In this document: piece by piece, positions 1 through 37,086 of the stretch
Layout: each line of letters opens with the position of its first letter
How positions within the stretch are numbered: position 1 is the first letter of the stretch
DNA from: Candidatus Cloacimonadota bacterium
GTDB taxonomy: Bacteria; Cloacimonadota; Cloacimonadia; Cloacimonadales; TCS61
Assembly (NCBI GenBank): GCA_021736135.1
Contig: JAIPGO010000031.1
Location: 1 to 37,086 of the forward strand
Length of the DNA: 37,086 bases
Reading direction: 5' to 3'
Made by a program: the position numbers and the translations under genes
Notes under the pieces: generated by a model
Database searches by the model: none
The model's input: the letters and a program-made list of their open reading frames with translations, nothing else
Told to the model about the DNA's origin: nothing

Positions 1-1
1 C

Positions 2-76
2 CAGGAAATATATGATCTACTGAATATCACTGTTAAAACAGATCGAAAAATAACTAAAAATACTATTCAAAAGTAG
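2..76 (+). CDS. Possible C-terminal tail of a gene entering from the left edge
   Basis: A frame is open from the window edge for 24 codons and ends in TAG. It encodes a tail that begins QEIYDLLNITVKTD. No start codon or recognisable domain is inside the window, and a stretch this short can be open by chance. It is listed only because it could be the end of a truncated upstream gene. Confidence 0.2.
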   Translation, partial: QEIYDLLNITVKTDRKITKNTIQK

Positions 77-167
77 TGCCCAAATTGAAAATTCGATCAT
101 TATATACCAATAACTTAGCTACGTTTTGTCGAAAGATGGACTAGGATCTCGGTTCTCGGGTCTTGAA

Positions 168-194
168 TATAGGACGTATAGGACTTATAGGACT
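168..194. repeat. Three tandem copies of a TATAGGACT-type 9-mer
   Basis: The units are TATAGGACG, TATAGGACT and TATAGGACT, back to back. A related array lies at 8960-8990. Both are intergenic, next to GACTCAC-type heptamer arrays. The rest of 77-300 shows no gene, only low-complexity CTCGG/CTCAC-rich sequence. Confidence 0.75.
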
Positions 195-254
195 AATATT
201 TAAGAGCCGAGTTGGGACGCGGCAATTAATCTCGAATCACGAGTTACGGATTTC

Positions 255-283
255 GACTCACGACTCACAGCTCACGACTCACG
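255..283. repeat. GACTCAC heptamer array
   Basis: Four degenerate head-to-tail copies of GACTCAC (GACTCAC, GACTCAC, AGCTCAC, GACTCAC) lie just past the 3' end of the minus-strand CotH gene. The same heptamer, or its complement GTGAGTC, recurs near 4.2-4.4, 5.8, 8.37, 8.92 and 18.67 kb. Confidence 0.75.
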
Positions 284-300
284 CTGAACGAAGTGAAGTC

Positions 301-3300
301 TCATTTTCGCAATTTCACATCTTCGCAATTTCTCCTCCCATTCACGGGTAATTCCGGGATCATTCCTGCCACGTAGCGAAGGATCAGGGCGGCATCGTAT
401 GCTTCCAGACAGTTATTCAGATCAACGTCAGCAATGATGGACTGCCAGGGCTGCCATTCGCCCTCATATAATCCTACAATGTATTGCAGCAGCAGAGCGC
501 AGTCATAGGCATCAACGCTGCCGTTATCATCTATGTCCCCGAACAGATGATCAAAAATATAGTTTGGTAATGAGGGTGTGGGATTATCCATAAAATACCA
601 GTTAAACCCTGCATCGGGATATCTGCCATACGAAATATCAGGGAGTTGAGCAGCAAAGATTACGCTATCGATCACTGAATATCCATCATTCCGGGTCATA
701 AAAATTTCTTCACCGTCGGCAGAAAGTTTGAAATCTAGGTGCAAAACTCCCTGTTCACAATCGCTGTCTGCCCATAATATCAGGTAATCTCCTGCATTAA
801 GGAGTGTTTGCGGATTTCCAGCGGGTATCTGCCATTTGGTAAGTTCGGTTTGATCATCAGAGAAATACAGTCCACCAATATCGACCACCTCATTTCCATA
901 ATTATAGATCTCTATCCAGTCATCAAATTCACCGGCATTATCCATCATAAAGGTCTCGTTATCAGCCATAAATTCATTGATCACGAGCGTTATCGGTGGG
1001 GGAGGGGAATCAGGTTCAAAATGAGCTGTCAAGGTCAAGGGTCCGGTAAGTAAAATATTCAGTGAATCCCCGGCTTCCGGCAATTCATCCCAGCCGCTGA
1101 AGATATAGCCGTTATCAGGAACTGCTTCGATGCGGATTGGGATATTAGTAAAATTATTACCGGCATAGCTCGTGCCGATCATTTCCACATTATTGATCAA
1201 TATCCGGCCTTCATCGGGATCTGCATTGGTAATATTTACTCCGGTAAAATTATATATCCAGTTGAATTTGTTTATGATGTGACCTATCACGTAATCACCC
1301 CGCAGAGTGGCATAATCGCGCATCACATCAACATTATCATGCCATTGCTCGATGGTGGCAAAACTGTTATCCTGATGATATGTGTCAGTATCTCCCCAGA
1401 TTTCAATATGTCGTTCAATTGCCGGTTCCAGTACTGATTCCATTTCATCAATGATCCCGATCACCCGGTCAGGGGCAAAGGTGGTGTTAATATGCGTCAT
1501 CATGCGCTGGGCAAATTCATTTACAAAACCCTCATTTTCCAGCAGGCGGCGAATGATCAAAGTTGACCAGGGCGGATTATGGTTTGTGCCATTGGGAGCA
1601 CTCACATATTCGAGTGTATTCAGCCAGGGCTGTCCGGCGTTATATTGACTAAGACCAAATCCGAAATCCAGGTCAAAGATCAGCCACCGCCATTTTCCCT
1701 CAGGTGTGCGCTCACGCCAGTATTTCAGATTATGCCCGGGCCAGTCTGAGTTACCTACATATACCTGCGTCAGCATATAGTTAATATATTCATTCACGTC
1801 GATCTTTGAGCAGACATATGCGTAGTTTTGAGGAGCTGCCAGACTATTATTTTCCAGATAGCTATAAAAATCGTTCCAGTTCAGCATATCTCCGGCAAGT
1901 ATTTCGTCCTGCATTGCTATCATATCAAATTCATCATCTTCCGGTATCAGCCCATAATTATCTCTTACCCAGTGTTCATCTGCCTTCTCACGCATGTTGA
2001 GAATGCCCCAATATTGACCATTAATAAATACTTCTGTCGGCTGATAGGCCAGAAAGTCTATATCCATCCTGTCATGCACAATGTTTTGCATCATAGCATC
2101 ACGCAGAAGAGTATATTCCCAGTCGTTGCCGCTGTTCCGCAAATTCAATCTGCGAAAACTATCCACTTCTTTCCAGTCGAATAATTCATGATCGAAATCG
2201 TCATCGCCATATTTATCTTTGCCATATACAGCCATTGAGCGTTGAGGTACTTTCCGGGGACCTCCGCCTGATATTTTCAGTCCTGCTCTCTGATTGATTA
2301 TTTGCTCTGCATCATCGAAGATCTCGATATTGACGGGTCTTTCCCAGTCCTGATAAAAATTTGCCGTTTCCCAGATCACTCCATCATAGCCATTTCCCAG
2401 AGGATAGATCCCAATCTCATCATCCCAGTAATATTCCGGATTCAGTGAAATTGACACGGATCTTAAATTCTGGGTTTCTGCAATGAAATATGTAGCACTG
2501 CCAACTTCACCCGGCAATAATCCGGCTTCAATTGCCCGTGCTCGTATCACACAGGTTGAGTCGATCTGGATAGGTGCCGTATATTGCAGACTTGTACTCC
2601 AGGGGTAACTGCCGTCAATTGTGTAAAAAATATCTGCCGGTTCATCACTACTGATAGTAAGTTGTATTGCTCCCGGGTAATATCCTGCTGCCAGGTTAAA
2701 GTTGACATTACAACTGAATTCCTGAGAAAAGCTGCTGCTGCCGGTATTTTCTGCTCCGGGACTCGGTTCACCCCAATATCTCCAGCCAAAGATAAATCTT
2801 CCCATAGAAATATCTGAGGCGATCTCGTCATAAATCACCTGGTCGATCAGGTTTCCCTCGCTGTCGGACAGTCCTATTTCTTCACCATTTTGTGATAAGG
2901 CGAAATTTGTATGATCGCCCTCATCATATTCGTCTGCCCAGAATAGATAATATCCCAGAGCGGGGATCGTTGTCCCTGGCGGGATCATCCATTTTGTCGG
3001 CTGCATCAGATCATCAGTCAAATACATTCCCCCGATCTCCACAGCGGTTGCATTATTATTATATAGCTCGATCCAGTCGCAAAAATCCTTATGATCAGGA
3101 TCAAGGCATATCTCCGCATTGGAAACGGCGAACTCATTGATAATTATATTGTCATTGACCGGCAGCTCTGTAACGGTCGCCCATAATCGCGGTTGTGCAC
3201 ATACCCACCTTACCGCCTGATAATCCGGTGAAACCGGCGGTATCTGTTCACTGCCGGGACCAAAGAACAGGTTTGATATTATTTCTCCATCAGTTCCCAA

Positions 3301-4149
3301 AGGACCGGAAAGCCACAAACGATTATGATCATTATTGGCAAATAATTGCTCTCCATCCACATCCTTGCACACAATATCAAGCCCGATGCTGTTTTCCCAG
3401 TTCGCCATATTGCCATTCATCAGGGTTGCGATATCCCACCACGTATTTATCCAGTAACCTTCTTCCCAGATTCCCGTCGAACTGCCCCAGTTAATTTGAT
3501 CTCCTTCAATTGTATTTCCTATCGTATAATTAGCAGAAATTGTATTTCCTGTATGCCAGATATTAGTTTGGGCAGTTTCACCATTTGCCGCAGGGAGCGT
3601 AGTCCATTCTCCATTATGAACAACGCCACCGATAAACAGTCTTGCTTCATCCGGATTATCCTGCATCCATTGTGCCCAGCTTGTTTCCTGCGTCCATCCT
3701 TCGGCAGTCCAGTCCTCTTCACTAACCAGCCCCGGCTGATAATCCACATTGCAGTTATTTCCGTCAATTCGATACTGGATAAAATCACTGCGGTCCATCC
3801 TGCCGCCTGTGCCCTGATCGCCTATCACTTCATCCCAGACGCGCACGCCGATATATATCTTCTCTGCATCCTTCATTGTATAGATCATATATGGGTTAGC
3901 AGGATAATCAGTTTCGCCCTGGTAAAAATATCCGGCAGCATTATCCAGATGCAGACTTCCTGCTTCTGTATTACCTTCCCAGGTTTCCGGATCAAATTCC
4001 ACTAAATAACCACTGACACCCCAAAGTTCGGGATTTTGAAGAAGTTCCGGTGTCCCGTTATTCCAGTAAAGATGCGGTTGATTGTTATAAAGCCCTCCAT
4101 AAAGAAAACAGCTCAAAATAATGAATAAAAATAATATTATAGTCCTCAT
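301..4149 (-). CDS. Secreted CotH-kinase protein with CBM9-like, lamin-tail, chitobiase-like and dockerin domains
   Basis: A large exported protein of 1282 residues. The start chosen is the ATG at 4149, which follows AGGGGG and opens a signal peptide (MRTIILFLFIILSCFLYGG). The open frame extends 38 codons further upstream but only into heptamer-repeat DNA. Domains in order: a CBM9/sugar-binding-like sandwich (about 25-325); a lamin-tail domain (335-450, INEF...DWIELYN); a chitobiase C-terminal-like fold (483-556, IFYTIDGSYP); a CotH kinase domain (560-965) with FINGQYWGILNMREKADE and the metal-binding type motif FDLDFGFG; an InlB-like repeat (976-1045); a second lamin-tail domain (1055-1170, DDWIEIYN); and a type I dockerin with two calcium-loop repeats (1201-1260, GDIDDNGSVDAYD and ADVDLNNCLEAYD). 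CotH domains are protein kinases in spore-coat CotH; the substrate here is unknown. Unlike the three secreted proteins at 19.8-28.7 kb it has no YPNPF sorting domain. A TTGACA at 4205-4200 could be its -35 box. Confidence 0.9.
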   Translation of the reverse strand: MRTIILFLFIILSCFLYGGLYNNQPHLYWNNGTPELLQNPELWGVSGYLVEFDPETWEGNTEAGSLHLDNAAGYFYQGETDYPANPYMIYTMKDAEKIYIGVRVWDEVIGDQGTGGRMDRSDFIQYRIDGNNCNVDYQPGLVSEEDWTAEGWTQETSWAQWMQDNPDEARLFIGGVVHNGEWTTLPAANGETAQTNIWHTGNTISANYTIGNTIEGDQINWGSSTGIWEEGYWINTWWDIATLMNGNMANWENSIGLDIVCKDVDGEQLFANNDHNRLWLSGPLGTDGEIISNLFFGPGSEQIPPVSPDYQAVRWVCAQPRLWATVTELPVNDNIIINEFAVSNAEICLDPDHKDFCDWIELYNNNATAVEIGGMYLTDDLMQPTKWMIPPGTTIPALGYYLFWADEYDEGDHTNFALSQNGEEIGLSDSEGNLIDQVIYDEIASDISMGRFIFGWRYWGEPSPGAENTGSSSFSQEFSCNVNFNLAAGYYPGAIQLTISSDEPADIFYTIDGSYPWSTSLQYTAPIQIDSTCVIRARAIEAGLLPGEVGSATYFIAETQNLRSVSISLNPEYYWDDEIGIYPLGNGYDGVIWETANFYQDWERPVNIEIFDDAEQIINQRAGLKISGGGPRKVPQRSMAVYGKDKYGDDDFDHELFDWKEVDSFRRLNLRNSGNDWEYTLLRDAMMQNIVHDRMDIDFLAYQPTEVFINGQYWGILNMREKADEHWVRDNYGLIPEDDEFDMIAMQDEILAGDMLNWNDFYSYLENNSLAAPQNYAYVCSKIDVNEYINYMLTQVYVGNSDWPGHNLKYWRERTPEGKWRWLIFDLDFGFGLSQYNAGQPWLNTLEYVSAPNGTNHNPPWSTLIIRRLLENEGFVNEFAQRMMTHINTTFAPDRVIGIIDEMESVLEPAIERHIEIWGDTDTYHQDNSFATIEQWHDNVDVMRDYATLRGDYVIGHIINKFNWIYNFTGVNITNADPDEGRILINNVEMIGTSYAGNNFTNIPIRIEAVPDNGYIFSGWDELPEAGDSLNILLTGPLTLTAHFEPDSPPPPITLVINEFMADNETFMMDNAGEFDDWIEIYNYGNEVVDIGGLYFSDDQTELTKWQIPAGNPQTLLNAGDYLILWADSDCEQGVLHLDFKLSADGEEIFMTRNDGYSVIDSVIFAAQLPDISYGRYPDAGFNWYFMDNPTPSLPNYIFDHLFGDIDDNGSVDAYDCALLLQYIVGLYEGEWQPWQSIIADVDLNNCLEAYDAALILRYVAGMIPELPVNGRRNCEDVKLRK

Positions 4150-4221
4150 AAACACCCCCTGATTCTGTGTAAGGCAAATCTCACATTTCATAGAATTATT
4201 GTCAAATGAATAGGGGAGAGC

Positions 4222-4430
4222 GTGAGTCGTGAGTCGTGAGTCGAAAACCGAAACTCGAGACACGAAAACACGACTGCAGGACTTCAGGACTTCAGGACTA
4301 CTCGACGGAAGGACAGAAGGACTAAATGACGAGCGACAAATCTATGATCGCCCATTCTCATCTTCGCAATTCCGTCTCACGACTCACAACTCACGACTCA
4401 CGACTCACTTCTCACTTCTCACTATTCACC
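4222..4430. repeat. Opposed GTGAGTC and GACTCAC heptamer arrays
   Basis: At 4222-4242 there are three copies of GTGAGTC. At 4374-4430 there are about eight copies of GACTCAC, AACTCAC or TTCTCAC in the complementary orientation, so the two arrays could pair across about 130 nt. Between them lies a CAGGACTT 8-mer repeated about three times (near 4274-4300). The array occupies most of the gene-free stretch 4150-4503 between the divergent CotH gene and the plus-strand family genes. It produces spurious peptides rich in RLTTHDS. Confidence 0.75.
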
Positions 4431-4436
4431 AATTAT

Positions 4437-4466
4437 TTGACAACTTCACAGCAATTTAAATATTAT
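4437..4466 (+). promoter_or_regulatory. Probable sigma70-type promoter for the first family paralogue
   Basis: TTGACA (4437-4442) is followed after 18 nt by TATTAT (4461-4466), with the GTG start at 4504. The block TTTGACAACTT, then CACAGCAATTTAAAT, is nearly repeated before the next paralogue (5827-5856), which suggests that the promoter was duplicated with the gene. Confidence 0.5.
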
Positions 4467-4503
4467 TGCCTGCAAGATATTCACATTAAAAGCGGAGGAT
4501 ATT

Positions 4504-5730
4504 GTGAAAAAAATAATGCTGCTTATGTTGCTGACTTTTACCTGTTTTGCCGGGACTGCGGAATTTCAGAATGAAATTGAGGAGTTAACACTTGAGAAAG
4601 TTGCCGGAGATTACTTTTATGATTATGATGTTCTCAAAACCGTGATCCCGGACGGGAAAGGCGTTAATTATGCTTTCGCTAAAAATTCCGGTGATCTTGT
4701 CCTGCTTAATAACAATAATATCAGCTATTTTCTTCATTACCTGGATATTGAAAGTAATATACTCTGGACAAAGGATTTTAAGAATGATGAATATAAATGG
4801 GAAATCCAGATCTCAGAGGATGGAGCTACAATTCTTCTGAAAATACTGAATCTGGATAAATTTGGCTATTTTTCCCGCAGTATTCTCTATGACCGTGATG
4901 GCACAGAACTTTTCGATATACAGATTGACGATTATGAACTAATTCTGGCTCCTTCCGGAAAATATCTCGCACCCAGACCTCTTACGGGTTACCTCAATGA
5001 AGCATATCTCTATAACCGCAAAGGTAAAATATTTTACCCGCTTCTTTCCAGAAATCTAATTATGACTGATATTGCATATCATTTCTAGGATACAGATAAA
5101 GTGCTGTTCATAATCAGTAGGTCGGGATCGAATAATAAACTCCTGATCTGCTTTAGCTTAATCGATAATAGCTGCTTCAAGATATGGGAAAAAAACCTTG
5201 AGCTACCCAGCTCCCAAAATATTTCATCTTCAGATATCATGATAACAGATAAATGGCTGGGGTTGAACCTTTCCAACAGGATCATTTTTCTTGATTCGAT
5301 TAATGGTGCAATTATTAATGAAATGAAGACCGAAAACAGCATCTGGTGTCTTACTTCCAAGGAAAATATTATCGTTAAAACCGGTGGCTCTCTCTATAAT
5401 TATTCTCTGCTTAATACCGGAATTTTCAGACAGGAAGAATTGATTGATTATTTTCCCTATTATAACCTGGATGAATGCCTGGTATTAGAAGACAATTATT
5501 TTGTTACTTTAAAATATTCCTATCGTTCTATGAATTACATTGATCAATATCGATCGTTGTTGATCTCCCAAAGCACCCGCTTTCAAATCCAGGAAGTTTT
5601 AAACTGGTTTTCCTCAGAAGATTCTGACTATATCGTTGCCGTTAGACTCTGGAAAGAGGATCTGGAAGATGAGCCTTACGACCCTCAAAATTATTCGAAG
5701 GTCACCATTTTCACTCTAAACCATGAATAG
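4504..5730 (+). pseudogene. Exported family protein (paralogue 1), interrupted by an in-frame TAG
   Basis: I do not recognise the family. A GTG start follows GCGGAGGAT and opens a signal peptide (MKKIMLLMLLTFTCFAGTA). The frame runs to a TAG at 5086-5088, then continues in the same frame to TAG at 5728-5730, giving 409 codons against 406 for the intact paralogue at 5894. At the stop, the intact copy reads AYHFCESDKV and this one reads AYHF-stop-DTDKV, so only this codon breaks an otherwise collinear gene. Repeated short strand-like segments with DG turns (LHYLDIESNILW, LYDRDGTELFDI) suggest a beta-propeller or PQQ-like fold outside the cytoplasm. Without readthrough the product would be a 194-residue N-terminal half. 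It could be a young pseudogene or carry a sequencing error. Confidence 0.75.
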
Positions 5731-5786
5731 TGAATAGACAGTAAGAAGAAAGACCAGGAGGCTGAATAGGGGAGAAACTGGTAATA

Positions 5787-5818
5787 TGTGACTTATGACT
5801 CACGATTCACGTCTTCCG
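5787..5818. repeat. Degenerate GACTCAC heptamers
   Basis: GTGACTTATGACTCACGATTCACG lies between the first and second family paralogues. It is a short, degenerate member of the same intergenic heptamer class. Confidence 0.5.
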
Positions 5819-5826
5819 ATATTCAT

Positions 5827-5856
5827 TTGACAACTTTACACCAATTTAAATAATAT
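5827..5856 (+). promoter_or_regulatory. Probable promoter for the second family paralogue
   Basis: TTGACA (5827-5832), an 18-nt spacer, then TAATAT (5851-5856). The box and spacer closely resemble those at 4437-4466. The gene starts at GTG 5894 after GCGGAGGATACA. Confidence 0.5.
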
Positions 5857-5893
5857 TACCTCAAACAGAGTTACAAAGAAAGCGGAGGATACA

Positions 5894-7114
5894 GTGAAAA
5901 AATTAATGATACTCTTACTACTGATTTTGACTTGTTTTGCCGGTGTTTCTAAAGTTCAGAATAAAATTGCTGACTTAACTCTTACGGAAGTTGCTGGAGA
6001 ATACCTGTATGAGTATGACGTTCTCAAAACCGTGATCCCGGAAGGAAAATGTATCAGTTATGCTTTCGCTAAAAACTCCGGTGATCTTGTCCTGCTCAAT
6101 AACAATAATATCAGCTATTTTCTTCATTATCTGGATATTGAAGGTAATATTCTTTGGACTAAGGAATTTAAAAATGATGATTTTACCTTGAAACTCGAAA
6201 TCTCGGAGAACGGAGCTACTATTCTGCTGAAAAAAATTAATTATGACAGGCTTGATTATTTTTCACGCAATATACTTTATGATCGAGACGGTACAGAACT
6301 ATTCGATCTGCGGATAGATGAGCAAGAACTTATTTTGTCTCCTTCGGGTAACTATCTGGTGCCCAAACCTCTTACAGGTGAGCTTAGGGATGCGTATTTC
6401 TATGACCGTAAGGGTGATAGCTTTTACCCTTTGCTGACTAAGAATAACATAATTACCAAAATCGCCTATCATTTCTGCGAATCGGATAAGGTGATACTCA
6501 TCAGCAAGTTAGCCGGATCAAAAAGTCAATTGCTTACCTGTTACCAGCTAATTGATAGAAGTTGTGTGGAATTGTGGGAAAACAGCTATAATCCCCTGAC
6601 ACCTTTGGATATATTCAATTCCAGTATCTTAACTAACGGCAACTGGACAGGTTTGACATTATCCGGCAACATTATTATCTTTAATTCTGAGAATGGCGAA
6701 ATCATCAGTGAATTAACGGACTTTGGCAGTGATTGGTTCCTTACTTCCGAGGGGAATATCATTCTCATAAAAGATAGCGTACTTTATAGTTATACTTTGA
6801 TGAATACCGGCACATTCCGCAGAAATGAAATAATTGATTCTTTTCCCTATTCTAACTTCGTAGGATGTCTGGAATTGGATGATATATACTTTGTCAATAT
6901 AAGAAGCTCGTTCCGTTATATGCGTTACGCCAAACGTTACCTTACGGAACTGCTAGCAAATGGCAGTAGATATAAGATCGAGGAAGTTTTCTACCGTGCA
7001 GTTACTGCTAATTCCGACTATATAGTTGCCATCAAACTCTGGAATGAATATGAGGAAGACCTGCCATACGACCCTCAAAATTATTCGAAGGTCACTATTT
7101 TTAAGAAAAGGTAA
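5894..7114 (+). CDS. Exported protein of unrecognised, probably propeller-like family (paralogue 2)
   Basis: A 406-residue protein with a GTG start after GGAGG and a hydrophobic signal peptide (MKKLMILLLLILTCFAGVS). The Cys in the leader is preceded by Thr, so a lipobox is doubtful. The mature part is built from short strand-rich units with turn motifs such as YLDIEGNILWTKEF, LYDRDGTELFDL and FYDRKGDSFYPL, resembling beta-propeller blades. I see no catalytic motif. It is the intact homologue of the broken gene upstream and a more distant homologue of the gene at 7133. Stretches near 6064-6129 and its 3' end (about 7070-7100) are almost identical in DNA to paralogue 1, pointing to recent duplication or gene conversion. 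Function unknown; envelope location inferred. Confidence 0.8.
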   Translation: MKKLMILLLLILTCFAGVSKVQNKIADLTLTEVAGEYLYEYDVLKTVIPEGKCISYAFAKNSGDLVLLNNNNISYFLHYLDIEGNILWTKEFKNDDFTLKLEISENGATILLKKINYDRLDYFSRNILYDRDGTELFDLRIDEQELILSPSGNYLVPKPLTGELRDAYFYDRKGDSFYPLLTKNNIITKIAYHFCESDKVILISKLAGSKSQLLTCYQLIDRSCVELWENSYNPLTPLDIFNSSILTNGNWTGLTLSGNIIIFNSENGEIISELTDFGSDWFLTSEGNIILIKDSVLYSYTLMNTGTFRRNEIIDSFPYSNFVGCLELDDIYFVNIRSSFRYMRYAKRYLTELLANGSRYKIEEVFYRAVTANSDYIVAIKLWNEYEEDLPYDPQNYSKVTIFKKR

Positions 7115-7132
7115 ACCGGAAGTTAATTAGCT

Positions 7133-8365
7133 ATGAATAAATTATTTTTCCTGTTATTTCTCACAATATTTCTATTTTCAGCAGCTAAAATTGCAGCAGA
7201 TTTCAACTATCTCACGCCGCCGGAAGTAACCGGAAAATATTGCCCTGATTATGAAGTAGTTGCCGAAAACTATATTTCTGGGGAACTTTACAATTATTCC
7301 TTCAATTTTGCCGAAAACTCCGGTGAAATGGTGCTGCTGACCAGCAATGAGGATAATTTCAACCTGCATTACCTGAATAGAGATGGCTCTATCCGCTGGA
7401 AAAAAGAACTTCCCCTGGAAGAAATTCAATATGAGCCGGAAATATCGGCAGACGGTTCTATTGTTCTCCTGCGGAAAAGGAATGTGAAAGCAGTTGATCC
7501 GGATAGCGCTTTCTATTTTTTTGATGAAATGCGAATACCGATTTATCATGAGGAATGCCGTAATTTTGTTTATGATCGCGAAGGTAATCTGCTGCTGGAT
7601 AAACAGTTTGATTCTCAGATACTTATGCTGCCTCCTTTGGGGAATTTTCTCCTTCTGCGTTCCAGGAAATACCATAATGAACCGAATCTTTCTTACCTTG
7701 ATCTTGATGGCACTCAGCATGATATTCCGCTTCCCGATCAGTATAATTTCAAAAGGCTTGATTACCAGTTCGTCTGTGAAGATAAATTGCTGCTCAGCCT
7801 GTCCAAATCAAAGGATAGTGGGAAAATTCTGGTATTTTACCAGTACCGGAATAGTGAATTCCAGCGCTTATGGTTAAGAGAATTTCGCGAACTGAAATAT
7901 CCCTTTGTAATACCCAATATAATCAGCACGGAACAATGGACAGGTATATGCCTGGATAAAGATAGCTTCCTCTTTCTCGATAATAAAAATGGCGAAACTT
8001 TCTTGGAGATCAAGGAACAACTTCAGAGCTGGATATCGAATAAAGATGGCTACCTGCTTACACTTAATATAGATAAGAACGAATGCTACAGCTATACCGG
8101 CGATCATGAATTCCTGGAGACTATTACCTTACCAGGTGGGCATATTCCTTATTATTACAGTTTCACAGAAAGACCGGAAGCTTTTTATTTAGGCGTATAT
8201 TCCAGGCAACTTTACGATAAAAAACCAAATATGATCATTTATGCAGATGATGGCATTTTTGCCACCCAGGGAAAGCTATATTTTCTAAAAACCGACGAAG
8301 GCGAATTTATCTCTACCGTTATCCTGAAAGAAGGTTTCCACTGCACTCTTTACCGGAAAAAGTGA
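7133..8365 (+). CDS. Exported protein of the same unrecognised family (paralogue 3)
   Basis: A 410-residue protein with a signal peptide (MNKLFFLLFLTIFLFSAAKI), starting 18 nt after the stop of paralogue 2, so probably cotranscribed. It is collinear with paralogues 1 and 2 (LTPPEVTGKY against LTLTEVAGEY; FAENSGEMVLL against FAKNSGDLVLL; LHYLNRDGSIRWKKEL against LHYLDIEGNILWTKEF) but clearly more diverged. It carries an insertion around residues 117-140, before FVYDREGNLLLD. Again the pattern suggests repeated beta blades and no enzyme motif is seen. The TGA stop merges directly into GTGAG-type repeat DNA. Confidence 0.8.
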   Translation: MNKLFFLLFLTIFLFSAAKIAADFNYLTPPEVTGKYCPDYEVVAENYISGELYNYSFNFAENSGEMVLLTSNEDNFNLHYLNRDGSIRWKKELPLEEIQYEPEISADGSIVLLRKRNVKAVDPDSAFYFFDEMRIPIYHEECRNFVYDREGNLLLDKQFDSQILMLPPLGNFLLLRSRKYHNEPNLSYLDLDGTQHDIPLPDQYNFKRLDYQFVCEDKLLLSLSKSKDSGKILVFYQYRNSEFQRLWLREFRELKYPFVIPNIISTEQWTGICLDKDSFLFLDNKNGETFLEIKEQLQSWISNKDGYLLTLNIDKNECYSYTGDHEFLETITLPGGHIPYYYSFTERPEAFYLGVYSRQLYDKKPNMIIYADDGIFATQGKLYFLKTDEGEFISTVILKEGFHCTLYRKK

Positions 8366-8379
8366 GTAGTGAGACGTGA
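8363..8379. repeat. GTGAGAC-type heptamers starting at a stop codon
   Basis: GTGAGTAGTGAGACGTGAT overlaps the TGA stop of the upstream gene: the final AAG TGA supplies the first GTGA. Short member of the dispersed heptamer class. Confidence 0.5.
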
Positions 8380-8413
8380 TTCTAAACTATGGAGACTGGA
8401 GCTATAAACGACT

Positions 8414-8935
8414 ATGAATGAGATCAAGATCAGAAATATGAAAAAAAGCGATTGCAAAATGATTTCTGCTGCCTTCGTCGCTCAGGGCTGGAATAAATCG
8501 GAAAGAATTTACCGCGAATATTTTACAGAACAGCAATTTGGTGACAGAGATGTATTCATCGCCGAATATGAAGGTGAATTTGCCGGCTACGTAACCATTA
8601 AATGGGAAACGGAGTATGACTATTTCCGCGAAAACAATATCCCCGAAATAAAAGACCTGAACACCCTCATAAAATTCAGGAACAAAGGCATAGCCACTCA
8701 TCTCATGGATGTTGCCGAAGCCCGTATCAAAGAAAAAGACTACTCAATCGCCGGCATCGGAGTCGGACTCTATTCCGATTACGGAATTGCCCAGAAAATG
8801 TACATCGATCGCGGCTACAATTTCGATACAAGAGGTTTAATGTACAACGGAGAACAAGTTCCACCCGGCACTCAAACCATCGCTGACGATAACCTGACCC
8901 TCTTTCTTTTGAAGAAAGTGAGACGTGAGACGTGA
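8414..8935 (+). CDS. GNAT-family N-acetyltransferase
   Basis: A 173-residue cytoplasmic GNAT protein, close to the usual family length. The acetyl-CoA loop is at FRNKGIATHLMDVAEARIKE (about residues 88-107), matching the R/Q-x-x-G-x-G/A pattern. It is preceded by the GYVTIKWE strand and followed by a C-terminal YIDRGYNF segment (xxGF/Y motif). The acceptor is not evident. GGAG lies about 12 nt before the ATG. The last five residues (VRRET) are encoded by GTGAGAC repeat DNA, which also supplies the TGA stop, so repeat expansion has apparently overrun the original 3' end. Confidence 0.85.
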   Translation: MNEIKIRNMKKSDCKMISAAFVAQGWNKSERIYREYFTEQQFGDRDVFIAEYEGEFAGYVTIKWETEYDYFRENNIPEIKDLNTLIKFRNKGIATHLMDVAEARIKEKDYSIAGIGVGLYSDYGIAQKMYIDRGYNFDTRGLMYNGEQVPPGTQTIADDNLTLFLLKKVRRET

Positions 8936-9115
8936 GACGTGGAAGGTCACGGCTTTTAATATGGGACTTATAGGACTTATGTGACTTATATTGAAGAACT
9001 GAGCCAGGGTTCGGGGTTCCGTCGCAGCTTCTCAGTTTCTTATTTCCGGGATTCGGCGTTCCCACTAATCACGGATTTCGCTTCTTCTCACTATTCACCG
9101 ATCACCTTATTTCCG
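8918..9115. repeat. Cluster of heptamer and 9-mer repeats between convergent genes
   Basis: It begins with three GTGAGAC units (8918-8941), which overlap the end of the acetyltransferase gene. Next come TATGGGACT, TATAGGACT, TATGTGACT (8960-8986), related to the 168-194 array. After that comes low-complexity GGTTCGGGGTTCC-like sequence, ending in TTCTCACTATTCACCGATCACC (to about 9107), which resembles 4411-4430. No gene is seen in 8936-9184. Confidence 0.7.
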
Positions 9116-9184
9116 GGTATTTGGATTAATTTATATTATTTCAGACTTTCTATCAGAAGCTATTATACTACCCCGGAAAAAACA

Positions 9185-9640
9185 TCAATCTTTGAAGATG
9201 AAGAGCGCTCCAGTGTTTTTACCGTTATTGATCTCGGTGAAAAAAGTTTCATCCATTTCGAGTTCAAAGGTTTGGGAATTGGCGTACTGAGCGGTAATTT
9301 CTACTGAATTATCGTCTGATATTTTAATTTTAGCGTAATTATAGATGAAACCGGCATAATTGATCAGTTTGGTTTGGGAAAAGACCACGAATGCTTTGGG
9401 ATTGCCGATGGACATGGGGGCAAAATATTCCCAGACATCCACGGGCATACCGCCGATAGCGTCAGGTGGTGTGATTTCTTCATTATCCGAGATGAGAATG
9501 CAATTTCCATATTCGATGACAATGCTTACTTCTTGGCCGGCTCGAAGCGCTTTCATTAATTTATCAAAATTCTTGATACGACTGGCAGAGAGCAGGATTC
9601 CCAGCATCAGAATCAGAGCAGTTACGAGGATTTTTTTCAT
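9185..9640 (-). CDS. Small exported VirK-like protein
   Basis: A 151-residue protein with a signal peptide (MKKILVTALILMLGILLSAS) and AAGGAGAATTAA before the ATG. The mature part reads NFDKLMKALRAGQEVSIVIEYGNCIL, then a GGMPVDVWEYF segment, then AFVVFSQTKL. This follows the layout of the VirK family (a domain beginning with an ALxxGxxVxVVIDYxxC segment). VirK proteins are exported or periplasmic and of poorly defined role. The gene lies 19 nt downstream of the split TPR-kinase gene, so it is probably the last gene of that transcript and may be functionally tied to the kinases. Assignment rests on motif memory, not a search. Confidence 0.6.
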   Translation of the reverse strand: MKKILVTALILMLGILLSASRIKNFDKLMKALRAGQEVSIVIEYGNCILISDNEEITPPDAIGGMPVDVWEYFAPMSIGNPKAFVVFSQTKLINYAGFIYNYAKIKISDDNSVEITAQYANSQTFELEMDETFFTEINNGKNTGALFIFKD

Positions 9641-9659
9641 TTAATTCTCCTTCAAGCAG

Positions 9660-10385
9660 TTATTCGCAATTTAGTTCAATGAGAAATTCCACGCCATTTC
9701 CGGTATTTCTGGCGCTTAATTTCCCGTGGAAATGTTCTTCAACAATTCTTTTAGATATGAATAAACCCAGACCAGTACCGTTAGAAGAGCTTTTAGTAGT
9801 GAAATAGGGGTCGAAAATATTTTCCATTAAATTATCGGAAATGCCGCCGGCAGTGTCATTAATATAGATTTGGCAGGTATCATCCAAACGGGAATGAGTT
9901 ATCTTCACCTGCCGTTCAGATGGGGGAATATCCCGTTCCAGAAAAGCGTCACGGGCATTATTTAAGATATTGAGAAGAACCTGGGCAAGTTCGTTAGACC
10001 GTCCATTTATGGCGCAATTAGAATCAATATTGAGCGTTAGATCAATATCGTTTCTTTTAAAGCTCAGGTCAACAAAACGGAGAGTCTGGCGAATGATATC
10101 AGAGATTTGAAAAAGAGATTTCTCCTGTTGAGGGACAAAGAAATTGCGAAAATCGTTAATAGTTTCTGACATATATTTGATTTGCTGCATAACGGTTTCA
10201 GTACAGTTTTTTAAACTGTCATCAGTAAGTTCACCATAATTATATGAATCTTCCAGGTTTTGCACAATCACCCCGATGGCATTAAGCGGTTGTTTCCATT
10301 GATGAGCGATGAATCCAATCATTTCACCCATAGCAGCCTGCCGTGACTGGGCAGAGATGAGGATATCCTTTTTTCTCAGCTCCAT
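9660..10385 (-). CDS. Histidine-kinase half of a frameshifted TPR-histidine kinase
   Basis: 241 residues holding a complete transmitter module: the H-box GFIAHQWKQPLN (His near residue 27), N-box NELAQVLLNILNNARDAF, G1 box DTAGGI and G2 box GTGLGLFISKRIVEEHFHGK. It autophosphorylates on His and passes phosphate to a response regulator, but no receiver domain or regulator gene is in the window. It is collinear with the C-terminal third of the intact paralogue at 11991-14147, and the reading frame continues upstream without a stop to the A8 run at 10432-10425. The ATG at 10385 is probably internal (MELRKKD equals AELRKKD in the paralogue), so the true protein would start at 11922. Confidence 0.8.
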   Translation of the reverse strand: MELRKKDILISAQSRQAAMGEMIGFIAHQWKQPLNAIGVIVQNLEDSYNYGELTDDSLKNCTETVMQQIKYMSETINDFRNFFVPQQEKSLFQISDIIRQTLRFVDLSFKRNDIDLTLNIDSNCAINGRSNELAQVLLNILNNARDAFLERDIPPSERQVKITHSRLDDTCQIYINDTAGGISDNLMENIFDPYFTTKSSSNGTGLGLFISKRIVEEHFHGKLSARNTGNGVEFLIELNCE

Positions 10386-10413
10386 AATACTATCCTGAAC
10401 TCTGGCTTCGAGA

Positions 10414-11922
10414 TTATCTTTGAGTTTTTTTTAATTCCTCACAGGCAGCAACGAGTTCAACATTTTTCAGGCGGAATATTTCCGCTTCCTTTTGTTTTTT
10501 TTCCACATCATATTTTGTCTGCAATTCCGCAAACCTGTTTAAACTTTTTTCGTTGAATATCTCTTCTTTTAAGGTGGAATAATTCTGTTGGTAGTGGAAG
10601 GCATTTTGAAAATCCTGCCGGGATTCAGCCAGAGTTGCCAGGGTGAGGTAAATTTCAGCAGCACCATCTTTATCCTTAATTTCGAGAGCGAGAGCGAGTC
10701 CCTTTTCGAGAGAAGATTGCGCTTCCTGGAAGTTTTTCAATTCGAAATGGATTTTTCCCAGAATGGCAAGAGAATTCAAGATGCCGGATTTATTGCCAAT
10801 ATCTTCATTGATCTGCAGAGCCTGAGTAGCATGATCAAGGGCATTATTATATTCCTGTAATCCGCTGTAAATTTCGGCAATACTGGTGAGAGAACTTGCC
10901 ATACTGCTGCGCTCGCCGAGATTTGTTTTTAATGCCAGGGCTTTTCTAAGATATTCTAATGCCAGATCCGGCTGGTTCATATACTGGTGAACGATTCCAA
11001 TATTATTCAAGGAATATGCAATTCCCAGTTTATAATCAAGTTTCTGACGGATCTGCAAAGCCTGCTGGTGATATGACATTGCTTCCGGGTATTTTTTTAA
11101 CATAGTATATAGACTGCCAATATTATTTAGAGTATCAGACTTAGCTCTTTCATCATCAACCTGCTCATATTTTTCTAAGGATTGCAGGTAATAATGAAGA
11201 GCATCATCATGATGCCCCCAGCGGCTATAAACGTTCCCGATGTTATTAAAAGTATGAGCAACGCCTTTATCGAGTTTCAGGTCTTCATAAATTTCCATAG
11301 CTTTCCGGGTATGAGTAAGTGCCTGACCGAAATTACCCTGATTTTCATGCATAATACCCAGATTGTTACTGATATTGGCAAGGGAGTGTTTATCACCGGT
11401 TTGGCTGTAGATTTCAACCGCCTGCAGAAGATGATCCTGAGCAATCTGAAACTCGCAGAGATGCAGATAATTATAGCCCACGCGTTCCAGACCTTTGGCG
11501 TAAAATGTCTTATCTCCTGTTTCTTTACAGACCTGAAGCAGTTCTTGATGATAAGTGAGAGCTGTGGCATGATCTTCCATATTCATATATATCTGACCAA
11601 TAGATGCCAGGGAATAGAGCACTGCCATTGTATCCTTCAGTGACTTTTTTAGAGCCAGAGAAGTAAGCAGGTAAGGTAGAGCTTTCTCCTGCTGCTGCTG
11701 GCTTTGAAGCACCGCAGCCAGATTATCAAGGGCAGCAATTTTTAAAACATTATCAGCAAGTTCGCCGGAAATTGCATAGGCGTTTTCAGCATATGACTGG
11801 CTTTTATCAGGAAACTCTGCAAGACAAAGCCTGGAAAGTTCCAGAGTAAGTTCCAGCCTGGCAGCCTTTTCATCAGCGTTTATAAGAGCCAGCTTATTTT
11901 CCAGAGTAATAATTTTATCCAT
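10414..11922 (-). CDS. TPR sensor half of a frameshifted TPR-histidine kinase
   Basis: A 502-residue protein made mainly of about ten tetratricopeptide repeats (for example ALTYHQELLQVCKETGDK, ALHYYLQSLEKYEQ, AMSYHQQALQIRQKLDYK), then a short coiled coil. There is no signal peptide or membrane segment, so it is a cytoplasmic sensor. It starts at ATG 11922 after GAGGGATT. The frame ends at EELKKTQR-stop right after eight A in the message (10432-10425). Dropping one A gives EELKKLKDNLEARVQDSIMELRKKD, which runs straight into the kinase half at 9660-10385 and matches the uninterrupted paralogue. So this is one gene split by a one-base shift: a pseudogene, a slippage-expressed gene or an assembly error. 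Confidence 0.8.
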   Translation of the reverse strand: MDKIITLENKLALINADEKAARLELTLELSRLCLAEFPDKSQSYAENAYAISGELADNVLKIAALDNLAAVLQSQQQQEKALPYLLTSLALKKSLKDTMAVLYSLASIGQIYMNMEDHATALTYHQELLQVCKETGDKTFYAKGLERVGYNYLHLCEFQIAQDHLLQAVEIYSQTGDKHSLANISNNLGIMHENQGNFGQALTHTRKAMEIYEDLKLDKGVAHTFNNIGNVYSRWGHHDDALHYYLQSLEKYEQVDDERAKSDTLNNIGSLYTMLKKYPEAMSYHQQALQIRQKLDYKLGIAYSLNNIGIVHQYMNQPDLALEYLRKALALKTNLGERSSMASSLTSIAEIYSGLQEYNNALDHATQALQINEDIGNKSGILNSLAILGKIHFELKNFQEAQSSLEKGLALALEIKDKDGAAEIYLTLATLAESRQDFQNAFHYQQNYSTLKEEIFNEKSLNRFAELQTKYDVEKKQKEAEIFRLKNVELVAACEELKKTQR

Positions 11923-11990
11923 AATCCCTCGTAAACATTCTGGAAAAAGGGTGATTATTTTGCAACATTTTTGACAGAAATTATAAAAAT

Positions 11991-14147
11991 TTATATTTCA
12001 AGTCGGAATTTAGCACCTCGCGTAGTATTGCTAACAGTAATTTTACCATTCATTCTTTCTTCAATGATTGTTTTGCACATGAAAAGCCCCAGCCCGGTGC
12101 CGTTTTCACTGCTTTTCGTCGAGAAATAGGATTCGAAAATGCGAGGTAATATTTCAGCGGGGATACCACCGGCATTATCTTTGAACGTAATAACGGATTT
12201 ACCATTTTCCTTGAATAATCTGATTGTAACCTCTTTATCCTGCTGGTCTGGCACTTCAGCGAAGGCTTCCCGGGAATTATTCAGCAGATTAAGAATGACC
12301 TGAGAAAACTCGTTGGGCAGGCCTTCTCCGCTACAATCCTCTGCCAGTTCAAGGTTTATCCGAATGTTGTTATTTATGAAACTACGTTCCACGAACCTGA
12401 TTGTTTGAGGGATAACTTCATTCAGGCTGAAGAAAGTTTTCTCACTTAAAGGTTTGAAGAAATTCCTGAAATCATTAATTGTCTGTGACATAAGAGTTAT
12501 CTGATTGCAGATATCAGTAACATTCCGATGCAGAGATTCTTCGTTAAGTTCATTATATTTAAAGGCATCTTCCAGATTTTGAGCGATGATGTTGATGATG
12601 TTTAAAGGCTGTCGCCATTGATGCGCAATGAAACCGATCATTTGCCCCATTGTTGCCTGTCGTGACTGGGCGATCATCAGGGAATCCTTTTTGCGCAATT
12701 CTGCAATGCCGGTTTCTACTCTTTGTTCCAGATTTTCGTTTAAGAGTTTCAGCTTTTCAAGTGCGTCAGCTAATTCTTCATTTTTCTGGCGGAAAATTTC
12801 TGTTTCCTTTTCCATCTGTTCGATTTCGAATTTTATTTTCAGTTCAGCGATTTTGCTGATACTGTTCTCATTAAAAATTTCCACCTCTACAGAATGATAC
12901 TTTTCGCAGTAGGTGAGGGCCTGTTTATAGTTATGGCATTGTAATTCAAGCTGATAGAGATCATTATAATTATTCTTGATCATCTCTTTATTACCTATCT
13001 CCAGCACCAGTGGAAGGCTTTTTTTAAAATACTTTCTGGCACTTCTGAAATCGTATTTTAACTGAAAATACTCTCCCTTCAGCATATAGGTTGTAGCAAT
13101 ACCATCCTTATTTCCCAGATCCATATAATTCTGTAATGATTTCCGAATGTATTCGAGAGCTTTATCCGGTTCATTTGTTTGTATATAAATACTGGCTATA
13201 TTGCTCATCGAGTTAGCAGCGCCCTTCAAGTCATTGATCTCTGTTTTCAGCGTCGTTGATTCCAGGAAATATTGCAACGCCAGTTCTAAATCATTCTCAT
13301 GCTTATAAATTAATCCGATATTGTTCAGGGAATGGGCAATGCCCATTTTGTCAGCTATTTCTGTTCTGATTGCCAGTGCTTTCAGATGATATCTTTTGGC
13401 ATCATCCTGACTGTTTAATGACTCATATAGAAGTGCAATATTGTTCAATATCTTTGCTTCAGCTTCTTTATCAGAAAAAACAGGTGACATTGCCAGAGCC
13501 TGGAGAAAGTATTCCAGAGCTTTCTGATAATCACAAAGATCTGCATAAATATTTCCAATATTATTTGTTGCCTGAAATATCTCATTACGGTAACAGGAAT
13601 CAGTAGAAGACTTTACATCTTTTGCTCCTGTCAGCTCTATTAATTTCAAAAAGCTCTCCAGAGAATTTTTGTTTTCACATAATGCCCAATATACATTCCC
13701 TAAAAGATTTAACGCATTGATTTCAGAATCCTGATCCCGGAGTTCCTGCGCCAGAAGATGGTATTTCTGAAAATATTCCAGTGACATTTTATAATTTTTC
13801 AGATTCCAGTAATCTATGCCCAGAGACTTATAAACAGTTAATACTGAATTATCTTCCTGGAGTGAATGGCAGATTTTCAAAAGCTGTAGATGGGATTTTA
13901 TGGCGTCTTCATATAATTTCTGTTTCTGCTGTAGAATTCCCAGTCTGGTTAAAGCCTGCTTTTGCAGCTCCAGGCTGGCTAATAACCGAGCGGTTTCCAG
14001 TGCCTGCTGTGCAAATTCAGCAGCTTTGGAAAGATCAGTCTTTTCCCAGTGAAGCGATTGCTCAAGTTGTTCCGCAAATAACTTTTCTGGCTGGTCTATG
14101 AAAGTGACCTTTTCCATTATGATAGATTTAATATCTTTCTTTTTCAT
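11991..14147 (-). CDS. Cytoplasmic TPR-histidine kinase
   Basis: A 718-residue protein with about ten tetratricopeptide repeats (residues about 25-430; e.g. ALEYFLQALAMSPVFSDKEA, AKRYHLKALAIRTEIADK), a coiled coil (about 435-490, ending ELRKKD), then a transmitter: H-box GFIAHQWRQPLN (about 505-516), N-box NEFSQVILNLLNNSREAF, G1 DNAGGIP, G2 GTGLGLFMCKTIIEERMNGK. It has no membrane segment and no receiver domain, so it likely senses a cytoplasmic partner through the TPR array and signals to an unlinked regulator. GGAG lies ten bases before the ATG at 14147; a second ATG at 14117 is possible. The split paralogue follows 68 nt downstream, indicating tandem duplication. Confidence 0.9.
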   Translation of the reverse strand: MKKKDIKSIIMEKVTFIDQPEKLFAEQLEQSLHWEKTDLSKAAEFAQQALETARLLASLELQKQALTRLGILQQKQKLYEDAIKSHLQLLKICHSLQEDNSVLTVYKSLGIDYWNLKNYKMSLEYFQKYHLLAQELRDQDSEINALNLLGNVYWALCENKNSLESFLKLIELTGAKDVKSSTDSCYRNEIFQATNNIGNIYADLCDYQKALEYFLQALAMSPVFSDKEAEAKILNNIALLYESLNSQDDAKRYHLKALAIRTEIADKMGIAHSLNNIGLIYKHENDLELALQYFLESTTLKTEINDLKGAANSMSNIASIYIQTNEPDKALEYIRKSLQNYMDLGNKDGIATTYMLKGEYFQLKYDFRSARKYFKKSLPLVLEIGNKEMIKNNYNDLYQLELQCHNYKQALTYCEKYHSVEVEIFNENSISKIAELKIKFEIEQMEKETEIFRQKNEELADALEKLKLLNENLEQRVETGIAELRKKDSLMIAQSRQATMGQMIGFIAHQWRQPLNIINIIAQNLEDAFKYNELNEESLHRNVTDICNQITLMSQTINDFRNFFKPLSEKTFFSLNEVIPQTIRFVERSFINNNIRINLELAEDCSGEGLPNEFSQVILNLLNNSREAFAEVPDQQDKEVTIRLFKENGKSVITFKDNAGGIPAEILPRIFESYFSTKSSENGTGLGLFMCKTIIEERMNGKITVSNTTRGAKFRLEI

Positions 14148-14315
14148 CCTTTTTTAACTCCAATAGCCTGGAAGAAAATTACATTAAGACAATTTAGAAA
14201 ACATTTATTTCAGGGCAATATATTTATTAAAAAATCATCTTTTAGCAGACGTTTTTCTTGATATTATTCAGTTTATTTTTTGATATGAATACAAAATTCA
14301 CTTTTAGGAGTAAAG

Positions 14316-14815
14316 ATGAGCTGAGTATATATTAAAAACTGCAGAACGGCAGGAGCAGATCATCTATGCCGCTCTGCAGATATTGTCATAGCAGGGAATG
14401 AAGGAATTGACGCTGCAGAAGATAGCTCAGCCGATGGGGATAGCGACTTCTGCTTTTTATCTTCATTTCTGTAACAAAGAGCTTATTGTTGAAAGGCATA
14501 TCGAATTTCTGAGCTGTGAATTAGTAGTCAGCTGGTTTTTTTACTTCTGAGATACTGGCATATTATCCTGTTTATAAAAAACAGACTGCTCAAAATATGA
14601 AACAATTGCAGGATGCTGTCTGCCAGCTATTTTCTGAAGCCAGGTCAGATAAACAAATTCGCAGCGAACTTGATCCTGAAAATCTTTCCGAACTATTTAT
14701 GGGTATCCATCTGCAGTCTGTGGTCAGTTACCAGTCAGCAGGTGGAGGTTTTGAACTGCGCACCAGGATATTACAAAATTGGGAACTATTAAAAAGTCTG
14801 ATCACAATAAAATAA
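14316..14815 (+). pseudogene. Degraded TetR-family regulator
   Basis: The ATG at 14316 follows TTTTAGGAG. The helix-turn-helix region is clear in one frame: RQEQIIYAALQILS, then LTLQKIAQPMGIATSAFYLHF, then NKELIVERHIEFL. Three lesions are visible: a frame change within the first ten codons (ATG AGC TGA as read); an in-frame TAG at 14389-14391 inside the first helix region; and a T7 run at 14536-14542. Dropping one T turns the following TGA (14548) into an open frame (FFTSEILAYYPVYKKQTAQNMKQLQDAV) that continues into the C-terminal ligand domain ending SLITIK at TAA 14813. The gene sits 11 nt before an acetyltransferase that it presumably once regulated. Confidence 0.8.
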
Positions 14816-14826
14816 AGGAGAAAAAC

Positions 14827-15318
14827 ATGGATTATCATTTTCGTGAAATGGCTGCAGCCGATGGAGTTGCCATAATCGGTATTTTGAATTATTATGCTGA
14901 AAATGGTTTTGAGGCATATTTCGAGAAGCGGCTGCCGGATTCCGCTTTCAGTCTGCTGATGCAGCAGCGCGGTAATTTTCCGGCACTCTCAGTTCTGAAT
15001 GAACTGGGAGAGGTTATTGGTTTCGGATGGTTAAAAGCATATAAATCCATCTCGGGTTTTCGATATACGGCAGAGGTCAGTTATTTTCTGGTTCCGGAGG
15101 TGACGGGCAAAGGTATTGGGGCTCAGATCCTGGATTTTCTGGAAAGAGAAGCAGGGAAAATGGGAATAACATCTATCATCGCCAGTGTTTCTTCCTTGAA
15201 TGAGGGAAGTATTGCCTTTCATAAAAAACATGGTTTTGAAGAACGGGGGCGGCTTCTCCGCGTGTTATGCAAAAAAGACAGAATTTTTGATGAGGTGATC
15301 CTGCAAAAACAGATTTGA
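14827..15318 (+). CDS. PAT-type (phosphinothricin acetyltransferase-like) GNAT acetyltransferase
   Basis: A 163-residue protein. The start chosen is ATG 14827 after AAAGGAGAAAAAC; the frame is open 16 codons further upstream, but only across the end of the TetR gene. Family features: an N-terminal REMAAADGVAIIGILNYY segment typical of PAT/L-amino-acid acetyltransferases, VSYFLVPEVTGKGIGAQILDFLE containing the acetyl-CoA loop (about residues 88-110), SVSSLNEGSIAFHKKHGFEERG near the C-terminus. PAT enzymes acetylate small amino-acid-like amines such as phosphinothricin or methionine sulfoximine; the substrate here is unknown. It probably formed an operon with the broken TetR gene. Confidence 0.85.
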   Translation: MDYHFREMAAADGVAIIGILNYYAENGFEAYFEKRLPDSAFSLLMQQRGNFPALSVLNELGEVIGFGWLKAYKSISGFRYTAEVSYFLVPEVTGKGIGAQILDFLEREAGKMGITSIIASVSSLNEGSIAFHKKHGFEERGRLLRVLCKKDRIFDEVILQKQI

Positions 15319-15435
15319 TATTTATTATACCCTGACTCGGATAAACTGAGAACAGAAGAAAAGATTGTTAACCGCGGAAAGCGCTGAGGAAGAAATGAAT
15401 GAAGCTGATGTGTGCGTGAGACATTGCAGATGGTC

Positions 15436-15507
15436 GCAGGTTTCAGCCTGGTGGCTTGTTCTTGAGAAAACTGCGTTTTCTACAAATTAACACGGTTAAT
15501 TTACTCC
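15436..15507 (-). repeat. 72-bp repeat, inverted copy of the core of the 36.3-kb hairpin element
   Basis: The reverse complement of this stretch matches 36386-36458, including GAGTAAATTAAC, a TTAATTTGTAGAAAAC block and a CAAACCACCCAGC-like block. Two small palindromes are conserved: AAATTAAC(N)GTTAATTT-like and AGAAAAC-GCA-GTTTTCT. A degenerate relative of the element's outer arm may lie at 15367-15406. Confidence 0.7.
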
Positions 15508-15909
15508 AAAGGTTTTAGGTTAATATCCTGCTAAAGAATGTAAGAATATTATTGTTACACCTGTACATATTCAGGAAGTTATGAGGAACTTAACAGCATT
15601 TTTGAACTGTTTATCAACTGTGGATGGTAAAAATATCTTAAACTTTTAATATATATTAAGATAAGCTCAATTTTGCTATTAAATCATGTCGCTTTTAGGT
15701 TACGAGTATCACCTTATTGGGTCTCGTATGGGTTTAATCTATGTCATATTCTGTTGACATCAGATCAGCAAACAGGATTATAACGACTGTTCTAATTATT
15801 ACAGTATTGAATCTCAGAAATGCAAAATTGACTACTTTAACTTTGCAGAGATAGATTCGATATTCAATAGTCCGTTGGACTTATCTATTTGTAGAATACA
15901 TTATTCCCC

Positions 15910-15948
15910 CTTCTCTCCAGTGACCGTCTCCGTGTCGGTGGAGAGAAG
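15910..15948. repeat. Perfect 10-bp inverted repeat
   Basis: CTTCTCTCCA (15910-15919) and TGGAGAGAAG (15939-15948) are exact complements around a 19-nt loop. There is no T-tract, so a terminator is unlikely. Possibly part of the repeat family that continues at 15962. Confidence 0.55.
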
Positions 15949-15961
15949 GCGATGGTAAAAG

Positions 15962-16035
15962 TCTATTTCTAAAACTAAATATCCCCTACAGGGAAAAAGA
16001 AATCGCGACAAGAGACAACGTAATAAATGTTTATA
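15962..16035 (+). repeat. Repeat shared with 36829-36895 in direct orientation
   Basis: Both copies read TATTTCTAAAA, then an ATATCC-containing block, then GAAAAAGAAA, then an ACAAC-ATAATA-like tail. The match is imperfect, and was aligned by eye. Confidence 0.5.
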
Positions 16036-16083
16036 AATATTACAACAGACCTGATGTGCAATTGTGAAGAAAACATTCAAGGC

Positions 16084-16412
16084 ACAATATCTTTTATATT
16101 ATAAAATATATCTGGAATTTGGACATTTTAAGTATTCTCTCATAAGCCCATTATTTAGTCACTTCAGTGACTTCTATAAATATATTAATATATTACTAGT
16201 TATTTAAACTGTATTTTATTGTGGATTCTGAGAACTGACTGAAGTCACTTTCTGTCAATAAAAATCATATAAGCCTCCATCTGAAGATGATGGCTAATGA
16301 GAGAGCTATCACTATATATTGCAATAAATTAGTGTCGTTGAATACCATCTTATGTTCATCAGAACATCTAATATGTCCAAACTCCAGTTATATTATTAAA
16401 TATATGTCATTG
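16084..16412. repeat. Decayed inverted duplication of about 330 bp
   Basis: Three blocks on the left pair in collinear order with three on the right: 16084-16126 with 16372-16412 (ATGTCCAAA, TCCAG, TATATT); 16136-16151 with 16289-16304 (ATGGCTAATGAGAGAG); and the AGTCACTTCAGTGACT palindrome at 16157-16172 with ACTGACTGAAGTCACT ending at 16249. The right half carries about 60-70 extra bases. No coding potential is seen. Confidence 0.55.
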
Positions 16413-16437
16413 AAAATGAGTACATGATATAAGGCAG

Positions 16438-16553
16438 TTTCCCATTTAAACCTGTAGTGTAAAGAATATATCTGGCATTCCTCCCGAAATTATCTATAAT
16501 AATCATTATAACATATTATCTGGTTATGATATAGTAATGGATTTAAATGGGAA
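16438..16553. repeat. Inverted repeat with 16-bp arms
   Basis: TTTCCCATTTAAACCT (16438-16453) pairs with TGGATTTAAATGGGAA (16538-16553) with one or two mismatches, enclosing 84 bp. Function unknown. Confidence 0.55.
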
Positions 16554-16587
16554 TCGATATTTTCAATTTAGAGAACAGATATCTCAG

Positions 16588-16707
16588 CTAAGTCAGACGT
16601 TCACCAGTGCGCAGCATGGGGAATGAATGACGACCTCAATCTCAAAAAAATCTGCTATAACAAGCGTGTTCATTCCCCAAGTTGCGCTCTGGTTAACGTC
16701 CACTTAA
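16588..16707. repeat. Long-armed hairpin element, short form
   Basis: The left arm (16589-16634: TAAGTCAGACGTTCACCAG, GCGCAGCATGGGGAATGA, CGAC) pairs with the right arm (16664-16706) over about 43 bp at roughly 85 percent identity, with a loop of about 29 nt. The left arm is almost identical to 36331-36376. This looks like a miniature inverted-repeat element; no clear target-site duplication was found. Confidence 0.75.
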
Positions 16708-16786
16708 CCGGAATACACTTTTTTGAATTTAAAAAGATAATGAAATTCAGAAAAAAAAGGGGGATGCCAGGTTAAGAATATTTCCA

Positions 16787-16815
16787 TTGACAGCTTGAGT
16801 GATGAAATAAAGTTG
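16787..16815 (+). promoter_or_regulatory. Weak candidate promoter for lepA
   Basis: TTGACA at 16787-16792 lies 55 nt before the start, followed 14-16 nt later by an AT-rich GAAATAAAG that is a poor -10 match. TTAGGAGA before the TTG start (16848) is a convincing ribosome binding site. Confidence 0.3.
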
Positions 16816-16847
16816 AAAGGTTCAGAAAAGTATTAGGAGATAGTAAC

Positions 16848-18665
16848 TTGGGTCAAAAAGATAAAGTGGATCAAAAGCATATCAGGAATTTTTGCATCAT
16901 AGCGCACATAGATCATGGCAAGTCAACCCTGGCAGACCGCATGCTGGAATTCACGCAGGTGGTAACCGGGGCAAAGATGGTAAATCAGATACTTGATAAT
17001 ATGGATCTGGAGCGCGAGCGGGGGATAACAATCAAATCGCATGCAATCAGGATACCTTATAGTTATCGGGGAGAGAAATATATTTTTAATTTGATCGATA
17101 CTCCCGGGCACGTTGATTTTTCTTATGAAGTTTCGCGCAGTTTATCTTCCTGTGAAGGTGCATTGCTGCTGGTGGATGCGGCGCAGGGCATAGAAGCTCA
17201 GACGATGAGTAATATGTATCTGGCGCTGGAGAACAATCTGGATATTCTGCCGGTGATCAATAAAATCGACCTGCCGAAAGCAGACGTGGATGGAACCTCG
17301 CATGAAATTGAAGAAACCCTGGGAGTGATAGCAGAGGACATATTCAAAGTAAGTGCCAAGTGTGGTGACGGCGTGACGGAATTATTAGACGGGATCGTGG
17401 AAAAAGTGCCTTCGCCAAAAGGCAGTATGGATGCGCCATTAAAAGCATTGATCTTTGACTCTTTTTTTGATTCTTACCGCGGAGTGATCGTGCTGGTACG
17501 CATGATGGACGGAGAGCTAAAAAAGGGTGATCAGATCAAGCTGTTTTCCACCGGAAAGGATTTTCGTGTGGAGGAGATCGGCTATCTGGGTTTAACCTTT
17601 GAACCGCAGTCTGGCTTGAGTGCCGGGGAAGTTGGTTATATTATCGGCGGAGTCAAGGAAGTGGCGGATGCGCGGGTGGGAGATACGATTACTACGCTGA
17701 AGAATCCCTGTATAGAGGCTTTAGCAGGATTTCAGGAACCGAAACCTATGGTATATTCCGGCATATTTCCCATGGATAAAGAAGATTATGCAGATCTGCG
17801 GGACAGTATTGGCAAACTAAAGTTAAATGATGCATCTTTGACATTTGAACCGGAAAGTTCGCTGGCATTGGGCTTTGGTTTTCGCTGCGGATTTTTAGGA
17901 ATGCTGCATCTGGAGATTTTTAAAGAACGCCTTTACCGGGAATTTGGGGTGCAGATTCTAGCCACAACACCGAGTGTGCGCTTTAATGTGCATTTATCAA
18001 ATGGAACTTCGCGGGTAATATATAATCCCATAGATCTTCCCGATCCGGTTGTTATTAATTATATAGAAGAGCCAATAATGGCAGTGGAGATCATTGTTCC
18101 CTCAGAATTTGTGGGCAACATCATGAAATTATGCCAGGAACGCCGCGGCGAGCAGCAGGATCTGCAGTATATTGATGAAAAGCGGGTGGCAATTGATTAT
18201 GAAATGCCCCTGATCGAGATTATCTTTGATTTTTATGATAAACTGAAATCGGTCAGCAAAGGTTATGCTTCCCTGGATTACCAGTTTAAAAAATTCCGCA
18301 GGTCGCAGGTGGTTAAAGTGGATATTCTTATCAACGGTGACAAAGTGGATGCCATGAGTTTTATCTGTCACGAAAGCAAAGCCTATAACTGGGGAAAAAG
18401 CGTTACCGAAAAACTGCAGGAAGTAATTCCACGTCAGCAATATAAAGTAGCGTTGCAGGCGAGTATCGGATCAAAGGTTATTGCCCGCAGCACGATCAAT
18501 CCCGCTCGAAAGGATGTAACAGCCAAATGCTACGGAGGAGATATCACCCGCAAGCGCAAATTACTGGAAAAACAGAAAGAAGGAAAGAAGCGCATGAAGG
18601 AAATTGGTCATGTACAGGTGCCTCAGGAAGCATTTCTGGAAGTATTGAAAGCGGATAGGGATTAA
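16848..18665 (+). CDS. lepA: Elongation factor 4 (LepA), ribosome-back-translocating GTPase
   Basis: 605 residues, the usual LepA length. It starts at TTG 16848, eight bases after TAGGAGA. GTPase motifs are complete: G1 AHIDHGKST (about 19-27), G2/switch I RERGITIKSHAI, G3 DTPGHVDF, G4 NKIDLP. The elongation-factor domains follow, including FGFRCGFLGMLHLEIFKERLYREF and the LepA-specific C-terminal domain ending DITRKRKLLEKQKEGKKRMK. LepA is a cytoplasmic translation factor that acts on stalled or mistranslocated ribosomes. No lepB follows, so the common lepA-lepB pairing is absent. It stands alone between repeat-rich DNA and the exported-protein operon. Confidence 0.98.
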   Translation: MGQKDKVDQKHIRNFCIIAHIDHGKSTLADRMLEFTQVVTGAKMVNQILDNMDLERERGITIKSHAIRIPYSYRGEKYIFNLIDTPGHVDFSYEVSRSLSSCEGALLLVDAAQGIEAQTMSNMYLALENNLDILPVINKIDLPKADVDGTSHEIEETLGVIAEDIFKVSAKCGDGVTELLDGIVEKVPSPKGSMDAPLKALIFDSFFDSYRGVIVLVRMMDGELKKGDQIKLFSTGKDFRVEEIGYLGLTFEPQSGLSAGEVGYIIGGVKEVADARVGDTITTLKNPCIEALAGFQEPKPMVYSGIFPMDKEDYADLRDSIGKLKLNDASLTFEPESSLALGFGFRCGFLGMLHLEIFKERLYREFGVQILATTPSVRFNVHLSNGTSRVIYNPIDLPDPVVINYIEEPIMAVEIIVPSEFVGNIMKLCQERRGEQQDLQYIDEKRVAIDYEMPLIEIIFDFYDKLKSVSKGYASLDYQFKKFRRSQVVKVDILINGDKVDAMSFICHESKAYNWGKSVTEKLQEVIPRQQYKVALQASIGSKVIARSTINPARKDVTAKCYGGDITRKRKLLEKQKEGKKRMKEIGHVQVPQEAFLEVLKADRD

Positions 18666-18671
18666 AAAATT

Positions 18672-18699
18672 GTGAGAAGTGAAACGTGAGAAGTGAGAA
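18672..18699. repeat. GTGAGAA-type heptamer array
   Basis: GTGAGAA, GTGAAAC, GTGAGAA, GTGAGAA in tandem, starting seven bases after the lepA stop codon. It is another case of this repeat class placed at a gene's 3' end. Confidence 0.7.
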
Positions 18700-18714
18700 G
18701 GGAAGATTTTTTGG

Positions 18715-18744
18715 TTGATGTTGGAATAAATAATGCTTTATAAT
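18715..18744 (+). promoter_or_regulatory. Promoter for the exported-protein operon
   Basis: TTGATG (18715-18720), an 18-nt spacer, then a perfect TATAAT (18739-18744). The first gene starts at 18780 after TTGGAGG. No other good promoter is seen until the hairpin at 28674, so it may drive all four downstream genes. Confidence 0.55.
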
Positions 18745-18779
18745 AAAAAAAAAAGAAATATAGTTGGAGGCTTGATATA

Positions 18780-19820
18780 ATGAAAAGGTTAGTATTTTTA
18801 TTAATCGTTTCACTGATACTGGTATTATTCACCGGTTGTGCACAGGCTAATGATCCTGAAGAGAATGGTGATACCGTATATCTGAATCTGGTTGCTACTT
18901 ATGAGACGGAAGCTTACGTTGAAGAATTTGACGTGACGGATGATTACATATATATAGCTGAAGATATGGCAGGATTCTCAATCTGGGAACAGGCATCAGG
19001 GAATATGCTTGCTCGTTATGATTCGACTCTGGTTGGCAATATGAGACTGATCAAGGTTTTAGAAGAGAGTAATCTTCTCGTTGTATTTAACAAATATGGC
19101 GGCACTTACGGCGGGACATTGTTTTTTGACATCACTGCCAGGGATAATCCTCAATATCTCATGTCTATTCCCGGCAATAATGCAGAATTGAGCTGTCTAC
19201 AAGTCTGGTCTATAAACGCTGACCGCTTTCGTTTCAGTTGGGTAAATTTAGGAAGTCAGTATTATACAGGGGAATTTGTGAGAATACCTAATTCCTTGTA
19301 TTGGGCGCAGGACGGGCTAACATTTGAAGAAAAGCTTTTCGGATTTAATATGGCAGGTTTTGATGAAGACCTGACAAACGAGCGGTTATATTGTGCCTCC
19401 GAAGAGCTGGGAATGAAGATTGTGGACAGAGCCGATTTTAGTATAGTAAACAATATTTCGACAATTGGTCAGACAATTGCTGTCAAGGTTGTTGACAATG
19501 TTGCATATCTTGGTAACAGGGAAGAGGGTATTCAATTGCTTGATATCAGCGATGAATTGAATCCGGTGGAAATATTTAACTATGATACTACAGGTCTGGC
19601 ATCTGATATTGCTGTAAGCCCTGAATTAAACGTTTTTGCCCTAGCTTCGACGAGTGGGGGCATATATCTTTTCCGGGGACCGGATGGCGTTATTGAAAGA
19701 CTGCAGCGGATAGATGACAGCGAGATAGGCTACACTTATAAAGTTAAGATTCACGGAAATTATCTTTATGCAGGAACCCGTTATGGGATTTATAAATTTG
19801 AAATTATTAATTTAAGATAA
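18780..19820 (+). CDS. LVIVD-repeat-like propeller lipoprotein
   Basis: 346 residues with a lipoprotein signal: MKRLVFLLIVSLILVLFTGC, Cys20 after LFTG. The mature part is a series of about 40-residue blades with V-x-D-x-x-Y-I-Y-I-A, DNVAYLGNREEGIQLLDISDELNP, VNVFALASTSGGIYLF-like patterns. These match the LVIVD beta-propeller repeat that is common in surface proteins. It likely sits on the envelope as a binding or scaffold protein; no enzyme motif is seen. GGAGG lies nine bases before the ATG. It is the first gene of a four-gene run; the next gene begins 16 nt after its stop, implying coexpression with three type IX-sorted proteins. Confidence 0.75.
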   Translation: MKRLVFLLIVSLILVLFTGCAQANDPEENGDTVYLNLVATYETEAYVEEFDVTDDYIYIAEDMAGFSIWEQASGNMLARYDSTLVGNMRLIKVLEESNLLVVFNKYGGTYGGTLFFDITARDNPQYLMSIPGNNAELSCLQVWSINADRFRFSWVNLGSQYYTGEFVRIPNSLYWAQDGLTFEEKLFGFNMAGFDEDLTNERLYCASEELGMKIVDRADFSIVNNISTIGQTIAVKVVDNVAYLGNREEGIQLLDISDELNPVEIFNYDTTGLASDIAVSPELNVFALASTSGGIYLFRGPDGVIERLQRIDDSEIGYTYKVKIHGNYLYAGTRYGIYKFEIINLR

Positions 19821-19836
19821 AAGAAGGAGATTTGTA

Positions 19837-22800
19837 ATGAGAAGATTATTTTTACTGGTATTATTGGCAACATTTGCGCTATCCTGGAGTCAAGTTGAAT
19901 GGCTGGAAGACGGTATTCCGGTACGCCAGGGTGTTAATATTGAATGGTTTCGCAGCGCTATATCCTTAGAGGATGGCGGTTGTGTTTTTACGTGGAGCGA
20001 TACGCGTCTTGGTGATCGTGATGTTTTTGCCCAGAGAGTAGATAGCGATGGCAACATGTTATGGGGAGTAGAAGCTGCGATGGTAAATGGCGAGATCAAT
20101 CGTCAGGAAGACATAGTTGTGATCAACGGAAATGATGATGAGACGATTTATGCCTGGGTGGAATTCCGGCATGAAGATGCAGGTGATATTTATGCCCAGA
20201 AACTTGATGGTAACGGCAATATTATGTGGGCTTCTGAGGGAGTACCCTTATGTCTGGTTGAAGATATACAAATATCAATTAACATTGTAAGTGATGCTTC
20301 TGGCGGAGCTTACATTATCTGGCTTGATGACCGCAATCCTGGTGGCTCTGATATTTATGGTACGCATATTTTAAGTGACGGCAGCATTGCAGAAGGCTGG
20401 GATACTGACGGCAATGCGATAATTGCCATGGATGGCAATCAAACCGGTCATACTTTCTGGGAAGACGGTGCTGGTGGAGCTATAGTAGTATGGACGGATA
20501 CCCGTAATGCTTCCAACCAGGATTTATATATGCAGCGGATAAGCTGGGATGGTACCTTGCTCTGGGATACAAATGGCACCTTGTTATGTGGTGCACCCCA
20601 GATACAGGAATCAGCAAAAATCAGTCCCGACGGTACAGGAAACTTCATAGTAACCTGGTGGGATAAGCGTAATGAAAACGATGGTGATATATATGCAAAT
20701 CGGATTGATCTTGATGGCAACATTTTGTGGGCAAACGACCTGGTAATATATCAGGGATTCGGTATTCAGCGTAATCCCAGGATCACGGAATCATCAGATA
20801 CCGGAGCTATAATTACCTGGGAAGATGGTCGTTATGTCTCAGAATTCAAAGACATATTCGTGCAGAAGGTAACAACAAACGGGACGTTATCCTGGGCAAC
20901 CGCAGGTGAAGTGGTTTGTGTGGAAGTAAATGACCAGTTAAATCCGCGTCTGGTTAGTGATGATAGCGGGGGTTGCTGGATCATCTGGGATGATGGCAGA
21001 AATGACGGTCATCCTAATGAAGAGATATATATTCAGCATTTTAATAGCGATGGTGATATTCAATTAGCTGATAATGGTCAGATCATATGTGATGCTTTTG
21101 GTGAACAGTTTTCACCTCTGATCAAGAAAGATGGAAATGGACAGATGTATTTATCCTGGGGAGATAACCGTGATGGGTCCACGGGACTTTATGTTCAGTT
21201 GATTGATGATGATGGTAATGATCTGCTGATCGATAACGGGCAACTGATCTATTATGGTCTCTGTGGTGATGCGCTTTCAGCCCAGATATTCTGTGATGGA
21301 GATAAATCCTTATTGCTTTGGGAAGATACGCGTTTTGCTACAATTGCTACTCAAATTTATATGCAGGTGATGGATGAAAACGGGGATTTTGATCTAATTG
21401 AAGACGGAATTGCAATCACGGATACAACAGGAAGCGACCAGGTGAATTTTGACGCAGTGCTTAATGACGCAGGTGCAGCAGTATCCTGGGTGGAATTACG
21501 TGGTTTAACCAATACCGTATATGCCCAGCTTGTGGATATGGAAGGAAATCATCATTGGGGAGATCAGGGACTGCAGCTAAATACTCATGAGTCAGAGCAG
21601 TCAGGCGTAAAGGTTTCGGAAGATAATGGTTATTATTATTTTGGCTGGTCAGACCGTTTCGGTTCCTGGCCCGATCCAATAGTCAGCCAGGTTTGTGCCC
21701 AGAAAGTTGATGTTAACGGGAATAAGTTATGGGGAGACGAAGGAATATCTGCCGGAAATCCCGATTTGCAGGAAGATGTATTAATGGACGTAGTAGGCAG
21801 ATATTTTATCTGGAAGCTTGATGACTGGCCGGATGCTCAGATATATGCCAGTTATTTGACGGAAGATGGTGATACATCTCCCGGCTGGCCTGAAAACGGT
21901 TTATTAATTTGCGATGCACCACCTTACAGTCAGCAGAATGCTCAAGGTGTCATCACTGATGAAGGTTTACTGGTCGTCTGGGAAGATCTTCGTAATTCAA
22001 CACCGGAATATGCTAATAATGATCTTTATGGTCAGTTAATTACAGAAAGTGGTGAATTTCTCTGGGAAACCGATGGCGCTCCACTGGTTACTATGGCAAA
22101 TGATCAGGTGGAATTCAAACTGAAATATTACCAGGATTATATATATCTGATCTGGGGAGATTTCCGTAATGGTACAGATTATGATATCTATATGCAGAAA
22201 TTTGACCTGGACGGAGTAGAACAGTGGGAAGAAGGCGGGGTGGCAGTGGTTGCCAAACCTCTTGACCAGGCAAATGCAGAGTTTACATTTTACAATGATC
22301 ATATAGTGGTTTACTGGGATGATGTGGATGGCGAAGCAGGAATGGACCTCTTTATGCAAATGTTCAATCTGGAAGGAGAACTCGTCGGAGGTTATCCACA
22401 GAACGGCGAGAATATCTGCCGCGCCATTAAAAACCAGAGCGCTCCCGCGGCTGTCGTTGATGATGACGGGTATTCTTATGTGATCTGGAGTGATTTCCGT
22501 TCCAGTGGCAAAACAGATATTTATAATATATATGCCCAGAAACAGAAAAACTATCCGGATACGATTGCGGTTGATGATGAGCTGGATGATCAGGTGATGA
22601 TCAATATGAATAATTATCCTAATCCTTTCCGCAAAGGAACAGTACTGTCATTTTCTTTACAAAGTGAACAGTTAATAGATGCCAATGTAACCATTTATAA
22701 TACAAAGGGTCAGAAAGTTCGCGCTTTACCGATCGAGAATAACCGTGTTTATTGGGATGGAAAAGATGATTATGGCAGGCTGACAGCAACCGGCGTTTAT

Positions 22801-22863
22801 ATGTATCGCTTGAACAGCAAGTATTTCAAGAGCCAGCCGGCGAAAATGATCAGGATGAAATAG
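19837..22863 (+). CDS. Large secreted W-x-D-x-R repeat protein with type IX sorting domain
   Basis: 1008 residues, signal peptide MRRLFLLVLLATFALSWSQ, SD AAGGAGA. The body is about 16 repeats of 50-60 residues. Each has a core like IIWLDDRNPGGSDIYGT or VTWWDKRNENDGDIYANRIDLDGN: hydrophobic strand, W-x-D-x-R, a polar loop, D-I/L-Y-x-Q/N, then an S/L-D-G-N turn and a W. Asp and Asn in the loops suggest calcium-stabilised beta-propeller blades. The last 85 residues are the Por/type IX sorting domain (NNYPNPFRKGTVLSFSL, YNTKGQKVRAL, TATGVYMYRL, KMIRMK). The protein is probably displayed on or released from the cell surface, as a binding or adhesion factor; function otherwise unknown. Confidence 0.8.
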   Translation: MRRLFLLVLLATFALSWSQVEWLEDGIPVRQGVNIEWFRSAISLEDGGCVFTWSDTRLGDRDVFAQRVDSDGNMLWGVEAAMVNGEINRQEDIVVINGNDDETIYAWVEFRHEDAGDIYAQKLDGNGNIMWASEGVPLCLVEDIQISINIVSDASGGAYIIWLDDRNPGGSDIYGTHILSDGSIAEGWDTDGNAIIAMDGNQTGHTFWEDGAGGAIVVWTDTRNASNQDLYMQRISWDGTLLWDTNGTLLCGAPQIQESAKISPDGTGNFIVTWWDKRNENDGDIYANRIDLDGNILWANDLVIYQGFGIQRNPRITESSDTGAIITWEDGRYVSEFKDIFVQKVTTNGTLSWATAGEVVCVEVNDQLNPRLVSDDSGGCWIIWDDGRNDGHPNEEIYIQHFNSDGDIQLADNGQIICDAFGEQFSPLIKKDGNGQMYLSWGDNRDGSTGLYVQLIDDDGNDLLIDNGQLIYYGLCGDALSAQIFCDGDKSLLLWEDTRFATIATQIYMQVMDENGDFDLIEDGIAITDTTGSDQVNFDAVLNDAGAAVSWVELRGLTNTVYAQLVDMEGNHHWGDQGLQLNTHESEQSGVKVSEDNGYYYFGWSDRFGSWPDPIVSQVCAQKVDVNGNKLWGDEGISAGNPDLQEDVLMDVVGRYFIWKLDDWPDAQIYASYLTEDGDTSPGWPENGLLICDAPPYSQQNAQGVITDEGLLVVWEDLRNSTPEYANNDLYGQLITESGEFLWETDGAPLVTMANDQVEFKLKYYQDYIYLIWGDFRNGTDYDIYMQKFDLDGVEQWEEGGVAVVAKPLDQANAEFTFYNDHIVVYWDDVDGEAGMDLFMQMFNLEGELVGGYPQNGENICRAIKNQSAPAAVVDDDGYSYVIWSDFRSSGKTDIYNIYAQKQKNYPDTIAVDDELDDQVMINMNNYPNPFRKGTVLSFSLQSEQLIDANVTIYNTKGQKVRALPIENNRVYWDGKDDYGRLTATGVYMYRLNSKYFKSQPAKMIRMK

Positions 22864-22909
22864 CAGAAGAAATATCTGCACAAAGACATAAGCAGGACAG
22901 AAGGTAGAA

Positions 22910-25189
22910 ATGAAAAAAATAATAATATGGGCAGCAATACTGTTAGCTTTGCCGTTGTGGTCTCTTGATCCGGTTTATCACACTAATGAAGAAATATTTG
23001 CAGAACTTGATTCTCTGCAGCAGATGTTCCCGGATTATATGCTGGTGCGTGTACTGGGATTTACCGGTACGGATAGTCTGCCGGTATATGCAGTAAAAAT
23101 ATCCGATAATGTTACTGTGGATGAAGATGAACCGGCAGTTCTGTTTTTAGGTCAGTGTCATGCGGAAGAAGTGATGGGCGTGGAGATCAGTATGGCTTTG
23201 ATCAATGAACTTTTAATGAACGGCGGAAACCCTTATAATGTCTGGAGAAACAACCTGGAGATCTGGATCGTTCCAACCCACAATCCGGAAGGATTGCAGG
23301 TGGTTACGGACAGTTGGGATACTACTTATCGCAAGAATAAGACGGATAATAATGGTAACGGTTTATTTGATTTTGTCCCCGGACCTGGTAATGATGACGA
23401 TGGGGTGGACCTGAACAGAAATTATGATTTCAACTGGGTACATGGTGATACTCTGAATGCTCAGGGCAACGCTGAATTTAATGATTATTACAAAGGACCA
23501 GCACCCTGGAGTGAACTGGAGGCACAATATCTCCGTCAGTTATGTGATGAGCAGCATTTCATTTATTCCATTGCCTGGCATTCCTCGCGGACGGGTAACC
23601 TTTCTGAGAAGGTGTTTTATCCCTGGAATTGGGAAGAGAACAAACCCTGCCCTGATGAAGAATTCAATGCCGGTATGGCATCTACAGTGGCTCACCTGAT
23701 TGAGAAGGAAACAGGTGGAGCATATTATGAACCATCTGGAACTTTAAATAGAAATCCTAAAGCACATGACTGGTTTTATAATGAGTATGGCACGCTACAG
23801 TTTGAAATTGAAGCAGGAACAGCAAATCTGCAGCCGGGACCTGCGCTTTTACAGGATACGATAAGTCGTTGTATTAATGCACCTCACTATATGATGAACC
23901 GGGCACTCGGATATGACAACGTGTCCGGAGCTATGCTTACCGGGCATGTAACGAATGCAGTTACCGGAGAACCACTGGTTGCCGAATATTTAATTGAAGA
24001 GAGAAAAGCTCTCTCTTTTACTCCCCGGATGACAGATGAACTTTATGGGCGTTTCTGGTGGCAGTGCTCCCCCAACACATACACCTTGCACCTGCGTCAG
24101 AAAGGCTATGCGGATTCTGTTATCACCGTTACGGTTAATGGTACTATGCCTACAACTCGGAATCTTGCCCTTATGCCATTAGCTGAAGCGAATATCAGCG
24201 GCAGCATCAATGCCGGTGATGAAGAAGTGAAAATAATCGTTCATCATGACATGGGTGATGAAGAATTCCTGTTTCCGGCTGGAAGTGAGTCATACTCCAT
24301 CGACTGGTGGGAAGGTCAGGTTGATTTTATCGTAGCAGCAGAAGGTTATACACCAAAATATGTAAATTATGATCTTCAAGCAGGTGAAAATGTGATCAAT
24401 ATTGAGCTGCAGCCGGAAATAGTAATCTTCAATGAAGACTGGTCAGGAGATTTTTCTCAATGGAGCGTGGAAGGTGACTGGTATATTGGCTATGACGAAG
24501 ACGCTGGAAGAAATTTTGCCAAGGATACTCCTAATGATTTCTATGCTAATGAATCTGAGGTTGTGCTTACCACATCTCATTTCTTCAATCTATTTGGTGG
24601 CAGCGAACTGAGCCTGATAGTTGATCAGAAATACCATACAGAACATGAAGAAGATTTCTGCATTGTAGAAATTTCGCTTAATGACGGCAATAACTGGATA
24701 GAATTATCCTCAATATCCGGCGTAAATGACTGGGATACAAAATACTATGATCTTTCCAGTTATGCAGATAACTATATGTGGATACGATTTCGCCTGATTA
24801 CGGATGATACAGTGGATGATCCCGGCTGGTGGCTGGGTAACATCAAACTTGTATCAGCTACAATGGTTGATAATGATGAAGATGAGCTGGTCTCAGTTAC
24901 AAAACTGCGGCAAAGCTATCCTAATCCCTTTCATTTGAGTGGTGAAAGATCAGGTGAATGCCGCATAGATTTTTCACTGGCAACACCGAGTACTATTTCC
25001 CTGAATGTCTATAATGTAAAAGGTCAGTTAATTAAGAAATTGACGGAAGAATTTTACGAACAGGGAGATCATACCCTGTTCTGGAACGGTTTTGGTGCTA
25101 ATGGGCATCCTGTGGCAAGCGGTGTGTATTTTTATGTACTGAGCACAGGAAGTGCAAAATTCCATCAAAAGATGTTAATAATTAAATAG
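22910..25189 (+). CDS. Secreted M14-family zinc carboxypeptidase with type IX sorting domain
   Basis: 759 residues with a signal peptide (MKKIIIWAAILLALPLWSL). The M14 catalytic domain covers about residues 20-335. The zinc ligands are H84 and E87 (CHAEE) and H224 (IAWHSS). Substrate-binding Arg is R170 in LNRNYDFNW, NPEGL is present, and the catalytic Glu is most likely E301 in FEIEAGT. A carboxypeptidase-regulatory-like beta domain follows (about 343-420, GHVTNAVTGEPLVAEYLI). A jelly-roll-like domain follows it (about 505-655, EDWSGDFSQWSVEGDWYIG), and then the YPNPF sorting domain. It removes C-terminal residues from peptides outside the cell. It ends eight bases before the C25 gene, so the two are likely cotranslated and act together in protein breakdown. 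Confidence 0.92.
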   Translation: MKKIIIWAAILLALPLWSLDPVYHTNEEIFAELDSLQQMFPDYMLVRVLGFTGTDSLPVYAVKISDNVTVDEDEPAVLFLGQCHAEEVMGVEISMALINELLMNGGNPYNVWRNNLEIWIVPTHNPEGLQVVTDSWDTTYRKNKTDNNGNGLFDFVPGPGNDDDGVDLNRNYDFNWVHGDTLNAQGNAEFNDYYKGPAPWSELEAQYLRQLCDEQHFIYSIAWHSSRTGNLSEKVFYPWNWEENKPCPDEEFNAGMASTVAHLIEKETGGAYYEPSGTLNRNPKAHDWFYNEYGTLQFEIEAGTANLQPGPALLQDTISRCINAPHYMMNRALGYDNVSGAMLTGHVTNAVTGEPLVAEYLIEERKALSFTPRMTDELYGRFWWQCSPNTYTLHLRQKGYADSVITVTVNGTMPTTRNLALMPLAEANISGSINAGDEEVKIIVHHDMGDEEFLFPAGSESYSIDWWEGQVDFIVAAEGYTPKYVNYDLQAGENVINIELQPEIVIFNEDWSGDFSQWSVEGDWYIGYDEDAGRNFAKDTPNDFYANESEVVLTTSHFFNLFGGSELSLIVDQKYHTEHEEDFCIVEISLNDGNNWIELSSISGVNDWDTKYYDLSSYADNYMWIRFRLITDDTVDDPGWWLGNIKLVSATMVDNDEDELVSVTKLRQSYPNPFHLSGERSGECRIDFSLATPSTISLNVYNVKGQLIKKLTEEFYEQGDHTLFWNGFGANGHPVASGVYFYVLSTGSAKFHQKMLIIK

Positions 25190-25197
25190 GAGGAATT

Positions 25198-28100
25198 GTG
25201 AAAAGAATACTGCTATTAACCGTTTTAAGCTTGCTGGTTACCAGCCTGAGTGCCGCGGTTATTTATAATAATAGTAACAGCAGCCTTGATATCTCTGTGA
25301 TTAATGACGGTGGATTGAGTATAGAAGGGGATGATCTATACCAGGTAATTGCCTTTCCGGCAACTGATGTAAGCCTGGAGATCATAGAAAGTGAAACAGT
25401 ATTATTCAGCGCTGCGGGAAATGAACTGGAAAGAAGCAGTCAGCTTGCTGAAAGTAGAGTAGAACTGGCTGAAACCATGGTTATGCGGGAAATGGTCATG
25501 CATCGCATCAGGATCAGAATGAATGAAAATATTAATGGAAATCAATCTGTGATCGATAATCTGACCCTGCGCTTGACTGCAAACAACGAAATGCTGCATT
25601 TTAACGGTGTTTCTCCAGCGTTTTTACCCATCTATGAGAAAATGGCTGATAATTATCAGACTTCGTATCTGCGCAATTTATCCGTGTTGCCATCCAGGAT
25701 GCTGATCATTTCACATAGTAATCTTAATAATCTCAATTATTTTACAGCCTGGAAAAACGAAAGGGGCATTGCAACTGATGTAGTAATGAAATCAGATATA
25801 GGAAATACAACGGCGGCAATCAAGGGTTATATACAGAATGTTTATGAGACGGAAGAGTTCCCGCCTGATTATCTTCTTTTAATAGGAGATGTGAACGGCA
25901 ATTTCACGCTACCGGCTTATTATCATACTACAGAGAATGACGTTACTGATCATCCCTATACTTTGCTGGCTGGAGATGACTATCTGCCCGAAATGATCGT
26001 CGGCAGGATGTCCATCGATCAACAGAGTGGATTTGACACCATCATTTCCAAAGTACTCAGTTATGAAAAAACACCCTATATGACAAATCCGGAGTGGTTT
26101 GATAATATTCTGCTGGTCGCAGGAAATTATAGCGATCTACCACCAACACCCACAACCCCTTTAACTACCATGAGATGGCTGCAGGAAAAAGCTGTCGATT
26201 ATGGGTATGATGGTTATACCGAAGTGTATTACTGGCCTGATGGCGGATATTATGACTACCCCGGAACTTCGGAGATTATTAATGCCATAAATAATGGAGT
26301 CGGTGTTGTGGCTTATCGAGGCTGGGGTAATGCCTGGGGCTGGAATTTCCCCTATTTTCATACTCAGAATATTGAAGAATTATCAAATGGAAATTATTTA
26401 CCTATTATGACTTCAATAGTCTGTAATACAGGAGATTTTGCTAATACCAACGTGGATCCCTGTTTTGGAGAATTATGGCTGACTGCCGGAAATGCATCTT
26501 CTTTCAAAGGTGGAGTTGCCTTTGTGGGCCCATCTGATCTACATACAAGTACTCATTATAACAATGCCATCTTTGCCGGATTTTATCAGGGATTGCTGGA
26601 CGAAGGCATACATTCCTTTGGTTCTGCTGTGTTAAGGGGCAAATGGGAAATTTACCAGAGTTTCCCCAATGACCATGTTTCCGGCGGAGATGTGGAATTC
26701 TATTATTATGTCTATAATATTTTAGGTGATCCATCCTTGAATATCTGGACTCGGACTCCGGAAAGTATGAGTTGCGAATTACCTTCTGAAATTAACCTGG
26801 GACAGAACTTCCTGGACATTTATGTTCCGGAAATCAATAATGGTATGGTAACTGCACGCAAAGGAGATGAGTTCATTGTCAGTGATTTTGTGAGAGATCA
26901 CCAGGCATTACTATATTTTGATGCAGAAACGACGGGCACAATTACTGTGACTATAACAGCAGTAAATCACTTGCCCCTGATAATGGAAGTTGATGTGGAG
27001 AGAGTTGGAATTGATCCGGAAATTACAGACATTGCTGCTCAAGATGAGATTATTGCCGGTGAAGAAGTAGCAATAGATATAACCTTGATCAATTCAGGAA
27101 CAGAGAGCTCAGAATTTATAGCTTACCTGGAAGAACAGACCGGAATGGCAAGTATTCAGGAAGAAAGCTTAAATTTCGGAACTTTAGCTGAGGGTGAGAG
27201 CTCTACAGCTACCTTCCATATGGATATTAGCGGTTCCTGCCCGGAAGGCAGCGAACTTTCTCTGCTAATGACTTTTTTTGATCTGGATAGTGAAATTAAA
27301 TTCCCGCTGACAGTAAGTAACCTTGTATTCCAGGTTTCTAATGTAATAGTTAATGATGCCAATGGAGTTCTGGAACCGGGTGAAACCTCACAAATTACCG
27401 TTACGGTTGATAATATCAGCAGTATGGGAGCAGAGGGATTAACTGCCAGCATCATTCCGGCAACAACAGCCTTAACGGCAACTATAGCTTCTGCTACTCT
27501 GGGTAATGTTACTGCCGGCTCTTCCGGAGACGCTGTTTTTGAACTAAGCGCGGCTCCAGGCAGTTTTGACGGTCGCCAGGCAGCGATATACCTGCAACTG
27601 GAAGATAGCACAGGCAGACTCTATGAAACTTCATTTACCATTACAATTGGTATTGTTGATAACACTGATCCCACGGGTCCATGTAGTGCCGGATATTATG
27701 CTTATGATAATTTTGATACCGGTTATGAAGAAGCACCGGACTATTTCTGGCAGGAAATAGATCCTGAAGAAGGTGGTAACGGTTCCGTTATTCTAATGAC
27801 TGATGATCAAACCGAATCTATTCCTTTACCCTTCAATTTTACTTATTTTGATACCGAATATGACAGTATATCCATATGTTCAAACGGTTGGATTTCCTTT
27901 GAAACCACCTGGCAGGTATATTTTAAAAACTGGTCAATTCCTGCTGCTTTGGGACCAAAAGCAATGGTCTCTGCATATTGGGATGATCTGCGTGGTTTTA
28001 ATGGGGGAGTTGAACCTTTAAGGCTTTGCTATTATTATGATGAAACTCAAAATTATTTCATCATTGAATGGAATGATACTTATAACCGTGCAGATGATAT

Positions 28101-28665
28101 GTCTGTTGAAAAATTTCAGATAGTTCTTTATGATCCGGTTGAATTTCCGACTGAAAGCGGAAACGGAGTTATCCAGGTAAATTATCATACGGTAAATAAT
28201 CCTGATTCAGGTAGTAATTTCTCCACTGTCGGAATTGAAGATTATCATCATATTGATGGCGTGCTTTATACATTCGCAGATCAATATCCGGCATCGGCTA
28301 CAACCTTACAGAATGGTCTTGCCATTAAATTTACTACCGAAGCACCGGATGATTTCACCGGTAATGATGAAGAAAATCTTGTGACTGGCTTGCCGGTACT
28401 TAATAATAATTATCCTAATCCCTTCAATCCGGAAACAACATTCAGTTTTAGTATAACGGAAACAGATGAGGTGGAACTGAAAGTCTATAACATTAAGGGT
28501 GAACTGGTTAAAACGGTGGTTAGTGGTAATTTAGCAAAAGGCGATTACAGTTATATATGGCGTGGAGACGATGATCAAGGTCGCAGTGTGGCTAGCGGTG
28601 TATATTTCTATCAATTGAAAAATACTCGACTAAGCACTACTAAAAAATGCGTTCTTATGAAATAA
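25198..28665 (+). CDS. Secreted C25 (gingipain-like) protein with type IX sorting domain
   Basis: 1155 residues, GTG start after AGGAGGAATT, signal peptide MKRILLLTVLSLLVTSLSAA. A propeptide-like region precedes the C25 domain (about 165-520), which has RMLIISHSNLNNL, DYLLLIGDVNG, EMIVGRMS and NYLPIMTSIVCNTGDF. The catalytic Cys is C409. The gingipain YxGHG histidine position reads YRGWG here (Trp376). The 33-residue spacing to Cys matches what I recall for RgpB (211/244). It may therefore be inactive or use another base. Downstream are Ig/CARDB-like beta domains (about 600-815), a domain beginning GYYAYDNFDTGYEEAPDYFW (about 825-1050), and a consensus sorting domain (NNYPNPFNPETTFSFS, ASGVYFYQL). 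The last gene of the operon, followed by a strong hairpin. Confidence 0.85.
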   Translation: MKRILLLTVLSLLVTSLSAAVIYNNSNSSLDISVINDGGLSIEGDDLYQVIAFPATDVSLEIIESETVLFSAAGNELERSSQLAESRVELAETMVMREMVMHRIRIRMNENINGNQSVIDNLTLRLTANNEMLHFNGVSPAFLPIYEKMADNYQTSYLRNLSVLPSRMLIISHSNLNNLNYFTAWKNERGIATDVVMKSDIGNTTAAIKGYIQNVYETEEFPPDYLLLIGDVNGNFTLPAYYHTTENDVTDHPYTLLAGDDYLPEMIVGRMSIDQQSGFDTIISKVLSYEKTPYMTNPEWFDNILLVAGNYSDLPPTPTTPLTTMRWLQEKAVDYGYDGYTEVYYWPDGGYYDYPGTSEIINAINNGVGVVAYRGWGNAWGWNFPYFHTQNIEELSNGNYLPIMTSIVCNTGDFANTNVDPCFGELWLTAGNASSFKGGVAFVGPSDLHTSTHYNNAIFAGFYQGLLDEGIHSFGSAVLRGKWEIYQSFPNDHVSGGDVEFYYYVYNILGDPSLNIWTRTPESMSCELPSEINLGQNFLDIYVPEINNGMVTARKGDEFIVSDFVRDHQALLYFDAETTGTITVTITAVNHLPLIMEVDVERVGIDPEITDIAAQDEIIAGEEVAIDITLINSGTESSEFIAYLEEQTGMASIQEESLNFGTLAEGESSTATFHMDISGSCPEGSELSLLMTFFDLDSEIKFPLTVSNLVFQVSNVIVNDANGVLEPGETSQITVTVDNISSMGAEGLTASIIPATTALTATIASATLGNVTAGSSGDAVFELSAAPGSFDGRQAAIYLQLEDSTGRLYETSFTITIGIVDNTDPTGPCSAGYYAYDNFDTGYEEAPDYFWQEIDPEEGGNGSVILMTDDQTESIPLPFNFTYFDTEYDSISICSNGWISFETTWQVYFKNWSIPAALGPKAMVSAYWDDLRGFNGGVEPLRLCYYYDETQNYFIIEWNDTYNRADDMSVEKFQIVLYDPVEFPTESGNGVIQVNYHTVNNPDSGSNFSTVGIEDYHHIDGVLYTFADQYPASATTLQNGLAIKFTTEAPDDFTGNDEENLVTGLPVLNNNYPNPFNPETTFSFSITETDEVELKVYNIKGELVKTVVSGNLAKGDYSYIWRGDDDQGRSVASGVYFYQLKNTRLSTTKKCVLMK

Positions 28666-28673
28666 AAAATGAC

Positions 28674-28701
28674 AAAGGGGGAGCTTTTCTGCTCCCCCTT
28701 T
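28674..28701 (+). terminator. Hairpin between the C25 gene and pgsB: terminator or attenuator
   Basis: AAAGGGGGAGC pairs perfectly with GCTCCCCCTTT (11 bp, 6-nt TTTTCT loop). The 3' tail is TTT then A7, so the U-tract is short. It ends 13 nt before the pgsB ATG and next to its AAAGGG ribosome binding site. It could end the secretion operon or modulate readthrough into the pgs operon. Confidence 0.65.
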
Positions 28702-28714
28702 AAAAAAAGGGAAT

Positions 28715-29875
28715 ATGTTAGGATTAATAGTTGGATTATTGTTATTAATCGGCTGGGGTGTGCATGAATACTGGGACCATCGCAGGAATCGCAGTAAGAT
28801 TCCGGAGATAGTTCATATTAACGGCACACGGGGTAAATCGAGTGTAACACGTCTGATTGCTGCCGGTTTACGAGCCGGTGGGAATAAGGTTATGGCAAAA
28901 ACCACCGGTTCTGCTCCCCGCCTTATATATCCCAGCGGAAGGGAAACTCCTATTGTGCGGCATTTTGGTTCAAACATCAGGGAACAGCTGAAAGTGATCA
29001 AGTTTGCTTCCAGAAGAAACATAGATTTCCTCGTGCTGGAATGCATGGCCGTTACTCCCGAATATCAATGGGAAACAGAACATCGCATGGTGCAGTCAAC
29101 TGTTGGCGTTATTACCAATTCCCGGCTTGATCATCTGGATGTGATGGGTCCGGGATTACGTAATGTAACTCTTTCCATGTGCAATACAATTCCTCATAAG
29201 GGAATAGTTTTTACTTCCGAAGACAAAGTGTTTCCATTGATGAAAAAAGTTGCAGATCGCGAACATACCGAATTCCGCTATGTGGACAGCAGTCATATCA
29301 CAGATGAGGATATGCGGGGATTTAACTGGATTGAGCACAAGGATAACGTTGCCCTGGCGCTGGCAGTTTGTGAGCGTTTCAATATTTCTCGTGAGATAGC
29401 TTTACAGGGTATGTATAATTCCATACCCGATATTGGGGCTACAGAAATATTTTTAAATAAGGTAGCAGGCAAGGAACTTTATTTTGCTCATTCCTTTGCC
29501 GCTAATGATCCCGATTCAACAATTGTTTTGATCAATTATATTCGCAGTATTTACTCCGATATCACTTCTGTGGCGATTGTATTAAATACTCGTGCTGACC
29601 GGATGTATCGCAGTAAACAATTGACGGAAATGCTCGAGAAAGAAGAATTTGACGGCTTGTTCCTGATCGGTGACCAGGAGTTGACGATACATAATTACGC
29701 CACAGGTCACGGTATCCCCGCGGAAAAGATTTTTCCCCTGGGCTGGTGTAAAGGCGATGAGCTGGTAAAAGAAATTTGTACTCTGGATGCCGAAAAAATT
29801 CTGGTTTTCGGTATTGGAAATATTGGCGGGAATGGTGGTCCCATTGTAGATTATTTCAAAGCGAGGAAATGCTGA
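28715..29875 (+). CDS. pgsB: Poly-gamma-glutamate synthase subunit PgsB/CapB
   Basis: 386 residues, the usual PgsB/CapB length. It has an N-terminal membrane anchor (MLGLIVGLLLLIGWGVHEYW), then the Mur-ligase-like ATP-binding loop VHINGTRGKSSVTRLI (about residues 33-48), the conserved ECMAVTPEYQ (about 108-117) and TNSRLDHLDVMG (about 133-144). Near the C-terminus are LNTRADRMYRS and GNIGGNGGPIV. It is the ATP-dependent amide ligase that polymerises glutamate through its gamma-carboxyl on the cytoplasmic face of the inner membrane, working with PgsC. First gene of a six-gene operon; its TGA overlaps the pgsC ATG by one base. Confidence 0.95.
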   Translation: MLGLIVGLLLLIGWGVHEYWDHRRNRSKIPEIVHINGTRGKSSVTRLIAAGLRAGGNKVMAKTTGSAPRLIYPSGRETPIVRHFGSNIREQLKVIKFASRRNIDFLVLECMAVTPEYQWETEHRMVQSTVGVITNSRLDHLDVMGPGLRNVTLSMCNTIPHKGIVFTSEDKVFPLMKKVADREHTEFRYVDSSHITDEDMRGFNWIEHKDNVALALAVCERFNISREIALQGMYNSIPDIGATEIFLNKVAGKELYFAHSFAANDPDSTIVLINYIRSIYSDITSVAIVLNTRADRMYRSKQLTEMLEKEEFDGLFLIGDQELTIHNYATGHGIPAEKIFPLGWCKGDELVKEICTLDAEKILVFGIGNIGGNGGPIVDYFKARKC

Positions 29876-30330
29876 TGTTTGAAGTTGCAATTGGTTTAGG
29901 GGTATTAGTAAGTTTATTTTTCCTGGAAACTTTCGGTACTACGGCTGGAGGAATTGTTGTTGCTGGCTATATTGCCATGTTTCTTCACCAGCCCTGGACG
30001 ATTCTGGGTTCTCTGGCAATAAGTTTTGCCGTATATCTTATCGTAAAACTACTGGGTAAAGTTATGTTTATCTATGGTCGCCGTCGCATGGTTATATCAA
30101 TCCTGCTCGGTTTTATTTTTGGCTGGCTGGTGAGAACTTATGGTTTATATACCAGTATTCCCGCCGATTATTCAGTAAATGTTATTGGTTATATTATTCC
30201 CGGTCTTATTGCGAATTCGATGGCAAAGCAGGGTATAACCAGAACTGTTACCGTTATGTTCCTTGCTGCTGTGATAGTACGGCTTATGGTCAATATTATC
30301 TTCCGCGGCGAGTTAATATCAATATTGTAA
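29875..30330 (+). CDS. pgsC: Poly-gamma-glutamate synthase membrane subunit PgsC/CapC
   Basis: 151 residues. The start is the ATG at 29875 in the TGATG overlap with pgsB; the frame is open further upstream but only through pgsB. It is hydrophobic with about four to five membrane helices (e.g. FEVAIGLGVLVSLFFLETFGTTAGGIVV and VMFIYGRRRMVISILLGFIFGWLV). The FGTTAGGIVVAGYIA and GYIIPGLIANSMAKQGITRT segments match PgsC/CapC. It forms the minimal synthase with PgsB and anchors it in the inner membrane. Nine bases separate it from the next gene. Confidence 0.95.
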   Translation: MFEVAIGLGVLVSLFFLETFGTTAGGIVVAGYIAMFLHQPWTILGSLAISFAVYLIVKLLGKVMFIYGRRRMVISILLGFIFGWLVRTYGLYTSIPADYSVNVIGYIIPGLIANSMAKQGITRTVTVMFLAAVIVRLMVNIIFRGELISIL

Positions 30331-30339
30331 GGACTTAAT

Positions 30340-31446
30340 ATGTTCATTCCGAGTGCAAAATCAAAAATAAGTTTATTAGCTTTATTAGTAGTAGCTATGC
30401 TGCTGTTTGTGTGGGTTAATAATTCCCGTATGTTTCTGAAAGAAAAGGATTACGATAAAAAACTGGAAGCTGCCCTTTTAATGAAAAAAGCTTATGATGC
30501 AGTTAAACAGGATCGTTTGGAATGCGGTGCCTATTGTGATCTGGAAAACGATCCCTATCAGAGCGGTGTTATTGGTCCAAAGGAAACGCCGATCACTACT
30601 GACCGCGGTTCTCTGGATGGAAAGCTTACCAGTCTGAATCCAAATTATGCCGCTGTGATGGTGTCTCTCATGAAAAGAGCGCATCTTAATAAGGGAGATC
30701 GCGTTGCCATCAGCTGCACTGGTTCCTATCCTGCAATTAATCTGGCTGTATATGCTGCTGCCACTGCGCTTGAGCTTAAAGTAGTCCCCATCAGTTCCGT
30801 GGGAGCGTCCATGTTCGGAGCCACTGATCCTGATTTTACCTGGCTCGATATGGAGACCCTGCTTTATAATCAGGGAATTTTCCCTTTTAAATCTGTTGCT
30901 GCATCCATAGGTGGCGGACGTGATTTAGGAAGAGGCTTAAACCTGCTGGGCAGAAACATGATCGTTGAAGCAATCAAACGAAATAGTACCGAACTGGTTC
31001 AGGAAGAAAGTCTGGAAGCTAATATTGAAAAGAAAATGACAATTTATAACAGCAGATTCCCGAAATATGACGCCTACATTAATATCGGTGGTGGATTGTC
31101 ATCTATAGGCAGTTCGATCAACGGACGTCTTATTTCTGACGGATATCACCGGACTATTAATAATAATAACCTGCCGCGAATTGGTACAATGTTCTTGTTT
31201 GCAGAACAGGGTACTCCTATAATTCATCTATCCGATTTTCTTGATCTGGCAAGAAGATTTGAATTGCCGGAAACCCCGGTACCATTACCTGAACCAGGCA
31301 CAGGTTCAGTTTTTGTGAATGAACGTTACAATGTCACGATTGCTATTATTTCGCTGGTGATCCTGTTAGCTTTGATCTCCATAGTAGTTTTCTTTGATCA
31401 CAGCCAGATGAAGCTTCGTGATGAAGAGGTTAACCGTCGGGCATGA
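30340..31446 (+). CDS. pgsW: Poly-gamma-glutamate system protein PgsW
   Basis: 368 residues with an N-terminal membrane helix (about 9-27) and a C-terminal one (about 330-352) around a large soluble domain. The domain contains GVIGPKETPITTDRGSLDGKLTSLNPNYAAV, then AISCTGSYPAINLAVYAAATALEL, SSVGASMFGATDPDFTWLDME and INIGGGLSSIGSS. This is the PgsW-type poly-gamma-glutamate system protein found with pgsBC in many Gram-negative genomes. Its biochemical role is not established. The soluble part may lie outside the cytoplasm. Its last four bases (ATGA) contain the start of the next gene, implying translational coupling. Confidence 0.88.
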   Translation: MFIPSAKSKISLLALLVVAMLLFVWVNNSRMFLKEKDYDKKLEAALLMKKAYDAVKQDRLECGAYCDLENDPYQSGVIGPKETPITTDRGSLDGKLTSLNPNYAAVMVSLMKRAHLNKGDRVAISCTGSYPAINLAVYAAATALELKVVPISSVGASMFGATDPDFTWLDMETLLYNQGIFPFKSVAASIGGGRDLGRGLNLLGRNMIVEAIKRNSTELVQEESLEANIEKKMTIYNSRFPKYDAYINIGGGLSSIGSSINGRLISDGYHRTINNNNLPRIGTMFLFAEQGTPIIHLSDFLDLARRFELPETPVPLPEPGTGSVFVNERYNVTIAIISLVILLALISIVVFFDHSQMKLRDEEVNRRA

Positions 31447-32303
31447 AAAGCAGACTGAGAGAGAGAATTCTATTCGTTATCTGCTTTGTAATTCTATTCA
31501 TTGTAATGGTGCAGGCAAACCAGAAGAACAGAATTTATTATCTTTTTAATAATAATACCGGTAAATTATATCGCTATTATCATCTGATGCCAGGAGAAAA
31601 ATATTCGGGATCTATTGTTGATGCTGATTCACTAATTGTTTACAGTAGATTGATCCTGGATGCAGATATTCCCGCAGCCTATTCTTATCAGTTTTCCACT
31701 GGTAACTTTGAGGATATTGTTACCAGGAAAATATCACCCAGCAGTTCTTCACGTGGGGTTTCAGGCTCAAAAGTCTCTGCCTGGAACAGCTATAAATATT
31801 TTCCGATGCCGGAAGATAAGAAATTCAATATCATTAATGATTCAGACAGGGAATTACTGGTGAAAGTTACTTTACCTGACCAGAAGACTTACCGCAAAAA
31901 AACTGAATTTATTGCTTATCCGCCTGACAGGGCTGCAGATAGCATTCAGCTTTTGAACAAGGATAATGATTATACTTATTACTTGGCGGATAAAGATGGG
32001 ATTTCAATGCAGCTCGAAGGACCTCTGCTCCTGAAGGTGATCAGCCGGCTTATTGTTAAAGATGTAGAATTCCTCTCTTATAGCTGGGCTGCCTACCTCG
32101 ACGAAGAGGAAATCCTCACCGTGGATGCTGCTGCTCCATATTCTAAAACCTGCCTTGCCGACAGCTCAAGTATTGTTACCCGCGGTAAAGTAAATATTTT
32201 GAAAGTTCCTGCCGGTATCCATACCATAAAAATCATGGATTTAGAACCGGATGAGATCATATACCGCTTTTATCTTAATAAAACTGCCATAGGAAATAAA
32301 TAA
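31443..32303 (+). CDS. Unknown exported protein of the pgs operon
   Basis: 286 residues; I do not recognise the family. It has an N-terminal hydrophobic segment (about 8-25: ILFVICFVILFIVMVQA) that is either a signal peptide or an anchor. The rest is polar and strand-rich (YYLFNNNTGKLYRYYHLMPGEKYSG, FNIINDSDRELLVKVTLPDQKTYRK, KVNILKVPAGIHTIKIMDLEPDE), compatible with a periplasmic beta-sandwich. Start and stop overlap both neighbours (ATGA with pgsW, TAATG with the next gene), so it is made together with them. Given its place between the inner-membrane synthase and the barrel gene, a periplasmic link or polymer-handling role is inferred. Confidence 0.7.
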   Translation: MKSRLRERILFVICFVILFIVMVQANQKNRIYYLFNNNTGKLYRYYHLMPGEKYSGSIVDADSLIVYSRLILDADIPAAYSYQFSTGNFEDIVTRKISPSSSSRGVSGSKVSAWNSYKYFPMPEDKKFNIINDSDRELLVKVTLPDQKTYRKKTEFIAYPPDRAADSIQLLNKDNDYTYYLADKDGISMQLEGPLLLKVISRLIVKDVEFLSYSWAAYLDEEEILTVDAAAPYSKTCLADSSSIVTRGKVNILKVPAGIHTIKIMDLEPDEIIYRFYLNKTAIGNK

Positions 32304-33334
32304 TGAAGAGATTTTTTTTTACAATCCTTTTTCTGCTCTTTGCCTTGCTAACTCAGGCAAAGGGAATTAGTTGGGAAAGTGAATTCGACATCGACCTCAC
32401 TTATAATTCTAATATTCTCAATTACTCTGAAAATGATCGTGATGCCTTTGAAAATAATATTAATCCTGAGAAATTCCTGATCGAATCTCTCGATGATATG
32501 ATTATGGGTTTTAAGTATAACCTTAAATCGCGATATTACAGTTTCGACGGGCATACTCAGATCATCAATCTCGGCATTAACTATAAAAAATACCTGAATA
32601 ATGAGATTAAAGATGATATCAATGTGCAGGCAGGAATCAAACAGTATTTCTCTCCAAAACTGATTACATCTCTGAGTTACAGTTTCTATCCGGAAATTTA
32701 CCTGCGCCAGTACAAAAGCGTAATCGATAATGAATATCATAATTATGAATACGCTAAGAACGGATATTCGGCAGAACTGGAATGGAAGGCTTTAAAAAAC
32801 CTTGATCTTCGGTTAAATGCGGATTATTCACAGCTTTATTTCAATGAGTGGTTTACAGAGTATGACGCTGACGTTATAACAGCAAACTGTTACCTGATCT
32901 GGAAACTCAATCCTCGCCTTACGACTGAATTCCGTTATGCGTTCAGAATTGCAACTGCTGATGCGGAGGAAGCTTATCAGCCTGCTTCTGTTTCTGTGAT
33001 CAAGGATGGCTCTTTTGACGGCAACATTATTGGCGTTAAACTTAAATTTCGCCGCTTCCTGGCTGATTATACGCTGAATCTGGGATATCGCCTGGAAGAT
33101 AAATTTTACTCCTCTGGTTTTGAGGGTGATGATTATCACATTGAGCGGGACGATTATATTCACACAGGCTCAATGAGCATCTATGTCCCTCTGGCGAAGA
33201 ACCTTAATATGGTTCTGCATGCGGAATATGAAGAACGTGAAACCCGCTCCCCATTTACCAATGTGATTCGCGATAAGGAATACAATACCTGGAATAGCGG
33301 TATTTCCTTCGCTTATGACCTTAAACACAGATAA
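32303..33334 (+). CDS. Probable outer-membrane beta-barrel protein of the pgs operon
   Basis: 343 residues with a signal peptide (MKRFFFTILFLLFALLTQAKG). The mature chain alternates polar and hydrophobic or aromatic residues in many roughly ten-residue strands (WESEFDIDLTYNSNILNY, INLGINYKKYL, LITSLSYSFYPEIYLRQY, LTTEFRYAFRIAT, YTLNLGYRLEDKFYS, SISFAYDL-like end), as in outer-membrane barrels. There are acidic and asparagine-rich turns. No named family is recognised. Coupled by TAATG to the gene before and overlapping the next by 20 bases. In this operon it is the natural candidate for passage or anchoring of poly-gamma-glutamate at the outer membrane; this is inference. Confidence 0.7.
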   Translation: MKRFFFTILFLLFALLTQAKGISWESEFDIDLTYNSNILNYSENDRDAFENNINPEKFLIESLDDMIMGFKYNLKSRYYSFDGHTQIINLGINYKKYLNNEIKDDINVQAGIKQYFSPKLITSLSYSFYPEIYLRQYKSVIDNEYHNYEYAKNGYSAELEWKALKNLDLRLNADYSQLYFNEWFTEYDADVITANCYLIWKLNPRLTTEFRYAFRIATADAEEAYQPASVSVIKDGSFDGNIIGVKLKFRRFLADYTLNLGYRLEDKFYSSGFEGDDYHIERDDYIHTGSMSIYVPLAKNLNMVLHAEYEERETRSPFTNVIRDKEYNTWNSGISFAYDLKHR

Positions 33335-33977
33335 AAACTCTCTGCCGGAAGTAATTGACAACTCCTGGCGGGAATTCCTCGGTTTTCATGATGGTTCTCT
33401 ACTGCTTAGTAAAAGAAATGCTGCCAGTAAAATTGTGGTTGGTGTACCTCATCACGGACCCCGCAGTTACTCACGTATGCTGTGTGACCGTTCTGCAGAT
33501 GAAAATGCCGGCTACATCGGTTGTTATCTGGCAGAAATACTACCTGCTTCGCTCATCGTGGCTAACCGCTATTTTTTTGATCCCAATAAATCGGAATCTT
33601 CCGATTATTTCAAGTTCATTAAAGCCGGCTTGCCAAATCTGCTGATTGAAATTCACGGGCATGGCGCCAGGAACGCAGTCTATGACATTGAAATCTCTTC
33701 CGGTCCTGAGGATGAAGATTATGCCAAAGCCTTTTCTCAAAGTCTTTCTCATAAAATGAAAAAGTCTCCTGACCTGAAAAAGTTCTCTATCTCAGGAAAT
33801 TATAATAAAATATATTTTACTGCTCAATATTCCTGTACGGTTACTGATTCACGCTGGCATACTCTGCATATTGAGCTCCCCCCGGCTTTAAGAAAACAAC
33901 CGGATTCACCTTATCCACCTGCAGCCGGGTTTCATTTAATGGATATGATTGCTGAATTAATTAATTCTCAGGAATGA
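33315..33977 (+). CDS. N-formylglutamate-amidohydrolase-like zinc hydrolase of the pgs operon
   Basis: 220 residues, no signal peptide at this start (ATG 33315, inside the previous gene). Motifs follow the N-formylglutamate amidohydrolase order: VPHHGPRSYSR (H46, H47), a DRSADENAGY segment, IVANRYFFDPNKS, LLIEIHGHGARN (E112, H114, H116), DIEISSG, and LHIELPPALRK (E187). These residues would bind zinc and a glutamyl substrate. The family cleaves amides on glutamate, so a gamma-glutamyl hydrolase that trims, releases or recycles the polymer is plausible. If the protein is cytoplasmic it might instead act on degradation products. It is the last gene before a strong terminator. Confidence 0.72.
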   Translation: MTLNTDKNSLPEVIDNSWREFLGFHDGSLLLSKRNAASKIVVGVPHHGPRSYSRMLCDRSADENAGYIGCYLAEILPASLIVANRYFFDPNKSESSDYFKFIKAGLPNLLIEIHGHGARNAVYDIEISSGPEDEDYAKAFSQSLSHKMKKSPDLKKFSISGNYNKIYFTAQYSCTVTDSRWHTLHIELPPALRKQPDSPYPPAAGFHLMDMIAELINSQE

Positions 33978-33999
33978 CCCTGAGCTGATAATAAAAAAA

Positions 34000-34027
34000 A
34001 GCCCCCGTTTTGCGAGGGCTGTTTTTT
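34000..34027 (+). terminator. Bidirectional rho-independent terminator
   Basis: AGCCCCCG, loop TTTTG, CGAGGGCT (one mismatch), followed by GTTTTTT and preceded by an A8 run. It therefore works for the pgs operon on the plus strand and for the convergent LruC lipoprotein gene on the minus strand. Confidence 0.85.
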
Positions 34028-34044
34028 ATTATTTATAATTCTTA

Positions 34045-35388
34045 TTATTCACCGACAGGCGCATTCTGATCTGCTACTGTCATATCTCCACGATCCAGAA
34101 TGTAACCTTCCGAATAATCGTCATCTGGATGTGGCTGCCACCAGTTGTCAAAAATTCCTTGAGTTCCTGCAAAATATGATTCCAATTCCGGATAGGCAAG
34201 TATCACATCAGCCTTCTCACGCGGATATTCCAGTGTTCCTTCCAGCTTCAGTCCCCAGGAAAGTCCATCAACCGTCTTGAATGCCGTGTCAATATAAAGC
34301 GGATCAGAGAGGCCAGATAAAGGAGTATTGTCGTCTCCAGTACCAAAAAGACCAAACTGATCAAAATTGCTGGTATAGATATCTCCGGGTAAATGTATCT
34401 CATAACCGGGAATACCGTCTAATGTGACATAAGGATTGAACGAATTCAGATTCAAACTGGGACTGACAGGATTAAAGGATATTAACTGCTGATAATCTAT
34501 CCGTATTTTGATGGATACCGGATCTGTCCACGGCGCTTCATTGAAAGTATTCAACGCTAAAAAAGTGAAGGGCAGAGGCATTACATCATATACATGGTCA
34601 AAATACTTGAAAAATAACTGGTGATTGAACGTATCCCAGATCACGTCTGTGCCATAAGCTGCATGCACTTCCTCAGATGTCATTGGCAATTGATTGCCGT
34701 CCGCATCATAAGCAGAAAAGGTGATCACATCTCCCAGTGATGTATTCGGTGCAGCATCTGATTCAAACATTACTCTGAATCCATTATTATACGTAGCGCC
34801 GGAAGCTATCACTGTTGCCTGCAATTCCACATAACGCAGATAATTGGATTCATAGCGCAGCTTGCCCCAGGTTTCCACTACCATGTCGTTAAAATCATAA
34901 TCACCCTTATTGGGCCAGTTGTCTTCATACATCAAGGTTATAACTGAATTCGTGCCGGGAACGTACAAAGTGCCGTTTGCCCGTGTATCACGGCTGCCGC
35001 CGTTTACTACCAGTGTCTTGTTCACTTCGTTGCCTGTTACAGGTACGCTTATTCTCTCACCATCACATTCCACGAAAACTGAAGAAGATGATTCCGGTAA
35101 GGTTATCTTTATATTAACCTTTCCTATCTCATTAGTTACTGCCGTAAATGCCAGGTTGTTTTCTGTCTTGTATAAAGAAATTTCTTTTCCCTGAACAGGG
35201 ATACCTGCTGCATCCACTGTCGTGATCGTTACTTCCGTCTCACTCGTGAAATCCCAGTCAAAACCGGCAGGTATCTCCACATCCTGTATGGATTGCGCAT
35301 GTCCTGATGGCTTGGTGGAACTGTCAGTACAGCTGGCAAAGAAAGCTAACACCGGAACTGATAAGACTATTATTCTCATTATTTTCAT
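34045..35388 (-). CDS. LruC-domain lipoprotein
   Basis: 447 residues. The start chosen is the ATG at 35388, six bases after GGGAG; the frame extends four codons to a GTG that overlaps that ribosome binding site. Lipoprotein signal MKIMRIIVLSVPVLAFFASC with Cys20. An Ig-like carboxypeptidase-regulatory/Big-type domain (about 40-130, VTITTVDAAGIPVQGKEISLYKTENN) is followed by the LruC domain, whose hallmark MYEDNWPNKGDYDFNDMVV lies near residue 155. LruC proteins are envelope lipoproteins described in Leptospira and common in Bacteroidota-type genomes; their role is unknown. The Asp-rich core suggests calcium binding. It is convergent with the pgs operon and divergent from comB. Confidence 0.85.
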   Translation of the reverse strand: MKIMRIIVLSVPVLAFFASCTDSSTKPSGHAQSIQDVEIPAGFDWDFTSETEVTITTVDAAGIPVQGKEISLYKTENNLAFTAVTNEIGKVNIKITLPESSSSVFVECDGERISVPVTGNEVNKTLVVNGGSRDTRANGTLYVPGTNSVITLMYEDNWPNKGDYDFNDMVVETWGKLRYESNYLRYVELQATVIASGATYNNGFRVMFESDAAPNTSLGDVITFSAYDADGNQLPMTSEEVHAAYGTDVIWDTFNHQLFFKYFDHVYDVMPLPFTFLALNTFNEAPWTDPVSIKIRIDYQQLISFNPVSPSLNLNSFNPYVTLDGIPGYEIHLPGDIYTSNFDQFGLFGTGDDNTPLSGLSDPLYIDTAFKTVDGLSWGLKLEGTLEYPREKADVILAYPELESYFAGTQGIFDNWWQPHPDDDYSEGYILDRGDMTVADQNAPVGE

Positions 35389-35424
35389 TATTTCTCCCAC
35401 AGAATACTTCTTTTCTTACAAGAC

Positions 35425-35452
35425 AATTTAATGATAAAGAGCAGACTGTCAA
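35425..35452 (-). promoter_or_regulatory. Candidate promoter for the LruC lipoprotein gene
   Basis: On the minus strand TTGACA (35452-35447) is followed 15-16 nt later by TTAAATT (35431-35425), about 40 bases before the start codon. Confidence 0.4.
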
Positions 35453-35535
35453 ATTATATCTATTTCTTTAACTCTTTAAATTTTAATTGCTTGCGGCTTT
35501 GAAAATAAATATTAATTAACTTAACTCTGGAAAGC

Positions 35536-35556
35536 TGTCTAAATTTTTTATAGACA
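35536..35556. promoter_or_regulatory. Small inverted repeat between comB and the LruC gene
   Basis: TGTCTA (35536-35541) and TAGACA (35551-35556) are complementary, with an A/T spacer. They lie about 55 bases before comB, near TTGTTC and TTTATATC elements that could form its promoter. An operator is possible but unproven. Confidence 0.25.
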
Positions 35557-35611
35557 AATTGTTTGTTCAATCTTTTATATCATTTAGAATACATGCTTCC
35601 GTTGGAGGATA

Positions 35612-36313
35612 ATGATGAAAATAAAGATTTTACCTTTGCTGGAAGGTGCAGTTCGAGCGGAAGGAATAGCGGTAGTAATTGATGTTTTCCGGGCTTTCAG
35701 CCTGGAATGTTATCTCTATCATCTTGGAGTGAAAGAAGTGATCCCGGTCGCAAGTCTGGAAAACGCTCTCAGGTTAAAAAGGCAGCATCCTGATTTTCTG
35801 CTCTTCGGTGAAAAAATGGGACTTAATCAACAAGGTTTCGATTTTGGTAATTCTCCTTTTTATGCTCAGCAGGCTGAATTAAAAGGAAAAAGTATTATCC
35901 ATTCCACTTCCTCAGGAACAAGAGGTTTACTGACTGCTCTTGCTTCTCAGGCTGAAATTGTAATTACCGGAAGCTATGTTAATGCTGCAGCAATTGCCCG
36001 GTATATTTTAGATCAGCAGCCCGAAAAGGTAACCCTCATTCCCATGGGCTGGGCTTGTGAATATGTTACGCAAGAAGATCAATTCTGTGCTGAATACATA
36101 ATTTCTCTGCTAAAAAGCGAACCCGATCCACATCCCGATTATATGATAGAACTCTACGAAACCGATGGCAAACGCTTCTTCAATCCTGAAAACCAGCAAT
36201 CCATGCCCATAGCCGATTTCTTCCTCTGCCTGCAGCGTAACATATTCGATTTCATCCTCAAAGCAGAACAAGATAAAACCGGAATAGTAAAACTCCAAAA
36301 AATCGATATTTGA
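35612..36313 (+). CDS. comB: 2-phosphosulfolactate phosphatase family protein (ComB)
   Basis: 233 residues, the normal ComB length. GGAGG lies three bases before a first ATG (35612) and six before a second (35615), so translation may start at the second. Family motifs: AVVIDVFRAFS (about 20-30), GVKEVIPVASLENAL, FGEKMGLNQQGFDFGNSP (about 69-86), IIHSTSSGTRGL (about 99-110) and a C-terminal DFFLCLQRN. ComB is a cytoplasmic Mg-dependent acid phosphatase that makes sulfolactate from 2-phosphosulfolactate in coenzyme M biosynthesis. Outside methanogens its role is often unknown; no ComA, ComC or sulfonate genes are seen nearby. It is single and followed by a long hairpin repeat. Confidence 0.9.
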   Translation: MMKIKILPLLEGAVRAEGIAVVIDVFRAFSLECYLYHLGVKEVIPVASLENALRLKRQHPDFLLFGEKMGLNQQGFDFGNSPFYAQQAELKGKSIIHSTSSGTRGLLTALASQAEIVITGSYVNAAAIARYILDQQPEKVTLIPMGWACEYVTQEDQFCAEYIISLLKSEPDPHPDYMIELYETDGKRFFNPENQQSMPIADFFLCLQRNIFDFILKAEQDKTGIVKLQKIDI

Positions 36314-36330
36314 CGCCTACCCAATCCCCA

Positions 36331-36563
36331 TAAGTCAGACGTTCACCAGTGCGCAGCTTGGGGAATGAATGACGACAATTTTTTTGGAGTAAATTAACAG
36401 TGTTAATTTGTAGAAAACGCAGTTTTCTGAAGCACAAACCACCCAGCTAAAACCTTGCGGATGGTTTTTAGACCTCCGCAATAGTTGAATATATATATTC
36501 ATAAGATTCGGGAGTTAAGGTCGTGTTCATTCCCCTTGCTGCGCATAGGTGAACGTCCACTTA
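36331..36563. repeat. Long-armed hairpin element carrying three inner stem-loops
   Basis: The outer arms 36331-36376 (TAAGTCAGACGTTCACCAG...) and 36520-36563 (...AGGTGAACGTCCACTTA) are inverted complements over about 44 bp. The loop holds three smaller hairpins: 36390-36408 (AAATTAACA-G-TGTTAATTT type), 36412-36428 (AGAAAAC-GCA-GTTTTCT) and 36457-36479 (GCGGA-GGT ... ACC-TCCGC). The outer arms recur at 16588-16707 without this core; the core recurs inverted at 15436-15507. It starts 18 bases after the comB stop and could act as its transcript end. No transposase is encoded. Confidence 0.8.
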
Positions 36564-37086
36564 GAGGAATTATCCTTTATGATTTGATAAGGAGTCAGAA
36601 AAAACCTGAGACTCCATCGTATCAGACCATCCCTGGTTTGATTTGTATTCGATTTACCCATAACTCAGCACTATTCACTTATTTCAAGTTCATTCACAGT
36701 TCACTTTTTTTTAGAAAACTGTTGGTTTCTTACATTAACATGTTAATGCACTCACAGACACTGTATTAGTAAGTGAAAGTTTAGTAGTGTTCTGGAGAAG
36801 TCTGGGAGATGTGGGTGGGAGGGGGCATATTTCTAAAATTGGATATCCTTTTCGAGAAAAAGAAACAACACAATAATAGTACCTGCTTTCAAAAACAGGA
36901 TATCCCTGGTTTTTCTTTTAGAATAGTATTTATTCTATATATAACTCCACTACTGTCCAGTTATAAGTCAAACAATGTCAACTGCTTAGAATCAGCAGGA
37001 TGCTCCACTCTGTAAACAGATTTTGTAAGTAGCTGGTAAATAGACACTTTCTCAAAAACAGATACACTCAAAATTTGTAGAATATT
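36564..37086. other. Gene-free right end of the window
   Basis: No convincing gene is seen. The short open frames here lack ribosome binding sites and family signals. The stretch includes a GGATATCC palindrome twice (around 36841 and 36898) and the repeat shared with 15.96 kb. Confidence 0.5.
36829..36895 (+). repeat. Second copy of the 15.96-kb repeat
   Basis: TATTTCTAAAATTGGATATCC, GAGAAAAAGAAACAAC and ATAATAG align by eye with 15962-16035 in the same orientation. This links the two gene-free regions as hosts of the same decayed repeat families. Confidence 0.5.

Follow-up and report, generated by a model that had tools for sequence, protein, structure and literature searches.

The gene cluster at positions 28715–33977 of the window (the whole 37,086-nucleotide stretch analysed here, contig C19 of a 4.14-Mb Cloacimonadota assembly that is 98% complete) probably encodes, with a likelihood that we put at about two in three, a diderm form of the poly-gamma-glutamate (PGA) synthase that comprises five genes and has an outer-membrane route of its own, followed by a lineage-specific sixth gene. 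The conserved unit consists of the first five genes, and the sixth, together with the 20-nt overlap that joins it to the fifth, lies outside this unit. PgsB and PgsC make the PGA polymer in this family, and the polymer of the source organism would likewise be PGA.

All six open reading frames that an initial annotation had proposed for this region were recovered on the forward strand with the same boundaries and junctions, and its names for the first three genes were upheld, each product scoring above the curated NCBIfam cut-off. PgsB (CapB; 28715–29875) matches TIGR04012 (E 9e-120, 400 bits against a cut-off of 222.7) and is a Mur-ligase-type poly-gamma-glutamate synthase with the P-loop GTRGKS at residue 37, adjoined by the integral membrane subunit PgsC (CapC; 29875–30330), which matches TIGR04011 (E 1.1e-33; NCBIfam score 116 bits against a cut-off of 96.45) and PF14102, so that ligase, P-loop and adjacent membrane subunit of a PgsBC core are all present. 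The third gene, pgsW (30340–31446), adjoins this pair and matches TIGR04332 (E 7.6e-88, 294.7 bits against a cut-off of 100), whereas profile searches with the products of the fourth (g4, 31443–32303), fifth (g5, 32303–33334) and sixth (g6, 33315–33977) genes returned no NCBIfam or significant Pfam match. The pgsB stop overlaps the pgsC start codon ATG at 29875 in the sequence TGATG, with a further in-frame ATG at 29869; pgsC ends at 30330, 9 nt before the pgsW start at 30340; pgsW and g4 share ATGA (31443–31446), g4 and g5 meet in TAATG at 32303, and g5 and g6 overlap by 20 nt (33315–33334). These overlapping junctions suggest no more than translational coupling, which falls short of the fixed proportion of products proposed initially. 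A 12-bp hairpin (28673–28702) lies between the upstream C25 peptidase gene and pgsB, 12 nt before the pgsB start, and a terminator-like hairpin (34000–34020) lies between g6 and a convergent LruC-domain gene; both are consensus matches only.

PgsW has helices at residues ~9–28 and 332–367 and one large alpha/beta domain, modelled by AF2 with a pLDDT of 93.7, and is most plausibly an inner-membrane protein whose main domain is periplasmic. A search of its model against PDB folds gave no match at E≤1e-3, in a fold library that may contain no CapA structure, and PDB sequence searches with PgsW, g4, g5 and g6 gave nothing useful. We also considered PgsW as a relative of CapA and rejected this, given an hhalign probability of 0.2% against PF09587 and the lack of a PDB fold match. 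No protein of the operon matches PF09587 (CapA/PgsA), which sets the locus apart from a Bacillus-type PgsBCA operon. The reported absence of PgsA/CapA therefore holds for the operon but not for the genome, which encodes two PF09587 proteins elsewhere, an exported protein of 349 aa on contig C109 and a protein of 1128 aa with a type IX sorting domain on contig C105. Among 59 relatives, two genomes with PgsW (G017 and G056) gave no PF09587 match and four (G019, G041, G042 and G052) gave weak matches only, all six being at least 95% complete, while two Planctomycetota carry a CapA-domain gene just upstream of a g5-pgsB-pgsC-pgsW-g4 cluster. This scatter, and the presence of CapA in the Planctomycetota loci, indicates that CapA is neither required by nor excluded from a pgs system of the g4-g5 type. 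CapA is accessory in published models (PMC5542703), so the premise that Gram-positive producers need it was too strong, and the idea that the last three genes replace it conflicts with the CapA-domain proteins found elsewhere in this genome and alongside the same genes in the two Planctomycetota. PgsW, which occurs both with and without the barrel, is the better candidate for a CapA substitute.

The g4 protein begins with a signal peptide or anchor, followed by a tandem repeat of one ~125-aa domain that is presumably beta; no Pfam family was matched, and only scattered weak matches to beta domains were seen. Gene fusions link it to both neighbours: PgsW and g4 form a single protein of ~670–686 residues in five genomes, of which three bear the title Krumholzibacteriota, and g4 and g5 form a single protein of ~640 residues in three Cloacimonadota genomes. 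In the PgsW-g4 fusions the two PgsW helices are followed by a short Arg-rich stretch, a signal-peptide-like helix and the g4 domains (a joint MAFFT alignment of the fusion with separate PgsW and g4 rows lays g4 over PgsW), and by the positive-inside rule the PgsW domain and g4 would both be periplasmic. Seen together, the two kinds of fusion make g4 the physical link from PgsW in the inner membrane to g5 in the outer membrane, and we infer that g4 serves as a periplasmic adaptor.

The suggestion that g5 is an outer-membrane barrel was borne out by a confident AF2 model of 14 strands (pLDDT 94.5, pTM 0.87), and the protein has the signal peptide, even strand count and alternation of outward hydrophobic and inward polar residues expected of this class. 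Its nearest solved folds in Foldseek are OmpG, CymA and FadL. Like the monomeric porins OmpG and CymA, g5 is a single 14-stranded barrel (TM up to 0.70 on the target), but it differs from them in having only ~10% identity, a conserved extracellular mouth and a single copy tied to pgsW. Its orientation follows from the strand connections, which are short turns at one end of the barrel and long loops at the opposite end. With sides assigned by strand parity, the lumen contains 22% K+R+H against 14% D+E, and R135, K/R267, R282 and R312 point inward; together with gene context, this charge is consistent with a barrel that passes the polymer across the outer membrane. Conservation is lopsided (Mann-Whitney p 5e-6): of the 27 strongly conserved positions, 26 fall within the outer third of a strand or an extracellular loop, and the periplasmic end has none. 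Across 31 rows N37 and S42 never vary, R282 is present in every row that reaches it, and R135, D188 and D235 are each kept in 30 of 31. In porins, conservation is usually lowest in the loops, so this pattern marks the outer mouth as probably the working site of g5, either a gate or an active site. Conservation at the mouth would suit a gate, but it would suit an enzyme too.

Within Cloacimonadota, the gene order is pgsB-pgsC-pgsW-g4-g5, g4 lying between pgsW and g5 in most loci, and the PgsW of the source genome clusters with a Cloacimonadota sequence in the PgsW tree. TIGR04332 was detected in 50 and g5 in 52 of 59 relatives of the same order, although genome completeness confounds co-occurrence statistics over this set: the genomes that lack both genes are at most 91% complete, and missing sequence may account for part of the shared absence. 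In the two genomes with g5 and no PgsW, the locus is cut at a contig end. Each genome has one strong g5 match, nearly always directly 3' of pgsW. A general reading of this arrangement is countered by three Cloacimonadota loci (L068, L069 and L073) in which g5 directly follows pgsW and g4 is absent, and by G044 and two FCB-like genomes, in which g5 lies apart from pgsW.

Scanning named genomes with a PgsW alignment yielded 80 loci, and a search of pgsW loci with g4 and g5 profiles built from Cloacimonadota sequences only placed these genes beside pgsW in ~12 other phyla, taken as named in the records, where a few names of metagenome-assembled genomes may be wrong: Neomarinimicrobiota (Fidelibacterota), Zixibacteria, Krumholzibacteriota, Latescibacterota, WOR-3, Fermentibacteria, Eisenbacteria, Ignavibacteriota, Bacteroidota, Planctomycetota, Electryoneota and KSB1. 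Neither gene was found at pgsW loci of Bacillota, Fusobacteriota, Spirochaetota, Myxococcota, Desulfobacterales, Atribacteria or Armatimonadota. Where pgsW has no adjacent g5, a g5 match was lacking from the entire genome in 21 of 24 cases, and one of the three exceptions is a KSB1 genome that contains both types of pgs locus, the second being pgsB-pgsC-pgsW-g4-g5. The pair is arranged tightly: g4 shares the strand of pgsW in all 86 loci and g5 does so in all 84, with median spacings of -4 nt (pgsW-g4) and -1 nt (g4-g5); two false g4 calls (L067 and L122), APH-type kinases admitted by position, were left out of the spacing medians but are still inside the strand and tree counts. In a sample of 14 genomes picked for having the pair, g5 was single-copy and adjoined pgsW in all 14. 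Mapped onto the PgsW tree, the presence of the barrel requires 4 changes, against a mean of 24.5 for shuffled labels. The initial grouping of the last three genes with pgsBCW is thus supported for g4 and g5 across many phyla, but not for g6, whose family is seen in 7 of 125 Cloacimonadota genomes, three of which have it beside pgs genes.

The g6 protein contains the motifs PHH, ADEN, DPNK, EIHGHG and HIELP, and seven homologues have PHH, DE, DxNK, EIHGH, DIEIS and HxELP in common. The spacing of these motifs recalls N-formylglutamate amidohydrolase (FGase). An N-terminal hydrophobic segment or signal peptide was not found, a PDB search gave no match, and in searches of its own genome with PF05013 (FGase) and PF05908 (PghP) g6 gave no match up to E=10, whereas a true FGase on contig C86 scored 68.9 bits in the same PF05013 search; comparison of the g6 profile with this FGase returned an hhalign probability of 0.1%. 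Identification of g6 as an FGase or PghP was rejected on these grounds, and the label N-formylglutamate-amidohydrolase-like was not confirmed. Its membership of the conserved system was rejected on its distribution, and a trimming role is not supported for this sporadic, probably cytosolic protein, which fails both profiles. Our best guess is that g6, a genus-level addition to the operon, may be a cytosolic hydrolase.

In the mechanism that we propose for the five conserved genes, PgsB and PgsC would polymerise glutamate at the inner membrane, and PgsW, through its two-helix anchor and periplasmic main domain, would fill the place that CapA has in Bacillus operons. The periplasmic g4, with its two similar domains, would bridge PgsW to g5, and PGA would leave through g5, or would leave or be held on the cell surface at its outer mouth. 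PgsW, g4 and g5 may form one complex. The fuller scheme put forward initially, in which g4, g5 and g6 all stand in for CapA, with g6 as the trimming enzyme, appears highly improbable. It gains from the overlap of g6 with g5 in the source genome and from two genomes of a single neighbouring genus where g6 likewise comes after g5, the only other genomes with this arrangement, but these points are set against the rarity of the g6 family and its location mostly away from pgs genes, its missing signal peptide and profile matches, and the CapA-domain proteins that coexist with g4-g5 in Planctomycetota.

A rather unlikely alternative, though one that the conserved mouth and its invariant or nearly invariant residues would suit, is that g5 is an outer-membrane enzyme laid out like OmpT, OMPLA or PagP, with an active site at the mouth that cleaves PGA or attaches it to a surface acceptor, as CapD or PgdS would, while the polymer exits by another path. 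However, a catalytic set is not recognisable in g5, its nearest folds are passive channels, the conserved Asp/Arg pairs may merely pin loops, and the g4-g5 fusion suggests a periplasmic link. The surroundings of the operon bring in a further reading. Directly upstream lies a C25 (gingipain-family) peptidase with a type IX secretion (T9SS) C-terminal sorting domain (25198–28665, forward strand; PF01364 E 8e-61), whose homologues adjoin pgsW in 40 other loci from several phyla, and an LVIVD propeller and a 1008-aa CTD protein are also recurrent neighbours, all of them type IX cargo or surface proteins. The source genome encodes SprA and PorU-like proteins. Scoring 77 bits where the PorU cut-off is 420, the upstream C25 protein was rejected as that T9SS sortase; contig C3 encodes a better PorU candidate, at 365 bits likewise below the cut-off. 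On the strength of these neighbours, g4 and g5 could be parts of a type IX or more general envelope pathway and lie beside pgsBCW through clustering of surface genes, with no action on PGA; we regard this as decidedly unlikely, because fusions join g4 to PgsW itself and also to g5, g5 is single-copy and, contig breaks aside, was not seen without pgs genes, and the presence of the barrel tracks the PgsW tree.

The production of PGA in Cloacimonadota is not new: PgsB was reported from 99% of the Cloacimonadota genomes of anaerobic digesters, an operon resembling CapB-CapC-CapA was described for Ca. Digestoria delfossei and Cloacimonadota, and DAPI staining showed a PGA-like matrix around Ca. Cloacimonas fortuita (PMC13082233, ISME J, March 2026). 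That report called the third gene CapA and compared the operon with Gram-positive ones, and its main text contains neither the term 'outer membrane' nor g4 or g5. In the Cloacimonadota loci read here, the third gene is pgsW throughout, which suggests that the third gene of the reported operon may be PgsW rather than CapA. We found no description of g4 or g5 in the literature searched, which left most subscription journals outside, no outer-membrane component named in the PGA papers and capsule models examined, and no paper in which this TIGR04332 protein is called PgsW.

Compared with the Bacillus PgsBCA(E)/CapBCA(E) operons, the locus has the same PgsB followed by PgsC, both above equivalog cut-offs, but PgsC is followed by PgsW instead of PgsA/CapA and then by g4 and the barrel, which are without counterpart in published operon models (PMC3815933, PMC5542703). 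The pgsBCW loci of Fusobacteriota and Bacillota share the pgsB-pgsC-pgsW core but lack g4 and g5, in whose place a TRAP permease, DUF6305 and an AstE-like protein are encoded. Fusobacterium is described in the literature as a two-membrane PGA producer, and the one Fusobacteriota locus in our set (Cetobacterium) is without a barrel, so diderms do not, as a rule, need one. Synthase-dependent exopolysaccharide secretion, as in the alginate (AlgK/AlgE), BcsC and PgaA systems, joins an inner-membrane synthase through a periplasmic link to a dedicated outer-membrane barrel. The proposed workings of PgsW, g4 and g5 resemble this arrangement, but no TPR scaffold was recognised, the barrel has 14 rather than 16–18 strands and the product is a polyamide; no sequence relation between the locus and these systems was found. 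More tentatively, and as a possibility that we hold at low confidence, PgsW, g4 and g5 might constitute a trans-envelope machine of an undescribed type, a polyamide counterpart of synthase-dependent polysaccharide secretion present in ~12 mostly FCB-related phyla, in which a conserved gate or catalytic site at the outer mouth fixes PGA on the surface, with a possible link to the adjacent type IX-exported C25 proteases.

The newly described parts of this known PGA system are g4 and g5, which provide two specific, single-copy candidates for the export or display of PGA in two-membrane bacteria and, as marker families, a means of finding PGA-producing diderms. Cloacimonadota are common in anaerobic digesters, and it has been proposed that a PGA matrix favours syntrophy there.

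Immediately 5′ of pgsB lies a gene for a C25 (gingipain-family) peptidase with a type IX secretion (T9SS) sorting domain (window 25198–28665), homologues of which adjoin pgsW in 40 further loci, Neomarinimicrobiota, Krumholzibacteriota and Bacteroidota among them; PorU, the T9SS sortase, was rejected as the identity of this peptidase. A 12-bp hairpin (28673–28702) is separated from the pgsB start by 12 nt, too short a gap to hold a promoter, and is possibly the terminator of the C25 gene or an attenuator of the pgs operon. The second gene 5′ of pgsB encodes an M14 zinc carboxypeptidase with a T9SS sorting domain (22910–25189) that might act on poly-gamma-glutamate (PGA), though its neighbourhood with pgs is not conserved: among the loci read here, it adjoins pgs in just one other, L076.

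Further upstream, we located genes for an LVIVD-repeat protein (18780–19820) and a 1008-aa protein with the T9SS C-terminal sorting domain (CTD; 19837–22863). Their homologues in Neomarinimicrobiota come immediately after g5, the predicted barrel gene; both genes are clustered with pgs in the two settings, in differing order. LVIVD homologues also occur in further phyla. On the 3′ side, the operon converges with a minus-strand gene for an LruC-domain/DUF4842 protein (34045–35400), which scores above the family cut-off, and near the contig end stands a 2-phosphosulfolactate phosphatase family protein (35612–36313; PF04029, 152 bits), for which every NCBIfam equivalog model fell below its cut-off.

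In other Cloacimonadota families, g5 is followed in 29 loci by a gene for a protein of about 100 aa with a very acidic tail (L037, L046, L049, L053, L056, L058–L060, L073 and others), often with a gpsA-like dehydrogenase gene next. Bacillota, Fusobacteriota, Atribacteria and KSB1 carry a second kind of pgsBCW locus (L077, L079–L081, L083, L088, L093, L095, L154), without the barrel, in which a TRAP permease and an AstE-like M14-type protein, often together with a DUF6305-like protein, lie beside pgsB. The AstE-like protein of the Cetobacterium locus is succinylglutamate desuccinylase, and one KSB1 genome (G141) holds both kinds of locus.

A CapA-domain (PF09587) protein of about 1000 aa was found repeatedly across the window genome's order (L004:4979–8365; L037:10333–13281; L038:9229–12174), and the copy that was read has a T9SS sorting domain; in two genomes pgsW is followed by its gene at a distance of about 5 kb. 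In two Planctomycetota loci (L137, L139), a CapA-domain gene precedes g5, after which come pgsB-C-W and g4, the putative periplasmic adaptor gene; these loci thus unite CapA with the barrel module. In the published Cloacimonadota PGA operon, the third gene is named CapA (PMC13082233); since PgsW, the TIGR04332 protein, occupies this position in those loci of Cloacimonadota that were read for this analysis, the published gene may have been misnamed.
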